A DNA stretch of 53,108 nucleotides, from IMG/VR virus record IMGVR_UViG_3300008267_006330, positions 1-53,108 of that record; one strand, given 5' to 3'. Positions within the stretch are counted from its first letter, which is position 1, and every line of letters begins with the position of its first letter. The DNA is from a virus. The notes under the pieces are model-generated. The model made no database searches, was not told the DNA's origin, and was given only the letters and a program-made list of their open reading frames with translations. The translations under genes and the position numbers were made by a program. This document shows positions 1 to 53,108 of the stretch, in pieces.

Positions 1-80
1 TACTCCAGGCCAATTTGGATGAAGTAAACAATGTGGGTACGGTCCACTCGTTTTTTGCGTGATTGCTTTTTAAGTTCCAT
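1..80 (-). CDS. Hypothetical protein, N-terminal fragment cut by window edge
   Basis: An ATG at 80-78 opens a frame that runs off the left edge. The visible 26 residues begin MELKKQSRKKRVDRTHIVYF and are strongly basic. A consensus sigma-70-type promoter lies directly upstream, with only six bases between the -10 box and the ATG. The HIVYFIQ-type beta strand after a basic stretch resembles the start of GIY-YIG-like proteins of marine phages, but too little is visible to name it. Confidence 0.45.
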   Translation of the reverse strand, partial: MELKKQSRKKRVDRTHIVYFIQIGLE

Positions 81-86
81 ACAAGT

Positions 87-115
87 ATTATAGCAAAAAG
101 AGCATTTTTGGTCAA
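87..115 (-). promoter_or_regulatory. Sigma-70-type promoter for the leftmost gene
   Basis: On the minus strand TTGACC (110-115) and TATAAT (87-92) are separated by exactly 17 bases. The ATG of the leftmost gene begins six bases after the -10 box, so a start at the usual distance would give a leaderless or nearly leaderless transcript. Confidence 0.7.
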
Positions 116-122
116 CCGAAAT

Positions 123-143
123 GTAGTACTACAAAAGTACTAC
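123..143. repeat. Short perfect inverted repeat between genes
   Basis: GTAGTACT (123-130) and AGTACTAC (136-143) form an 8-bp stem with a 5-base loop, followed on the plus strand by TTTTT. It lies just past the end of the minus-strand gene at 176-526. On that strand only three T follow the stem, so it would be a weak terminator. It could also act as an operator near the adjacent promoter. Confidence 0.4.
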
Positions 144-175
144 TTTTTAGGGTTACAAAAGTGTTGTTTTTTTGC

Positions 176-526
176 TCAATACCGTTGTAAACTTGCCACA
201 AAACGGTTGACATCATTATACAGGGCATACATGACTGCTTCCCGGCTGGCAAAAAAGCATAGTTTGGGACGCTTACTGACTTTGATATAGTAAGGGCCAG
301 TGAGTTTACGATCCAGCATCAACAGTATTCTGGGCACAGCATGAACAGCAACTTCTGTTTCAAAATCCCAGTGCTCAATTTTGTATTGTTCAAATGCTTC
401 AAAACCAACAGAGGTAAGTCGCCAACCACCGTCGGGAGTTTGCCACCATTCCGTCATGGCTTCTTCCACGGTCCATAGATCCGACTGAGCGACCAATACT
501 TGAGTCAGTTGTTGTTTACTTGGCAT
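176..526 (-). CDS. Conserved phage-type hypothetical protein, 116 aa
   Basis: The protein has no signal peptide or membrane segment. Its centre (GGWRLTSVGFEAF) and C-terminal part (LLMLDRKLTGPYYI, then a basic stretch and FFASREAVMYALY) look like a conserved small protein of T4-like marine phages that I recognise only as uncharacterised. Its start overlaps the end of the upstream gene by 11 bases, which fits one transcript with coupled translation. Function unknown. Confidence 0.7.
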   Translation of the reverse strand: MPSKQQLTQVLVAQSDLWTVEEAMTEWWQTPDGGWRLTSVGFEAFEQYKIEHWDFETEVAVHAVPRILLMLDRKLTGPYYIKVSKRPKLCFFASREAVMYALYNDVNRFVASLQRY

Positions 527-815
527 CGGGGTATACTTGCGCCCCCTGCGTCAAGAGTACAACTGTGAACTTGTCGGTCTTGAATTGTGTGTTGAGTTTA
601 CGTGCCAGATTCTTGGCATGCCCGGGATTGGAGAATGAAACCTTTTTGTACTTGGGCCCCGGATACTGTGTGAGCATGTTTGACGTTTTTAAGTTGATGG
701 GTTTGTTGTCATAAAAAACCGCCCAAACTCCTTCCGACGCTAATACTTGCTCGGTCTTGTAAGTTGCTTTGTCAGTGTGTTCAATCAACACATTTGGCTT
801 GGGTCTTGACATCAT
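516..815 (-). CDS. Hypothetical protein, 99 aa
   Basis: A small soluble basic protein without recognisable motifs. Two ATG codons are adjacent; the first is preceded by a CGGAG ribosome binding site and by a late-promoter-like GATAAATA element. The gene overlaps the next one downstream by 11 bases. The C-terminal half (FSNPGHAKNLARKLN) suggests a compact alpha/beta fold, but no function can be assigned. Confidence 0.65.
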   Translation of the reverse strand: MMSRPKPNVLIEHTDKATYKTEQVLASEGVWAVFYDNKPINLKTSNMLTQYPGPKYKKVSFSNPGHAKNLARKLNTQFKTDKFTVVLLTQGAQVYPDAK

Positions 816-828
816 TATCTCCGTAGTT

Positions 829-836
829 TATTTATC
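829..836 (-). promoter_or_regulatory. T4-late-promoter-like element in an inverted repeat
   Basis: GATAAATA on the minus strand matches the T4 late consensus TATAAATA at seven of eight positions, in the 28-bp gap between two genes. It sits inside a repeat with arms CGTAGTT (822-828) and AACTACG (842-848), so it could be occluded by a hairpin in readthrough RNA. It would drive the 99-aa gene. Confidence 0.45.
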
Positions 837-843
837 TCAATAA

Positions 844-1059
844 CTACGTGCTTTTGAAAGTGCCACCACTCAATTCCACTGTAACAGTTTCTTCTTTTGC
901 TGTGGGTTTTAGATTACGCATGCCTTCAAGCGTCAACAACAATTTGGTAATATCTCCGTGCAGGTCTTTGGCATCACGCAATGATATTGTTAGATCTCGC
1001 TGACCGCGACTTTCTGCGGCTTTGATAGAATCAACAAAACGGTTGATATGCAAGCTCAT
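844..1059 (-). CDS. Hypothetical protein, 71 aa
   Basis: A short, mostly helical, charged protein (IKAAESRGQRDLTISLRDAK). Its ATG overlaps the stop of the upstream MazG-like gene by four bases (ATGA), the usual coupling signature here. It resembles small conserved phage proteins of unknown role. No catalytic motif is visible. Confidence 0.6.
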   Translation of the reverse strand: MSLHINRFVDSIKAAESRGQRDLTISLRDAKDLHGDITKLLLTLEGMRNLKPTAKEETVTVELSGGTFKST

Positions 1060-1412
1060 TTTACAAACGGCGCCAACTCAGGTGGTGTCCAACCCTGTGG
1101 TTTTAAGACCTTGCCATCTTCACGTTTTCGAACCTTACCTGTGTCTCGATCAATCTTGGCAAAGTTAGTACGCATGACTTCTTTCCATGCACCTTCTGCG
1201 TCAACACCAAGACTGTGAATGGCACCAATGGTCACAACCAAAATATCAATCAAGGCATCAAGGTCGTCTACCTTGGTTTTACTGGCCACCAATTCATTGA
1301 ACTCTTCTGAGATGAGATTGCAATACAATTGATATTGTGCCTCGTTGAACTCGCCTACAGATTGATCGCAGGCTTGCATGAATTTTTCTTGATCTCTAAA
1401 CGGGTTTGACAT
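1056..1412 (-). CDS. MazG-like nucleoside triphosphate pyrophosphohydrolase
   Basis: The 118-aa protein matches the all-alpha NTP-pyrophosphatase superfamily (MazG/HisE type). It has a first metal-binding helix (LISEEFNEL), a second acidic helix (LDALIDILVVTIGA), and the later N-F-x-K-I-D...TGKV..REDGKVLKP segment typical of phage members. These enzymes hydrolyse (d)NTPs to the monophosphate and PPi, and may clean the nucleotide pool or modulate stringent signalling in infected cells. I chose the start MSNPF at 1412, because the upstream 13-residue extension lies inside the preceding gene and is poorly conserved in character. Confidence 0.8.
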   Translation of the reverse strand: MSNPFRDQEKFMQACDQSVGEFNEAQYQLYCNLISEEFNELVASKTKVDDLDALIDILVVTIGAIHSLGVDAEGAWKEVMRTNFAKIDRDTGKVRKREDGKVLKPQGWTPPELAPFVK

Positions 1413-1845
1413 TTGCTTCTTCTTTACTAAAAAACGGACCCTGATACTCATAACGCTCCAAGGAGATTAGTTTAGGGTGCTGAACAATTTTCCACTTGCG
1501 ATGTTGCCGCACTCGATACCAACCAGCCGCAAACCATGACTTGGATTTTGTGTCTCTAGTGAACAAAGGCAACCGGCGTTTGACGTCCCACAAGGGATTG
1601 TATACCGTGCCTTCTACGTCGTGACCATACACTATGTTTTCCGGCGTAGGTGTGGCTTTTTCTGGTGGCTCAAACTCAATGTTCACAGCCTCTCGAGCCA
1701 TTTTGACTGTTTTGTAACTCACAACATTGTCATGAATTTTTATGATACAGTTACCGTTCTCAGCCACTTCAAGTTGACCAATCTTGCGATTGTTCTTCTT
1801 GAGTATCCAATACTGATTCTCTACTACAGGTTTAGCTAATATCAT
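1396..1845 (-). CDS. Conserved phage-type hypothetical protein, about 149 aa
   Basis: The frame is open from 1902, but the start at 1845 (MILAKPVVENQYWILKKN) is preferred because the longer form lies deep inside the RNase H gene. The N-terminal third is beta-rich; the C-terminal half is rich in W, K and R (KSWFAAGWYRVRQHRKWK). It resembles an uncharacterised protein found near RNase H in T4-like marine phages. Function unknown. Confidence 0.65.
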   Translation of the reverse strand: MILAKPVVENQYWILKKNNRKIGQLEVAENGNCIIKIHDNVVSYKTVKMAREAVNIEFEPPEKATPTPENIVYGHDVEGTVYNPLWDVKRRLPLFTRDTKSKSWFAAGWYRVRQHRKWKIVQHPKLISLERYEYQGPFFSKEEANVKPV

Positions 1846-2839
1846 CCAATACTCCTTTGTATGTTTCGTTAAGCCAACGACTGACTTGATCTGCACTGTC
1901 ACTGAGTTTGGTCAACTCGTACTTGCCACAAAACCGCATGAAGTGAACTCCAACTTGACCAACGTCTTTATGACTAATCTGTTCACGGATGCAACCATCC
2001 ACAGTGGCTTTGACATCTGCAGGTTGCGCTGTGAGGTCAATCAAGGTACAGTTACGTTCGTAGTCATCCAACACACGATGTTCTGCGCCATTGTGGTCGG
2101 TCCAACGTTGCAACATCAGATTGTTCCAATTGTATCCGCGCTTGTCTCTGTCTCCAAAGGCCTCACGGAGACCAACTTTATTCTTTGTGCCTTTCTCACG
2201 TACTCCAGGATACGCACTGAATACGTTGTCTGAGGTGTCGCCACGCATACACTTCTCAAATAGCAACCAGGCTGGATCCGGGATCGTTTTTGGCTGTTTA
2301 GTTTTCTTATCATTGACACGGTTACCTTTAGCATCGAATATGCCCTCCAAGGTTAGTAGTTCATCTGTGATACCATTGTATTGTGTGACGTTGGCGGCCA
2401 GCAACTGCACAAAGTCAGTGTCTGAACTTACAATGGTGTGTTCATCTTGGGGGTGCAGTGCAATCCAACGTGCTATGATATCATCTGCTTCAGCAGTGGC
2501 ACAACGGATCACACTACAATTTGTTTTTGTAGACAAGTATTTAGTCAGCTCGTCGTACGTTTCCCAGAACAGTCGGTCTTCTTCTGCTTCTGTTTCGGTC
2601 ATTGCCCCACGTGCCACAGCACGGTTTTTCTTGTAGGGTTCGTAGAAATCTTTGCGCCACGAGCGCCCTTCTAGTGCAAACACCACATGATCTGCTTGAA
2701 AACGCCGGGCCACTTTGTTAGCGGCCATTATGGTAACATGCAGGGCAAAGCCCAGTTTAGTCCATGTGTCACTGGCACGGTGTGCTGAGTGTCGGGCACG
2801 GAAGAACATGTTGGCTGTATCAATCAGTAGGTATTTCAT
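1832..2839 (-). CDS. rnh: T4 RNase H-type 5'-3' exonuclease / flap endonuclease
   Basis: The protein of about 335 aa carries the FEN/PIN-nuclease metal motifs in order: LIDTANMFFRAR near the start, a LEGRSWRKDFYEPYKKNR arch segment, AEADDII (two Asp), SSDTDFVQL and RGDTSDNV. In T4 the homologue removes RNA primers and flaps during lagging-strand synthesis. The length matches T4 RNase H (305 aa) with modest insertions. ATG codons at 2845 and 2839 are both possible. The end of the upstream SGNH gene overlaps the start. Confidence 0.88.
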   Translation of the reverse strand: MKYLLIDTANMFFRARHSAHRASDTWTKLGFALHVTIMAANKVARRFQADHVVFALEGRSWRKDFYEPYKKNRAVARGAMTETEAEEDRLFWETYDELTKYLSTKTNCSVIRCATAEADDIIARWIALHPQDEHTIVSSDTDFVQLLAANVTQYNGITDELLTLEGIFDAKGNRVNDKKTKQPKTIPDPAWLLFEKCMRGDTSDNVFSAYPGVREKGTKNKVGLREAFGDRDKRGYNWNNLMLQRWTDHNGAEHRVLDDYERNCTLIDLTAQPADVKATVDGCIREQISHKDVGQVGVHFMRFCGKYELTKLSDSADQVSRWLNETYKGVLDDIS

Positions 2840-3557
2840 CTGCACTCACAATTTGGTGGTTGAGCATGTATTGTAACACATGTTTTGCCCAAAAGCAATG
2901 GGCTTCCTTACCAAAATGGTATCCAAACGGTCTAGTATGCTCAAATCCGTTGTTTTCTAACACAGCATTGTAACTAGAACTTCGAAGGTATGGATCAATA
3001 TAGTCCACTTCCCAATCCTTTTGATCCTGAATGTCACTGAATGTACTGTACCCGCTAAAGAACAAATGCTTAATACCTTGCGCTTTTAGTTCACAATGCA
3101 ACTCCCAAATAGCTTGATGAGCCTGTTGTGTTTTTTGATGCCAATCAACTTCAGTCACGTACTGTTTGTAGCGGTCTTGCCATTCTGGTGGAACCATATC
3201 AATACCACTGGCATTGACTTGATACCAGTAGTTGGACTCTGTATGGAACCATTCTTCGCGTTCCCACGTGGTCCATTGTATGACCATGAACGTGTTGGCC
3301 AGTTTATCAGGATTGTTTTTGATCCACTCACGGGTGGTTCGTATGATTCTTGGATTACTACCGCCGCTTTGGGCATCACAATAAAATTCTGTAGCACCCA
3401 ACATTTCTGACAGTTTCTTACCCCAACTGACTTTTAAGTTTTCAGGATGAGGAACTTGCCCCCAACCATAATAGTCTGGATCATCTTCGGCCCAGGCATG
3501 TTCTACATTGGCATCGCAAGCGGCGGTATGGCTACAGCCGTTAACATACAAAATCAT
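2820..3557 (-). CDS. SGNH/GDSL-hydrolase-like protein
   Basis: The N-terminus reads MILYVNGCSHTAA, the G-x-S nucleophile block of SGNH hydrolases. It is followed by GGSNPRI, which fits the block carrying the oxyanion Asn, and a C-terminal HCFWAKHVLQ that may hold the catalytic His. The family includes esterases, lipases and sugar O-acetylesterases; the substrate here is unknown. It is one of three such proteins in the window. The gene overlaps both neighbours by a few bases. Confidence 0.65.
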   Translation of the reverse strand: MILYVNGCSHTAACDANVEHAWAEDDPDYYGWGQVPHPENLKVSWGKKLSEMLGATEFYCDAQSGGSNPRIIRTTREWIKNNPDKLANTFMVIQWTTWEREEWFHTESNYWYQVNASGIDMVPPEWQDRYKQYVTEVDWHQKTQQAHQAIWELHCELKAQGIKHLFFSGYSTFSDIQDQKDWEVDYIDPYLRSSSYNAVLENNGFEHTRPFGYHFGKEAHCFWAKHVLQYMLNHQIVSADEIPTD

Positions 3558-4030
3558 TTTTGTAGTAGTACTTTTTCAGTCTCTGCGGCAACCACACGTT
3601 TGCGCAGACTTGAACTGGAGAACGAGTGATCTCTGCCATTGAACACCAATTCAATACCACGCATGCCGCACTCCTCATAGCCAGAGAAGTTTTTGTGTTG
3701 ATATTCCACACCTAGCACACGAACATCAACTGGCAGGATCAGCAACAAGTCAACAAGATCCTGTTCGGTTTGATACACAACAACTTCATCAACATAACGG
3801 CATGCAGCTAACTGTATTTGTCGCTCCACAATACTTTGTATAGGACGATTTTTAGTGTCAGGTCTATCGATAGTTGGGTCTGTTTGGAGCCCACAGATCA
3901 GGTAGTCACAGTGATTCTTGGCTTCCGATAGCATGGCAATGTGACCTGCGTGGAGCATGTCAAAGGTTGAAAAAGTGATACCAATTTTCTTCCCGTCTTG
4001 TTTGAGTTGTTTGATGTGATTGAATATCAT
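3554..4030 (-). CDS. Cytidylyltransferase-like nucleotidyltransferase
   Basis: The 158-aa protein has the nucleotidyltransferase signature FSTFDMLHAGHIAML (the GxFDxxHxGH motif of the TagD/RfaE/CoaD superfamily) and a distal SSSSLRKRV, the ISSSxxR motif. It most resembles glycerol-3-phosphate cytidylyltransferase or ADP-heptose synthase-type enzymes, which activate a phosphorylated polyol or sugar with CTP or ATP. With sugar-processing genes nearby, a role in making an activated glycan precursor is plausible. The substrate is not known. Confidence 0.8.
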   Translation of the reverse strand: MIFNHIKQLKQDGKKIGITFSTFDMLHAGHIAMLSEAKNHCDYLICGLQTDPTIDRPDTKNRPIQSIVERQIQLAACRYVDEVVVYQTEQDLVDLLLILPVDVRVLGVEYQHKNFSGYEECGMRGIELVFNGRDHSFSSSSLRKRVVAAETEKVLLQK

Positions 4031-4416
4031 GACACTTCGGTTCTTCCGCCGCCTATGTCTCTAGTGCTGACATATTGTCCAACACCTTTGATCATGGCCT
4101 GTTCTTGTTCCCAGGTTTCCATTACCACATGTCTACACACATTTTGGAACCAACGATCCACAATGTCGGCATCAACATCATTGGGTTTCATCATGTAACC
4201 GGCTTTGACCAATCGAGCTACAAAGATCTCATTCCAGTCAAGTTCAAACGCACCTTGGTGCAGGTTGTCAGGATCAATGTCCATACGTACCATTGCCACG
4301 TATGGTTCGTTCTTTTCTGTGGCAAGCTCTTTTTCAGTCTTGACTGGTGCCTTGACCTTTGGCTCTCGGGGCGCAGGTGCTACTGCTGGTGGCTTTTTCT
4401 TGAACCAATCAAACAT
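4027..4416 (-). CDS. Conserved T4-like phage hypothetical protein, 129 aa
   Basis: It starts with MFDWFKKK, a Pro/Ala/Lys-rich linker, then a conserved core (YVAMVRMDIDPDNLHQGAFELDWNE..F) and a C-terminal helix with VDRWFQNVCRHV. This architecture is familiar from uncharacterised proteins of marine T4-like phages. The start follows directly on the stop of the broken QueE gene. No enzyme motif is visible. Confidence 0.7.
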   Translation of the reverse strand: MFDWFKKKPPAVAPAPREPKVKAPVKTEKELATEKNEPYVAMVRMDIDPDNLHQGAFELDWNEIFVARLVKAGYMMKPNDVDADIVDRWFQNVCRHVVMETWEQEQAMIKGVGQYVSTRDIGGGRTEVS

Positions 4417-4878
4417 TTACTTCCCCCATCCGTTGCCCCAAAGGTCAACGTGTAACCTTGGAGTATACCAATAACCACGCTTGAGTGCTTCGTCTGCTAC
4501 GTGTATACGTGTGCCATCATAAACACTGACAACACCACCCAATGGCATCACAAATACTGGCCCGCTAAAGCCGCGATTGCGATAGTCGTCTACAACTACA
4601 TCAAGTTCTGCAAAGTCATCAATGTGACCCACAACAAATTTTAGATAGGTAATACCATAGGTTTCGTAGTCCCAAATGATGTCGGGTTTGATAGCATCTT
4701 CATACTTCTCTCCACTTAACGTGAGTTTGGGACTTACTGAGAACACAATCTCACCAAGCCAGTTGTTGAGATATGTTTTGAAATCACGATGTAGTTCTTG
4801 GGTACCATTGGTCTCAAATGTAATATGACGCAATCCACGCTCGTGCTGGGTTGCCGTTTGGCTGTTGCCAGTTACCAT
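4417..4878 (-). pseudogene. queE: QueE (CDG synthase) C-terminal fragment, out of frame
   Basis: This frame supplies the C-terminal half of a phage-type QueE: HITFETNGTQ, the FSVSPK segment, YLKFVVGH and the terminal RLHVDLWGNGWGK. It is in a different frame from the N-terminal half (4814-5188). The region that should join them, including the GGEP SAM-binding motif of radical SAM enzymes, is absent. The start given (4878) is the first ATG that could be used; it need not be translated. Confidence 0.75.
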
Positions 4879-5188
4879 GTGGCAATAGCGCCGCCATCTT
4901 GTCCACAAGCTCATCTGCTGTGTATGTTGGGCTTAGGTGTTTGAAGTCTGGATGCCAGCTTGCATAAGAATCACATCCAGTGCTAACAAGCGGAAGCTCT
5001 TCAAACGTTTTGTACAAGTGTACACTCTTTGCCACTTCGTCTGCTTCGGGGCTCTTCTCCCCGGGCTTGCATCCAAAACCTGAGCAGGTAAAGTTACAGC
5101 CAAACATACGCAAGAAAATACTTGGTACGCCCACATAACGACCTTCGCCTTGTGCTGAATAAAATAGTTCACTTACTTTGAATTTCAT
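4814..5188 (-). CDS. queE: QueE (7-carboxy-7-deazaguanine synthase) N-terminal fragment
   Basis: The start MKFKVSELFYSAQGEGRYVG is the QueE opening. Cys31 and Cys35 (GCNFTC) plus Cys72 (STGCDSYASWH) probably form the 4Fe-4S site with an insertion; Cys40 is an alternative ligand. QueE converts 6-carboxytetrahydropterin to CDG using SAM. The recognisable part stops at LLPHGNWQQPNGNP, after which the frame reads unrelated residues to a stop. The protein lacks GGEP and everything after it, so this product alone should be inactive. Confidence 0.8.
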   Translation of the reverse strand: MKFKVSELFYSAQGEGRYVGVPSIFLRMFGCNFTCSGFGCKPGEKSPEADEVAKSVHLYKTFEELPLVSTGCDSYASWHPDFKHLSPTYTADELVDKMAALLPHGNWQQPNGNPARAWIASYYI

Positions 5189-5844
5189 AGTCTTGTTACC
5201 TTTGTCATGCCCGACTTGCGGGGATCTTTATTTAGATTGATACTTTCTTCATGCATTATAACACGAGTAGATTGTTTTGTCACCCAGCCCGGCAATACTG
5301 CATCTAAATAGGCCAAATGCTCTGCTGGACTAGGATGCGGATCACCATCTCTGTTGGGCCAACTGTTGGGAAACAGTACAGCCTTGTAACTGGGCAGGAT
5401 AGAGTCTACAATATCTTGATAGATATTTAGAGAATCAATAGTGTCCATGGACAAAAATCTCCACTGTGTTTTTCGATTTTCTAATAGTGTTTTCACTGCT
5501 TTGATGTAGGCCAACGTTTTTATCAGTAATCCGCGTTCGTCAACGTGAGTTTCAAGATATTCTTTATTGTAGATTGGGCACGTAAACATGTTGCCCAGTG
5601 TGTGCCAGCGACCGTCTACATATCTATCTTCACGAGTGGCACTAGTCCAACATACAATCACTGTATCATCAGAGTCAAATTTATTACGCTGATCCGTTTC
5701 CATTACACTATTGAATATAAACTCATTGCCTGCGCCACTTTGCGCCCAGTTTTCAAAATAATCAAATTCTGGGGCAAGGCAATCGGCCCAGGTACTCCAG
5801 CGGTAGTTTGTAAAACTACAGCCAAATGTAAACAGTCGGCGCAT
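5185..5844 (-). CDS. SGNH-hydrolase-like protein, 219 aa
   Basis: It starts RRLFTFGCSFTNY, with Ser in a G-C-S-F nucleophile block. SGAGNEFIF fits the Asn-bearing block, and DGDPHPSPAEHLAYL near residue 180 fits the D-x-x-H block with the catalytic His. It is related in style to the SGNH proteins at 2820-3557 and 29677-30483. The start overlaps the upstream radical SAM stop as TAATG, and its own stop overlaps the QueE start by four bases. Substrate unknown; sugar O-acyl esters are a reasonable guess. Confidence 0.65.
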   Translation of the reverse strand: MRRLFTFGCSFTNYRWSTWADCLAPEFDYFENWAQSGAGNEFIFNSVMETDQRNKFDSDDTVIVCWTSATREDRYVDGRWHTLGNMFTCPIYNKEYLETHVDERGLLIKTLAYIKAVKTLLENRKTQWRFLSMDTIDSLNIYQDIVDSILPSYKAVLFPNSWPNRDGDPHPSPAEHLAYLDAVLPGWVTKQSTRVIMHEESINLNKDPRKSGMTKVTRL

Positions 5845-7844
5845 TATGCCGCTAGTTGTTTTACAGAGAACGAGCCTTGTGCCTTGGCAGCGCCCTTACC
5901 ACGCTGAGTTGCCTTGCTGTCAACTGCACCCACCAAATCAACTGTGGCTTTGCCAAAGTTGCGACGTCGAGCAAAATAAAACAACTCTAAAAATCTATTT
6001 AGACTCATGGTTTTGTCTTCGGGGAAATCCAGCCGATACACTGTGGGTTCGTTGACCAAGGGTCGATTGAAACTCAAGTATTCCCAAATGTTATAGTCCA
6101 GAGTCAAATTCATGGGATAGGCATTTCTGTCATCATACTTGATGTAGTAATTTCGTTGAAGACGCATGAGGCTGGCCAGGAGGTCTGCTGGCAACATATA
6201 ACGTTCTAAGAAAGTTTCCAAGAAATCATACAAGTCGTCCACACGGTCTTCTTGGTGCATGTTCATTGAGGTACGATGTATAATGTTCCAACCATGAATC
6301 TCCACACCAATCTTGGGATGATTGATCTTGCCAGTATTCATCCAGTTAGAAAAATATGTTCTGGCTTCGTCTGCTTCTTTCTTCAACCATTCATGAGTCA
6401 TGGCATATTCAAACAGATCTTCGTAGTAATCGTGGTAACTGATGCCTAGATACTTGTTGATAAATCTGGCCACGATGGTAGCAAAGCCATTGATGTGCAT
6501 GGTAGTTTGAAACCATGAAAAAATCTGTGCATCCAACATCACAGGCGTGGGCATGTCTTTTGTGCCTGTTATTACGTCAATACTTTCTTCTATATGCTCT
6601 ACACTGTATGAGCCAGCAAAGTAATCTGTCACAGGCTGACTGGTGATCTTGAACAGTTTTTTCTGTAGCAAGTTCATTTCGGCATTTTCCAACAACTGTG
6701 CCTGGAACACAGTGATACCTGTGTGTTGATTTAGATCATACAAGGCATAGAAGTTTTTCTTCCAGGATTCTAGAGTTTCGCCAGGCAGGCCCAGGATCAG
6801 TTCGGTATAGGCTGGAATGTTGCGTTGATCACACAGTTCAAACACTTCGTTGAGTTTGTTCATCTCCATGTTCTTGCGACGAATGTTTTCCAACACATCC
6901 AAGTCCAAGCTCTGTACACTCAGTGTGAGACCCTGATTGAAGCCTCGAGCATCCAGCAGTTTCTTCACAATGTCAATTACTTCCTTTTTTTGGTTCTTGG
7001 CCCAGGCCACAGAGAAGGTGCGCGGTGATCCATACTTTTCTTGCATCTCAATGATCTTGTCGGCAATCATGCCATCACGTTCGGGGAACATGCCAAAGTT
7101 GGCATCAGTGATTGAGATCCAATCAAAGTTGCGTTCGGCCATCCATTCAAGTTCGTGAAACACTCGGGTGAGTTCAAATTGCTTGACTTTGTTGTAGGTC
7201 AGGCTACCCCAGTCACAAAAAGTACAAGCAAACGGACACCCACGATTGGTTTCCAGGGTGCCTTGCCAGGTTACTTCGGGGTGGTCTGCCATCATTTTAT
7301 CAAATATGCCCGACAGGTAAGGACTGGCCACTTGTTCAAGACTTTCAATACGTTCAGCGTCTTGTGTTTTCACAGCCTCACCGTTGCGATTGATCAACAG
7401 GCCCGGAACTGATTCCCAGTCACCAGTTTCAAAATGTTCCAGCACTCGCTTGAATGTGATTTCACCTTCGTAGCAGATCACCAGATCCATAAAAGGTTCT
7501 TTACGAAACAGATCTGGATCAGTTATTGCAGGTTCTGGCCCACCAAACACAGTCAATACTTTGGGATTGATTTCTTTGATACGACGGGCCAGGGCATAGT
7601 TATAGCGGTGATTCCATACATAGGTACTAAAAGTCACAATGCTATTGATTGCCAGTCGTTGTGCCACAGGTTCCAGCGCATCACGGCGCCAGATCCAGTC
7701 AGTGGCTTCAAAACGTTCACGTATGGCCGGGTCAGCTAGACTATAACTCCATACTACACCTGCAGAGTACGGCAGATAATAGGCGTTGAATTCTTTGGGC
7801 CCTTGCTGAAAATTGGGTTGCACAAAGGCAATGGTATGTTTCAT
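5844..7844 (-). CDS. B12-binding-type radical SAM protein
   Basis: With the start MKHTIAFVQPNFQQG (7844), the protein is 666 aa. Residues 1-140 look like a cobalamin-binding-type Rossmann domain (VLTVFGGPEPA, DLVICYEGE). Cys203, Cys207 and Cys210 in RGCPFACTFC give the CxxxCxxC 4Fe-4S motif, followed by a radical SAM barrel (ITDANFGMF, YTELILGLPGE). Relatives methylate unreactive carbons or modify sugars, lipids or peptides. The frame is open further upstream to 7976, but that extension lies inside the preceding glycosyltransferase gene. Substrate unknown. Confidence 0.82.
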   Translation of the reverse strand: MKHTIAFVQPNFQQGPKEFNAYYLPYSAGVVWSYSLADPAIRERFEATDWIWRRDALEPVAQRLAINSIVTFSTYVWNHRYNYALARRIKEINPKVLTVFGGPEPAITDPDLFRKEPFMDLVICYEGEITFKRVLEHFETGDWESVPGLLINRNGEAVKTQDAERIESLEQVASPYLSGIFDKMMADHPEVTWQGTLETNRGCPFACTFCDWGSLTYNKVKQFELTRVFHELEWMAERNFDWISITDANFGMFPERDGMIADKIIEMQEKYGSPRTFSVAWAKNQKKEVIDIVKKLLDARGFNQGLTLSVQSLDLDVLENIRRKNMEMNKLNEVFELCDQRNIPAYTELILGLPGETLESWKKNFYALYDLNQHTGITVFQAQLLENAEMNLLQKKLFKITSQPVTDYFAGSYSVEHIEESIDVITGTKDMPTPVMLDAQIFSWFQTTMHINGFATIVARFINKYLGISYHDYYEDLFEYAMTHEWLKKEADEARTYFSNWMNTGKINHPKIGVEIHGWNIIHRTSMNMHQEDRVDDLYDFLETFLERYMLPADLLASLMRLQRNYYIKYDDRNAYPMNLTLDYNIWEYLSFNRPLVNEPTVYRLDFPEDKTMSLNRFLELFYFARRRNFGKATVDLVGAVDSKATQRGKGAAKAQGSFSVKQLAA

Positions 7845-7851
7845 ACAGTAT

Positions 7852-8697
7852 TTAAGCCTTGACAGCATGCGGATTCGCAAACTGTACCATCTGACTGTTG
7901 ATGTCATTTTCGGCCAGTTTTTGCCAGGGATCTTGTGTGCCTTTAAAAATATTTTCAAAGAATTCAGTACTGGCACCTTGCTTGCGCATGTGCATGGCTA
8001 ATTTTGCACAGTCTCGATGCCGTAGATCTATCATTTCTCTGCTGTGAAAATCTCTGGGGTCATCGGGTTTACCTTCTAGCATGGGACGATTGGCATAGAT
8101 GTCGTCGTTGTTGTTACCAGTCAAGTCAAATCGATCATGCAACACATCCACATTGATTCGCTGATAGATGTCCAGCATGTATGCCTGCTGACTTACCCAG
8201 CCATCTTGTGTGGGGTGTGGGCTGATATAGCCCAGCAGGTCATACCATGTTCGAGGTACTATGGGAAAGATTGAATAAGGATGCATGCGATGAGTACAGA
8301 AACTCAACAACTTAAATTGCCCTGTATAACTGAGTATAGTAGTATCCCAGCCTTGACTTTGCATCACAGCATCGTCGTTCCAGATCACCAACCAATCACT
8401 GTCGGTTTGTTTGGCCATGGCGTTGTTGTACTTGTGTAAGTTCACATAGCCCATGCGTTCAAACTTCATGGCAGTGTAACTGATGTCACGCTCGTCCATC
8501 CAAGGTTGCAGTTCGTTAACAAAGTACTTGAAACCTATGTCATCATCATTGTCAAAAGCAAACATGATTTGCACACGACTAATGTCGTCGGCCAACTCTA
8601 CCAAACTGCGTATACTGCGACCCAGGCTCTCTGTTCGGCCACGAGTGGCCAATAGCATGGCAATACCATATTCATGTTCTTTCATTGACATCTCCAT
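7852..8697 (-). CDS. GT2-like glycosyltransferase (GT-A fold)
   Basis: The 281-aa protein begins with a family 2-like nucleotide-sugar-binding domain: IAMLLATRGRTESL, then IMFAFDNDDD and DWLVIWNDDAVMQ, a D-x-D-like metal site. The start overlaps the QueD stop as TAATG. The C-terminal half has no domain I recognise. It probably transfers a sugar to phage or host glycan, or to modified DNA; the acceptor cannot be read from the sequence. Confidence 0.72.
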   Translation of the reverse strand: MEMSMKEHEYGIAMLLATRGRTESLGRSIRSLVELADDISRVQIMFAFDNDDDIGFKYFVNELQPWMDERDISYTAMKFERMGYVNLHKYNNAMAKQTDSDWLVIWNDDAVMQSQGWDTTILSYTGQFKLLSFCTHRMHPYSIFPIVPRTWYDLLGYISPHPTQDGWVSQQAYMLDIYQRINVDVLHDRFDLTGNNNDDIYANRPMLEGKPDDPRDFHSREMIDLRHRDCAKLAMHMRKQGASTEFFENIFKGTQDPWQKLAENDINSQMVQFANPHAVKA

Positions 8698-9194
8698 TAT
8701 GCAAACAAATCCTCATTCCATTCACGATGACCTTCACGGAACGCCATGTTAGCCTGTGTTTCACGTACTTCCACTCTATAGCACCACAAACGTGCGGCTT
8801 CACCCGGTCCCCACATCTCAGGAATGTATACGCCATTCACATACTTGTACAGCATATCGCTGAGGCCCTCACAGCCTAGCTTGGGTAACACAACAATCTT
8901 GGCCATGTTCCGCTCTTGTAACAGTTTGAATGTTGCCATCTCAGGATCATCGGCGGCCACAATCAAGGTATGGTCAAACTGGTCTTCTAGGGTTTTCTTT
9001 AGTTCTTTGAGTCCGCCGTAGTCAGCGGCCCAATTGCGCACATCCAAGTCATTGGTTCCAAAGTAGAATTTCATACTGAATGAATATCCATGTATCAAAT
9101 TACAATGACTGTCTGCCCTCCACTGTCTGTACGCACACGGAAATGCGTCGTGGTACTCTTTGGTTGAGGTATATTTGTAAACTACTGGTGTCAT
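8697..9194 (-). CDS. queD: QueD, 6-carboxytetrahydropterin synthase-like
   Basis: The 165-aa protein belongs to the 6-pyruvoyl/6-carboxytetrahydropterin synthase family. It has His15, Cys31 and His35 in EYHDAF...SHCNLIHGYSF, then QFDHTLIV (catalytic Asp-His), EGLSDMLYKYV and VEVRETQANMA with the pterin-binding Glu. QueD makes CPH4 from dihydroneopterin triphosphate, the FolE product. The canonical HGH zinc motif reads HGY, so one zinc ligand is replaced by Tyr37. An AGGAG site lies eight bases before the ATG. Confidence 0.85.
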   Translation of the reverse strand: MTPVVYKYTSTKEYHDAFPCAYRQWRADSHCNLIHGYSFSMKFYFGTNDLDVRNWAADYGGLKELKKTLEDQFDHTLIVAADDPEMATFKLLQERNMAKIVVLPKLGCEGLSDMLYKYVNGVYIPEMWGPGEAARLWCYRVEVRETQANMAFREGHREWNEDLFA

Positions 9195-9275
9195 GCTGTT
9201 TCTCCTATGTTAATGTTAGCATAGGCTGGCAGAGTTTGTATAGCGGGATGAACGCCAAAGGCCGCTGTAAAAGAA

Positions 9276-9283
9276 TATTTATT
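9276..9283 (-). promoter_or_regulatory. Possible late-promoter element before queD
   Basis: AATAAATA on the minus strand resembles TATAAATA. It is the only promoter-like signal I see in the 91-base gap (9195-9285) between the HIT gene and queD. It is 82 bases from the queD ATG, so its role is uncertain. Confidence 0.3.
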
Positions 9284-9285
9284 AA

Positions 9286-9690
9286 CTATTTGGGTTGTTG
9301 ATAAGTTTCAGTTTTGTAATTGGCCTGGCCGGCAATTACCCCTCTTACTCCACCAACAGGATCCAAGCAATCACCTTGCTTGCGTGGAATCAAATGTACA
9401 TGTGGATACATCACTGTCTGACCAGCAGCAGGACCCATGTTTAGCCCAATGTTAAATGCATCGCACTCACCACGAGCAACCATTTGTTGACCGGTAATCA
9501 GTGCTGTGCCTAGGCAAACAACAATGCCTTCGTCTGTGTTGTTGCGTGGAACAAACAACAAATGACCTTTGGTTACTGGAAAACGATCTTGGAACACCGT
9601 CACATGTTGAGTACTGAGTGCAGGAACTTCTAGATCCCAGGGTGCCACCTTGCCTTCTTGTGCGGCCTGTAGAGTTGCGTATTTGATCAT
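9286..9690 (-). CDS. HIT-family hydrolase-like protein
   Basis: The 134-aa protein carries YPHVHLIPR near residue 95, a histidine-triad motif of the H-x-H-x-x-x type. Its N-terminal strands (VTVFQDRFPVTKGHLLFVPRN) are typical of HIT proteins. The third His of a full HxHxH triad is replaced (HVHLIPR), which is common in divergent phage and GalT-like members. HIT enzymes hydrolyse or transfer nucleotidyl groups. Its start overlaps the DegT-FolE gene by four bases. Confidence 0.75.
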   Translation of the reverse strand: MIKYATLQAAQEGKVAPWDLEVPALSTQHVTVFQDRFPVTKGHLLFVPRNNTDEGIVVCLGTALITGQQMVARGECDAFNIGLNMGPAAGQTVMYPHVHLIPRKQGDCLDPVGGVRGVIAGQANYKTETYQQPK

Positions 9691-10946
9691 CTTGGTGCAA
9701 AGTCCTGTTGTAGTTTGATGTTGTCGAAGAATTCTTTCTTCACGCTTTGGTCTGTTTTAAAAGCCCCGCGTAATACCGTTGTCTGGGTAAGACTACTATG
9801 AGCCATAATACCCCGATTCTCACAACATCCATGGGTAGCCTGTATATAAACTGCGACATCCTTGGTCCCGGTTGCCAGTTCAATTTCCCTAGCAATATCC
9901 ATACATAGTTCTTCTTGGAGAGTCCCACGTCGGGCACACCACTGGGCAATGCGAGTGTATTTGGATAGACCAATGAGTTTGGGGCCAGCAATGATTCCAA
10001 TATAAGCCACACCCGCAACAGGTTGGTGATGGTGGCTACACATGCTCTTAAGCTCTGAACGCACCACAAGCATACCGTCGTATGCTCCGTCCGTATCGTT
10101 CGGGAAAGCCGTAGCATTAGGGCTCGTCTCATAACGGCCAGACATGATTTCGTTGAAGTACATTTTAGCAAGACGCCTTGCTGTGCCTTTGGAGTTTGGA
10201 TCATTTTCTCTGTCAATCAATAATGCATCTAGTACACCTTCAAACGCTGTAGTGGCTTCGTCGATCAGTTGCTCTTTCATTGCGTCGTCAATATACTCGC
10301 TAACATTATCGCCAGCCCAGAATCTTTTTCCGTCACGTTTGAATTTAAAGCGAAGGTGATCGCAAACTTTGCCTAGTCCGTAACCGCCATCGCCGGCCAT
10401 TGCGTCTAGTGCTGTTTCTTTGTTATCTGTCATTTGAACTGCTTCTTCTGGAGTGGGCTTGTAGTGATAGCCAACTCTGAATTCTCGTTGTCCTACCCAG
10501 GGTTTGATATTTAGATCACGACCGTCATACCGCATACAAATAATTGCATCATATGCCGCTCGGTCATCTAGTATTATAGCACCACCACGGCCTATATGTA
10601 AAGGCTTGTCATGCCCAAAACTCAAACATTGCATGGTTCCGGGACGATACATATTGGGCTGAAGTTTACGAGCACTATCCCAAATACGAGTGCCTTCGAA
10701 CTTGTATTCACCGATCCATTGTTGTCTGTGTGGCAAAGAGTCAGGAAAGTAATCATACTTGATTCCTAATTTGTGCATGGTCATTGGAATGCTCAAATAA
10801 GTGTATGGGGTAAAACTACACTCCTTGATCCTATCATACCGTAAACACAGCTCGATAGCATGTGTGCAACAATCGGTCATGACAGCATACGGGGCTCCAG
10901 TAAACTTTGCTAGAGCGTCTTCAAACTGTTTGATTTTTTCGAACAT
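9687..10946 (-). CDS. folE: Fusion of a DegT-like aminotransferase fragment and FolE (GTP cyclohydrolase I)
   Basis: Residues 1-171 resemble the short DegT/DnrJ/EryC1 aminotransferase-like proteins of phages (YAVMTDCCTHAIEL, RIWDSARKLQ, HIGRGGAIIL). From Met172 (10433) the protein is GTP cyclohydrolase I: CSHHHQPVAG carries zinc Cys and catalytic His residues, followed by KLIGLSKYTRIAQWCARR and a distal THGCCENRG zinc Cys region. FolE turns GTP into dihydroneopterin triphosphate, the first step to 7-deazaguanines and folate. The DegT part lacks its usual end and runs in frame into the FolE Met, so either a fusion is made or FolE starts internally at 10433. Confidence 0.82.
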   Translation of the reverse strand: MFEKIKQFEDALAKFTGAPYAVMTDCCTHAIELCLRYDRIKECSFTPYTYLSIPMTMHKLGIKYDYFPDSLPHRQQWIGEYKFEGTRIWDSARKLQPNMYRPGTMQCLSFGHDKPLHIGRGGAIILDDRAAYDAIICMRYDGRDLNIKPWVGQREFRVGYHYKPTPEEAVQMTDNKETALDAMAGDGGYGLGKVCDHLRFKFKRDGKRFWAGDNVSEYIDDAMKEQLIDEATTAFEGVLDALLIDRENDPNSKGTARRLAKMYFNEIMSGRYETSPNATAFPNDTDGAYDGMLVVRSELKSMCSHHHQPVAGVAYIGIIAGPKLIGLSKYTRIAQWCARRGTLQEELCMDIAREIELATGTKDVAVYIQATHGCCENRGIMAHSSLTQTTVLRGAFKTDQSVKKEFFDNIKLQQDFAPR

Positions 10947-11886
10947 ACCAATTCCATGCGTGTTGTATCATTGCATCTAGATCATGATGTCTCCATGCAC
11001 CTGCCAACATATCAAACTTGGCAGGGTTTGCGGTAAGCATGGGTGGATCTCCTGGTCTTACCTCACCATACTGAATGTCAGGTGTTTTGCCAGTAACGGC
11101 TATTGCACGTTCTATTACCTGTTTAACACTGGTTCCTGAATTTGATCCAAGGTTATAGATACCCGCAGGAATCTTATAATACAGAGCCAAGGCGTGAGCC
11201 CTTGCAATATCATCCACATGCACATAATCGCGAACACAAGTTCCGTCCAGTGTGGGGTAATTGACCCCGTATATGTTGAAGGTTCCGTCATCTCTTGTGG
11301 CTTCCAAAAAACGTGCAATCAAGTGTGTGGCATCGGGCTCTTGTCCATGGCGGCCCTTAGGATCAGCACCGCAGGCGTTGAAGTAACGAAAACTAACATA
11401 GTCAAGATTATATGCCTTGCGATAGCTTTCTAAGATCATGTCGATCATGAGTTTGCTTTCGCCGTATGGACTTACAGGCAAGCAAGGATCAACTTCGTTG
11501 CAAGACCCTAAGATAGGCTCACCGTATGTGGCTGCACTGGAACTAAAAATAACTCTACAACGTGGCAAACTACGTCGAACCACATCCAACAACTTTAGAG
11601 TTTTAACCACATTGTTATTGTAGTATTCGCTAGGATCCTGCATACTTGGCCCAACAAGGCTAGTGCCAGCGCAGTGAATGATAGCATTGGGTTGTTTGCT
11701 GATAATCCAGCTCAGTGCCACATCGCTGGCAAAGTCTTGGAACAAAAACTTATCACAAACGCCTTGTAAATGACTTGGTGGTTGTCTGCGGTCGATACCG
11801 TAGACTTCGTGCCCTGTGTCTTTCAACAACAGGGCAGTTTGTCCTCCAATGTATCCGGCTGAGCCGGTGACAATTACCACACTCAT
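10921..11886 (-). CDS. galE: UDP-glucose 4-epimerase-like SDR
   Basis: The 321-aa protein is an extended short-chain dehydrogenase. It has the NAD-binding GSAGYIGGQTALLL at the N-terminus, FSSSAATYGEP with the active Ser/Thr, the YGESK catalytic Tyr-Lys pair, RYFNACGAD, and VRDYVHVDD, the signatures of GalE. It interconverts UDP-Glc/UDP-Gal or N-acetyl forms. It is translationally coupled to the upstream glycosyltransferase (ATGA) and overlaps the DegT-like gene, so it probably supplies sugar nucleotides for the same glycan. Confidence 0.88.
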   Translation of the reverse strand: MSVVIVTGSAGYIGGQTALLLKDTGHEVYGIDRRQPPSHLQGVCDKFLFQDFASDVALSWIISKQPNAIIHCAGTSLVGPSMQDPSEYYNNNVVKTLKLLDVVRRSLPRCRVIFSSSAATYGEPILGSCNEVDPCLPVSPYGESKLMIDMILESYRKAYNLDYVSFRYFNACGADPKGRHGQEPDATHLIARFLEATRDDGTFNIYGVNYPTLDGTCVRDYVHVDDIARAHALALYYKIPAGIYNLGSNSGTSVKQVIERAIAVTGKTPDIQYGEVRPGDPPMLTANPAKFDMLAGAWRHHDLDAMIQHAWNWYVRKNQTV

Positions 11887-13115
11887 TTTTCTATTTTGAC
11901 CACTTGATATTTTTCATGCGGCACATGATCTCGGTAGCGAGGGCCCGAACGATCCCACTGAGTACCTTGACCGGTAATAATATCAATAATCCGATCAACA
12001 GTCCCATTGTTCCAATCACTAATAAGCCCCATGTTGTGATGAGGAGTCTGCAAAAGATTACACATTTTGTGATAGGCATCGTCTATGCTCCATGGTACGT
12101 AAAGACGGTTGGGGTCATTAGCAAAGGTTTCAGGGAACGAACGGTACGCTGGATACAATACATTACATCCAAGAGTATCGGCCTCTGATACGGTGTTTGA
12201 AACCCAATCTTGTAAAGCACAATTAAACAACACACGAGTGTTGTTGAGATGAGCATAGTATTCATTCTTGCTTATGTTGTCGTAGATTTTGAGTTTGCCT
12301 TGTGCCTCCATACGGCGGGCACGTTCAATATACTCTGGATTGTTGGATCGCAAAGGTCCGCCACTGTATATTGCAAACTCACACGGTTCGCTGGTGAGTT
12401 CGCCATACATTTCAATGAGGTCCATAAAGAAGCCCGGTTGTTTCTCTTGATCGAATCGAGCTGCAAAACCCACCCTCCGGGGACGGCTATTAAACGGTTG
12501 GATTTTTTCTTGGCCGCCAATGCGTTCAAGAACTTCTTCTTTTCCAAATGCAAGGCCGGAAATGTTGTAGATCGGAGCAGTCCAACCAGCGATTCGCATA
12601 TGGGCAACCATCTCCTCGTTAGTAGCAAGGACTCCTGTAACAAAGTGATTGACCATTTTTTCATAAGTGCTCATCCATCCTGCCATGCCCCAGACATGTA
12701 CAAAGTCATCAGGATCGATGGCCTGTGCCAAGCAACGTACCCATACCTGTGGGCGTTGTTCTGCAGGAATCTGATCCATGATATAAGGTAATGACTCAAT
12801 GCCAGGTTGGAACATGTCTTCAAAGTAAACAACATCCTCGCCTGTGACTTCACCGTTTTTCATGAGCTGAACCAAGTTCATCATCTGGCTCATGCCAAAG
12901 TAACTGCGACCATGTGCGTCTAGTACTTGTCCTACTGAGATGGCTTGTGTGTTGTCAATAGTGGTACCTGGGACATAAACAACGTCAAGACCTCTGCGGT
13001 CAAACACACGTCGGTTCCACTCTGTTAGTTGTAGTGTGTAACGGGCTTCGTAGCTCTCCCGGCATGGGTACCTGACCCCATACTCCTGCACCACCGGCTC
13101 GAATCTTCTTGGCAA
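11883..13115 (-). CDS. GT-B (GT4-like) glycosyltransferase
   Basis: The protein is about 400 aa with a two-domain GT-B pattern. The C-terminal domain holds RRVGFAARFDQEKQPGFFMDL and VSEADTLGCNVLYPAYRSFPE, which resemble nucleotide-sugar-binding parts of GT4 enzymes. The recognisable similarity begins near RYPCRESYEARYTLQL (about 13065). The first 15 or so residues lie in the cytochrome c gene in another frame. The real start is uncertain and may have been lost; a GTG at about 13091 is one option. Confidence 0.75.
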   Translation of the reverse strand: MPRRFEPVVQEYGVRYPCRESYEARYTLQLTEWNRRVFDRRGLDVVYVPGTTIDNTQAISVGQVLDAHGRSYFGMSQMMNLVQLMKNGEVTGEDVVYFEDMFQPGIESLPYIMDQIPAEQRPQVWVRCLAQAIDPDDFVHVWGMAGWMSTYEKMVNHFVTGVLATNEEMVAHMRIAGWTAPIYNISGLAFGKEEVLERIGGQEKIQPFNSRPRRVGFAARFDQEKQPGFFMDLIEMYGELTSEPCEFAIYSGGPLRSNNPEYIERARRMEAQGKLKIYDNISKNEYYAHLNNTRVLFNCALQDWVSNTVSEADTLGCNVLYPAYRSFPETFANDPNRLYVPWSIDDAYHKMCNLLQTPHHNMGLISDWNNGTVDRIIDIITGQGTQWDRSGPRYRDHVPHEKYQVVKIEK

Positions 13116-13290
13116 TTTTATCTACAGCATCTGCTTGTCCACGGTATTTGGCAGCAACATCTTTGTATGCTGGCCCAACTATTTTTTTGTCCACAGCATG
13201 GCAGGCCATACAGTTGTTTTTCTTCAGCAACGCATCATCGGCAAATGCTGTGTTGGCAACTAAGGCCAGAACGACAATTAATGTTTTCAT
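13000..13290 (-). CDS. Truncated cytochrome c (c551/c552-type)
   Basis: The N-terminus is a Sec signal peptide (MKTLIVVLALVANTAFA). The mature part has NNCMACH, the CxxCH haem attachment site, then VGPAYKDVAAKYRG and GVWGQVPMP, where the Met is the expected axial haem ligand. A normal family member (about 80 mature residues) continues with a C-terminal helix ending in a W-x-L pattern. Here the sequence after PMP reads through the glycosyltransferase gene in another frame, so the closing helix is missing. An AAGGAAA site precedes the ATG. A cytochrome is unusual in a phage and suggests capture from a bacterial host. Confidence 0.75.
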   Translation of the reverse strand: MKTLIVVLALVANTAFADDALLKKNNCMACHAVDKKIVGPAYKDVAAKYRGQADAVDKIAKKIRAGGAGVWGQVPMPGELRSPLHTTTNRVEPTCV

Positions 13291-13302
13291 TGTATTTTCC
13301 TT

Positions 13303-13524
13303 TTAAAATCTAGTGGATAGGCGACGAGCGTCTTCACTCCACATGTTCTTGGCATTCTTACCTTGATGCCATTTGTTAAACTGTTGCCATGCATAACTCT
13401 TGAAGTTATACAGGTCCGACTCGTTGTAACGATACCCGTAGTCTTGACAAAACTCCAAGAACACTTCAAGATCGTTGAAGATCTCAGCAACACGGGGATT
13501 GGGTTTGAACGATGGCTTGGCCAT
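13303..13524 (-). CDS. Small conserved phage-type protein, 73 aa
   Basis: A compact protein rich in aromatic residues (EVFLEFCQDYGYRYNESDLYNFKSYAW). The pattern N-E-x-D-L-Y-N-x-K-S-Y-A-W recurs in small uncharacterised proteins of T4-like marine phages. No known domain is visible. It precedes the cytochrome gene by 12 bases and follows the T-fold gene closely. Confidence 0.68.
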   Translation of the reverse strand: MAKPSFKPNPRVAEIFNDLEVFLEFCQDYGYRYNESDLYNFKSYAWQQFNKWHQGKNAKNMWSEDARRLSTRF

Positions 13525-13533
13525 TTTATTTCC

Positions 13534-13986
13534 TTAAATTTTAATTGACAGACTAGGGCGAGAAAGTTCATACTTGATTAAGGCACCGTTCTCACCATCT
13601 TCGGAGACCTCAATCCACACTGCACGGTCAGGATACCGACCAGCAATTTCTGTGTACAAGTCATCAGCCATCATTTCACAACTTTTGTGATCAAGTTGCA
13701 GGATGCCGTCCTTGTACAAATTTTCTAACCAACGTTTGAATTGAATAAACTCAATGTCACGATCGTTATGAATTACATCAATCCACACTCTAAAGTGAAA
13801 TATATGACGATGTGGGGTGCCAAGAAAACTCACATCATATTCGTCTCCGGTGGCCAGGGCAGTATCAGTGGCCGCCGCAGGATAACAATGGATGCCTTCT
13901 TTACGGAACGTGACCCAAATTTTACGTTCCGCCTGGCTCATGATTCGCTCACGCTGTTCTGTTAGTGCTTGATCTCGTTGGTTCAT
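13534..13986 (-). CDS. Second QueD-like T-fold protein
   Basis: The 150-aa protein has the 6-pyruvoyltetrahydropterin synthase layout. His33 is followed by His59 and His61 (PHRHIFHFRVWIDV), matching the three-His zinc site. IEFIQFKRWLENLY, LQLDH with Asp99-His100, a middle helix (MMADDLYTEIAG) and VWIEVSEDGENGALI then follow the QueD order. It differs from the QueD at 8697-9194, which has lost one zinc His. It could be a second QueD, a different pterin-type enzyme, or a step in final 7-deazaguanine tailoring. Its start overlaps the upstream gene by ATGA. Confidence 0.6.
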   Translation of the reverse strand: MNQRDQALTEQRERIMSQAERKIWVTFRKEGIHCYPAAATDTALATGDEYDVSFLGTPHRHIFHFRVWIDVIHNDRDIEFIQFKRWLENLYKDGILQLDHKSCEMMADDLYTEIAGRYPDRAVWIEVSEDGENGALIKYELSRPSLSIKI

Positions 13987-14381
13987 GATTTTAGTGCCTC
14001 CAAGGTTATAATTTTTCCAATCTCTGCACCAATGTCTTGGTCTCCAGCAATCACATGCAATTCATACACACTGTCACCTGTGCGGCGATCATTGCGACGA
14101 GTTTCAATCACTGTGCCGCCATTGGCACGATACACTTCAAATCTAATACCGTTGGCACTGATTCTAACTTCGTCTTTTTCTTGAATACAGATATCTTCTT
14201 CATGACGATCAGTCATGCCCCAGGTGATCAAACCTCTGATCATTCTTTTAAACATATTGGGTCCTTTTGTTTGTTGTTTTCTTACTGGCGTTACTGAGGT
14301 AGTAGAGTTGCCATAGATTTGATTCATCTTATGCCGTTTGGAACTGGACTTGGCGCCCAGGATTGCTGGATATGTTGCCAT
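13983..14381 (-). CDS. Conserved phage-type hypothetical protein, 132 aa
   Basis: The N-terminal 40 residues are low-complexity and basic. The C-terminal 80 residues (VRISANGIRFEVYRANGGTVIETRR, then VYELHVIAGDQDIGAEIGKIITLE) look like a conserved beta-sandwich module of unknown function in T4-like marine phages. The start is supported by the TAATG overlap with the upstream stop. Confidence 0.65.
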   Translation of the reverse strand: MATYPAILGAKSSSKRHKMNQIYGNSTTSVTPVRKQQTKGPNMFKRMIRGLITWGMTDRHEEDICIQEKDEVRISANGIRFEVYRANGGTVIETRRNDRRTGDSVYELHVIAGDQDIGAEIGKIITLEALKS

Positions 14382-14908
14382 TAGACGGTGGAATCCTCAC
14401 GGTAATCATCCCACGATGTAAATGTTCTTCGACTCATTAGGCTGTGTAGACTGTGACACCAAACGCCGGGATTTGTAGCGTCAAAGTCTTTGTCATCTAT
14501 TTTTAACATTGTATTATAATTCCACAGCTTTGTATACGGTATGCTTACTCGAATCTGTGGAATAAAGTTTCTGTAATCACACAGTGGGCCGTCGTTAAAC
14601 TCTTCCACATGAGTGACAGGAATGTCCAGACTACACAGGTGACCATCACCTAGGAATGGTTCAATCATGCTTTCCCAACGTTGCCACTCTAGTCTGTTGG
14701 CAGGATGAAAACTGTGATTGGCACCAAAGAAGATGTGCTCGATGTGCTTGGATTTGTCTGTGTACGAATTGTTTTCGGCTAGTAGTCTAACAATTTCTGT
14801 CAAGGGCTGGATACCCACAACAAACAAAGTTCTCTTGCCAAATGCTGGTGTACGTTCTACTTCGGTGCCTACAAAAAAGTCGACATTTTCGTGTTTAGGT
14901 CTGTTCAT
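14381..14908 (-). CDS. DpdA-linked conserved protein of unknown function, 175 aa
   Basis: The protein starts near VDFFVGTEVERTPAFGKRTLF and contains HIFFGANHSF, an acidic SLDIPVTHVEEF segment and ATNPGVWCHSLH. I recall similar uncharacterised phage proteins, but not a proven role. It overlaps the DpdA-like gene by 14 bases and is coupled to the next gene. That placement suggests, without proving, a part in base modification. It is not a QueC or QueF by visible motifs. Confidence 0.6.
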   Translation of the reverse strand: MNRPKHENVDFFVGTEVERTPAFGKRTLFVVGIQPLTEIVRLLAENNSYTDKSKHIEHIFFGANHSFHPANRLEWQRWESMIEPFLGDGHLCSLDIPVTHVEEFNDGPLCDYRNFIPQIRVSIPYTKLWNYNTMLKIDDKDFDATNPGVWCHSLHSLMSRRTFTSWDDYREDSTV

Positions 14909-16457
14909 GCTCTAATTGATCTAATGCTGATGTGTCTAATTGTACACTATCATCATTTGGTTGTACAGTCTCAGTTTCTTCGAATTCAAACAATGCATTG
15001 AATTGTGTGCGAGCGTTTTTGGTTTTCTTGCCTTTGAACCCTCGTGTGCCCACAATCTCCATCCAATATGTGTCATATGCTTCGATAATAGCGTCAGCAG
15101 TCTCTCGATCTGGTGCCGCAAAGATTGCTTCCACAATGTCTTCAAACTTGGCATAGTCACCAGTACTTCGGCGCATCATAGCAGGATGTTCTCCAGCATC
15201 AAAACGTCGATTGGCTTCTTGTACCGCAGTCAAGTGCATCCAAACATTATGCCCCATCAGCAATGCATATGAGAATGAATCCCAGGATGTCTTGCCTTCT
15301 TTGCCAATCTTATTTAGATCGCCGGGCTTGTAGATGCAAATATCTTTCATCTTGAGCAGATCACTGATTGGTGAATCTTCCCAGCGTGGATAGATGCCGT
15401 CTGCTACTACGCCTGTTCCCCACTTGCGTGTGTCTGTGGAATATTTTTTGTCGTCGGCCGAAGGAGCCATGCGATACGACCACTTGGAGTCGTGTTCAAA
15501 GACATTTTCAAAGTAGACCTGTCCGTTTGCTGTTGCAAGGAATGGACTGGCACAGTCAAACGAGATTGTGAATTGCGGATTGACATATTTTCTTACGGCC
15601 CTTTGAATTACAGTTAATAAAACAGCCCACTCCAGCTTGGATGTACCCAAGAAGTGCATCCAATCATGCCGGCCTTCTTGAAGTAAATTATCATAGCGTA
15701 AGGCTACCAGTCTGCGAAGCACCAAGTGTACATCACACATGTTCTGTCCGCCCATTGACCAACCATTGAAGTGCGTATCTGGATATTTGACAGGATCGCA
15801 GTATTCCTTCATGGTTTCATACCATTGGTCTGCTGACGTATGGTTGTCGCCTTGCAACACGTTCAAGAACTTGGCACCACCATTCTCTACACCTTTGCGG
15901 TGTTTCATGAAGTACTCGTTGTTGAACTTGGTAGCGTCTACTGCTTCTTGTAGTGTGGTGATCTGACATGCGGCGCTGGCTTTCTTGTCGTGAATAACCC
16001 AAGTTGGAATATCCAAGATCATACCGTAGTCTGCCACATTGTCCAACCAGTTTAGAATGAGTTCTCGCTTTTTTTGGGCCTTAGGACAACCAGAGTTGGC
16101 CTTCCAATCTCCTTCCCAAAGTCCCTTAGCAATCTGAAAGCCGCCCGAGTCTCCCAATATAAAAGTCCCAGGCTCCCGGTTTCGTACCATATCCTCTGAC
16201 CAATCCTGCTTTGAGAGATCGAGGTTAGCATGGCCTCCTGAGTAGAGTGACCACTTGTACGGGAAAAGAGCTTTGTTGGAGTTGAGCCAATTAAGTTGCT
16301 CCATATCAGTAAGACCCTGAGGAAGTCGAGCCGGATCCACATATGGTTCATTTCTTTGCTTGCCTATAAAAGTAGCATAGAATCCGCTGATGGCCGGAAG
16401 GAATACAGCGTAGTCGTTTTGCTTGGCAGTTAGATTGTCTTGAACTGGCTCAGTCAT
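14895..16457 (-). CDS. dpdA: TGT-like DNA transglycosylase (DpdA family)
   Basis: The 520-aa protein has tRNA-guanine transglycosylase superfamily motifs in order: DSGGFQ at 103-108, LQG at 201-203, GWSMGGQ around 232-238 and FDCASPF with Asp301, which aligns with the TGT nucleophile block DCVxPT. The tRNA-enzyme zinc motif CxCxxC is not visible. Phage DpdA proteins swap guanine in DNA for a 7-deazaguanine, protecting it from restriction. FolE, QueD and QueE genes lie in the same gene string. The start overlaps the clamp stop. Confidence 0.82.
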   Translation of the reverse strand: MTEPVQDNLTAKQNDYAVFLPAISGFYATFIGKQRNEPYVDPARLPQGLTDMEQLNWLNSNKALFPYKWSLYSGGHANLDLSKQDWSEDMVRNREPGTFILGDSGGFQIAKGLWEGDWKANSGCPKAQKKRELILNWLDNVADYGMILDIPTWVIHDKKASAACQITTLQEAVDATKFNNEYFMKHRKGVENGGAKFLNVLQGDNHTSADQWYETMKEYCDPVKYPDTHFNGWSMGGQNMCDVHLVLRRLVALRYDNLLQEGRHDWMHFLGTSKLEWAVLLTVIQRAVRKYVNPQFTISFDCASPFLATANGQVYFENVFEHDSKWSYRMAPSADDKKYSTDTRKWGTGVVADGIYPRWEDSPISDLLKMKDICIYKPGDLNKIGKEGKTSWDSFSYALLMGHNVWMHLTAVQEANRRFDAGEHPAMMRRSTGDYAKFEDIVEAIFAAPDRETADAIIEAYDTYWMEIVGTRGFKGKKTKNARTQFNALFEFEETETVQPNDDSVQLDTSALDQLEHEQT

Positions 16458-17179
16458 TACTTGCTTTGTGCTGGCAATAGATATTGATATACTGCTAATC
16501 CAGAATCCACAGTGATCTCTGCGGCACCATCGTCCGAGATGCGCACTTTCTTGTCACCAGTCAAGTCCATGATGCTCACAAACTGTTTGGCAGGCCAAGA
16601 CCATGCACGTTTCAATTGACCACTCACACCTGGATGGAACACAAAGTTACCTGAGTGGGTTGAGTGATCACCAAAGAAGAACTTGAGATCACCGCCATCA
16701 GTTTTGGCCTGGAAGTTGGCTTCTTCTGCGTTGGCACTCATTTGCCACTTCAGTCGCTGAATTGCGGCATTGGTTGGTTCAAATTCAATGTGCCAGGTCA
16801 CAGGACGAATCTTGGCTGTCTTCAACTTTTCGTTCACAATGCCTGAAGCCATGAAACGATAGTTGTTCTTGAAGTCGCCAATTTTGTTTTCAAATGTAAT
16901 GCCATCTGGCTCACCGTCAGCACGTTTTGTAATAGTGAGCTTGGCATCTTCTTTGTACTCTTGCAAATTCAGCAAGGTCTTTAGTTTGCCCAAATTAGGC
17001 ATACCAAATGTGCCCACAAAGTCTGCCACAGGATTGTGGAAGTTGCCGCGAATGACCACGCTCAAATCTTCTGCCAAGCCAACGATTTCGCTCTTGCTGG
17101 TGTCACCAACAATTTTAACTAAATCAATACAACCAAGGTCGTAAGTGTGTTCTACCAAGTCTAACAAGTAATCTCTCAT
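16457..17179 (-). CDS. DNA polymerase sliding clamp (T4 gp45-like)
   Basis: The 240-aa protein sits between DNA metabolism genes and has the length and repeated beta-rich pattern of a gp45-type trimeric clamp, including FGMPNLGKLKTLL in the first half and FFGDHSTHSGNFVFH, ISDDGAAEITVDSG in the second. The clamp tethers the polymerase to DNA and, in T4, also activates late transcription. A TTAGGAGAAAC binding site and its own promoter precede the ATG. Confidence 0.78.
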   Translation of the reverse strand: MRDYLLDLVEHTYDLGCIDLVKIVGDTSKSEIVGLAEDLSVVIRGNFHNPVADFVGTFGMPNLGKLKTLLNLQEYKEDAKLTITKRADGEPDGITFENKIGDFKNNYRFMASGIVNEKLKTAKIRPVTWHIEFEPTNAAIQRLKWQMSANAEEANFQAKTDGGDLKFFFGDHSTHSGNFVFHPGVSGQLKRAWSWPAKQFVSIMDLTGDKKVRISDDGAAEITVDSGLAVYQYLLPAQSK

Positions 17180-17198
17180 AAGTTTCTCCTAAGTTTAA

Positions 17199-17227
17199 AG
17201 TATACAGGGTTTATTGTGAATTTGCAA
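17199..17227 (-). promoter_or_regulatory. Sigma-70-type promoter for the sliding clamp
   Basis: TTGCAA (17222-17227) and TATACT (17199-17204) are 17 bases apart on the minus strand, 20 bases upstream of the clamp ATG and overlapping the end of the preceding gene. This would allow clamp expression separate from the polymerase transcript. Confidence 0.55.
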
Positions 17228-18155
17228 CAATTTTGGCTAGAGTCTGCCCGCCTCGCAAGGATGTGATCTCTCCAGGCTTGCGGAACTCCAGCCAACTGAC
17301 ATCGCCGGCACCGTCGTGTTCAAAATCGCACTCAAAGCCTACAGACTCTGCATGTGCCACAATGAGTTTTTTGGGAGTGTAGCACATGAACCCACGTTCT
17401 ACTAGGCCAACTCCTTGTGCTCGATCACAGTTGTTGTAGGTCATGATCAAAGTACCACCCGGGCGCATGACGCCAAACAATTCAGTTATGTACTGACGTA
17501 TGATTTCAATTGGTTTGAAGTTGAAAAAATTGTAAGCAAATATCAACCCAAACTGACCTTGTGGTAACTTGGTAAAGTATGCCTGATTGGCTCGATCGCT
17601 GATTACATACTGTCTCAATCTTCGTTGATACTCGGGAGTAAAATTTGCAATACTAGGTTCAAACAATTCTTCATGATGATCCACTAGGTACAAAGGATCA
17701 AGTGGCACCATGTCTTCAATAAAATTTTCACGACCTGGCCTTAAAATCATGCCAGGTACCCGCCAATCGCTAAGATTTCTTAAATGACTGCGCAATAATA
17801 TATTGCTTTCTCCATCAATTGCTAGTCTACGATTGAGAATATACAAGTTGGTTTCATGCGGCATGTCATGATTGAACAACCTTAGGCTTTCCCTAAAATA
17901 TTCTGGTTCCTGACTGGCAACTTCATCCAGCAATCGCTGTCGCAGTTGATCTAGAGTTGAAGCAAATGCCTCGACTCCGTTTTTGATATTGACAAAATCT
18001 TGGTCAAGTGTTTGACTCAGTTTCTTAAACTGTAATTCATGATGTGTAACCACATGTAGAATACTGTCCAATACTCGCACAGCTTCGCGACACTCAGAAT
18101 CCATACTCAATGAGTCTAGTAAATTTATGTAAGCAACAATTTGTTGTAGTTTCAT
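17211..18155 (-). CDS. Class I SAM-dependent methyltransferase-like protein
   Basis: The 314-aa protein has a helical N-terminal 100 residues, then a Rossmann-like methyltransferase half: PLDPLYLVDHHEEL, GQFGLIFAYNFFNF (the strand-4 acidic/aromatic region), VMRPGGTLIMTYNNCDR and a final sheet. A clear GxGxG motif is missing, so SAM binding is inferred from overall order. It is coupled to DNA polymerase by ATGA and resembles a conserved neighbour of polymerase in T4-like marine phages. Confidence 0.65.
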   Translation of the reverse strand: MKLQQIVAYINLLDSLSMDSECREAVRVLDSILHVVTHHELQFKKLSQTLDQDFVNIKNGVEAFASTLDQLRQRLLDEVASQEPEYFRESLRLFNHDMPHETNLYILNRRLAIDGESNILLRSHLRNLSDWRVPGMILRPGRENFIEDMVPLDPLYLVDHHEELFEPSIANFTPEYQRRLRQYVISDRANQAYFTKLPQGQFGLIFAYNFFNFKPIEIIRQYITELFGVMRPGGTLIMTYNNCDRAQGVGLVERGFMCYTPKKLIVAHAESVGFECDFEHDGAGDVSWLEFRKPGEITSLRGGQTLAKIVANSQ

Positions 18156-20848
18156 TCGAAGTCAAATAAGTTAGTAAATGTATTTTCTGTGTTGGTTGCC
18201 GATGCAAGATCCCAGTCCAGCACCCCTAGCAAGTTATCAACCTTGCCATCCACCACAGTAGCCTCCATCTCTCCGTCATCAAATGGCAACTCAGTAAACC
18301 ATGTGGGCAAGCGTTGTTCATCTGTGGGATAGCCAATGCTGGTCCACCCCAGTGCATTTGACTTGAGTTTACACACAATAGTTTTCATACCATCAACAAT
18401 AGCCATTGAGTAGTTGTCGCCATTCATCTTTCGCATGTTGTTCCAGTTGATTGCAGCTCGCACATGCCCTGGCATGTTTGCTTTGCCCAATCGAGTTTCC
18501 TCTGCCAGGTACTTGGTCAAGTTGTTCACACGTTTGGGCGAACCTTTCTCCCAACCTGGACGCTCTTTGAACTCGTATTTGAATTCACGGATACGTTCCA
18601 CAATCTCATCTCGACCTGCACCAGCAAGTAGTTTATTTAGAATTTCTAACAAGAAGTCTTGAATTACTTTGGGGGTATCTGAACGTTTTAAGTCAAGTCC
18701 TGTGGCCTTTGTTTTGCCAATCTTACCTTCTACATCTAGTCTCTTGCCTTCGATGTCAATGGCATTCACAGCGTAACGCTTCTTGGTAATAAACAAGCCA
18801 CGATCCGCCACAGTCTCACGTCCGCACTTGATCAATGATCCCATGTCTCGGGGGCAATGGAAAGCCTGTTCCATGAAGCCAGGGAAACTTTCGTTGACTT
18901 GTTCAGCAAGGCTGTCATACAACTGAATACAAGTTTCTTTTGACCACGCCATCCTGCCTTCCTCAACTTCCTTCTTAAGTACAGGCCATGCGGAGAAGTA
19001 ACAAGAGTCTGTATCTCCATAGATGACAGCTTTCCCAACGTGGTCATACTCACCCGTGATGAGCTCATTGAGATAACCATCCATGTGTCGAGCAATACTT
19101 CGACCAGTAAGGGTTGTTGACTGTCCAATACGCTTGTCAAAGAATCTACAGCCCGGGTTAAGAATAGCCCCGTAGAGACTGTTGAGATTAATCTTTTTAA
19201 CCAGTTGTCGTTTGTCCCAGAATGCAATTTCTTTAGCATCTTTGGCTTCCTTCTTCTTGGCTTGCAAGTCCTTACGCTCCGAATACCAACGCTCTAGCAA
19301 GCCAGGAATGATACCTTTTTTCTCAAATGTAAGGATAGTACCATTGGCAGTAAGGATCCAAGGTTGGTTAGAGTCAAAGATAATGTTCCAAATTTCTGCA
19401 GCTGAGTGTACTGACTCTTTGCCGTTCTCCCAGTCAATGGTGATCTCAGTGCCACGCTCTTGATTCATCACGGCTGTGTATTCCAAGCTGGCAAAGATAC
19501 CTTCCCAGGCCGCCGCAAAACTTTGTCCCTTGGCCATGTTGGCTTTGATCAGTCTATCAGTCATGGTCTGACGCAGTTGACCAACCACAGTTTCTGGACC
19601 CATGTTCATGGCTCGAATCGCACTTGGATATAGGCTGTTGATGTCTACTGATCCAATCCACTCATGAACACCCTTCTTGGGATAGGCCACATAAGCACCT
19701 GCTGCCTGTGTGTCTTCGTCTGTAAGACGTTGCTTGCGATTGGGCACAACCATGCCACGTTCATGTGCTTCGTTGATGATGGCCTGTTCAGTCACGGCCA
19801 CAGCACCCATGGTGGTCTGAAGCAACACAGTATTGGCGTGTGCCAGTTCGTTAGCAAGATCCAAGAAGCGCAGTTTCTTATCCAGTTTGCCGATCAGCAT
19901 GGTGTCTTGGCGGTTGTACTCGATAAATGTTTTAAAGTGTTGGTTGTACAATGAATCCAAGGTGCCTTCAAACTGCGTCTTGCGTTCGCCCAGTTCGTAT
20001 TCACAAATGGCATCTAGGCTATATGAGTGACGTTCTTCATAGGTGTACTTGCGATACAGTTGCATATAGTCCATATGTACACGACCAATCAAGTCATAGG
20101 TTTCGTTCTCAGCACCAAAGCGTTCAAACACTCGCTTCTTGGGCAGTTGCCCCCACAAACAGAATTTGCGTGTGTCGTCTTTGCTTAATACTCGCACACA
20201 TCTGTTCACGGTATACGGAATGTCATAGCCTTCTGAGTTCCAGCCACTCAACACATCTGCATCATCAATTAGATCCAAGAATGTCTTGATCATTTCTGCT
20301 TCGTCGGTAAACAAGATGGTGTTTTCAAAGTCCTTGACCAAGTCTTGTGCAGTTTCCCAACTTAGATGCTTGGGCGGCACAGCCAATGTGACCAGTTGAT
20401 CCAGCCAGTCTAGGTAGACTGAAATTGCAGTAATGGGGTTAAAAGGGTCTGATACAGGTGAGAAGCCGCGATCTTTATCAAATGCCACCTCAATGTCAAA
20501 AAACGCTGTGTGAAGTTCAGGCGCATCTTGATCCTTGTAGTTTTCCTCGAGGCATCTAAAGATTGGATTGATGTCGCTTTCATAAAGCGGCTTATGGCTG
20601 TGAACACGTACTTCCTTGCGGAACTCCTTGTTATTTCTCGTAGAAAATCTTGATACGGATGTGCCATAGATACTTTGGAATTTACCTCTGGGATCATCAT
20701 AGTAGAAAATATAATTTGCTGGATATTCTCTGTACACACGTTCGCCGTTGCGGCGTTCTACTGTGTGAATGCGATCGTGTTCACGATCAAATAGTGCGTC
20801 AATATAACTCAATTTTTCTCCACTTGTGGCTGGTAGGCCATGATACAT
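18152..20848 (-). CDS. Family B DNA polymerase (T4 gp43-like)
   Basis: The 898-aa protein has exonuclease motifs AFFDIEVAFD (Exo I), SGWNSEGYDIPYTV (Exo II) and YNRQDTMLIGKL (Exo III). Polymerase motifs follow: VDINSLYPSAIR (A), KKINLNSLYGAI (B) and YGDTDSCYF (C), then TKKRYAVN near the thumb. The length equals T4 gp43 (898 aa). It copies the phage genome with proofreading. All catalytic acids are present. Confidence 0.96.
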   Translation of the reverse strand: MYHGLPATSGEKLSYIDALFDREHDRIHTVERRNGERVYREYPANYIFYYDDPRGKFQSIYGTSVSRFSTRNNKEFRKEVRVHSHKPLYESDINPIFRCLEENYKDQDAPELHTAFFDIEVAFDKDRGFSPVSDPFNPITAISVYLDWLDQLVTLAVPPKHLSWETAQDLVKDFENTILFTDEAEMIKTFLDLIDDADVLSGWNSEGYDIPYTVNRCVRVLSKDDTRKFCLWGQLPKKRVFERFGAENETYDLIGRVHMDYMQLYRKYTYEERHSYSLDAICEYELGERKTQFEGTLDSLYNQHFKTFIEYNRQDTMLIGKLDKKLRFLDLANELAHANTVLLQTTMGAVAVTEQAIINEAHERGMVVPNRKQRLTDEDTQAAGAYVAYPKKGVHEWIGSVDINSLYPSAIRAMNMGPETVVGQLRQTMTDRLIKANMAKGQSFAAAWEGIFASLEYTAVMNQERGTEITIDWENGKESVHSAAEIWNIIFDSNQPWILTANGTILTFEKKGIIPGLLERWYSERKDLQAKKKEAKDAKEIAFWDKRQLVKKINLNSLYGAILNPGCRFFDKRIGQSTTLTGRSIARHMDGYLNELITGEYDHVGKAVIYGDTDSCYFSAWPVLKKEVEEGRMAWSKETCIQLYDSLAEQVNESFPGFMEQAFHCPRDMGSLIKCGRETVADRGLFITKKRYAVNAIDIEGKRLDVEGKIGKTKATGLDLKRSDTPKVIQDFLLEILNKLLAGAGRDEIVERIREFKYEFKERPGWEKGSPKRVNNLTKYLAEETRLGKANMPGHVRAAINWNNMRKMNGDNYSMAIVDGMKTIVCKLKSNALGWTSIGYPTDEQRLPTWFTELPFDDGEMEATVVDGKVDNLLGVLDWDLASATNTENTFTNLFDFE

Positions 20849-20872
20849 GCTCGTAGCGTGAGCGACTCGTTG

Positions 20873-21970
20873 TTACTTATCAGTGTTGGCAAAGTAATCG
20901 TTAATTTTACCATTGCGATTCAAATCGTTTGTGATACAGTGAATTCCTGCGTCCCAAAAGTATCTATGCCTAAACGGACTAACGTGTACTTCAATGCCGT
21001 GCCGTGCGCAGGCTTGTTCGACTTGGTCATTGTGCGAACTGACAACAATGTTCTTTTGGTCAATCACAAGGATGTTGACATCAAACACAGTTTCACTAAC
21101 ATCACCAACCCAGTCTTCAAAATAGTATTCTACTGTGTTGATGAGATTTTGATCTTGTTCAAAGCCAGGAATGTGCCAACGCCCACGATTGATTCTCATG
21201 CTGGCTTGAAACTCTCGCATGTGTTCGTATTTGCTTGGGGGCAAATACACCACTTCCCAGTCAGGGAATGTATCTGCGTATGTGGGAATGTCACGTAGAC
21301 TGATAATCAAGCCAGGAGTAACTGGACAATATGTAGCATCTCCATGGCCACCTGCATTCACAATCTTGTTGCGTGTGGAGGGAAAATGTGTGTTCACAGT
21401 TTGCAACAAGCGATCTTGATCTTCGCTGTATTCCTGTGTGGCAAAATACAAATTTTTACCAATGCGACTTACAAAGCAACCGTTTACAAAATCCAAATCT
21501 GTTTCTTGTACTATGTTACCTTGATCACGAACATGCTGAAAAATGTCAGTATAACAATTCAACCTGGCATCAAGTTGTGCCTGATCCTGCCGATCAAATT
21601 CTTCACGGGTCAACGCACTTTGTCTTGCAAATGCACGATCAGCATGAATTTTGTTGGGTACCGTGGGCACCCATAACTTGTCCTGGATCATGATAAAATA
21701 ATCTCTGGGACAAACTGGAGGTTGCATCCAACGTCCATGTACTTTCAACGAGCTGAGATCCACAGGTAGTTGAGGCCGCAACACCTGGATACCGAACTTG
21801 CCTTGTAATAAACTAATAAGGGCTTGATAATCTTGTTCAGTTTCTTCGGCCAATTGCTCAAAGCGTTGGCGTGTGTTGCGATCTTGGATCCAATAATAAA
21901 ATTCCGGCGGGTAGCTCGTACCTATGACGCATACCTTTAACGGATCCCAGTGTTGAAAAACAGAATACAT
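20873..21970 (-). CDS. Amidinotransferase-like protein (pentein fold)
   Basis: The 365-aa protein has a pentein layout. It has an early PPVCPRDYF segment (PRD at 88-90), TDLDFVNGCF, NAGGHGDATYCPVTPG with the candidate catalytic His at about 209, and WDAGIHCITNDL with Cys345 as nucleophile. This matches glycine amidinotransferase/arginine deiminase relatives, which move or release the amidino group of arginine. The start overlaps the DsbA-like stop as TAATG. The acceptor in a phage is unknown; it may modify a protein, peptide or metabolite. Confidence 0.75.
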   Translation of the reverse strand: MYSVFQHWDPLKVCVIGTSYPPEFYYWIQDRNTRQRFEQLAEETEQDYQALISLLQGKFGIQVLRPQLPVDLSSLKVHGRWMQPPVCPRDYFIMIQDKLWVPTVPNKIHADRAFARQSALTREEFDRQDQAQLDARLNCYTDIFQHVRDQGNIVQETDLDFVNGCFVSRIGKNLYFATQEYSEDQDRLLQTVNTHFPSTRNKIVNAGGHGDATYCPVTPGLIISLRDIPTYADTFPDWEVVYLPPSKYEHMREFQASMRINRGRWHIPGFEQDQNLINTVEYYFEDWVGDVSETVFDVNILVIDQKNIVVSSHNDQVEQACARHGIEVHVSPFRHRYFWDAGIHCITNDLNRNGKINDYFANTDK

Positions 21971-22230
21971 TACAGTGTTTTGCCTACAGTTTCCAAAATA
22001 GTTTCAAGTGTTTCGTGGTCTTGTTTTTCTTTACCAAACTCAGCCTTGTGTGCCAACTTGATGGCCTTCTTCAAAATAGCAGGTTTAACTTCAAGTTCTT
22101 CGGCCACTGCTTTGATGGTGTCATTGAGTCCACCTTGTAGCGTATCAATTTCGTGCATGACCTGCATGCCTTCGTTGATGATTTGGGTAAGTTTGATCTT
22201 TTGATCGCCGTTGAATGTTTTTGCCGACAT
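21970..22230 (-). CDS. DsbA-like dsDNA-binding protein
   Basis: The 86-aa all-helical protein has the length and helix pattern of T4 DsbA, a protein that binds near late promoters (LKKAIKLAHKAEFGKE followed by ETLETILETVGK). It is the first gene of the leftward replication string and has its own near-consensus promoter. The identification rests on size, pattern and context rather than a strong motif. If right, it helps control late transcription. Confidence 0.55.
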   Translation of the reverse strand: MSAKTFNGDQKIKLTQIINEGMQVMHEIDTLQGGLNDTIKAVAEELEVKPAILKKAIKLAHKAEFGKEKQDHETLETILETVGKTL

Positions 22231-22249
22231 AGAAATCTCCTAAAGTGTT

Positions 22250-22277
22250 ATTATAACAGATATTTAGGAGATGTCAA
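22250..22277 (-). promoter_or_regulatory. Near-perfect sigma-70 promoter with ribosome-site inverted repeat
   Basis: TTGACA (22272-22277) and TATAAT (22250-22255) are both perfect consensus with a 16-base spacer. ATCTCCTAAA (22235-22244) and TTTAGGAGAT (22263-22272) form 10-bp arms that flank the -10 box; one arm contains the ribosome binding site of the DsbA-like gene. RNA from this promoter would lack the upstream arm, while readthrough RNA would fold and hide the site. Confidence 0.75.
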
Positions 22278-22332
22278 GGTGTATATGCTCGTTTTGGGTC
22301 GCCAGGTAGCGAATCTATTGACCCAGGCAGAA

Positions 22333-22370
22333 GCCGCCCACTCGGTCCTAAGGCTGAGTTAGTGGGCCGC
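22333..22370. repeat. Hairpin at the 3' end of the LysM protein gene
   Basis: GCCGCCCACT (22333-22342) and AGTGGGCCGC (22361-22370) pair with one mismatch around an 18-base loop that holds CCTAAGG. The stem spans the stop codon region of the 964-aa gene. No T-run follows on the minus strand, so it may protect a 3' end rather than terminate. Confidence 0.4.
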
Positions 22371-25253
22371 TTTCCGGCTGTGTTCTCTACGACGTTGTGC
22401 GCCAACTTGTGTCACATGTTCAAGTATCTGGTTGCGAATAGCAAATGCTGATTCGTTTACAGCACCGTACTTGGTAAATGTTTGATCAACAAATTGTTTG
22501 ATGCGAGCAACGTCTTCTTTGGTCTCAACCATTTGCAACATTTCTGCTACTGGTTTTGCTGTGGCCTGTGCAATACGTTGGGCTAGTTTTGCCTGTTCGT
22601 CTGGTGTTGGGCCACCTGTGGTTACTTTGGTACCAGCAGGAGCTGCTGTGGGCGCGGGTGCAGGAGTAGTTTTCATACCTGGGACACCAGTCATAGGCTT
22701 GACGCTCATAGTAGTTTTGCCATACCCTGTGGGACCACCTGCAAAGTTAGCTGTCTTTGCAGGAGTAGATTTAGCATACTTTTCCATGCCAGGCATCTTG
22801 AAGACATTACCAGCGTTGAATCCTGCAGGACTACCAGCAGGAGTGTTAGTAGCTGTTGGTGCAGGTGCTGTGTTTGTTGCTGTGGTATCAGTTGCCGCGG
22901 TGGCTTGGGCATTGCGTTCAGCTCGTCTAGCTTCAAGATCGTCCACGGTCCAGCGTTGACCTGTCTTGGGATTGATATTGTTAAATGGCATCAATCGTTG
23001 TGCGCCACCAGTACGGGCCTGCGGCTCAGCTTTGGTAGGATCAGTTGGTGTGGTTGGTTCAGCAGAGACTGGCAGTCCCATCTTTTCGTACACGCCGTTT
23101 ACAACGCCGATTGGCACCCCTTGCTTGACCAACCAAGCAGACAGTTGGTCTGAATCACTGGGCTTGCCGGCCTGGTGCCAGTTCATCTTGAGCTTTTCTT
23201 TGGTCACATTGGTAGTAAGCTGATGCCCAAGGTTGCCTATGACACTGCCAACTTTTTTAACTCCCTTGTCCAAGTAGTCAAGTCCTTTGCCAAACCAGCT
23301 CTTTTTAGCAGGATCTGCGGGGGTGTATGGTGCGTCAGGTGCATCAGGGCGATAAAGATCGGGCAGTTCTTCACGACCAGGTCCTGTTGGTGTAGTGTTA
23401 ACAGGTGCAGTAGGTGCAGTTGGCTTTATGCGTGGCACAGTAATAGTTCCTGGATCACCAGGTTTGAGGTTTCGAGGATCGTCTGGTTTAGTTGACAAGT
23501 CCCAAGGAGCATCAGCTTCTACTGCCGCTTCTCCAACTCTGCGAATGTTTTCAAAAACTGTGTAAACACCCAATGGTGTCAATGTTGTGAGCTTTTGATC
23601 GATCAGTTTGTCCACAGGCAGTTGACGCATTTTAACTGTGCGTGTAAATTCTGTTGCTTCTCGCACTGCACCCACCATGGCGGCCTTGGCTTTCATGGTA
23701 GCAATCTGTTGTGCCGCCTGAATTGCTCTGGCACTGGGCTCAGCACCGTACCTGGCAATTTCTTGTGCATAGATCTGTTGATACACAGGGCTGTTGTAAA
23801 TTTGTTGTGCAGTCACACCGCCGAGTGTGCCAGCGCCGCTGGTTGTGCCAGCGACCGCGTCGGCTGGGAATTTTGGAAAGTAAGCCACACCGTTGTGAAC
23901 GTAGCCTGTGACTTCTTGTCCACCGTAAGGAATCTTGATCATTTCTCCACCAACTGGAAGTCTTGGTTGAAATTGACCACCCTGCGGGAACACTGATGCT
24001 TTGATAGTTTCGCCAGATGGTAATGTTACTGTACCTGAATTTGTGGCTGGATCAAATGACAGTGGACTACTTGTTGATGCACCTGCCGCACCACCAACGC
24101 CGCCCATGTCAGCATCCATGGCCGCAAATTCTTTGTCAAACGCCGCCTGACTAAACACATTGTCCGCCGGCGCAGGTCCAGGTGCACCAGGACCGCCTAG
24201 CAATTCTGGACCTTGTGGAGTAGGCGTACTACCTTGCCACACTGATCCAGTGTTGGGACCACTTGGTGGCAATTGTAGTTCTGTACCAGGGGGTAGTTTG
24301 TTCCAGTTTGTAATTTGTGGGTTCATTGCTTCAAGGTCTTTGAACGGAACTCCTTGCGCTTGAGCAATAAACCCGCCTTGATCGCCAGGCATTACAGTGT
24401 ATGTACCACCATCTACAGGAACGCTGGCACCAGAAGTACCTCCGCCTGCACCTTGATAAACTTGATCTGCTGCGTCAAGACTGCCGGCACTGGCATCACT
24501 TGGTGCTGGTTGGCTACCAAATGCGCTGGCAATTTTTGATGCAGCCCAGGCAGTGGCAGCCGCTCCACCGGCCTTGAGTGCAATATCTGAAAACTTCTCG
24601 CCCTTGACGGCCGCATCCAACCCATAGATCAAAGCAGCCACGGCTGGCAAACCAGCGCCGCCAGTGGCTAAACCAGTGATAGCTACCAATGCACCCTTAG
24701 CTAGACCAGCTGTTTTAGGATATTCTTTGGCCAGCATGCGATATTTGTTAATGGCCTGCATGACAATGCCTTTTTGGCCACCAGTAAGATCAGCCAGCGC
24801 ATCTGTGGCTTTGTCATAGGCCACATCAACTAAAGAAACAGGAGTAGAACTTTGGATGCCGCTCCAGACACCTTTTAGTGCATCAGCCACACCGCCTGCA
24901 AAATCCATGGTGGTATCTTTGCCACGACCCAGGAATGTACGATTGGCACCTATAACTTTAAAGTTGCGATACACTGGATCTTCCAGAAGCATGGCTTCGT
25001 CCAACTTGCTTTGTTTACCCTTTTTGGCACGGTATTCGTCTTGTGCCTTCTTAACACGTGCCTGGTCGGCACGTAGTCTACGTTGATCTGGATCCATGGA
25101 GTCAGGATCATCTGGATGGCGTCTTGGAATAGGACCACCCGATGGCTTTGGCCGGCGTGGTATGTCACCTGGACGGTCATAATCAATACCTGGCAGGTCG
25201 TATGGGCCACCTTCTTGGAGGGGCTTGGACATGAATAATTGATCTACTATCAT
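22359..25253 (-). CDS. Very long LysM-containing virion-type protein, 964 aa
   Basis: The protein starts MIVDQLFMSKPLQEGG, whose LQE could be a T4 prohead-protease-type site (L/I-x-E). Residues 60-90 are charged and helical, about 183-215 are hydrophobic and Gly/Ala-rich, and about 283-329 form a LysM-like module (YTVMPGD...IAQAQGVPF..LEAMNPQITNWNKLPPGTEL). Long Pro/Thr/Ala/Gly-rich linkers follow. LysM binds peptidoglycan-type glycans, so a virion or internal protein acting at the cell wall is plausible. The exact role is unknown. Confidence 0.68.
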   Translation of the reverse strand: MIVDQLFMSKPLQEGGPYDLPGIDYDRPGDIPRRPKPSGGPIPRRHPDDPDSMDPDQRRLRADQARVKKAQDEYRAKKGKQSKLDEAMLLEDPVYRNFKVIGANRTFLGRGKDTTMDFAGGVADALKGVWSGIQSSTPVSLVDVAYDKATDALADLTGGQKGIVMQAINKYRMLAKEYPKTAGLAKGALVAITGLATGGAGLPAVAALIYGLDAAVKGEKFSDIALKAGGAAATAWAASKIASAFGSQPAPSDASAGSLDAADQVYQGAGGGTSGASVPVDGGTYTVMPGDQGGFIAQAQGVPFKDLEAMNPQITNWNKLPPGTELQLPPSGPNTGSVWQGSTPTPQGPELLGGPGAPGPAPADNVFSQAAFDKEFAAMDADMGGVGGAAGASTSSPLSFDPATNSGTVTLPSGETIKASVFPQGGQFQPRLPVGGEMIKIPYGGQEVTGYVHNGVAYFPKFPADAVAGTTSGAGTLGGVTAQQIYNSPVYQQIYAQEIARYGAEPSARAIQAAQQIATMKAKAAMVGAVREATEFTRTVKMRQLPVDKLIDQKLTTLTPLGVYTVFENIRRVGEAAVEADAPWDLSTKPDDPRNLKPGDPGTITVPRIKPTAPTAPVNTTPTGPGREELPDLYRPDAPDAPYTPADPAKKSWFGKGLDYLDKGVKKVGSVIGNLGHQLTTNVTKEKLKMNWHQAGKPSDSDQLSAWLVKQGVPIGVVNGVYEKMGLPVSAEPTTPTDPTKAEPQARTGGAQRLMPFNNINPKTGQRWTVDDLEARRAERNAQATAATDTTATNTAPAPTATNTPAGSPAGFNAGNVFKMPGMEKYAKSTPAKTANFAGGPTGYGKTTMSVKPMTGVPGMKTTPAPAPTAAPAGTKVTTGGPTPDEQAKLAQRIAQATAKPVAEMLQMVETKEDVARIKQFVDQTFTKYGAVNESAFAIRNQILEHVTQVGAQRRREHSRKAAH

Positions 25254-25254
25254 A

Positions 25255-25467
25255 TTACTTCTCTTCTATATAATCTTGGGACTGGTCCTGTCGCTGTCTA
25301 CGCTTTTGAAACAGTTTCACTGCCATGTCAGCATGGTCAATGCGGGGAAAACGTGTGGGTAATCGACGCTCGCCATGACGAACTTCGTAACCAGATTCAT
25401 CATCACCCCAGCACTCCAGGCATGTGCCATCTTCTAGGGTATATGTTCTTGCAGGTGATTCACTCAC
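25255..25467 (-). CDS. Small conserved phage-type protein, 70 aa
   Basis: The sequence YTLEDGTCLECWGDDESGYE followed by GERRLPTRFPRIDHADMAVKLF looks like a conserved compact domain of T4-like marine phages without known function. Its start overlaps the next upstream gene's end by eight bases, and it ends just before the LysM protein gene. Confidence 0.65.
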   Translation of the reverse strand: MSESPARTYTLEDGTCLECWGDDESGYEVRHGERRLPTRFPRIDHADMAVKLFQKRRQRQDQSQDYIEEK

Positions 25468-25828
25468 AGCCGACGTCGATGTTTAGTTCTGCTTTGGCTT
25501 TGCGTACCAAACGACTGTCAAGGTGATTTTCTTTTTCTAACTTTTCCAAGTAGTCAGCAAATTGACCCTTCACACGACTGATCATGTCTTCTTCAACTTC
25601 TTGCATGGCTTCAGCAAGAGCATTTTCTCCTACCATGTAACCATCTAAGGGGTGTGCCTGATAGGGTTTCTTTGTTAGTGTAGGGGAGATGTTGCGCGGT
25701 TTCAACAAAGCAGGCAACTGAGGCACACCCTGTTGCTGTTTGTTCAAGCCGTGTTTGACATTGACAGGAGTGGTCTTACCCTCAATCAATGCCAGTCGTT
25801 CAATAATGCCATAGATTGGATCACTCAT
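25460..25828 (-). CDS. Conserved phage-type hypothetical protein, 122 aa
   Basis: It begins SDPIYGIIERLALIEG, has a basic/Gln middle (VKHGLNKQQQGVPQLPAL), a HPLDGYMVGENALAEAM segment and a long charged C-terminal helix (EDMISRVKGQFADYLEKLEKEN). This arrangement recurs in uncharacterised phage proteins next to structural genes. Its ATG overlaps the Dps stop by four bases. Confidence 0.65.
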   Translation of the reverse strand: MSDPIYGIIERLALIEGKTTPVNVKHGLNKQQQGVPQLPALLKPRNISPTLTKKPYQAHPLDGYMVGENALAEAMQEVEEDMISRVKGQFADYLEKLEKENHLDSRLVRKAKAELNIDVGCE

Positions 25829-26268
25829 GCTCTAGCGTCTTTCAAGAAACTTCTCAACATCCAGCCATGCTTGCCGTGTGCATCAATGCGTTCAGCAACA
25901 AAGTTAGCAATGCCTTCTTGTTTTTCACTTTGTGCAATTTCAAAGGTTTTGTTGAGTAAGTCTATCATCTGATCATTGTTGGCCAATAATTCTTCTATCA
26001 TGAGTCGGGCACGTGGAATTTTAGTTTGTCCCGAGATAATTGACAGTTCTTGAAAACGTTCAAAACTGCCAGGTGTGTAATCTTCTAATGTGCGGATATA
26101 CTCTGCTGTGCGGTCAATGGAATTAGCGTAGACTTCTTCGTAGATGTTGCCAAAAAATTCATGTAGTTGAGCAAAGTCAGGACCCTCCACGTTCCAGTGA
26201 AATAGCTGGGCTTTGATTACGAATGCGTATTCAGTTGCCAGGAGAGTTTTTAAAGCGTCCGCGAGCAT
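25825..26268 (-). CDS. Dps/ferritin-like DNA protection protein
   Basis: With the start MLADALKTLL at 26268 (GGAAT site upstream), the protein is 147 aa. It shows the Dps helix-A pattern YAFVIKAQLFHWNVEGPDF with His24, then LHEFFGNIYEEVY with His36, and IDRTAEYIR with Asp52 and Glu56. These fit a ferroxidase site, though the usual Asp four residues after the second His is Gly40. Dps proteins bind iron, oxidise it with peroxide and compact DNA. A phage copy could protect packaged or replicating DNA. Confidence 0.75.
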   Translation of the reverse strand: MLADALKTLLATEYAFVIKAQLFHWNVEGPDFAQLHEFFGNIYEEVYANSIDRTAEYIRTLEDYTPGSFERFQELSIISGQTKIPRARLMIEELLANNDQMIDLLNKTFEIAQSEKQEGIANFVAERIDAHGKHGWMLRSFLKDARA

Positions 26269-26431
26269 GTTTATTCCTTTTGTATTCCTTGGGCGTGTTA
26301 GGCGTAGGATCAGTTGTATATTTACCACTTAACAGTGATCCGCCTGATCTTGACACGGTGCCCATGGCCATGCTTACCGGGGCTATACCGCCGGCTGTGG
26401 TGGTTTCTGTGATGAATTCTTGAGCTCTCAT
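26231..26431 (-). CDS. Small protein with capsid-targeting-like N-terminus, 66 aa
   Basis: It starts MRAQEFITE, close to the T4 internal-protein targeting peptide MKTYQEFIAE. I-T-E fits the prohead protease consensus (I/L-x-E), so the mature part could begin with TTTAGGIAP. The rest is a short polar sequence ending in a basic tail (KEYKRNKHARGRFK). It overlaps the Dps gene. I infer an internal head protein; its activity is unknown. Confidence 0.6.
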   Translation of the reverse strand: MRAQEFITETTTAGGIAPVSMAMGTVSRSGGSLLSGKYTTDPTPNTPKEYKRNKHARGRFKNSPGN

Positions 26432-26733
26432 TAGGCTTTTTCCGGAGTATATATTTGCACACGACCTTCGCGATCAATAATAGCCGGTCCGGTGTCCACA
26501 CGCAGATTATGAACTTTGATTCTAGCATGTTCAGGCTCGACCAGTTCGTATCTTATGGTATAGTGCCCTGGGCCAGCCTGAATTGGAATATACTCTTCAA
26601 GATATTGTTCGCGCCAGATCCATGAGCGTTCTGTGAACAATTCGTCATTCACATAGCATCTATAACGTGGAGGATCGCCTTGTTTCCACTTGACATATAC
26701 ATCACACACCGCCATAACAAATTCAGTTTGCAT
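26431..26733 (-). CDS. Conserved phage-type beta-rich protein, about 100 aa
   Basis: The core (VYVKWKQGDPPRYRCYVNDELFTERSW, then YIPIQAGPGHYTIRYEL and IKVHNLRVD) reads as a small beta-sandwich, like uncharacterised proteins of T4-like marine phages that I think of as carbohydrate-binding-type folds, without proof. ATG codons at 26733 and 26715 are both possible. The first lies exactly five bases after a late-promoter element, which would make its mRNA leaderless. Confidence 0.62.
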   Translation of the reverse strand: MQTEFVMAVCDVYVKWKQGDPPRYRCYVNDELFTERSWIWREQYLEEYIPIQAGPGHYTIRYELVEPEHARIKVHNLRVDTGPAIIDREGRVQIYTPEKA

Positions 26734-26738
26734 AAAGA

Positions 26739-26746
26739 TATTTATC
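26739..26746 (-). promoter_or_regulatory. Late-promoter-like element, leftward
   Basis: GATAAATA on the minus strand matches TATAAATA at seven of eight positions. The 5-base spacer TCTTT ends at the ATG (26733), so a T4-type start site would fall on the A of the ATG. Confidence 0.5.
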
Positions 26747-26758
26747 AAAAACTACGCC

Positions 26759-26766
26759 TATAAATA
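26759..26766 (+). promoter_or_regulatory. T4-type late promoter, rightward
   Basis: TATAAATA is a perfect T4 late consensus. The ATG of the radical SAM gene follows after five bases (TCAGC), with no ribosome binding site, and no other start codon lies nearby upstream in frame. A T4-like start point would give a leaderless mRNA. Confidence 0.65.
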
Positions 26767-26771
26767 TCAGC

Positions 26772-27758
26772 ATGCTGAAACTTCAACACATACAATCGGT
26801 GCATGTGGAACTTACCACACGATGCAATGCCCGATGTCCCATGTGCATGCGCAACTATCGCGGCAGTGATTTTAATTCTGGCTACCCAGATGCAGAACTG
26901 TTGTTGGAACACATAAAACATATATTGACTCCAGAAGTATTAGAGCAGGTTGAACATGTGAATTTCAATGGTAATCTTGGGGATTTTGGTCTAGCGCGAG
27001 ACGCAGCAGAAATTGTTGAATATCTAGTGGTCAACCGCACAGGAGTTTCAATCAACACCAATGGCAGCATGCGATCCAAGTCCTGGTGGAGGCGCCTGGC
27101 TTTACCAAATGTCACTATTGGATTTGCTCTAGACGGCCTGTCGGATACTCACAATTTATATAGACAAGACACTGATTGGAATCGTGTGATTGAAAATGCC
27201 ACTGCATTTATAGCCGCAGGTGGCCGGGCGATTTGGCGCTTTGTACCTTTTGATCACAATCGGCATCAAGAAGCAGAATGTCGAAGGCTGGCTAAAGAAA
27301 TGGGATTTATTGATTTTGAAAACATCTATGATGGCAGAGATTCAGGCCCAGTATACACACGTACTGGAGAGTTTAGTCACTGGCTTGGTCCTGTGGGCGA
27401 TCCTCCGCCCATCAAAGATATGTTGCAAAGCCATATCACTTGGTATGACAGCAAGACTGTAAAGATATCTAAAGATACTGCCACTCTCAACTTGCGTTGC
27501 CGTCACAAAATGGCCAAAGAAATATATCTTGCCGCAGATGGAACTGTGTATCCATGTTGTTACTTGGGGTTCTACCCGCACAGCATGAATCATCCTGGCA
27601 ACCAAGAACTTGCTCAGTTGGTTGCTGAAAACAACGCACTTGAATATCCACTTGAACATTGTTTAGACTGGTTTGACCGTGTAGAACAATCCTGGAGCCA
27701 GGCCAGTATACGTGATGGTAGAACATTTCAATGCGTGAATACATGCAATCAAACATAA
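26772..27758 (+). CDS. Radical SAM/SPASM-type protein
   Basis: The 328-aa protein has VELTTRCNARCPMC, the CxxxCxxC cluster motif at Cys18, Cys22 and Cys25, then VSINTNGSM and IGFALDGLSDTH from the radical SAM barrel. A C-terminal SPASM-like cysteine region contains YLAADGTVYPCCYLG and late Cys residues (CVNTC). Such enzymes act on peptides, sugars or cofactors. It leads a plus-strand operon with two glycosyltransferase-like genes, so a carbohydrate substrate is a reasonable guess. Confidence 0.8.
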   Translation: MLKLQHIQSVHVELTTRCNARCPMCMRNYRGSDFNSGYPDAELLLEHIKHILTPEVLEQVEHVNFNGNLGDFGLARDAAEIVEYLVVNRTGVSINTNGSMRSKSWWRRLALPNVTIGFALDGLSDTHNLYRQDTDWNRVIENATAFIAAGGRAIWRFVPFDHNRHQEAECRRLAKEMGFIDFENIYDGRDSGPVYTRTGEFSHWLGPVGDPPPIKDMLQSHITWYDSKTVKISKDTATLNLRCRHKMAKEIYLAADGTVYPCCYLGFYPHSMNHPGNQELAQLVAENNALEYPLEHCLDWFDRVEQSWSQASIRDGRTFQCVNTCNQT

Positions 27759-27765
27759 GGACTTT

Positions 27766-28650
27766 ATGACTTCAGCAAAAATTTTATACCTGGCACGATA
27801 TCGTGTTCCTCATGCTATCATGAGCCTGCAACCAGAGTTTACCCGGCACCTTATTGGTGTGGATAGAACTTGTATTGCCAGCCCTGTACCCCGGGATGAA
27901 CTGTGGGCAGTGTTTGAACAGTACGGTGTGGACACATCAAACTTTGACTATGCACCAGATTCAGAAATTTATAGACTATACCCCGAAGTCAACAACTGGG
28001 TGTTTGACGGGGACTACAGAACATACTGGCTGCGCCAACAGGCCATCAAGTTTGCTTTCTTAGACATGCTGGATTACGATCTCATGATCATGCATGACTG
28101 CGATTGCTTGTTGATCCGAGACTATGAACCTTTCAAAAACGGCCGACTCAACTTCATGGTGTTGGAAAACGAACGTCACAGTTGGGGTTACTATGAAAGT
28201 ATCAAGAATGCCCTGGGCTTTGAACGACTGACACCACATTGCTTTATCAGTGAGTTTGTGCCTGTGCTGAAAAAAGACTTCAACGACCTTGTGAAATTTC
28301 TAGAAGACAAACACAAAAAGAAATGGCTAGATGCCATGATTGACTCATGCCCACCTGAGCCCACAGTTCCACCCTGGGGCAACGGCGAACTCATACGCTG
28401 GTTCTCAGAGTACGAGTTTATTGGCAACTGGGCCATGAGTCGCAATGACATCACCATGGAATTTCAACGACGTTATCACTACGATAGCATGGAAAAGATT
28501 GGTGACTTTGATCCCAACTACCATACCGCTGTGTGCGATGCTGTGCCTGACCTAAGATTCAGTTTGCAATACGACTGGGATAAAAAAGTAATCCCCCAGT
28601 TTGATTACTACATGGACAAGATACGTGAACGACTGGCTACAAAACGCTAA
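27766..28650 (+). CDS. DUF6492-type glycosyltransferase-like protein
   Basis: The 294-aa protein has a GT-A-like core: YWLRQQAIKFAFLDMLDYDLMIMHDCDCLL contains a D-x-D-type metal site, and CFISEFVPVLKKDF follows, as in DUF6492 proteins. It starts seven bases after the radical SAM gene. It resembles the protein at 30989-31831, suggesting an old duplication. Sugar and acceptor are unknown. Confidence 0.65.
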   Translation: MTSAKILYLARYRVPHAIMSLQPEFTRHLIGVDRTCIASPVPRDELWAVFEQYGVDTSNFDYAPDSEIYRLYPEVNNWVFDGDYRTYWLRQQAIKFAFLDMLDYDLMIMHDCDCLLIRDYEPFKNGRLNFMVLENERHSWGYYESIKNALGFERLTPHCFISEFVPVLKKDFNDLVKFLEDKHKKKWLDAMIDSCPPEPTVPPWGNGELIRWFSEYEFIGNWAMSRNDITMEFQRRYHYDSMEKIGDFDPNYHTAVCDAVPDLRFSLQYDWDKKVIPQFDYYMDKIRERLATKR

Positions 28651-29689
28651 GGTATACAGCCCAGGGTACGATGCCACGCACTGGGGCTTTGCTCATTCAC
28701 AGGTGGTGGACATGGCCACGGCTTTGCAACAACCTGTCAAGATTGCGTCACTGCCGGTGTATTTCAACAGACCTGGAGAGTTCAGTTATCGTGCTGAATA
28801 TGCCAATATTGATCTTGATCAGTGGGATTTGATACTATTTGTCGATATTGAATTTCGCAGTCAAACTGAATTAGTTGCGTGGATTGATACTACTGGTGCT
28901 CAGCGTTGGCTGTTGAGCGTGGCAGGACTACATGCTGGCGAAACACTGCTGCCAAACGTGATCTACAAACCCGTGTGGAGTTTTAATTTTCTACACTGGT
29001 CCAAGCCGCGACAGGATTTTCCTTTGGACCGTGAATTCTTGTTTGAGTGCTTGTGCGGCGCAAGACGCAAACATAGAGATTATGTCATGCTGGGCATGGT
29101 ACAGTCTGGCCTGATTGATCGTTCAATTGTGACCTATAGAGATGTATTTGTAGGCGGCGACTGCACATCCACTCCACCTGATGTACAAGAACAATTTCCA
29201 GACCTTGCTGTGCCCTGGCCTTATGTGAGTCCAAATCTTGATCCTGCTTGGGAAGTGCGAGACACTCTTGATAATTCTGTCAGCGGGCTTGTGCCCTGGG
29301 AAATTTACAACCGCACCTGGTATTCTGTGCTGGTAGAAACGCTGGGGTACGGTACCACATTCTTGATGGAAGAAAAGATTGGCAAATGTCTTTTTGGACG
29401 AAGATTGTTTGTGCATTTTGGCCAGGCACACTGGATGAAAAAACTCAGAACATTTGGCTTCGAAACTTTTGATTCAGTGTTGGACGAAACCTACGACTCC
29501 TTGGACATCATTGATGTAGAACGTTACGCTGCTGCTTTTGATCAGGTCAAATGGTTATCTCAACAAAATCATGCCGCGCTACTGCAAAAAGTCCGACCCA
29601 TACTGGATCACAATCACGACCGATTGTATAGATTCAAGGCTGACATAGAAGCCAACATGAATCAACTGATACTGGGTTATTTAAAATAA
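28601..29689 (+). CDS. Glycosyltransferase-like conserved protein, about 355-362 aa
   Basis: The frame opens with a TTG at 28601 and has a GTG at 28624 (VNDWLQNAKVYS); both starts lie inside the preceding gene. The C-terminal half shows IYNRTWYSVLVETLGYGTTF, LMEEKIGKCLFGRRLFVHFG and LRTFGFETFDSVLDE, a pattern of phage and capsule-locus proteins likely to be transferases. No D-x-D motif is obvious. The 3' end overlaps a minus-strand SGNH gene by 13 bases. Confidence 0.62.
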   Translation: MITTWTRYVNDWLQNAKVYSPGYDATHWGFAHSQVVDMATALQQPVKIASLPVYFNRPGEFSYRAEYANIDLDQWDLILFVDIEFRSQTELVAWIDTTGAQRWLLSVAGLHAGETLLPNVIYKPVWSFNFLHWSKPRQDFPLDREFLFECLCGARRKHRDYVMLGMVQSGLIDRSIVTYRDVFVGGDCTSTPPDVQEQFPDLAVPWPYVSPNLDPAWEVRDTLDNSVSGLVPWEIYNRTWYSVLVETLGYGTTFLMEEKIGKCLFGRRLFVHFGQAHWMKKLRTFGFETFDSVLDETYDSLDIIDVERYAAAFDQVKWLSQQNHAALLQKVRPILDHNHDRLYRFKADIEANMNQLILGYLK

Positions 29690-30483
29690 CGGCTCCAGAT
29701 TTGGTACAAGTGTTCTGCTATGAGTACTTGACCTCGGGGGCTTGAATGATATCCAGGATCTTCGCCCACAAACGGATTATTGCCACATATGGCCTGAGGT
29801 GACTTTGCAGGGTCCAGGTTGATATAGTGATCAGGAATCAGCGCAGGAAATGCCGCTCTCCATTGTGATTGATTGTCAGGATCAAACGGCCACAGCAGAT
29901 TTGGGCATACAATGAATTTTATTCCATCCAGATACATCATAATCGTGCCTTCTCGCATGATCCATTCATCACATTGTTTCTTCCAGGCATTGTCGTAGAT
30001 TGAATCAATCCAGTGTCGCACACCTGTTTGTGCTTGCTTGGTAATACGTGCCATTCTATAAGGATGATCAAAGTTTTCAGCCAGTGTAAAAATAGTTTCA
30101 CAAATCATGTTGGATGGTTCCCGACCGTAGTTTACATTACGGATGCCATCTTTTCTATCATAGCCAATGCCTAGATTGCGATTTTGTAGGTGCCGCTCCA
30201 AGGGAGGGTTCTCTCCTGAGCTGGGTGCTTGTGACCAATCATAGGGTGCCGAGTTGGCGGGAATTTCCATGCGATCCCAAAATGTCGGAGTGATAACAGC
30301 AAAGTCTGGACGCTGTCTACGTATCTCGTCAATTTGAATACGAATGCCGCCATTTGAACAACCTTGACGTGCTAGATTGGTCAGTTGCCATCCTAGTTTT
30401 TTGGCCAATACTTCTGACCAAGCAGTGCCTGGGTGTTTTTGTGACACTGCTGAAAATGAACATCCTGCTACCATTAAGTGCAT
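29677..30483 (-). CDS. SGNH-hydrolase-like protein, 268 aa
   Basis: It starts MHLMVAGCSFSAV with Ser in the G-C-S-F nucleophile block, has a QGCSNGGIR segment for the oxyanion Asn, and ends with DPGYHSSPRGQVLIAE, which fits the D-x-x-H block with catalytic His. Of the three SGNH proteins in the window, this has the clearest full set. It converges with the plus-strand glycosyltransferase operon and is coupled to an LmbE-like gene, so de-acylation of a sugar is plausible. Confidence 0.7.
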   Translation of the reverse strand: MHLMVAGCSFSAVSQKHPGTAWSEVLAKKLGWQLTNLARQGCSNGGIRIQIDEIRRQRPDFAVITPTFWDRMEIPANSAPYDWSQAPSSGENPPLERHLQNRNLGIGYDRKDGIRNVNYGREPSNMICETIFTLAENFDHPYRMARITKQAQTGVRHWIDSIYDNAWKKQCDEWIMREGTIMMYLDGIKFIVCPNLLWPFDPDNQSQWRAAFPALIPDHYINLDPAKSPQAICGNNPFVGEDPGYHSSPRGQVLIAEHLYQIWSRYFK

Positions 30484-30992
30484 TGTGGTTCCTTGTAACT
30501 GTTACTGTGTATGATGCTGTGAAAGCCAGCTACTATTGCACCATGTTGTGGCAATTCGTCTAGTGTATACGTACCTGAGGGAATTGAATATTCTGTTGTG
30601 CCTTCCCCGGGTCTTGCAAACGTGACCAACCTGGCATGGTCACGAGCACAATCATGCACAAACACATGATGAATGTGTCCGTAATCTCCGTGTGCATCGT
30701 GTGTTAGCACTAGATCATATGACTGGATGATGTTGCCAATTTCTCTACGTGCCTGTTCCTCGTCAAAACTTATTTGTTTGTTTTCATTGTCTAGATAGTC
30801 GTCTTGATAGCCCAGGAATACGCATGGAATACCACGCCGAGCCCAAAACTCTTTGACTTCACGGCCACGAGGTTGCCATTCAGTATAGGTCAAGTAACAT
30901 ATATGCCATTGCATTTCTGGATGATGATGAATGTAGCTGTAACCAAAGATCACACAATCATCCGGATGGGCTACTAAACATAATGCTTTCAT
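30474..30992 (-). CDS. LmbE/PIG-L-type deacetylase
   Basis: The protein (MKALCLVAHPDDCVIFGYSYIH) carries the LmbE zinc motif AHPDD near the N-terminus and THDAHGDYGHIHH near residue 95, which supplies further His ligands. Family members remove N-acetyl groups from GlcNAc-type sugars. The start at 30992 overlaps the stop of the DUF6492 gene as ATGA, so they probably act on the same glycan. Confidence 0.82.
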   Translation of the reverse strand: MKALCLVAHPDDCVIFGYSYIHHHPEMQWHICYLTYTEWQPRGREVKEFWARRGIPCVFLGYQDDYLDNENKQISFDEEQARREIGNIIQSYDLVLTHDAHGDYGHIHHVFVHDCARDHARLVTFARPGEGTTEYSIPSGTYTLDELPQHGAIVAGFHSIIHSNSYKEPQCT

Positions 30993-31831
30993 GGCAATTC
31001 CCATGCGTTGATAATCTGCCGATCAATTAGAAAATATTGATACGCTTGTTTTTGATCTTCATTGAGTTGGGCCCAGGCCTTGCGATGAACACTTACTGTG
31101 AGCGGATTGTTGTTTTTCATTTCTTCAAGTTTACGCTCGTACTGCTCAACTTGGGTGTGGCAAACATTCACAACGCCAAAACTACACTCGGGATTGTAGA
31201 AAGTTTCAAAGCCGCCAAATCTATACTGTAAGTATCCTGAGTACAGCATGAACTCTGTGATACGCCCTTTGCCCTGAAACCAAAGTGGAAACTTCTGCTT
31301 GACCCGGAATGTAGTGTCGGCTATCATGAGTCGCACCACATCATTTTGAAAAAAGAATGGCACACCACCTGGACCCAGTTGTTTTTTTAGGTCAATGTCG
31401 TAGGTTTGATTCACCATGAGTCTAGTAGGTTCGAACACAGGATAGATATCTAGTGTGCCAACTCGCACACGACCTTGTTCGTCAATGAGATCTTTCAGTT
31501 CCAGTTCTTTAACAAAAATGGTTTTGGCATCCAGCACCATGGTCCACGTATTATAGCTCATGCTGGCAGCCAGAAGTTTTAGTGCCTGCTGACTGACCCA
31601 ACCATCTTCAACAAACAATGTGCTAAATGCCGAGCGTGGCACAACCAACACATGATTGGCTGCGGCACCCCACCACCCGGCGTCAATTTGGTGTATAGTA
31701 TCATCGTCATCGTTGACAATTACATAGATGTTGCGTATGCCAATATTTCGGCAGTAGCGTTCTATGCTTTGGGCCTGTAATTTGAGTGTTGGTAGTTCGT
31801 CTCGGAACACCACTGTTGCAATGTCTATCAT
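30989..31831 (-). CDS. DUF6492-type glycosyltransferase-like protein
   Basis: The 280-aa protein begins IDIATVVFRDELPTLKLQAQSI and has WVSQQALKLLAASMSYNTWTMVLDAKTIFV, where Asp in LDAKT takes the place of the metal-site Asp of GT-A folds. It resembles the plus-strand gene at 27766-28650. It is coupled to a deacetylase, in a sugar-modifying cluster. Sugar and acceptor are unknown. Confidence 0.65.
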   Translation of the reverse strand: MIDIATVVFRDELPTLKLQAQSIERYCRNIGIRNIYVIVNDDDDTIHQIDAGWWGAAANHVLVVPRSAFSTLFVEDGWVSQQALKLLAASMSYNTWTMVLDAKTIFVKELELKDLIDEQGRVRVGTLDIYPVFEPTRLMVNQTYDIDLKKQLGPGGVPFFFQNDVVRLMIADTTFRVKQKFPLWFQGKGRITEFMLYSGYLQYRFGGFETFYNPECSFGVVNVCHTQVEQYERKLEEMKNNNPLTVSVHRKAWAQLNEDQKQAYQYFLIDRQIINAWELP

Positions 31832-31859
31832 GCAGTTATGTATCAGTGATTACTGACAG

Positions 31860-32084
31860 TTATGCAATTTGTACCACGTTAGTAATTACCGAATCTCGGC
31901 CGTACTGTGCCATTAGCAATTGGCGTGCCATAAGTGAGTTTTTGGCAAATATAGCCACGTCCATGCTGTTTGAGTACAGCTCGTTTTTGACTTTAACTCT
32001 GGCCTGGTACACATGGAATCCAGGTGCTACTGATTCCTTTAGGTTGTACTGTGAGCCTTGTGTTTTGTTTCCGTATGGTATCAT
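31860..32084 (-). CDS. Small conserved phage-type protein, 74 aa
   Basis: I chose the start MIPYGNKTQGS at 32084; the longer reading overlaps the next gene. The pattern HVYQARVKVKNELYSNSMDVAIFAKNS followed by ARQLLMAQYG is a recognisable short module of T4-like marine phages. It has no known enzymatic motif. Confidence 0.65.
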   Translation of the reverse strand: MIPYGNKTQGSQYNLKESVAPGFHVYQARVKVKNELYSNSMDVAIFAKNSLMARQLLMAQYGRDSVITNVVQIA

Positions 32085-32088
32085 AAAT

Positions 32089-32517
32089 TTAGTCAGCCTT
32101 TTTGCCTTTGTCTTTTTCAGTGACAGGACCGCCTGTGATCCAGGCCTTGCATGACCGTGAGCCAGCGCATTTAAAGTGTAGGAAATTACAATAGCCAAGG
32201 TCCGCCAAGTTGATACTGGCGTTGGCGTCTACACTAGGTTCATCTCCCTTGATACCGTTCGCTATACATTCTCTCATGCTGTCACTCACGTCAAATGCTC
32301 CGCAGTTGCCACACAGCATGGTTCGAGCAGTGGCCACTGAGACTTTGAATATTTTAGAACTCTTGCTCCAATAATCTTCAGCACGTTCAGGATTGGCAGG
32401 ACCATAGTGATAGTCATCAATGGCCTTTTGACGATTTTTCAAATTAACATCTATATCGTGGGTTGCTGTGGGACAACCTTTTTCGATTGCTTCCAGTAGA
32501 TTGATATAGTTTCTCAT
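32089..32517 (-). CDS. Cys-rich phage protein with targeting-like N-terminus, 142 aa
   Basis: The start MRNYINLLEAIEK resembles the T4 capsid-targeting peptide, with L-L-E as a possible cleavage site. The middle (LKNRQKAIDDYHYGPANPE) and a four-Cys region, CGNCGAF and LGYCNFLHFKCAGSRSC, look like a metal or iron-sulfur binding domain. It is coupled by ATGA to the upstream GNAT protein gene. Function unknown; an internal virion role is inferred. Confidence 0.6.
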   Translation of the reverse strand: MRNYINLLEAIEKGCPTATHDIDVNLKNRQKAIDDYHYGPANPERAEDYWSKSSKIFKVSVATARTMLCGNCGAFDVSDSMRECIANGIKGDEPSVDANASINLADLGYCNFLHFKCAGSRSCKAWITGGPVTEKDKGKKAD

Positions 32518-34181
32518 TTTTTGTTTGCCTTTGCTCTACCGGCCTTCATGTTGGCCATCCAGTGTGCCAATTGACCTTTACGGCCGCCTTGCTTGGCCAC
32601 CTTGCGTAGTGTACTTACCGATGCTTTTGTGGGTACGCCATATCTTTTGCTGTCGCCTTTGTCTTGTGGGTTACGTCCATCAGCAAAGTTTTCCCAAACG
32701 TTTTCTTCTCCACGGTTCTTACGCCAAAATCCAGCACCAGCATCTGTTTGCTGACCACTACGGCGTATCTTGTAGCCCTTGCTTTTTACATAGTCATACA
32801 TGGCAGCCGCAATACCTTGCCCTTGAAAGCGTTCTTCCACTTCCAGGTCTTGTGGCATTAGATATTCGCCATCTTCCACAAACAACACATGTCCCAGTTC
32901 TCTCCCACCCGCAGTGGCTCGTACCATGATTTCGTCACCTTCTACTTCCATGGAGATGCTTGTTAGAGTATAAGTTGCACCACCTAGCACATCTTTTCTT
33001 GTCAAATCGTAACCAGTACCGCTGATATAGCGTTGAATCATTCTATCATACAGTCGAGCTCTACTGCCTGTGGGGTCGTCTTCTTTTTCTGCGCTGAAAT
33101 TCAACATTGCTGGCTTACGCTTGGCAATGAATTGTTGCATGGCAGTCAACACTGTGGCAAACACTCGAGGAGCATCACCCTCTCCGGTGATCTCCATGTT
33201 TTCATCACGCTCGAATTCTACCATCCACTGGTTGTCGCCTTGAGACATAAACAACACGATCAGTTCACTGCCGTCATCCAAGTCGGCTGTGGCGTGCCAG
33301 TCACCATTTTGTTTGGTCCACTGAATGGCGTAGGGTTGGTCAAATGCTTCTGTCACACCTGATTTCTTAACTGGTTTCCAGTGGAACACAGTCATGCCCA
33401 TACTAGGGTATTCTTCGTGCTGCCACTTTGCACCCAGGATGTTCTGTATCACAGGAACAAAATACTTGCGATACAAACTAGTGCGATTGTCCTGCTTACT
33501 GGTAAACGATATAGCCGGAGGACGAGCCTTGGCCATGTACTCTGGCAGTTGTTTTTTAACAATGTTAAGAACTGTGCTCAATATCTTTACTGTGCTTTTA
33601 CTAGCTGATGTAGGTTGTTCAGGTGCATCATAGTCACCATTCACTGCAAATGTAATGTGCAAGGTGCCATTGAATTCACTGCGGTCAAAGAACACATCTA
33701 CCCATTGCCCATCTACTGTGGCATGAAACAGACTGCGAGATCTTTTGCGATTGGGTTTGTAGTCGGCAGGTGCATTGCCTAGTTCATTGAGTTGACTAGC
33801 AGGAACCCAGGCCCGGATAGTTGATCGGTTCAACAATTCTGATGCGGCCCAAGCTCTGTGGTTGCCATCTATAATCCAACCTTCACTATCTACCACAATG
33901 GGTCGACGATCCACAAAGTTTGCGCTGTATTCGCCAGCGTGATCAGGATCTATAGCCTGTACTCGATTGTACGGATCCGCTTCGGGTTCTTGTTCTTCAT
34001 CGTCATACTCTTGATCAGGAATGTGTAAACTGCTGACAGGCACAGATCGCAATTCCCAACGTGGATAGCTCAATACTGCCTGTTGTAATTGCTTGGTCAG
34101 AGGTTCATGATGGGTGCCATGAATATAATCTAGCACCTGTTGGCCATCAGCATCTTCTCTAACAAACTCTCTTGCTCTCAT
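32514..34181 (-). CDS. ParB-like/GNAT-like multidomain protein with targeting-like N-terminus
   Basis: The 555-aa protein starts MRAREFVRE. Near residue 90-115 it has DRRPIVVDSEGWIIDGNHRAWAA, a ParB/Srx-type nucleotide-binding motif. Two related beta-rich segments (about 150-260 and 285-400) look like an internal duplication. Near residue 450-490, QDLEVEERFQGQGIAAAMYDYV fits the acetyl-CoA-binding motif of a GNAT acetyltransferase. The tail is very basic (GGRKGQLAHWMANMKAGR). It may be a virion-delivered enzyme. The acceptor is unknown. Confidence 0.7.
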   Translation of the reverse strand: MRAREFVREDADGQQVLDYIHGTHHEPLTKQLQQAVLSYPRWELRSVPVSSLHIPDQEYDDEEQEPEADPYNRVQAIDPDHAGEYSANFVDRRPIVVDSEGWIIDGNHRAWAASELLNRSTIRAWVPASQLNELGNAPADYKPNRKRSRSLFHATVDGQWVDVFFDRSEFNGTLHITFAVNGDYDAPEQPTSASKSTVKILSTVLNIVKKQLPEYMAKARPPAISFTSKQDNRTSLYRKYFVPVIQNILGAKWQHEEYPSMGMTVFHWKPVKKSGVTEAFDQPYAIQWTKQNGDWHATADLDDGSELIVLFMSQGDNQWMVEFERDENMEITGEGDAPRVFATVLTAMQQFIAKRKPAMLNFSAEKEDDPTGSRARLYDRMIQRYISGTGYDLTRKDVLGGATYTLTSISMEVEGDEIMVRATAGGRELGHVLFVEDGEYLMPQDLEVEERFQGQGIAAAMYDYVKSKGYKIRRSGQQTDAGAGFWRKNRGEENVWENFADGRNPQDKGDSKRYGVPTKASVSTLRKVAKQGGRKGQLAHWMANMKAGRAKANKK

Positions 34182-34254
34182 TGTTGCTTTTCCAAATGCT
34201 GTTTAACTTGTTGCAAACCCTCTTGATCCAAATCATCTAAATGCTCTTTGCCAG

Positions 34255-34344
34255 TCAAGCGTTTGGTAAGTTGAAGTATCCCCCAAGGCCGCGAGATTTT
34301 TTACTGCGTTTTTTGCGTTCGATGGTAAATTCTTGTGCTCTCAT
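34255..34344 (-). CDS. Small targeting-like basic peptide, 29 aa, probably frameshifted
   Basis: The ATG overlaps the amidoligase stop as ATGA. The peptide MRAQEFTIE is followed by a very basic stretch and then GLGGYFNLPNA. After a five-G run the minus-one frame continues for about 33 codons (ILQLTKRLTGKEHLDDLDQE and on) to a TGA that overlaps the next gene's ATG. This suggests the true product is about 55 aa and that one G has been lost, or that ribosomes slip. Too short for most gene callers. Confidence 0.5.
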   Translation of the reverse strand: MRAQEFTIERKKRSKKSRGLGGYFNLPNA

Positions 34345-36716
34345 ATCATCACCGGCAACACTTCAACATTGGCACCGTCTACAGGTGATAACGATCCTTG
34401 ACGAATTTGATCCAGGATCCAGGTTTGGGCAATGCGGTTTGCATCTGCTTGATTGTTGCCCACACCACGGAAACGCCACACTTCTTCACCGTCGATCATG
34501 ACTTTCCACTGTCCACTAAAACTATTGCCTGCAGGAGCCGAACTGGCCTGTGGGAAGTTCTGTTCTATGTCCAGGGGTATTTCAGGAATGTCATCTTGCT
34601 GTGCTGCTTGAGCACGTTGACGTTGTAGGTCTAGAGTGGATCCAGGCCTTGCAATTTCTCTAAAGCCGTAGTCTTCAGTGTTGGCAGGTAAACCTTGCGC
34701 AGCCAACCAGCGATCGAATTTTCGTGCGGCTTCAGCTGGTGTGTTGGCTATGAATACAAATCTTCTTTGCGGTGGGTTGGATCCACGATACACAATTTCA
34801 TAGTTAGCATCGGCTGTTTGACTGCCCCACCCTAAACGATTTTCTATGTCTGTTTGACTAGTATCTGTGCCGCTTTGTGAAGCAGGTTGTCCAAGAGTTT
34901 GGTTAGGATCAAACTTGTAATTCCATAACATTTGTCCTGGATTGGCCTGAATCCATTGGCGTAGTACTAGCAAAGCGTCTTCGGCGCCAACAGCCATATA
35001 ACGATACACTGGCTTTGTTTCGTCAGTCATATCTACAATCACATAGTTGCCATCGGGGTTGCTTGGGCGGCCGTTGAGTGTTGGACCTGATGCCGCTTGA
35101 GTTGTTTCAGGTTCTTGATATGGACGCAGAGGTTTAGCAGTCATGTCCTGAGCACTGGCCCAGTCTGGATACTCTTGTTTGCCTTTGGCAATGGCTTCTT
35201 CTTTGTTAGAAGCTACAACTTCCGCACTAGCACCGTAGCCAGGTCTGCCCACGCTCCACCAATATTTCTTGCCTTCAGTATCGCCCTTTTTCAATTTACG
35301 TTCCAGTCTTGCTTGTTTGACAAAACTACGCAATGCGGCAGCAGGAATCTTGCCTGCCACATAGTCACTAAAATATTTAATAGTGTCATCGCCTTCGTTG
35401 TTTTCACTCAACAACTTGTACAGCTTGGTCAAGTATTCTTGACGATATGCATCAGGATTCAGTGCCGCACTCATGGCCACGGTGAAACGTAGTAGAGTGT
35501 TTTCAATCTTGTCAAAGTTGTCATCGAGCCAGTCGCCTCCAGGCGAGCGGAATTCAATGTGTCCATCCTTGGTGTTGATACTTGTATACTTGCTGGTCGA
35601 GCCTGAGTGTATGGCCTTGGTAGCCAGTTGATCTAGGTTGCCTTTCATTTTGTCCAGCAGTCTGGCGGCATCTTCAGGTTTGTTACGCACAGCATCTTTG
35701 ATAATGCCCAAGGCTGACTTGGCATAGGTGTTACCTGTACGACCAAATGCTTCCAGCACATACTGATCGCCCATGAGCAAGGCCAACTTAACAAAGTCTA
35801 AGTTTTCTCTGCTGTAGTCGGGCACAGAGATGTTGATATGCAGGCCTGTTGAATCATTGGTATAGCAACCATATTCTCGGGCCCAGGCCTTGACTTTGTT
35901 TAAATCACTGAGTATTTCATCTATAGGCAAGGGTGGGCTCACAAATTCTAGGCCACGGTCGCCGGGATTGTCGCCGTCTAAACTGCCATCGGGTTCTACA
36001 ATGTAGCGTTGGTTGGCAACACTGGGTCTCAGTGTACCACTTGAATGATAGTCGTTACTGGCCCAGGTGTCACGACCTATGGCATTTTCAAATTCTTGTG
36101 CCACATCAGAAATTTCAGCTTCGCCACCGCCGCCGCTGGTCCAGTGTGGCCAACTCATGCTGTATGCGTTTTCAACACCACTCATGAGATCTAGGTCTTG
36201 GTCGTCTAACCAGTCACTTTCGTCATAACTGCCTTCATTTTCTTCGCGGAACTCATCAAAAGCATCACTGCTGCCAGGATCAGCATGCATACTGGCGATG
36301 AAGACCTCTAGAGCTTCAGTGCGAGCCTCACCCTCCAAGTCGTCGGGATTCCATTCAGATTCGTCTACGTTATTAGGTACCCATTCTTCTAGGTATTCTT
36401 CGCCACCGCGTTCCCAGTCTCGATATATTTTGTCATCCAGCCATTCCTGGAAATCATTCTGCATTTTTTCACGTAGACGCTCGACTTCTCTACGGCCATT
36501 GTAGTCGCCGTCATGGAAGAAATTCACAGCATCTTCAATACTACGGCAACGCTCGTCGTATTCATAGTCAGGTTCCAAGTCACCGTCATCACCGCCTTCC
36601 ACATTGGGCACGATCATTTCAAATTCCATACCGGCTATGGCACCGGTCTTAGCCGCTTCTCGACGCAGGCTACTGGGGCTCATGTTGATTTCAAACAGGT
36701 CTTGTTCTTCAAACAA
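34341..36716 (-). CDS. Amidoligase-like protein, about 791 aa
   Basis: Near the N-terminus AGMEFEMIV (Glu31, Glu33), an acidic run of 100 residues, then EPDGSLDGD (241-249), GLEFVSPPLP (255-264) and STGLHINIS (289-297) match the ATP-grasp-like putative amidoligase family, which ligates amines to carboxylates. The C-terminal 300 residues contain repeated YVIV/WWSVGRPGY/YEIVYRGS-type beta hairpins, likely binding modules. The start is TTG at 36716; the frame is open back to a stop at 36737 without ATG, so its normal start may be lost. Confidence 0.65.
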   Translation of the reverse strand: MFEEQDLFEINMSPSSLRREAAKTGAIAGMEFEMIVPNVEGGDDGDLEPDYEYDERCRSIEDAVNFFHDGDYNGRREVERLREKMQNDFQEWLDDKIYRDWERGGEEYLEEWVPNNVDESEWNPDDLEGEARTEALEVFIASMHADPGSSDAFDEFREENEGSYDESDWLDDQDLDLMSGVENAYSMSWPHWTSGGGGEAEISDVAQEFENAIGRDTWASNDYHSSGTLRPSVANQRYIVEPDGSLDGDNPGDRGLEFVSPPLPIDEILSDLNKVKAWAREYGCYTNDSTGLHINISVPDYSRENLDFVKLALLMGDQYVLEAFGRTGNTYAKSALGIIKDAVRNKPEDAARLLDKMKGNLDQLATKAIHSGSTSKYTSINTKDGHIEFRSPGGDWLDDNFDKIENTLLRFTVAMSAALNPDAYRQEYLTKLYKLLSENNEGDDTIKYFSDYVAGKIPAAALRSFVKQARLERKLKKGDTEGKKYWWSVGRPGYGASAEVVASNKEEAIAKGKQEYPDWASAQDMTAKPLRPYQEPETTQAASGPTLNGRPSNPDGNYVIVDMTDETKPVYRYMAVGAEDALLVLRQWIQANPGQMLWNYKFDPNQTLGQPASQSGTDTSQTDIENRLGWGSQTADANYEIVYRGSNPPQRRFVFIANTPAEAARKFDRWLAAQGLPANTEDYGFREIARPGSTLDLQRQRAQAAQQDDIPEIPLDIEQNFPQASSAPAGNSFSGQWKVMIDGEEVWRFRGVGNNQADANRIAQTWILDQIRQGSLSPVDGANVEVLPVMI

Positions 36717-36742
36717 TGACAGTTCTTGTCGCAGGCTTTCTG

Positions 36743-39118
36743 CTAAAATTTAACAGGAGTCGTGACCCCTTGCCCATTGATTATTGTTTTATTTGTTGCG
36801 GCGTTGTTTGGAATCAGCGTCCATGTGTTATCTTTGTTATCTTTTTGTAATTGGAATTGATCATCGTGCCAAAATTTATAATCATCGCCTAGTTGTCTAA
36901 CAGAATTCCTACCAAGATTAGTAGAAATTGATAATGTTGTAAATTCTTTTCCGTTATGCTGCAATGTCAACGGTCCTGCAATTTCTTTTCCTACAGTTGG
37001 AGCAGGTGTTGGTTTAGAAGGCGGGGGTGCAGCATCAGTCTTGGTTTTAGTATCAGTGGAAGAATCTGATGTTCCATATTGCATGCCTCCTAGGCTTTTA
37101 AGATAAGGATTAACATTTCTAGCAAATCCGTCGATAGTAAATCCTTCACGTCTACTGCTGCTATCTTGTGTTTCGGGGAAATTACGATTTACAACTTTTT
37201 TAAATTCATCTTCTAGACCACGATTCATACCCCAGCCCCAAACATTCTTTGGATCTCTACGAGGTATAAAAGTGCTGTCTAAAAATTTACTAATATTTTT
37301 TAATATGCCACTACCATAATAATTATTAATCTGTTCCTCTGATCCTTTATTGATCCAACCCTTTGGCCCAGTTCCTACTCCAAAAAATGGGTACCATTGA
37401 TCGGCAGCAACGGTTTCTTTCCCGCCCATTCCGGTACTATAATAGAATGGTAAATTCATGTTTCCATACTGTACAACTACAGTGTATCTTCCACTGTTGT
37501 CATAGACCCAAACTGGAGTGTTGGTTTTGGGATTGGTAAAAAAAGGAACCAATGTTAGTTTACTTCTAATGTCGGCTATAGACTTATCGTTTGCCGCCAT
37601 ATTATCTTCTAACACACCTTCCGATACATTGTAGGTGGGATCTGTTTTGATCTTACGCATGCCCTGAGGTTGCTGGGGATCCTTGGGATCAATGTCTGTG
37701 ACATCTAGTCCTGTGGCTTCTAGATCTTTGATAAACTTGTGTTCTGTTTCTTCGTCGCCAAAGCTGATGATTGAACTAGGAGGGCCTGAACCAAAGTCAT
37801 GCTTGCCCATGCCCTTCATGTTGGAAATATGCTGACCCAGTTTGTACCAATCGTAGACGTCACTCACATCTACTCGTACTGTGCCTTTGGGCATGGTGGG
37901 TGGTGATTCAGGGCCCAAAGGTGTGTTAAGGTCTCGGTATTTTCCCGGACCCTGCGACGGTTGCGGCATACGGCTTTCACGTAGATTTGCTGACTTCATC
38001 AACAACCCTGGCTCGCCATTGCGGCCAGTGTTCAAGGCCAGTTTGCCGCTTGCACTTTCTTCTAGTGACACATCCTTGAACATCTCAGGATGTTCTTCGG
38101 CCCAGTGGCGCATGATTCGACCAGCCATGGCATTGGCTTGATCTTCCCAACGACTGCCAGTCTCTCCTGCATTGTCAGGCAGGGGATGTTTTTCATTCTG
38201 TCGGCAATGAGTGAGCTCATGGGCCATGGTTCTCAGAATGTCTAACACATGACGTCCACTTGTGGCCAGATGTAGTACGTTGGCATCTGGATCAAATTGA
38301 CCAAAGCTGCCGGTGCTTTCGCTCCAGTCGGTGTTGTTATGCAACACCATTTCAGGAGCATTTTGAATACCTAAAAAATCTATGCAATTGTCGAAAAATT
38401 TTGGTAGAACACTGTCAACATCACTTTCATCCAAGAACATTTTGGTACTAGGATTCACACCATCTGGACTTTCGCTCATGAAACCGTACTGTACTCGCGG
38501 TCGAGGTTGAGCCAGTTCTGCCAGGCTCAGCTCTAGATCTCTTGCGGCATTACGTGCATTCACAAGACGTTTGATATATCCGTTGTTGCGCAACATTTTG
38601 AATGCAAGATTATCAGCACCAAACTCGCCTTGTTGCTCCAGTCCTGACTGACGCATGGCGCGAATCTTTTTCATCAATTCACTCAGGCGTTCATAATTGC
38701 CTGTGGCAATGGTGGCATCAATACGTGCCACCAAGTCTTCGTACTTGCTACGAGTACTGATATCGTCTATGTTGGCTTTCTTGCGCCGGGGCACACTGAC
38801 CCAGGCATTGCGTAACAAACTGTAAATGCCTTGTGAGTGATGTTCTTGATTGGGATTTTGTACATACAACTCAACGTGCAGGTCAATGTCTGAATTTGGG
38901 GTGTAGTTGTATGCGGCGTTGCTACCAGAGATTGTGATGTCTTTTATATCAAGATCTGGGACGCCTAAAAACTCCTGAAAATCTCGAGCAATTTCCATGA
39001 GTTTGGCATGCACTTGGGGGTGCAGGTGTTCGCTACGATCCCATAACCGGTGGTTCAACCGGTCATGGAATTTCACAGCGTCAGCAAGATTGTAAGAGTC
39101 CAGTTCAAGAATATTCAT
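36743..39118 (-). CDS. Nucleotidyltransferase-like / metallopeptidase-like / FHA-like multidomain protein
   Basis: The protein is 791 aa. Residues 63-85 have ISGSNAAYNYTPNSDIDLHV, the GS...DxD motif of nucleotidyltransferases. Residues 296-304 contain AHELTH, an HExxH zinc-peptidase motif, in a conserved segment (VLDILRTMAHELTHCRQ). From about residue 505 on, base composition turns markedly AT-rich. The last 70 residues (STNLGRNSVRQLG...NNAATNKTIINGQGV) resemble an FHA phosphothreonine-binding domain. The C-terminal module may have been added by recombination. Function unknown. Confidence 0.68.
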   Translation of the reverse strand: MNILELDSYNLADAVKFHDRLNHRLWDRSEHLHPQVHAKLMEIARDFQEFLGVPDLDIKDITISGSNAAYNYTPNSDIDLHVELYVQNPNQEHHSQGIYSLLRNAWVSVPRRKKANIDDISTRSKYEDLVARIDATIATGNYERLSELMKKIRAMRQSGLEQQGEFGADNLAFKMLRNNGYIKRLVNARNAARDLELSLAELAQPRPRVQYGFMSESPDGVNPSTKMFLDESDVDSVLPKFFDNCIDFLGIQNAPEMVLHNNTDWSESTGSFGQFDPDANVLHLATSGRHVLDILRTMAHELTHCRQNEKHPLPDNAGETGSRWEDQANAMAGRIMRHWAEEHPEMFKDVSLEESASGKLALNTGRNGEPGLLMKSANLRESRMPQPSQGPGKYRDLNTPLGPESPPTMPKGTVRVDVSDVYDWYKLGQHISNMKGMGKHDFGSGPPSSIISFGDEETEHKFIKDLEATGLDVTDIDPKDPQQPQGMRKIKTDPTYNVSEGVLEDNMAANDKSIADIRSKLTLVPFFTNPKTNTPVWVYDNSGRYTVVVQYGNMNLPFYYSTGMGGKETVAADQWYPFFGVGTGPKGWINKGSEEQINNYYGSGILKNISKFLDSTFIPRRDPKNVWGWGMNRGLEDEFKKVVNRNFPETQDSSSRREGFTIDGFARNVNPYLKSLGGMQYGTSDSSTDTKTKTDAAPPPSKPTPAPTVGKEIAGPLTLQHNGKEFTTLSISTNLGRNSVRQLGDDYKFWHDDQFQLQKDNKDNTWTLIPNNAATNKTIINGQGVTTPVKF

Positions 39119-39137
39119 AATGAACTGTTATTTACCG

Positions 39138-40055
39138 TTATTTGCTGTTGGCCACTTTCTTAGATTTTTTACTACTGGCCACCACTTCGGCCACGGGTTC
39201 TGCTTGTAACACTTCTGCAGGCACATCGTGTCCGCCTTGTGGTGCCATTGGAACTGCGGTGTTGGTAGGAGGATTGATCAGGGTTGCAAAGTCTTGCATG
39301 AGTTTTTCTTGTGCATCGTGTGCAAATGTATATGTGCCTGTGTGGCGTAGCAACACACGTTTGTCCACCCATACTTGACCGCCAATATCGCGCCAGTTTT
39401 CACAGAATGTCCAGTCTTCTGAGTAGTAGCGACCTTCTCGAACAGCAGTGTCAAAGTAGGTTTTCATGTAGGGATCCAGCGCAGGGTCTAGACCAATGTC
39501 GTTCTTGAAGGGCTTGGTAGCAGGGTGTGCATCAAGTTTTTCAAACACGTCACGTTTGATCAACATAAAGCCTGTGCCTGTTTTTGATACTTCAATCAAG
39601 TTGTCTTCGGGACCTGGCTCAGGTTGTCCGGGAATGCCGTTCACACACCACTTGATGGGCAGGCTTTTCATGGGATACAAACCACCGATAACGTCTTTTT
39701 GTGCATCCAACATTACCAACAGGTGCCAGGGTTCCCAGCCAATGTCAGCGTCGATAAACATCAAGTGGGTTGATTCTTTTGTGTGCAAAAACTTAGCAGT
39801 TAATGTATTTCTAGCACGGCTAATCAAACTTTCGTTGGTCATGGTTTCCACAGTCCAGTCCAAGCCCAATTGGCGAGCTGTGTTGGCCCACTTGATATAG
39901 CTCATGAAAGTGGATTCTGTAAGCTGACCACCATAGCAGGGCATGCACATGTGGACTCGAGTGGTTTTCAAATAGTCAAGGTTCACTTGAATATTCATTT
40001 GACCTGTTTGTGCAGGATTGCTTGGGGCGGTTGTTGAGGGTTGGGCGTCAGCCAT
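39138..40055 (-). CDS. GT-A-type glycosyltransferase-like protein
   Basis: After a polar 20-residue N-terminus, the 305-aa protein has TRVHMCMPCYGGQLTE, STHLMFIDADIGWEPW with a D-x-D motif, and YYSEDWTFCENWRDIGG, like phage proteins related to Anp1/GT-A transferases. The C-terminus is an Ala/Lys-rich tail (SSKKSKKVANSK). A GGAG site and a late-promoter element precede the ATG. Possible substrates are phage structural proteins or host glycan. Confidence 0.7.
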   Translation of the reverse strand: MADAQPSTTAPSNPAQTGQMNIQVNLDYLKTTRVHMCMPCYGGQLTESTFMSYIKWANTARQLGLDWTVETMTNESLISRARNTLTAKFLHTKESTHLMFIDADIGWEPWHLLVMLDAQKDVIGGLYPMKSLPIKWCVNGIPGQPEPGPEDNLIEVSKTGTGFMLIKRDVFEKLDAHPATKPFKNDIGLDPALDPYMKTYFDTAVREGRYYSEDWTFCENWRDIGGQVWVDKRVLLRHTGTYTFAHDAQEKLMQDFATLINPPTNTAVPMAPQGGHDVPAEVLQAEPVAEVVASSKKSKKVANSK

Positions 40056-40079
40056 GTTTACTCCATAAAAGTTGTGTAT

Positions 40080-40087
40080 TATTTACA
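40080..40087 (-). promoter_or_regulatory. Late-promoter-like element
   Basis: TGTAAATA on the minus strand matches the T4 late consensus at seven of eight bases. It lies 24 bases upstream of the glycosyltransferase ATG, with a GGAG site between, in the 63-base gap. Confidence 0.45.
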
Positions 40088-40118
40088 GAGTATAACATGC
40101 CCGGAAATTTTTTCCTAG

Positions 40119-40697
40119 CTATTTGATGCCAATAATCATGAATCTTGTGTACTCGGTTTCGGGATCTTCCAGTGCCAACTCGCCTGAATAAAGCACTTGA
40201 TCAAATGGAAATTTTTGTTCAATATCCTCGGGGCCTGTGAATTGTTCGCCGGGATCATGGTCTCGTGCTTGTAGCACCACCAAGGTGCCTGTGGGTATGT
40301 TCTTGAACCAGTCTCGACCCGGCATGTCAGTAAGGCTGGTGTTGACCACCACACCATTTGAGCCCAGCTGTCTGTAGTCTATGTCGTTGGCATCTGCCTG
40401 CATGTACTCAACATTGCGGGCACCTGCTTGATCCAGCAAACTTTTGCCTGTGTTTAAAAATTCACGGTCTGTTTCTACGTTGATAATTTTGTCAACTTTG
40501 ACCTGTTGGTAACGATCAACAAACAGTGCAAGATTGCAATACCATGCACCCAAGATATACATGGTGCTGATCTGCGATTGTATTTTTGCTAGTTCTTGCA
40601 GGAGCCAAAGTTTGCTGAACACAAGATCTTTAGTGAAACTGCCTTCAAGACTGTATCCAGAGCTTTCTTCAAGACTGTACAGTTCGTCAACAATCAT
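40119..40697 (-). CDS. Methyltransferase-like phage protein, 192 aa
   Basis: The protein has an STMYILGAWYCNLALF strand-loop, KIINVETDREFL, VEYMQADANDIDY and VVVNTSLTDMPGRDWF, the order of a Rossmann methyltransferase with an atypical SAM loop (G-A-W instead of GxGxG). Similar proteins occur in T4-like marine phages. It is coupled to the upstream nucleotidyltransferase by ATGA. Substrate unknown. Confidence 0.6.
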   Translation of the reverse strand: MIVDELYSLEESSGYSLEGSFTKDLVFSKLWLLQELAKIQSQISTMYILGAWYCNLALFVDRYQQVKVDKIINVETDREFLNTGKSLLDQAGARNVEYMQADANDIDYRQLGSNGVVVNTSLTDMPGRDWFKNIPTGTLVVLQARDHDPGEQFTGPEDIEQKFPFDQVLYSGELALEDPETEYTRFMIIGIK

Positions 40698-41473
40698 TTT
40701 TTGCGCCCGGCGCAGTGAGCACGTTGACTAAACCCTCGGGGGTTGGCACAGTTGATTGAGCTTTTGTACTTCTGGCTCCACTTTTCGTCTATGTAGTCTT
40801 CGTCAATGGGTTGATTTTCACGCTGTTGATAGCTGGCTGTCATGCCGCCCACAAAGTTTTGAGCATCCATTTCCGCTACACCTTGCTCACTGCCTATGGC
40901 TGTGTCCAACATTGCAACAACATTAGCAGCCAGTTTGGGATTGCGTTGCGTATCTGGGTACAAACTCATGACCAGGGCTGTTTTGCGCTTGTCATTTAGT
41001 GTGGGCCAGGCTGTGCGAATCTCTGTGGCACTTGTCATACCAGGGCCAAACTCCACAGTGGGCAAATAGGCCATGTAGGCATGTTTGCTAAATGGTGCAA
41101 TATTTGTTTGACCTGCCAGGGGTTGCAGGTATGCTGGTGATCCGTCTTTTTTGTTGCCACCGGCTTGTGGTGGTTTGTTGGCGTCTTTTTCTGACCGCAC
41201 AAAGATCAATCTGTCTCGAGCAGGGTCAAACTGTGCGGTAATTTCTTCTGCACGAAATGGTGATTTAACTTGTACAAAATGTCCGGGTGCTACACCGGCT
41301 AGTTTGGCCAGCTTTTCTTTGATTGCAAAGGGAAAAGGTCTGTTTGAAGTATCGTTGGTTGCGGCCACAAACACTTCAGCACCAGGAAATGCTTTTACTG
41401 CTGATTGATAAAGGGCTGCGTGGCCTGCATGGAATGGGTGGAATCCACCAGGCATGATAACGATTGTACTCAT
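40694..41473 (-). CDS. Cytidylyltransferase-like nucleotidyltransferase with Cys-rich tail
   Basis: The 259-aa protein starts IVIMPGGFHPFHAGHAALY, the GxFxPxHxGH motif of nucleotidylyltransferases such as NMN/pantetheine adenylyltransferases, and has MTSATEIR as the second motif. The last 30 residues (KSSINCANPRGFSQRAHCAG plus RKK) are a small Cys-containing basic module shared by many phage proteins. It may take part in NAD or sugar activation. A late-type element lies six bases before the ATG. Confidence 0.75.
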   Translation of the reverse strand: MSTIVIMPGGFHPFHAGHAALYQSAVKAFPGAEVFVAATNDTSNRPFPFAIKEKLAKLAGVAPGHFVQVKSPFRAEEITAQFDPARDRLIFVRSEKDANKPPQAGGNKKDGSPAYLQPLAGQTNIAPFSKHAYMAYLPTVEFGPGMTSATEIRTAWPTLNDKRKTALVMSLYPDTQRNPKLAANVVAMLDTAIGSEQGVAEMDAQNFVGGMTASYQQRENQPIDEDYIDEKWSQKYKSSINCANPRGFSQRAHCAGRKK

Positions 41474-41479
41474 AATGAG

Positions 41480-41487
41480 TATTTAGC
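41480..41487 (-). promoter_or_regulatory. Late-promoter-like element close to the ATG
   Basis: GCTAAATA on the minus strand matches six of eight late-consensus bases. Only six bases separate it from the ATG at 41473, close to the leaderless geometry at 26.7 kb. Confidence 0.35.
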
Positions 41488-41488
41488 G

Positions 41489-41929
41489 TTACATGTTCTC
41501 TAGGAGCCAGAGGTAAACAGGGGTGGTAAATTTCAAAGTCACAGTGCCATTACAGCCCATATGGCCATAAAACTTGTCATTTATTGGCGCCTGGGAACCA
41601 TTAAAGTCGTGATTATACATCGCTACAGATTGCACAATTTGATCTAGATCAATGCCATCCAACGTGATATTGCTAATTTCAAACAATGCATCAGATACAA
41701 TTTCTCCAGTTTCAGTAATCTTGGTATGCTCGGGAAGTTTACCAAACAATTCAAAAGTCAGCTCATGTTCGCCGTCGGCATCGGATATTTCGTGGTTGAG
41801 TTGCACAGTTTCAGTCACATGTGCATTTTCAAATATAGTTACCTGGTCAAACACAACACGTAGTCCCAGTGCTATGGTGTTGTTTGTGGGTTGTATCTGG
41901 CAGGCAAATGAGATATTTTCTGTAGTCAT
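41489..41929 (-). CDS. Putative structural protein, 146 aa
   Basis: A beta-rich acidic protein (ETVQLNHEISDADGEHELTFELFG, then ISNITLDGIDL, and a late FYGHMGCNGTVTLKF). No catalytic motif is visible. It sits with another small beta-rich protein, and together they look like minor virion or decoration proteins of T4-like phages. Function unproven. Confidence 0.62.
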   Translation of the reverse strand: MTTENISFACQIQPTNNTIALGLRVVFDQVTIFENAHVTETVQLNHEISDADGEHELTFELFGKLPEHTKITETGEIVSDALFEISNITLDGIDLDQIVQSVAMYNHDFNGSQAPINDKFYGHMGCNGTVTLKFTTPVYLWLLENM

Positions 41930-41939
41930 TTTCTACTTG

Positions 41940-42302
41940 TCAATAGGTAATGGTTATGGTATTGATTGTGCCGCCTGAAAATCCTTCCACCCGCACACGC
42001 ATCCAGGTGAAGTTTCCGGTAATACTAGCTGGATGATAATCTGTCAGCGGAGTAGTAGAGCCGTCGCCGTATACAAAAGTGTCAAACCAACCTGCGGTTT
42101 CGGGATCCAGATCTAGTGTGGCTTCCAGAGTCAACACACCTTCAAAGCCCGACACTGAAAACAACACTGTTTGAACCGATCCTTGCCCACGATAGTAGGC
42201 AGCGGCCTGTACAGCATCACTCAGCCAGTCTTGACTTGACCCGTCATAGTTGCCAGAAGGCACACCATATTCAGTTGTGCCAAGAATGGTTTCTGTTGTC
42301 AT
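41940..42302 (-). CDS. Putative structural protein, 120 aa
   Basis: The protein is beta-rich with SVSGFEGVLTLEATLDLDPETAGWFDTF and ITGNFTWMRVRVEGFSGG, which reads like a single jelly-roll/Ig-type domain found in phage decoration or tail proteins. Its ATG overlaps the stop of the next upstream small gene. Function inferred only from fold-like pattern and place. Confidence 0.62.
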   Translation of the reverse strand: MTTETILGTTEYGVPSGNYDGSSQDWLSDAVQAAAYYRGQGSVQTVLFSVSGFEGVLTLEATLDLDPETAGWFDTFVYGDGSTTPLTDYHPASITGNFTWMRVRVEGFSGGTINTITITY

Positions 42303-42466
42303 TACGCTCGTTCCGCTTCTACCACAACACCAGTGCCGGCCAGCTCTTCAGCAACTGATTGCAGGGCTGCAACAATGTCGTCCGTGGCAATTTCGGTGCC
42401 AGCGTCAGAATCTTTGACCAATTTTGATAGTTTGATCACAACTATTTCTTCGTGTATTTTTGCCAT
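42302..42466 (-). CDS. Small conserved phage-type protein, 54 aa
   Basis: An ATG at 42466 starts MAKIHEEIVVIKLSKLVKDS and ends in VVVEAERA at 42302, with the stop overlapping the next ATG. The frame is coherent, the gap between neighbours fits exactly, and the sequence resembles short proteins in T4-like marine phages. No function known. Confidence 0.6.
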   Translation of the reverse strand: MAKIHEEIVVIKLSKLVKDSDAGTEIATDDIVAALQSVAEELAGTGVVVEAERA

Positions 42467-42472
42467 GGTCAA

Positions 42473-43123
42473 TTATTTAGCACGAGCTATAATGGGCAGG
42501 GTCTTTCTGACTACACCGGGCACAGCCATGCTGATCAAGAAATCGGCATTGGGTTCGTTGTGGTCCACAAAATAGTTGCTCATCAACCACATTCTACTGC
42601 CTTTTACTAATTTGGCAAAACCCGGGCCTTGTCTAAACATATCAGGCCTGGCGGCAAAATAGCGCCGTAGGGTCGACATGTCGTCGTTTGAAAGCCAGCG
42701 TTCCTTAAAGTATGTTCTAAATGCATGCCGTGGATTTTTCAATGTTACAGCGTCTGGATTCATGTTTACCAGGGCTTGATTTACGTACATAATCTCGCCT
42801 GTAGGTATGGTGTTTATGTCTTGAAAATCTTCAGGACTGTTGGTGTACAGCCATATGCCGTTGCCACACACTACTTTCTTGTAAGGATGTGCTCGGGCCA
42901 ACAAATAATCGCAGGCATGATGCAATGTTTTTTCAACTTCGGGGGTGATGTGTCTTGCACCACCACGGCGAGCAATCCATTCGTTTCTGTAGCGAATACC
43001 TTGATTGATACGCTCATGTTTGAGCTCGCGCAGGAAACTAGCCTCAGGCAGAAGAAACAAGATCACATACTGCCACTTGTGAAAGTACAAAGTACTACGT
43101 GGCACTAAAACAGATTTATACAT
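42473..43123 (-). CDS. Conserved phage-type hypothetical protein, 216 aa
   Basis: I chose MYKSVLVPRSTLYFHKWQ (43123). The protein has a helical N-terminal half (ASFLRELKHERINQGIRYRNEWIARRGG), a central ACDYLLARAHPYKKVVCGNG and a C-terminal DFLISMAVPGVVRKTLP. It resembles uncharacterised proteins of T4-like marine phages. It overlaps the ClpA-like gene end by eight bases. Function unknown. Confidence 0.62.
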   Translation of the reverse strand: MYKSVLVPRSTLYFHKWQYVILFLLPEASFLRELKHERINQGIRYRNEWIARRGGARHITPEVEKTLHHACDYLLARAHPYKKVVCGNGIWLYTNSPEDFQDINTIPTGEIMYVNQALVNMNPDAVTLKNPRHAFRTYFKERWLSNDDMSTLRRYFAARPDMFRQGPGFAKLVKGSRMWLMSNYFVDHNEPNADFLISMAVPGVVRKTLPIIARAK

Positions 43124-44399
43124 CTGGGAATCTGATAATGCCATCATCTGCTACTACAGGTACCACTCGTTTTACAACATCAAACACAACTTTATCGTCT
43201 GCCAAGTCTGCTGTGATGTCACATTCGGCCAGTCGATCAAACAAGATCTTCTTACTCAGTGGTACACGAATCAGTTCATCAATCTTACGTGCAAGTGGCC
43301 GCGCACCCATCTTGCTATCATAGCCCCGGTCAGCCAGCATGTCAACAACCGATTCGGATAAATTGAGGTGTATACCTTTGGTTAGTAGACTTGTCTTGAG
43401 TTCATCAACAAACTTAACAACGACTTTCTTGATCGCCAAAGTATCCAACTTGGTGAATTTAACAATTTGATCGATACGGTTGCGTAGTTCGGGCTTGAAA
43501 AATTCCTTGACAGCTTTGTCGTCCTCACCAGTCTTTTCAAAGTTGCCAAAGCCAATGTTATTTGCTTCACTGTCACGTGCTCCTAGGTTGGATGTCATGA
43601 TGATGATACAGTTTTTGCAGTTGGCTTTTTTACCATTGCTACTGGTAATGACACCTTCGTCCAGCATTTGAAGCAGGATGTTGGTGACGTCGGGGTGAGC
43701 CTTCTCTATCTCATCAAACAAGATCACACTGAACGGATTCTTGCTGAGATCGGAGATTAGTTTGCCACCGCCCACGTTGCCATCTTCAAAGCCCACATAG
43801 CCCGGGGGAGCGCCAATCAAACTGCTGACACTGTGACGCTCTTGATATTCACTCATGTCATACTTGAGCAGTTTCATATCCAAGTTGTCACTCAGCAGTC
43901 TAGCCAGTTCTGTTTTACCTGTGCCAGTGGGCCCCAGGAACAAGAAGCTGGCCATGGGACGTTTGTCATTGGCAATGCCGGCAAAGTTGATGTACACACG
44001 TTCCAATACTGAGTCCACTGCTGAATCTTGGCCATACAACTTCTGCTTGATGTTGCCTTCCAGTTCCACAATCTTTGTGCTACGCTCGTTTTGCAGTTTG
44101 TCTGCAGGTACACCTGTTACTCGTGCCAGTTGTTCTTCGATCATGGCCTTGGTAATGGTCACGTTACCTAGATCCTTCACACGCTCTCTAGCACAGGCCG
44201 CATCAATCAAGTCAATGCTCTTGTCGGGATTCTTGCGATCGTGTATGTAACGATTGGCCAGTTCCACTGCGGCAGTCATGGCTTCAGTATCAATCATCAC
44301 ATTGTGAAACTGTTCCAGGCGTGGTGAGAGTCCGATTAGAATCTGTTCAGTGGTGTTCGCATCCGGTTCGTCTATCGACAACCTGTAGAAGCGGCGCAT
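43116..44399 (-). CDS. ClpA-like ATPase, C-terminal part (frame-broken)
   Basis: This frame holds the end of the first AAA+ module (RRFYRLSIDEP, SIDLIDAACAR) and a complete second module: GPTGTGKTELA (Walker A, near residue 155), VILFDEIEKAHPD (Walker B), a TSNLGA sensor and GYDSKMGARPLAR. It is the second half of a ClpA/ClpB-type unfoldase. The reading frame is open upstream to PWEEYYESFEKDRALMRRF, which normally follows directly on the N-terminal half. The first ATG (44399) is inside that conserved stretch, so it need not be a true start. Confidence 0.8.
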   Translation of the reverse strand: MRRFYRLSIDEPDANTTEQILIGLSPRLEQFHNVMIDTEAMTAAVELANRYIHDRKNPDKSIDLIDAACARERVKDLGNVTITKAMIEEQLARVTGVPADKLQNERSTKIVELEGNIKQKLYGQDSAVDSVLERVYINFAGIANDKRPMASFLFLGPTGTGKTELARLLSDNLDMKLLKYDMSEYQERHSVSSLIGAPPGYVGFEDGNVGGGKLISDLSKNPFSVILFDEIEKAHPDVTNILLQMLDEGVITSSNGKKANCKNCIIIMTSNLGARDSEANNIGFGNFEKTGEDDKAVKEFFKPELRNRIDQIVKFTKLDTLAIKKVVVKFVDELKTSLLTKGIHLNLSESVVDMLADRGYDSKMGARPLARKIDELIRVPLSKKILFDRLAECDITADLADDKVVFDVVKRVVPVVADDGIIRFPDV

Positions 44400-45351
44400 T
44401 AACGCACGATCCTTTTCGAAACTCTCGTAATATTCTTCCCATGGTAATAGCGGGTTTCAGCATGTTAGCAAAGTCCAAACTGCTTTGCGAACCTGCGCCA
44501 GCACCCTTCATGGTGTGTGCTTCGTCCACAAACAAGATACAGTTCTTCTTGGCTTCCAGGGCTGCAATCACTGCCTTGAACTTTTCTTCAAACTCGCCAC
44601 GGTACTTGCTTCCTGCCAGCAAGTCGCCCACTTCTAGACTCCATACTTCTGAGCCCTTGATAAATTCGGGCACACGGCCTGCATGAATCTCTTGTGCTAA
44701 GCCTTCAATGATGGCAGTTTTGCCCACACCAGGGTCGCCCACCATGAGCACGTTGGCTTTGAAACGGCGTGCCAACACAGTGATCATTTCATGCAGTTCT
44801 TCTGAACGACCAATTAGTGGCTCAAGGCGATTGTTTTGAGCCATCAGCGTGAGATTGGTACAGTACTCTGTAAGGATCTCATTGGCTTGATCTTGACTCA
44901 TTGAGCTTTCACTTGCTGACGCTGACTTGTAGTGCTTTTGCCAGTGTTCCACAAACTCTTGTTTTTTTACACCGTACTTGAGCAAGAAGTAGTGTGCATG
45001 ACTGTTGCCTTCGCTCATGATACTCAAGTAGATATCAATGGTGCTCATGGCACGACGTCCCGTGAACATGACTTGTACGTTGGCACGATTGAACAAGCGT
45101 TCCAGTGCTGTGGTTTTACGAGGTGGTGTGTCTGGAATTTTACCAACCAGTCCAGTTTGACTCACTAGATAGTGTTCTACTTCTTGTTCCATCTTGTCAA
45201 CATCTGCCCCAAAACTTGTGAGAGTTTTTCTAAATGGGGGGTGTCGTACCATGGCCAACAACAAGTGTTCTGTGACCACGTACTCGTGCGTGAGATTGGA
45301 GGCAATCTTAACTGCTTGCTCCACAATGCCGGCGATTTCAGGATTGTTCAT
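44347..45351 (-). CDS. ClpA-like ATPase, N-terminal part (frame-broken)
   Basis: Residues 1-140 form a Clp N-domain (HEYVVTEHLLLAMVRHPPF). Walker A GDPGVGKT is at 205-212, LLAGSKYRGEFEEKF follows, and Walker B CILFVDEAHT is at 271-280. It is coherent up to LDFANMLKPAIT; the next residues are out of frame with the C-terminal part. About ten residues expected between them (normally the G-D-L-K-V/I-x-A-S/T-T region) are missing. A clear promoter precedes the ATG. Unfoldases could recycle stalled phage proteins or remodel host factors. Confidence 0.82.
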   Translation of the reverse strand: MNNPEIAGIVEQAVKIASNLTHEYVVTEHLLLAMVRHPPFRKTLTSFGADVDKMEQEVEHYLVSQTGLVGKIPDTPPRKTTALERLFNRANVQVMFTGRRAMSTIDIYLSIMSEGNSHAHYFLLKYGVKKQEFVEHWQKHYKSASASESSMSQDQANEILTEYCTNLTLMAQNNRLEPLIGRSEELHEMITVLARRFKANVLMVGDPGVGKTAIIEGLAQEIHAGRVPEFIKGSEVWSLEVGDLLAGSKYRGEFEEKFKAVIAALEAKKNCILFVDEAHTMKGAGAGSQSSLDFANMLKPAITMGRILREFRKGSCVNAPLLQVVDRRTGCEHH

Positions 45352-45378
45352 GTGAGTTGATTATAGTAAGGATAGTGT

Positions 45379-45407
45379 ATTATAGTACTTAATCCGGATT
45401 TGATCAA
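45379..45407 (-). promoter_or_regulatory. Sigma-70-type promoter for the ClpA-like gene
   Basis: TTGATC (45402-45407) and TATAAT (45379-45384) are 17 bases apart, 27 bases upstream of the ATG. It is the main signal in the 70-base gap between dnaJ and the ClpA-like gene. Confidence 0.65.
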
Positions 45408-45421
45408 GCATTCTGATAATA

Positions 45422-46201
45422 TTATGAATGAGTTTGGATGGCTGTGATGATTTCGGGTGCAATTGTCTTGGGAATTTCAGTTTGTATCTGCACCATAAGA
45501 TCGCCCTTTTGCCCCGACTGATCTCCCAGGCCTTGTGATCTCAGTCGCAATGTGGTTCCAGGTTGAGTATGTGGTGCAACCTTTACTACCAAGCGATTGC
45601 CCTCTACAGTTTGCACTTCAGTCTCACCGCCTAGGATCAAAGTCCATATAGATACTTTGTGTGTGGTTGCAAGATTGAGTCCTTGTCGTTGAAAGTTAGC
45701 ATGTGGTTGTATTCTGAATTGGATCACCAGATCCTGACCTCCGGGTGCAATGCCAGGATACTGCACATTATCACCATCATTGATGCCCTGAGGTATTTCA
45801 ATTTCAACTGTGCTGGTTCCGGCCTGTGTGCCCAGGGCTACAGGACGTCGGCCACCACGAGCCACATCCAACAGTGTGATCCAAAGACTCATGCGCACAT
45901 GATTACGGCGCGGCTGTTGGCCAAATGGCGATTGCCCGCCAAACATCTGACTAAAGATGTCGTGCATGTTGCCAAACTGTGCTCCGGGACCAAATCCTTG
46001 GAACTGCGGAGCAGGATTGTCGTAGGCCTGACGTTTGGCTTCGTCACCTAGTGTGTCATAAGCAGCTTGTATCTCTTGAAATTTCTTTGTATCCCCACCT
46101 TTGTCAGGATGATGCTGGCTGGCCAGCCGGCGGAAAGCACGTTTGATTTCATCCTGTGTAGCTGTTTTTGCAACACCCAAGGTTGCATAGTGATCGGTCA
46201 T
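45422..46201 (-). CDS. DnaJ/CbpA-type J-domain chaperone
   Basis: The 259-aa protein has a J-domain at residues 3-65 (YATLGVAKTATQDEIKRAFRRLA, then HHPDKGGD with the HPD motif). A Gly/Phe/Gln-rich linker (FGNMHDIFSQMFGGQ) and a C-terminal substrate-binding region with no zinc-finger CxxCxGxG motifs follow, so it is CbpA-like (type II). It probably recruits host DnaK to phage proteins. Its promoter overlaps the terminator of the upstream gene. Confidence 0.88.
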   Translation of the reverse strand: MTDHYATLGVAKTATQDEIKRAFRRLASQHHPDKGGDTKKFQEIQAAYDTLGDEAKRQAYDNPAPQFQGFGPGAQFGNMHDIFSQMFGGQSPFGQQPRRNHVRMSLWITLLDVARGGRRPVALGTQAGTSTVEIEIPQGINDGDNVQYPGIAPGGQDLVIQFRIQPHANFQRQGLNLATTHKVSIWTLILGGETEVQTVEGNRLVVKVAPHTQPGTTLRLRSQGLGDQSGQKGDLMVQIQTEIPKTIAPEIITAIQTHS

Positions 46202-46237
46202 AAAAAAGGCCCTGTATGTTTAATTATACAAGGCCTT
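46202..46237 (-). terminator. Rho-independent terminator before dnaJ
   Basis: On the minus strand AAGGCCTTGTAT and ATACAGGGCCTT (46226-46237 and 46206-46217) form a 12-bp stem with one G-U pair and an 8-base loop, followed by six T immediately before the dnaJ ATG. It lies just after the small secreted protein gene and should stop transcripts from the holin side. Confidence 0.8.
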
Positions 46238-46251
46238 TGTGGTTGTGTCAA
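46223..46251 (-). promoter_or_regulatory. Consensus sigma-70 promoter for dnaJ, inside the terminator
   Basis: TTGACA (46246-46251) and TATAAT (46223-46228) are perfect consensus with a 17-base spacer. The -10 box overlaps the hairpin of the terminator, so the same bases end one transcript and start another. The start point should lie about 15 bases before the dnaJ ATG. Confidence 0.82.
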
Positions 46252-46254
46252 AAC

Positions 46255-46479
46255 TTATTTCTTTTTGGGCTCAGGAACTTTTTCAGCTCCTTCCAGTTTC
46301 TTGTGTTGCTTGACTTCTTTACAGTTCTGTTTGACTTTTTTAGTTTTGGGATCAATTACGCCCTTGCCTTCTTTGTCTTTAACATCGACACAGACTCGTT
46401 TGGTTTCTTTCTTGGGCTCTTCAGCAATGACAAATTGACTACCTAGGGCCAAGGTTAATGCAATTAATAAGTGTTTCAT
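46255..46479 (-). CDS. Small secreted Lys-rich protein, 74 aa
   Basis: A Sec signal peptide (MKHLLIALTLALGSQFVIA) precedes a very charged 55-residue mature part rich in Lys and Glu, with two Cys (RVCVDV and KQNCKEV) that could form a disulfide. It lies four bases after the holin gene and before a strong terminator. It may act in the periplasm during late infection; no known spanin motif or lipobox is visible. Confidence 0.65.
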   Translation of the reverse strand: MKHLLIALTLALGSQFVIAEEPKKETKRVCVDVKDKEGKGVIDPKTKKVKQNCKEVKQHKKLEGAEKVPEPKKK

Positions 46480-46483
46480 GATT

Positions 46484-46981
46484 TTATCTTTCTGGGAATG
46501 GTGGAATCACAGGGGCGGGTTTGCCCCCGAATCCTGTGACAACTTCTGCAGACGCTGGCGCTCCAAATCCTGAACTGCTACCAAAGCTGCTTGGTGCTGT
46601 TGGAGTAGTACCCCAGCTTGGTACTGGCGTAAAACTTGTGCTTGGTGCTGGGGTACCAAATCCTGTTGAGGGTGTGCCTGGTGTTTGTGCTCCGCCATTG
46701 TTTGCTCCATTTAGTTTTTCTTGTGTGCGACCAAATGCCGCAATACCTAAAACTGCACCCATTGCAATGTGGAATAGTCCAGCACCTTGTAAGGTCAGTG
46801 GGTTCCATTGACTTGTAACTTGTCCGTGATTCAACGACTGTAGTAGACTCCATAACACTGGAAATACCACCATGTCCATGGTACATACTAACATATACAT
46901 CCAGCCCATCATTGGACGCCATTTTGAGTTCATCCAGTCTTCTTTTTTCTTTTCTGATTCGCTTTTGACTTCTTCTGCCAT
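46484..46981 (-). CDS. Holin (3TM, gene-transfer-agent-holin-like)
   Basis: The 165-aa protein has a charged N-terminus, then WRPMMGWMYMLVCTMDMVVFPVLW and LQGAGLFHIAMGAVLGIAAFGRTQEK, the pattern of the GTA_holin_3TM family (R-P-x-x-G-W ... R-x-x-E-K). The tail is long and Gly/Pro/Ser/Thr-rich. Holins permeabilise the inner membrane at lysis. A perfect late promoter and an AAGGAG site lie upstream, and it is divergent from the csgF gene. Confidence 0.8.
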   Translation of the reverse strand: MAEEVKSESEKKKEDWMNSKWRPMMGWMYMLVCTMDMVVFPVLWSLLQSLNHGQVTSQWNPLTLQGAGLFHIAMGAVLGIAAFGRTQEKLNGANNGGAQTPGTPSTGFGTPAPSTSFTPVPSWGTTPTAPSSFGSSSGFGAPASAEVVTGFGGKPAPVIPPFPER

Positions 46982-47004
46982 GTTGGCTCCTTGTTGTTAT
47001 AAAA

Positions 47005-47012
47005 TATTTATA
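47005..47012 (-). promoter_or_regulatory. T4-type late promoter for the holin
   Basis: TATAAATA on the minus strand is a perfect late consensus, 23 bases upstream of the holin ATG, with AAGGAG between. Confidence 0.75.
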
Positions 47013-47057
47013 TCAAAATTAAACAACAATAGTGTCGGTTATTGATGAACCAATCAT

Positions 47058-47065
47058 AGTAAATA
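47058..47065 (+). promoter_or_regulatory. Late-promoter-like element for the csgF operon
   Basis: AGTAAATA matches six of eight late-consensus bases, 17 bases before the csgF ATG. A TGAGG ribosome site follows. With the divergent holin promoter it forms a two-way late control region in about 100 bases. Confidence 0.45.
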
Positions 47066-47082
47066 CCATATGAGGCTTTTCT

Positions 47083-47523
47083 ATGAAAACAACAATAACA
47101 ACATTAGCCTTGATGCTGGTTGCAGCTGGAGTTTCTGCCACTGAACTAGTACATCAATTCAATTCGCCAGCTTTTTCAGGAGTCGGTTACAGTAGTCACG
47201 TGCTAACAATCGAGCAACTGGAAGCCACACGCCGGCAAAAACTACGAGAAGAAGAAGCAAGCAGATTAGCCAAAGCTGAGCTTGCAGCCAAACAAACCAA
47301 CATAGCTAAATTCCTAGTCAACGTAGAAAGTCGTATCTATGCTCAGTTGAGCAAACAGTTGGCAGACTCGTTGTTCAGCGGCGGCGGCACCACGGGTAGC
47401 ATGGATTTTCAAGGCACCAACATCAGCTGGGTCAAAACCTCTACTGATGTAACATTGACCATTCTGGAAAGCAATGGCAATCGCACAGAGATCACCGTGC
47501 CACTAGCGAGTTTTGCATTTTGA
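47083..47523 (+). CDS. csgF: CsgF-like curli assembly factor
   Basis: The 146-aa protein (E. coli CsgF has 138) has a signal peptide ending near VSA and the mature N-terminus TELVHQFNSPAFSGVGYSSH, which fits the CsgF F-x-N-P-x-F-G peptide that inserts into the CsgG channel. The C-terminal domain (STDVTLTILESNGNRTEITVPLASF) matches the CsgF beta-sheet. CsgF sits on CsgG at the outer membrane and holds the nucleator. Its stop overlaps the csgG ATG. Confidence 0.8.
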   Translation: MKTTITTLALMLVAAGVSATELVHQFNSPAFSGVGYSSHVLTIEQLEATRRQKLREEEASRLAKAELAAKQTNIAKFLVNVESRIYAQLSKQLADSLFSGGGTTGSMDFQGTNISWVKTSTDVTLTILESNGNRTEITVPLASFAF

Positions 47524-48347
47524 TGAAAGTACTGTTTTTGTCATTGTTGCTGATGATAAGTGGATGTGCCACTTTGGATCAAACACAGTTTGATGTGCAA
47601 CCTCCCAAACTGGTACCACGACAGAACTTGCTGACTACATTACCTGAGTTGGATGGGCCAAGAATACCCATTGCTGTGTACGGATTCACAGACAAAACTG
47701 GTCAGAAAAAAACCAATGACAAACTGGCGCTGTTTAGCACAGCAGTCACACAAGGTGCCGAGGTATTCCTGATCAAGGCCTTGCAGGACACTCCCAACTG
47801 GTTCACTGTGGTTGAACGTGTGGGCTTGGACAATCTTATCAAGGAGCGACAGCTTATACGCAATCAACGTGAAGTTTACGAAGGTAAAGATGCCAAGCCG
47901 CTCAAACCCTTGTTGGTGGCTGGACTCATGATTGAAGGTGGCATCATTGGCTACGACACCAACATAACGTCAGGTGGCACTGGTGCCAGAATACTGGGCA
48001 TTGGTGCCAGTACACAATATCGAGTGGATGAGATTGTTATTTCCATGCGAGTTATTTCAGTCAACACCGGGGAAGTGTTGCTGAATACGGCTGTGAGCAA
48101 AACTGTGTTTAGCACAGCTCACAATCAGGGAGTTCTCAAATTTGTTGATGTTGGCACAACCAGCATTGAACTTGAGAACGGGGCTGCTGTGAATGAGCCC
48201 ACAACATACGCTGTTCGAATAGCCATCGAACAAGCGGTGTACGAAATGATCCAAGAAGGAGTCAAACGCAAACTTTGGTCATACAAAAAGGGTACCAGCC
48301 CAAGGAGTGAGGATGAGGATAGTAACTCGCCCACAAAACAAAAATGA
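47523..48347 (+). CDS. csgG: CsgG-like outer-membrane curli channel
   Basis: The 274-aa lipoprotein (E. coli CsgG has 277) has a lipobox ISGC at about residues 12-15 (MKVLFLSLLLMISGCATL). CsgG features follow: RIPIAVYGFTDKTGQKK, WFTVVERVGLDNLIKERQLIR, LLVAGLMIEGGIIGYDTN, the channel-loop region ARILGIGASTQYRVDEIVISMRVIS, and a VYEMIQEGVKRKLW C-terminal helix. CsgG forms a nine-subunit beta-barrel that exports curlin without ATP. Confidence 0.88.
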   Translation: MKVLFLSLLLMISGCATLDQTQFDVQPPKLVPRQNLLTTLPELDGPRIPIAVYGFTDKTGQKKTNDKLALFSTAVTQGAEVFLIKALQDTPNWFTVVERVGLDNLIKERQLIRNQREVYEGKDAKPLKPLLVAGLMIEGGIIGYDTNITSGGTGARILGIGASTQYRVDEIVISMRVISVNTGEVLLNTAVSKTVFSTAHNQGVLKFVDVGTTSIELENGAAVNEPTTYAVRIAIEQAVYEMIQEGVKRKLWSYKKGTSPRSEDEDSNSPTKQK

Positions 48348-48970
48348 AAATTACAAGATCTCTCAAAGGGACAATATTTGCACTGGGCATGATGGCGTTA
48401 TTCCATGTTCAAGCTTCAAATGAAATTTATATAGAGCAAGTGGGCGATGATGCCACTGTGACTTTAAAACAAGCAGGCAGCAACAACACCATTGGCAGTG
48501 CTCTAGCGCCGGCCTTTATTGGCGGCGGTCAAAATGTTGTATACATTGAACAGTCAGGCAGTAGCAATCAACTGGCCATGTTGGTCAACGGTGCTGGCAC
48601 CACTGTAACGTCTACAATCATTGGTGATAGCAACCAACAGACCATAACTTGCGGAACCAGTGTCAGTGCCAGCTGTAGTGGATCTGCAATCACGCATACC
48701 ATAACAGGGGACAACAACGATGTGCAAAGTATCCTGGGTACCAATGGTGGAGCACACACCAGTAACATCACAGTGTTGGGTGACTACAACCATGTGACGC
48801 ATAGTAGTTCAGGATCTGGAGCCAACTCAGCCACAATCAATGTCACTGGGTCAGGTTCTGGCGCTACTCCAAATGCAATCACTGTGACACAAAGTGGTAT
48901 GAATACTCAAAGTGCAACCGTCAATGCTTCGGGCAATAACATTAATATCAGTATTATTCAGTCTGACTAA
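48344..48970 (+). CDS. Curlin-repeat-like secreted protein
   Basis: After a signal peptide ending HVQA, the 208-aa protein contains repeated strands of the type IYIEQVGDDATVTLKQAG, VVYIEQSGSSNQLAML, TIIGDSNQQTI, TITGDNNDVQSI, ITVLGDYNHVTH and ITVTQSGMNTQSATV. The x-x-Q-x-G-x-x-N spacing is typical of CsgA/CsgB amyloid repeats. It lies directly after csgG (ATGA), so it is the probable export substrate. One protein may serve as both nucleator and fibre. Confidence 0.75.
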   Translation: MKITRSLKGTIFALGMMALFHVQASNEIYIEQVGDDATVTLKQAGSNNTIGSALAPAFIGGGQNVVYIEQSGSSNQLAMLVNGAGTTVTSTIIGDSNQQTITCGTSVSASCSGSAITHTITGDNNDVQSILGTNGGAHTSNITVLGDYNHVTHSSSGSGANSATINVTGSGSGATPNAITVTQSGMNTQSATVNASGNNINISIIQSD

Positions 48971-50000
48971 CGCCTGGGCTGGAGTGGGCAAGGTGACTGA
49001 ACAAACTGGTCCTACTGAAATAGTACGGGCTCGAAAAAGCATATCCAGTGCTGTAAATACCACAGTGGAAATGAACGATACAATTGTCACAGCTCGATCC
49101 CGAGCTGAATTGACTTTTGATGATGCTACCAAAGTCAAAATAACCGAACAGTCAAAGCTGATAATTGATGACTTTGTGTATGATCCCAAACAAGGTACAG
49201 GTAAGTTGACCATGAAAGTGGCCCTGGGCACGGCTAGATATGCTTCGGGACAGATTGCTAAAAATTCACCTCAACAGGTTGCGGTCAGCACACCCACAGC
49301 TTCTATTGCTGTACGTGGCACAGACTTTTCAATGACTGTGGATGAGCTGGGTCGCAGTCTCATAATGCTGTTGCCCAGTTGTGATGACAAGACATGTGTG
49401 ACGGGCGCTATTGAAGTCAGCAATGAAGCTGGCAGTATTCTAATGACACAGGCCTATCAAGCCACACTGGTTTCCACAACTGACACTGCACCCACAAGAC
49501 CAGTTGTGTTAAACATTGATCAGGCCAACATCAACAACATGTTGATTATCAGCCGACCCCGAGAAATTACAGACGAACAAAAAGACTCCCGAAGAGACAC
49601 ACGCACTGCCCTGGACGTTAATTTTTTAGATCGAGACTTTTTGAAGCCAGCGGATCTAGGCAATGAGTTGGACGCATCTAATAGACTGGATCGCAACGCC
49701 CTAGATGATGAGTTGTTGCCCAACGTGCTGGATGCTGTGAATGCGGCCTTGGCAGCCACTCAAGAAGCCATGAGCACCACCCTGAGCATGTTGCCTGGCT
49801 ATGATGCCAGTTCAGGCCTGACGTGGCGAGTAAATGATCAAGAACAACTAATATTGACCAAATACAGTAACCATGTGTTTGAGCTAACTGTGCCCCGTGA
49901 GCAAGGCGCAATATTGGATCTACAACAGGATGGCATTCCTGTGTACCAGAAAATTAACTCAGGTGGCACCACCACAATAACTGTTGTCCAAAGTCAATAA
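48924..50000 (+). CDS. FecR-domain periplasmic protein
   Basis: The ATG at 48924 gives a signal peptide (MLRAITLISVLFSLTNAWA) and a 358-aa protein; a GTG at 48912 is another possible start. Residues 20-130 match a FecR domain: NDTIVTARSRAELTFDDATKVKI, IDDFVYDPKQGTGKLTM and VSTPTASIAVRGTDFSM. The remainder is a helical Asp-rich region. FecR domains often pair with CHASE2 cyclases; here one lies at the convergent end. The start lies inside the curlin-like gene, as in an operon. Confidence 0.8.
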   Translation: MLRAITLISVLFSLTNAWAGVGKVTEQTGPTEIVRARKSISSAVNTTVEMNDTIVTARSRAELTFDDATKVKITEQSKLIIDDFVYDPKQGTGKLTMKVALGTARYASGQIAKNSPQQVAVSTPTASIAVRGTDFSMTVDELGRSLIMLLPSCDDKTCVTGAIEVSNEAGSILMTQAYQATLVSTTDTAPTRPVVLNIDQANINNMLIISRPREITDEQKDSRRDTRTALDVNFLDRDFLKPADLGNELDASNRLDRNALDDELLPNVLDAVNAALAATQEAMSTTLSMLPGYDASSGLTWRVNDQEQLILTKYSNHVFELTVPREQGAILDLQQDGIPVYQKINSGGTTTITVVQSQ

Positions 50001-50003
50001 ATA
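49996..50003 (+). promoter_or_regulatory. Late-promoter-like element before small membrane genes
   Basis: AATAAATA overlaps the FecR stop and lies 24 bases upstream of the next ATG. The leader ACAAGGAGCCAACATGG is the same as that of the holin gene. Confidence 0.45.
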
Positions 50004-50027
50004 CTACTATAAAAACAAGGAGCCAAC

Positions 50028-50309
50028 ATGGGAGATATTTTCAAACTGATTGGTGATCTAGGGTTTCCGATAGCAGTTGCGCTTGCTGGCGGCTACTTTG
50101 TGTATCTCACAATCAAGTTGTTACTGGCAGGTGTGCTAAGTGCAATCAAAGGCATGGCTGGCATTATTACTGCACTAGACAATCGAGTCAGAACCATGAA
50201 TCACGACGTCATACGCATTGATACCATTGTGTCAAATGCACTAGGACTCAAGCCCGACACTGATCGTATTGCACGAGCCGACGGCAAGAACGATGCCCGG
50301 AGAGACTGA
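50028..50309 (+). CDS. YvrJ/BhlA-like small membrane protein, 93 aa
   Basis: One N-terminal membrane segment (LGFPIAVALAGGYFVYLTIKLLLAGVL) is followed by an amphipathic helix (IITALDNRVRTMNHDVIRID) and a polar tail. This fits bacteriocin-type holin-like proteins (YvrJ/BhlA/UviB). It resembles the protein at 50692-51060. The late-type leader equals that of the holin. It may oligomerise in the inner membrane; the role is not proven. Confidence 0.6.
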   Translation: MGDIFKLIGDLGFPIAVALAGGYFVYLTIKLLLAGVLSAIKGMAGIITALDNRVRTMNHDVIRIDTIVSNALGLKPDTDRIARADGKNDARRD

Positions 50310-50530
50310 TGCTTTACGAAGTTAATTTTGTATTGAATTTAGATTACCTAGCATATCTTTTGATAGGTCTTGGGCTTGGTTATATCATGATCTTGGGTGT
50401 GACCGGTGATTACCGTGCCACAAAACTTGACAGAATGAAAGATGATCTTGCTGCAAAAAAAGAATGGATCCGCATGGTGTCTGAGGCTAAAAGACAAAAA
50501 GGAAAGTACAATGCTACATCTAGATTATAA
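50309..50530 (+). CDS. Small membrane protein, 73 aa
   Basis: The ATG overlaps the preceding TGA (TGATG). A membrane segment (YLAYLLIGLGLGYIMILGV) is followed by a basic, charged helix (LDRMKDDLAAKKEWIRM). It lies between the two YvrJ-like genes and is probably translated with them. No family is recognised. Confidence 0.6.
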   Translation: MLYEVNFVLNLDYLAYLLIGLGLGYIMILGVTGDYRATKLDRMKDDLAAKKEWIRMVSEAKRQKGKYNATSRL

Positions 50531-50699
50531 TTGGGATCTGGGACCAGGATATATTGTACCAGACGCTGAATTAAACACCGAGAAACTGGGCTGGAAACAT
50601 GGACAGTTCTGGCAGATGATCGAAGTCAATGGAAAGTTAAGATTGCACCAGGTAGATCCTATAGTGCAATTTGTTTTAGAAGGATCTAAAAATGAGTGA
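50511..50699 (+). CDS. Small conserved phage-type protein, 62 aa
   Basis: The start MLHLDYNWDLGPGYIVPD at 50511 is preferred to the longer frame. The sequence (LNTEKLGWKHGQFWQMIEVNGKLRLHQVDPIVQFV) looks like a recurring short protein of T4-like marine phages. It overlaps both neighbours. It has no membrane segment. Confidence 0.62.
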   Translation: MLHLDYNWDLGPGYIVPDAELNTEKLGWKHGQFWQMIEVNGKLRLHQVDPIVQFVLEGSKNE

Positions 50700-51060
50700 A
50701 GTAGTTGATTTAGTAAACAAGTACGGATTTCCTATTGTGATGGCTGTGGGCATGGGCTACATCATCAAGTATGTGTGGGAATGGGCTACTAAAGAAGTCA
50801 AGCCGGTTATCAATGATGCCAACTCTGTGTTGATTGCTCTGATTGATCGCATTAGAATGTTGGACAACGATTTGATTCGGTTGAATCAAAAAGTAAACAC
50901 AGTGTTGCATCTACGTGGTAAAATGATTGAATCAGATCGTGTTATGGAAACACAAAAAGTTGAGGCAGCGGCCAATGCCAAGTTTCACGAAGCCATGGAC
51001 GAAGTAGACAAGACTGCGGTTGACAACAAAAAATCAGCAGGTGCTGGCGGCAGTAATTGA
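50692..51060 (+). CDS. YvrJ/BhlA-like membrane protein paralogue, 122 aa
   Basis: It shares the layout of the gene at 50028: YGFPIVMAVGMGYIIKYVWEWA as a membrane anchor, then an amphipathic helix (VLIALIDRIRMLDNDLIRLNQKVNTVLHL) and an Ala/Glu-rich tail. The L-D-N/R-x-R-x-M/L-D-x-D-x-I-R repeat matches its paralogue. It ends one base before the convergent cyclase gene. It may act as a holin-like or channel-forming protein. Confidence 0.6.
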   Translation: MSEVVDLVNKYGFPIVMAVGMGYIIKYVWEWATKEVKPVINDANSVLIALIDRIRMLDNDLIRLNQKVNTVLHLRGKMIESDRVMETQKVEAAANAKFHEAMDEVDKTAVDNKKSAGAGGSN

Positions 51061-51061
51061 A

Positions 51062-53108
51062 TTACTTTTCGTGGGCAACAAACTCACCGTTCCAGTTACT
51101 GGGTAAGTGTTGTTGCTTCATGAACTCACAGCGTTCAATCCACATTTTGTAATACTTGTCCATTTGCCCGCCAAATTTGCCGTGCAATTCTTCGCACAAG
51201 ATAACAGCCGCGTCAAACTGTTTCTGACGGTATAACTCATGCATCTTGTTGTGTGTAGAAAGTTCTTTGGTATAATCTGCACCCTTGGTACGTAGTACTG
51301 TGTAGATCAAGTCTGCTACTGTCTTACCTTTTGGTTGTAAGTTGTCTAGCAACAAATAGAAGAAATCATCTCGAGTTCTGTTGTATGTTTCAGCACCAAC
51401 AATGGCCAACACACCATAGGCTTTACAACGTGCTTCAAGTCGAGCGGCAGTTGAAACCATATCGCCTAATATGTCATAGCTGTGTCTGTCAGTACTGCCC
51501 ATCTCCCCGATAAAGCCTATGCCTGTGTTACAGCCCCAGCCCATGGCTGCAGGAGGTAGGCCTTGTGCTTCCATTAGTTTAGTGTATTCATCAACAGCAT
51601 CCAACATCTCTAAACCAACACGAACAATAGTTCTAGCATGGTTAGGATCTTCAATTGGAGCGCCATGTATGTGCATAGAGGCATCGCCCACATACTTGAT
51701 AATCATACCTTGGTTATCCAGCATGGGTTGACTAATTGCATCCATATATCCGTTCATGTATCCGTTCATGTACCGGCCAAGTCCAGCAACATCATCACCG
51801 TAGTGTTCGCCAATTGGTGTAAACCCACGCAGGTCACTGAACATGACACTTACATCTTTTCGTACACCACGCTTGATCAAGTCTGGATCTTTTTGCAGTA
51901 GCTCTACAACTTCCTTGGAACAGTAGCCTGCAAATTGTTTTTTGATTGCTTGTTTTTGGAGGAACTCTGAGACGAATTTAACTCCGTAGGCGTGTAGCCC
52001 AACGAGGACAATGCCCGCGACTGGGACGGTAACGTCAAATAACCAAAGGTAATTGACAAAACTAAAGTAACTGCCATACGCAAGTACAGCGCATATTCCA
52101 ACCAACGATGCAAGACCAACATAAACCCACCTTGTAAGAATCAATAATAACACACCTGCTGCCAAGATAACAAGTATTTCGACTCCGTCGGCGTAGTCAG
52201 GACGCACAATATTTGTGCCGCCAGCCACGGTTCCTAGTACACTGGCTTGCAAATAGTGCGGATAGACTTCTCCTCTTGCAGTTGCGACGGGGTTGTTGAG
52301 CCCGCGAGCTGTGAGTCCGACAATGACAATTCCACCTTGGAAGTCCTTTGGCAAATCAGCCAAGGAATGTTCTTGCGGCTGGGATGACCAATCCACCCAT
52401 ATTCTACTGTAACTGTCTGTTGGAATTTTTCCAAACTGTGGAATTCTAACTGCTTCAACACTTCCGTCATTGACTCGGACCTGGAAGCTGGGATCTCCGG
52501 CAAGGACTCTAAGCGTTTCAAGACTGATGGAGGGATAGACTTGTTCTCCAACTGTGATGACTTGGGGGACTCGGCGTACAACGCCGTCGATTTCAGGCAA
52601 AGTGTTAACAATGCCAATGCCGCTTGCTGTTTCATTTAAGGACCTCACGTTGGGTTGAATACTTTGATATGCTATGCCTGGCAGGCCAGTTCCTATTACA
52701 GAAACTCCGGGTCTGTAGGGTGAGTACTTGGACACAGTGTCTTCGTTGGTGGCCATGTGTGGCAACACTACTAAACTTTCTTTGAGTTGCCGAGCCAGGG
52801 CAGAGTCTTGCCCAAAACGATCCACATCAGGCATGAATATGTTAAACACAATCACACCAGCATTACGATCTTCTAACTGACGAATAATGTCAGCATACTG
52901 ATTTCTAGGAAAGGGAAACTGTCCACGCTGAGCAATGGCGCGATCGTCAATGTTGACCACATGAATTTGCTCGCTTACAGTGGTCGCACGATCAGTGATC
53001 AGCGTGTCAAAATAGCGCAGTCTTATACTTTCCACAAACGCAGGATCAGCAATTCTTATACTTACGATAAGTGCCAATGTTAGCAATGCTGTCCATGGAC
53101 TTGTTATG
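51062..53108 (-). CDS. CHASE2-class III adenylate cyclase, 5' end beyond window
   Basis: The visible 681 residues begin in an N-terminal membrane helix. A CHASE2 sensor (about 20-290, counting from a TTG at 53086; IVFNIFMPDVDRFGQD) and three membrane helices (301-370) follow. The class III cyclase domain (410-600) has Asp418 (MFSDLRGF), Lys464 and Asp468 (KYVGDA), Asp538 (YDILGD) and Arg549. The Lys/Asp pair predicts ATP as substrate. The transition-state Asn is Ser545 (VSTAAR for VNxAxR). No stop is seen at the right edge. A second messenger signal from a phage is unusual. Confidence 0.88.
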   Translation of the reverse strand, partial: ITSPWTALLTLALIVSIRIADPAFVESIRLRYFDTLITDRATTVSEQIHVVNIDDRAIAQRGQFPFPRNQYADIIRQLEDRNAGVIVFNIFMPDVDRFGQDSALARQLKESLVVLPHMATNEDTVSKYSPYRPGVSVIGTGLPGIAYQSIQPNVRSLNETASGIGIVNTLPEIDGVVRRVPQVITVGEQVYPSISLETLRVLAGDPSFQVRVNDGSVEAVRIPQFGKIPTDSYSRIWVDWSSQPQEHSLADLPKDFQGGIVIVGLTARGLNNPVATARGEVYPHYLQASVLGTVAGGTNIVRPDYADGVEILVILAAGVLLLILTRWVYVGLASLVGICAVLAYGSYFSFVNYLWLFDVTVPVAGIVLVGLHAYGVKFVSEFLQKQAIKKQFAGYCSKEVVELLQKDPDLIKRGVRKDVSVMFSDLRGFTPIGEHYGDDVAGLGRYMNGYMNGYMDAISQPMLDNQGMIIKYVGDASMHIHGAPIEDPNHARTIVRVGLEMLDAVDEYTKLMEAQGLPPAAMGWGCNTGIGFIGEMGSTDRHSYDILGDMVSTAARLEARCKAYGVLAIVGAETYNRTRDDFFYLLLDNLQPKGKTVADLIYTVLRTKGADYTKELSTHNKMHELYRQKQFDAAVILCEELHGKFGGQMDKYYKMWIERCEFMKQQHLPSNWNGEFVAHEK

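Follow-up and report, generated by a model that had tools for sequence, protein, structure and literature searches.

Curli (type VIII secretion) cassettes are known from pelagimyophages and from methylophage Melnitz (HTVC008M, EXVC044M), whose genes, according to the accessible parts of PMC7029224, PMC9004378 and PMC9599517, are arranged in the order csgF, csgG, curlin repeat, FecR and cyclase. What viral curli genes do, and when they act, is debated, and published proposals comprise lysis control, sibling capture, defence against superinfection, and uptake. For Melnitz, a role of CsgGF in lysis has already been proposed, CsgG being likened to a pinholin or to a secretin that times lysis (PMC9004378, in the part available), and the prediction of late promoters failed in the pelagimyophages (accessible text of PMC7029224). 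A second precedent is provided by genes e, soc, 49 and I-TevI of phage T4, where, as described in excerpts of PMC3014915 and PMC2988022, the late promoter lies within a hairpin, so that RNA reading through from early transcription is locked, whereas late RNA is free.

The stretch of DNA analysed here, referred to as the window, is an IMG/VR virus record of 53,108 bases, which represents a fragment. It contains a curli cassette with the same gene order as the pelagimyophage and Melnitz cassettes. The window CsgG is 48–49% identical to the CsgG proteins of these cassettes, the two small proteins and the protein families are shared with HTVC008M and Melnitz, and the cyclase matches theirs. There are also differences. 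The closest relatives of the window are mostly found on IMG/VR contigs, which reach 364 kb, whereas the known cassettes are carried by phages of 140–150 kb; the small phrog_18771 proteins follow FecR in the window but precede csgF in HTVC008M and Melnitz; and the cyclase gene of the window, unlike that of the known cassettes, is located on the other strand.

Curli cassette of the window and its relatives

The csgF gene (47083–47523, plus strand; PF10614, E = 6.7e-14; phrog_35372) is predicted to encode an outer-membrane curli chaperone and partner of CsgG, with a signal peptide and a conserved N-terminal P-x-F motif that is evident from the alignment; a comparison of CsgF with PDB sequences did not yield a meaningful match. 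The adjacent csgG gene (47520–48347, plus strand; PF03783, E = 2.9e-53; match to the PDB sequence of CsgG, E = 1.7e-50) codes for a putative outer-membrane lipoprotein pore carrying the lipoprotein signal LLLMISGCA near its N terminus. Its open reading frame opens with TTG, but the likely start is the ATG at 47523, which overlaps the csgF stop codon. The names csgF and csgG, given in the original prediction from the sequence, are thus correct. That prediction ended before the next two genes, which code for a curlin-repeat protein (48344–48970, plus strand), likely the secreted substrate, and for a FecR-domain protein (48912–50000, plus strand; PF04773, E = 2.1e-10). Two small phrog_18771 cassette proteins, assigned by PHROGs, are encoded at 50028–50309 and 50692–51060 (both plus strand), followed on the minus strand by a gene for a CHASE2 protein with a class III adenylate/guanylate cyclase domain (51062–53107; PF05226, E = 1.5e-36; PF00211, E = 5.7e-13), which runs off the window.

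The match of the curlin-repeat protein to PF07012 lies exactly at the cut-off (20.7 bits). The protein shows invariant Q, G and N positions and a repeated G..N/Q pattern, and its AlphaFold2 model is a solenoid of stacked strands (pLDDT 86, pTM 0.79). A Foldseek search with this model retrieved six viral models at E≤0.001, of which four bear the name 'Curlin associated'; among PDB folds none reached E≤0.001, the best match having an E value of 0.012.

A scan for CsgG gave 88 pattern matches, 82 of which were relatives, and the best 80 of these 82 were kept as loci L002–L081; several of them lie on contigs of 200–364 kb. Since the IMG/VR loci overlap and include several near-identical assemblies, locus counts are not independent. 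Within this set, csgG is followed by a curlin-type gene in every one of the 72 loci whose sequence extends 1.5 kb downstream, and by FecR in every one of the 63 that extend 3 kb. Since the CsgG pore always travels with a curlin-type substrate, a secretion pore is the preferred reading, and secretion of the adjacent curlin-type protein is the likeliest role of phage CsgG as judged from gene content. A csgG gene 41% identical to that of the window is also present in a Salmonella phage record (OR851715.1, positions 226–942), an unannotated entry of 1499 bases that may correspond to a bacterial fragment.

Late promoter elements and the leftward gene

Upstream of csgF, the window contains two facing promoter elements. 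An exact T4-type late element, TATAAATA, is located at 47005–47012 on the minus strand and precedes the ATG (46981) of the leftward gene 46484–46981 by 24 nt, and a related element on the plus strand, AGTAAATA, has its TAAATA core at 47060–47065, 17 nt before the csgF ATG at 47083. Between their facing ends lie about 50 bp; the original prediction had placed the elements within about 100 bases. The counts in the window alone are unremarkable (TATAAATA, two versus 0.85 expected, with two reached in 20 of 100 shuffles; TAAATA, 25 versus 21.9 expected), and therefore relatives were needed to assess the motif. Over the 2163 genes of 117 non-redundant loci, the 40-nt upstream regions contain TAAATA 406 times in sense orientation versus 44 times on the opposite strand. 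Stop codons of upstream open reading frames were removed from this count, because a TAA followed by ATA could mimic the motif; 334 of the 406 sites were left, and a stop-codon artefact as the source of the enrichment is rejected. At positions –45 to –10, TAAATA is enriched 10.4-fold, compared with 10.7-fold for the Shine-Dalgarno hexamer AAGGAG and only 1.4- to 1.9-fold for TAATAA, TAAATT, TAAAAT, TAAACA and TAAAAA. A search of the large relative contigs detected a T4 gp55-like late sigma factor in 11 of 15 contigs at E≤1e-5, one match being strong (2e-21) and ten weak (2e-7 to 1e-5). On these grounds TAAATA is taken as the T4-type late promoter of the phage group, and the late promoters predicted at both genes of the window stand.

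The csgF set was enlarged by three csgF scans; three of 265 frames were dropped, having no recognisable start, and the remaining 262 were reduced to 103 by collapsing duplicates within 80 nt of the start. TAAATA is present at –70 to –6 in 72 of these 103 distinct upstream sequences, versus 12.7 expected, and in none of the 72 is it a stop codon. The motif is missing from 31 of the 103, in several cases because csgF there follows another cassette gene. HTVC008M has TATAAATA 5 nt before the csgF start and no hairpin there, and directly before csgF of Melnitz there is neither TAAATA nor a hairpin. As a bacterial control, 289 genomes of one class were searched for csgF; five matched, four of them over the cut-off, and TAAATA is absent from both upstream sequences that were readable, a number too small to count. 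Four csgF loci from the contig scan lie in bacterial MAG contigs, with TAAATA in two of the three that were read, and were left out of the counts. The T4-type elements before csgF and the leftward gene make late expression likely, and csgF is probably expressed late.

The leftward gene (46484–46981, minus strand) codes for a membrane protein of 165 amino acids with a Gly/Pro/Ser/Phe-rich tail. PHROGs labels it a holin, and its Pfam match is to GTA_holin_3TM (PF11351; 27.6 bits versus a cut-off of 24.8), covering only positions 58–122 of 123. The original description as a three-segment holin does not fit the protein, which has two hydrophobic segments (residues 29–47 and 66–84), compared with three in PF11351. 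Of 67 homologues among the best 80 of 597 relatives, which were kept as loci L082–L161 (one of these, L096, contains no complete open reading frame), 65 likewise show two segments at a threshold of 1.2, and 51 do so at a threshold of 1.6. The AlphaFold2 model consists of two helices with a mean pLDDT of 53, too poor for a fold search. In the phage collection, relatives are found in jumbo phages (PA5oct group, Phosso, Atu_ph07, NCTB): over residues 16–99 of the window protein, PA5oct gp178 (YP_010679036.1), Paride and Phosso show 33–35% identity, and Atu_ph07 29%. The PA5oct protein (108 amino acids) is annotated in the database as 'structural protein, ESI-MS/MS' and is encoded within a block of virion and tail-fibre genes with such notes, while in the window its neighbours are DnaJ and Clp genes. 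A holin function of the 46484–46981 product is thus unproven on sequence grounds.

According to the original prediction, the two promoters linked this holin with the CsgG pore. An element that precedes hundreds of genes cannot tie any two of them together, and synteny contradicts the link. With 'testable' meaning that 3 kb of upstream sequence is present, the holin-like gene lies within 3 kb upstream of csgF in four of 71 testable loci from the best 80 of 82 CsgG relatives (the window, L005, L007 and L070); TATAAATA also precedes it in L007 and in L005, the contig of which was recovered as L083 in the other scan. Conversely, csg genes are near in two of 65 testable holin-like loci (the window and L083) from the best 80 of 597, where DnaJ and Clp genes are each found downstream in 65 of 67 loci. 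Even among the ten loci with CsgG 92–93% identical to that of the window (L002–L011), eight of which have 3 kb of upstream sequence, the gene is present in two (L005 and L007), and on the long contigs of others it is located about 64–84 kb from csgG. In the large csgG contigs, the distance is 34–101 kb in 11 of 15, and the gene was not found in the other four. A functional link between the two genes is rejected on this basis; the holin-like gene does not appear to be tied to csgF, its position in the window being consistent with an accident of this lineage.

Several features of the DnaJ/Clp cluster may be mentioned. The residues G, P, A, S, T and F abound in the tail of the holin-like protein (46484–46711, minus strand), which contains on average 4.2 FG/GF dipeptides versus 1.8 in shuffled sequences (67 homologues), recalling FG-type disordered proteins. 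A Lys-rich protein of 74 amino acids with an apparent signal peptide (46255–46479, minus strand) is a conserved companion of the cluster. The Clp ATPase gene (43116–45351, minus strand) consists of two overlapping frames (44347–45351 and 43116–44399) and is a single open reading frame of about 770 amino acids in relatives such as L005, which points to a frameshift or an assembly error in the window.

Predicted pairing around the csgF promoter

In relatives of the window, TAAATA upstream of csgF sits inside inverted repeats of unrelated sequence. For a cluster test, the 72 csgF sites were grouped at 70% identity into 52 clusters, which still share ancestry; one representative of each was scored and compared with 60 versions having a dinucleotide-shuffled 5' flank, a hairpin being called significant if it folds better than all but 3 of the 60. 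Such hairpins were found in 27 of the 52 csgF clusters versus 44 of 256 control promoter clusters (odds ratio 5.2, Fisher p = 4.5e-7), and 25 csgF clusters have no significant hairpin. Hairpins of this type are not unique to csgF, as 44 control clusters carry them where about 17 would be expected by rank. Tests on smaller sets agree: a stem score of at least 7 was observed for 13 of 49 csgF promoters versus five of 447 other TAAATA promoters, and accessibility of the start region is higher for csgF leaders than for other promoters (n = 38 versus 311, p = 2e-5). With the late transcript assumed to start 6 nt after TAAATA, loss of the 5' arm makes the start region freer by 0.29 for csgF (n = 45) and by 0.16 for controls (n = 183; p = 2.9e-4). 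Pairing is maintained in different phages despite unrelated stem sequences, for example in L002, L033, L042 and L069. Whether the hairpin depends on a co-directional upstream gene was assessed by two rules; the first gave a null result (p = 0.63) and the second a weak one (22 of 40 versus one of eight; Fisher p = 0.03, rank test p = 0.17).

Among the 256 control clusters, a phrog_1574 gene of the window (39138–40055, minus strand) has the strongest promoter-in-hairpin (z = –6.5), and therefore this type of late lock may be used more widely.

The hairpin of the window itself is weak. Its predicted 5' arm TCATAG (47054–47059, plus strand) is short and would pair with CTATGA (47081–47086, plus strand), which includes the csgF ATG. 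The fold has –10.7 kcal/mol (z = –1.1), with 27 of 200 shuffles as good, and in the cluster test z is –1.4, with five of 60 as good; for comparison, the hairpin of L002 reaches –24.6 kcal/mol (z = –6.2). In the alignment, an inner GCCCC arm is present in L002 and L006 and a comparable arm in L009 and L010, while the window, L005 and L007 lack the inner arm and retain at most the TCATAG/CTATGA stem around the start codon (6 bp in the window); in L005, TAAATA is lost as well. Because csgF of the window lies behind a divergent gene, sense read-through is not expected, and so the lock may have decayed in this lineage, which is a conjecture.

The arrangement resembles that of T4 e, soc, 49 and I-TevI (PMC3014915, PMC2988022, accessible parts), where a hairpin masking the start likewise carries the late promoter in its 5' arm. 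It differs in that the putatively gated gene is the first of a secretion operon, that gating is predicted from sequence, and that the window copy is degenerate. The secretion cassette is already known, but no report of a hairpin at csgF was found in the literature searched, subscription papers and preprints lying outside that search, and the word 'hairpin' is absent from the available text of PMC9004378, PMC9599517 and PMC7029224. The promoter-in-hairpin at viral csgF thus seems to be the new part, judging from the papers searched, and worth following.

Proposed late secretion and its alternatives

We consider it probable that the window contains two independent late transcription units, which face each other by chance in this lineage. 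The leftward unit would produce a membrane protein of the separate DnaJ/Clp cluster, and the rightward unit would comprise csgF, csgG and the genes for the curlin-repeat protein, FecR, the two small proteins and the CHASE2-cyclase under a T4-type late promoter. In many relatives, the promoter lies within the inverted repeat, and read-through RNA would fold, hiding the ribosome-binding site of csgF, its start codon or both; RNA begun at the late promoter would lack the 5' arm and leave the csgF start free, so that the pore would be made only late. The most likely task of CsgG would then be to carry the neighbouring curlin-type protein through the outer membrane, giving rise to surface amyloid on the infected cell or on debris. 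That the family has conserved a late promoter, often enclosed in a hairpin masking the start, speaks for an action confined to the late phase, a prediction that is testable. T4-type late genes gated by a hairpin are few, and the secretion operon would be added to them.

The inverted repeat could instead be a DNA operator, or the terminator of the upstream gene overlapping the promoter, rather than a translational gate. In many stems, those of L030 and L009 among them, the sequence around TAAATA is nearly palindromic, and co-directional upstream genes often end 40–120 nt before csgF, which is in line with such a function. Stem sequences vary among phages, however, unlike a binding site, several stems (for example L033 and L042) extend into the start region, and the accessibility of this region shifts more than in controls. 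We therefore regard an operator or terminator as rather unlikely and prefer the translational gate.

It was originally suggested that CsgGF acts in lysis, a late, ungated pore making the outer membrane leaky and replacing or helping spanins. The late promoter at csgF and hairpin gating of the type that T4 uses for lysozyme would suit this role, and so would the lack of matches to Rz-type spanins (PF03245), the one spanin type searched for, in all 15 large relative contigs. The supporting claim that no spanin or endolysin is visible in the window holds for the 68 of 217 listed open reading frames that were run against PHROGs, but the window represents a fragment of only 53 kb, and a SleB-type hydrolase, an endolysin candidate, is encoded elsewhere in 13 of the 15 large relative contigs. 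Of the other endolysin families covered by the search, lysozyme (PF00959) and SLT (PF01464) were each found in none of the 15, and Melnitz encodes GH108 and a cell wall hydrolase. A primary function in lysis is at odds with the constant proximity of the curlin-type substrate and FecR to csgG; moreover, the supposed holin link is not conserved, the holin-like gene mostly occurring without a csg cassette nearby. Taken together, a lysis role seems improbable.

Secretion and lysis could also be combined. Since CsgG without a CsgE gate would be harmful early, the amyloid pore may have acquired a lock of the T4 lysozyme type, and the late pore would export amyloid gluing debris, progeny and new hosts together as well as weaken the outer membrane for release; we consider this speculative and quite improbable in its entirety. 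A pore serving the uptake of nutrients or cofactors in infection, as proposed in the accessible parts of PMC7029224 and PMC9599517, is still less probable, since its attractions, namely that SAR11-type hosts lack the system (same sources) and that FecR and the cyclase could be sensors, are set against a promoter that is late rather than early, a conserved curlin-type substrate and the retention of CsgF.

Some further features of the window concern promoters and genes outside the cassette. A second facing pair of elements, GATAAATA on the minus strand and TATAAATA on the plus strand, is located at 26739–26766, at the divergent junction of 26431–26748 and 26772–27758; this copy of TATAAATA is only 5 nt before an ATG. 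A protein of 964 amino acids with a LysM domain is encoded at 22359–25253 (minus strand) and is possibly a peptidoglycan-binding virion protein. The QueE-like gene at 4417–5188 (minus strand) consists of two overlapping frames, both of which match phrog_2076.

Follow-up and report, generated by a model that had tools for sequence, protein, structure and literature searches.

A conserved curli-type gene module on a phage genome and its probable role in type VIII secretion

The phage DNA analysed here carries genes for CsgF, CsgG, curlin-repeat and FecR-domain proteins that probably constitute a phage-borne type VIII (curli) secretion module placing curlin on the surface of the infected cell. 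On infection, CsgG would form a pore in the outer membrane in which CsgF docks, and the curlin-repeat protein would be exported and form an amyloid-like fibre on the cell surface. The FecR-domain protein would be periplasmic and would anchor or sense the fibre, and a nucleotide cyclase together with a pair of small membrane proteins (s1 and s4) would control or sense the process. The purpose may be to hold sister cells together or to block other phages. Among the three functions offered in the initial annotation, namely an amyloid coat, an outer-membrane pore and a superinfection block, the surface fibre is the best supported.

The window, that is the whole stretch of 53,108 bases, is an IMG/VR virus record (IMGVR_UViG_3300008267_006330) and not a bacterial chromosome. 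It encodes a T4-type DNA polymerase whose closest database relatives are from jumbo phages, the nearest being Sinorhizobium Phosso, Agrobacterium Atu_ph07, Vibrio 2.275.O and 350-kb Escherichia phages. The closest relatives of the CsgG (93% identical) include contigs of 138-364 kb, and the G+C content of 0.45 is even over module and window. We call the phage aquatic because of its relatives. A ClpA/B-like ATPase gene (43116-45351, minus strand) is split by a frameshift near 44347-44399 according to ORF comparison, either a sequencing error or a broken gene; its counterparts in two related loci (L005 and L006) are single ORFs of 755-773 aa. Adjoining it, DnaJ-like and GTA-type 3TM holin-like genes (45422-46981, minus strand) run leftward behind the motif TATAAATA (47012-47005). 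Further away, a single ORF at 9687-10946 (minus strand) has an aminotransferase-like N-terminus and a GTP cyclohydrolase I C-terminus, perhaps as a fusion.

The genes for CsgF, CsgG, curlin and FecR and four small ORFs form one run on the plus strand (47083-51060), and a CHASE2-cyclase gene is convergent with it. Pfam profile search matched the four families beyond chance at the places where they had initially been annotated, namely CsgF with a signal peptide (47083..47523; PF10614, 6.7e-14), CsgG as a lipoprotein outer-membrane pore subunit of 275 aa (47520..48347; PF03783, 2.9e-53), the curlin-repeat protein (48344..48970; PF07012) and the FecR-domain periplasmic protein (48924..50000, with a GTG start at 48912 also possible; PF04773, 2.1e-10). 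The four small proteins reported behind FecR were also found. These are s1 (50028..50309, 93 aa), s2 (50309..50530), s3 (50511..50699) and s4 (50692..51060, 122 aa). s2 is a 73-aa TM protein with 8 homologues among the fetched loci and is present in few relatives, while s3 is a soluble protein of 62 aa with 79 homologues, whose consensus begins at the Met of 50511, most likely the start of the gene. Against three close relatives, dN/dS is 0.02-0.16 for all module genes, and therefore the genes are being kept.

CsgE, CsgC and CsgD did not appear in Pfam and NCBIfam scans of the operon ORFs and their neighbours, and the initial annotation was right both in identifying the genes and in seeing them as a minimal, phage-borne set for curli export. 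The lack of CsgE, the secretion gate, speaks against export. However, all three proteins are reported to be missing likewise from alphaproteobacterial systems (PMC9599517), and therefore we treat them as non-essential to type VIII membership. The description of the operon as late-type was not supported, as no T4-late promoter was found for csgF and the sole nearby TATAAATA precedes the holin gene, on the minus strand.

CsgG carries the lipobox ISGC, is 47-48% identical to the proteins of phages Melnitz and HTVC008M, and its profile matches the E. coli CsgG structures over the full length (7.5e-70). The CsgF profile aligns collinearly with the E. coli CsgF structures, beginning at the signal peptide and taking in the pore-docking segment (3.7e-8), and the N-terminal CsgG-binding segment ELVHQFNSPAF is kept. 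Of the docking residues, Phe26 is present in 28/28 and Phe31 in 27/28 phage rows, while the position of Phe24 is His in most phages. In E. coli, mutating Phe26/Phe31 disrupts the binding of CsgF to CsgG (PMC10133297). Phage CsgF has been described as having diverged in structure and perhaps lost its binding to CsgG (PMC9004378); the collinear profile and the kept Phe26/Phe31 contradict such an uncoupling. As far as we can tell, the retention of these CsgG-binding residues in phage CsgF is a new observation. A distinctive constriction of the phage pore was considered and rejected, since E. coli Tyr51/Asn55 are absent from phage CsgG but the bacterial relatives found lack Tyr51 equally and Asn55 mostly. 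One 1.5-kb wastewater clone labelled 'Salmonella phage' (L255, OR851715.1) also encodes CsgG and is probably contaminating bacterial DNA.

These contacts bear on the proposal made for Melnitz (PMC9004378) that the CsgG pore is a device for lysis timing or depolarisation, similar to a pinholin or secretin, and works without a fibre. A holin-like gene directly upstream of csgF (46484-46981, minus strand; phrog_3427, 3e-8) and a weak match of s4, through its residues 1-23 alone, to the holin family phrog_4898 (4e-5) are in keeping with it. However, pinholins act on the inner membrane whereas CsgG is an outer-membrane pore, and the holin gene, which runs in the other direction, is linked in only 1/37 loci. 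The supposed uncoupling of CsgF runs against the docking residues described above. Curlin genes are present in 37/37 loci with complete flanks and are under purifying selection, and the premise of a Melnitz without curlin fails: csgA and csgB were stated to be absent from it (PMC9004378), whereas its record annotates two curlin-repeat genes. We therefore regard a lysis device as unlikely. A point against the fibre is that Melnitz cultures, despite these two genes, showed no clumping (PMC9004378).

The curlin-repeat protein is the likely exported fibre subunit. Its PF07012 score lies exactly at the Pfam curated cut-off (4.1e-4), while 18 of 21 homologues pass at E 0.01, the best with 2e-9. About seven strand-GxxN-strand repeats follow a signal peptide read from the sequence, and Cys103 and Cys111 are invariant in the alignment. 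The AF2 model is a confident all-beta repeat fold (pLDDT 84); Foldseek gave no confident curli match for it, the best hit being SufB (E 0.014). Against close relatives dN/dS is 0.06-0.11 for curlin and FecR and 0.06-0.07 for curlin alone. Adhesins, too, can have signal peptides and repeats, and curlin and FecR could be parts of the virion or capsid-borne adhesins, with a separate role for CsgG and CsgF. This seems very improbable, because CsgF, CsgG, curlin and FecR all bear signal peptides, which indicates export by the host, and the gene order with csgF/csgG is fixed.

The FecR-domain protein opens with a signal peptide, and its C-terminal beta domain ends in GGTTTITVVQSQ. No N-terminal anti-sigma domain or TM segment is seen in the sequence or in the AF2 model (pLDDT 81, built with two rows from annotated phage records left out), where the signal-peptide helix is the only helix ahead of the FecR domain. 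The domain has the fold of FecR-type anti-sigma regulators, from which the protein differs by its signal peptide in the place of the anti-sigma domain and TM segment. Foldseek matched it to the FecR-type domains of anti-sigma proteins (1e-4) and, more weakly, to the cell-surface anchoring domain 5ix9 (E 0.011, TM 0.73 by target, aligned residues not reported), which we take to be that of MpAFP. Region 21-90 found nothing among PDB sequences, and a profile search gave chance matches only. A curlin-like terminal strand pattern is present at the C-terminus in 102/127 proteins against 5.5% in shuffles. The possibility of a true curlin repeat there was rejected: the curlin profile is not significant at this position and Pfam curlin misses the FecR members, and therefore the strand stays a resemblance. 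A Cys pair (153/158) is kept in more than 90% of the rows.

No match to ECF sigma (PF08281) was found in seven phage records, which leaves an argument for iron uptake through FecR without a partner on the phage side. Because of its signal peptide, the missing anti-sigma part, the missing ECF sigma and the likeness to 5ix9, the protein is most likely a periplasmic anchor or sensor for the fibre and not an iron regulator. As far as can be told, such a FecR protein, devoid of anti-sigma features and resembling an adhesin-anchoring domain, is new. The same search weighs on the suggestion that the pore takes up nutrients or macromolecules for the infected cell (PMC7029224, PMC9599517). While the lack of an encoded CsgE gate suits import, the ECF match in 0/7 records does not, and import leaves the conserved CsgF, curlin and FecR unexplained; we consider it quite improbable.

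Two further components of the module, s1 and s4, are paralogues of 93-122 aa (phrog_18771; 9.7e-30 for s1 and 2.3e-29 for s4). Each has a single membrane segment of GFPI type and a coiled-coil-like tail that is highly conserved. Among 50,697 phage records, homologues were found (E <= 0.01 for s4, E <= 1 for s1) only in the six that carry the curli module, a restriction to curli phages that applies to the collections searched. A separate search of IMG/VR found s4 matches in at least 598 viral contigs. Among the best 80 of these, 43 have long flanks, and the cyclase is present in 42/43 and CsgG in 29/43 of the flanks, leaving 14 loci without CsgG within 10 kb. Eighteen s4 records, the 14 included, were searched whole and CsgG was found in 15, the other three being fragments of 36-42 kb. 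A class of phages having s1/s4 without curli was thus rejected, as the records that lack CsgG are all fragments under 43 kb. In the reverse direction, s4 lies in the flank of 33/37 CsgG loci; of the remaining four, two proved to have s4 once the whole record was searched, and the other two are fragments 25-37 kb long. The pair may lie upstream of csgF; where it lies downstream, both orientations occur. Its accompanying the phage curli module has, as far as we can judge, not been observed before. Contigs with s1/s4 also occur in bacterial MAGs assigned to Saprospirales, Sphingobacteriales, Synechococcus and Rhodobacteraceae (L109, L115, L124, L148, L150), and look like mis-binned phage contigs.

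The cyclase (51062..53086, minus strand; PF05226 1.6e-36, PF00211 5.6e-13) belongs to the class III nucleotide cyclases and has a CHASE2 domain. Its gene is convergent with s4, and it is a regular partner of the module and not a chance neighbour. Asp418, Asp468, Lys464 and Arg549 are invariant in 106 sequences; we take Asp418/Asp468 to be metal-binding, Lys464 to be the substrate residue and 545 to be the position of the catalytic, transition-state Asn. In the window this Asn is replaced by Ser545, as in 64 others. The sequences divide into Asp538/Ser545 (n=65, window included) and Thr-or-Ser538/Asn545 (n=41) with no mixed cases, and two strictly separate active-site types appear, so far as can be told, to be a new observation. 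The other type can be present in phages whose CsgF and CsgG are 90-93% identical to those of the window (L008, L010), and therefore the cassette has been exchanged. The cassette of s1-s4 and cyclase occurs in both orientations (20 vs 72 loci), s4 and cyclase being convergent in both, and therefore an invertible ON/OFF switch adjoining csgFG was considered. The cassette is not bordered by long, near-perfect inverted repeats in the window or in loci L003, L007 and L010, and a switch is extremely unlikely. Cyclase and s1/s4 probably control or sense the export process. A more specific scheme, which we put forward tentatively and as rather doubtful, has FecR as a periplasmic retention plug fastening the fibre, proposed because its C-terminus ends in a curlin-like strand, and s1/s4 as a component of the inner membrane, peculiar to phage curli, that would gate or sense export together with the cyclase in the place of CsgE.

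The initial annotation had thought the gene order with a neighbouring cyclase unusual. On the contrary, the module recurs in about 110 viral IMG/VR loci and in isolates, namely Melnitz (four strains) and HTVC008M. Eighty viral loci were collected through CsgG, of which 37 extend for 8 kb or more to both sides; matches to CsgF, curlin, FecR and the cyclase family (the last counted with no length limit on the match) are present in 37/37. CsgF/CsgG plus unknowns in phages (PMC7029224) and CsgG/CsgF only in Melnitz (PMC9004378) were reported earlier, and for podo- and myoviruses among the pelagiphages the order CsgF-CsgG-CsgA/B-FecR-(second curlin)-adenylate cyclase has been published (Wittmers et al. 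2022, PMC9599517). The window thus adds one more member and is not the first. It shares with the pelagiphage system this order and the missing CsgC, CsgD and CsgE; in contrast, it has no second curlin between FecR and cyclase but s1-s4 instead, its cyclase is on the opposite strand and its polymerase is nearest to jumbo T4-like phages. Melnitz and HTVC008M have homologues of CsgF, CsgG, curlin, FecR, s1, s4 and cyclase in one module, but with s1/s4 upstream of csgF and with FecR and cyclase separated by one more gene, which in Melnitz is annotated as a second curlin. One or two 'histidine kinases' have been reported upstream of CsgF in pelagiphages (PMC9599517); in Melnitz and HTVC008M this position is taken by the s1/s4 pair, of about 93-115 aa and too small for a kinase, and we infer that the pair is what was reported. 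As compared to E. coli csgBAC-csgDEFG, the CsgG pore, the CsgF docking protein and the curlin repeat are shared, whereas the phage module is without CsgE/C/D, its curlin has about seven repeats and a Cys pair, and FecR, cyclase and s1/s4 are added.

The viral sequences group in a single clade of the CsgG tree (100/99). Only one of its members is from a long chromosomal contig, namely Hyphomonas sp. TMED17 (L093 6474-12497, 705-kb contig), which has csgF-csgG-curlin-FecR-cyclase in identical order among bacterial-looking genes; its place in the tree is unsure because of its long branch (1.7). No s4 homologue was found in its genome. The TMED17 CsgF scores far below the ordinary CsgF of 20 other Hyphomonadaceae, and among 385 alphaproteobacteria TMED17 alone gave a near-full-length match to the phage-type FecR, its own sequence being in the query. 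This suggests that the module moved between phage and chromosome, in either direction. FecR and cyclase have been stated not to be in bacterial T8SS operons (PMC9599517), to which TMED17 is a counter-example, though a phage-type one. A phage-type copy on one Hyphomonas chromosome is, as far as can be told, also new. A Pirellulales MAG (L084) likewise falls inside the viral CsgG clade and has s4 matches elsewhere in its genome.

Both the contact of CsgF with CsgG and the presence of curlin genes speak against the view, put forward in print, of a pore only. As the module is widespread and intact, the claim is testable, and s1/s4, a specific and hitherto unremarked part of it, is open to knock-out. 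If the reading is true, phages that have infected cells coat themselves with amyloid would alter both the cohesion of infected populations and their resistance to other phages.
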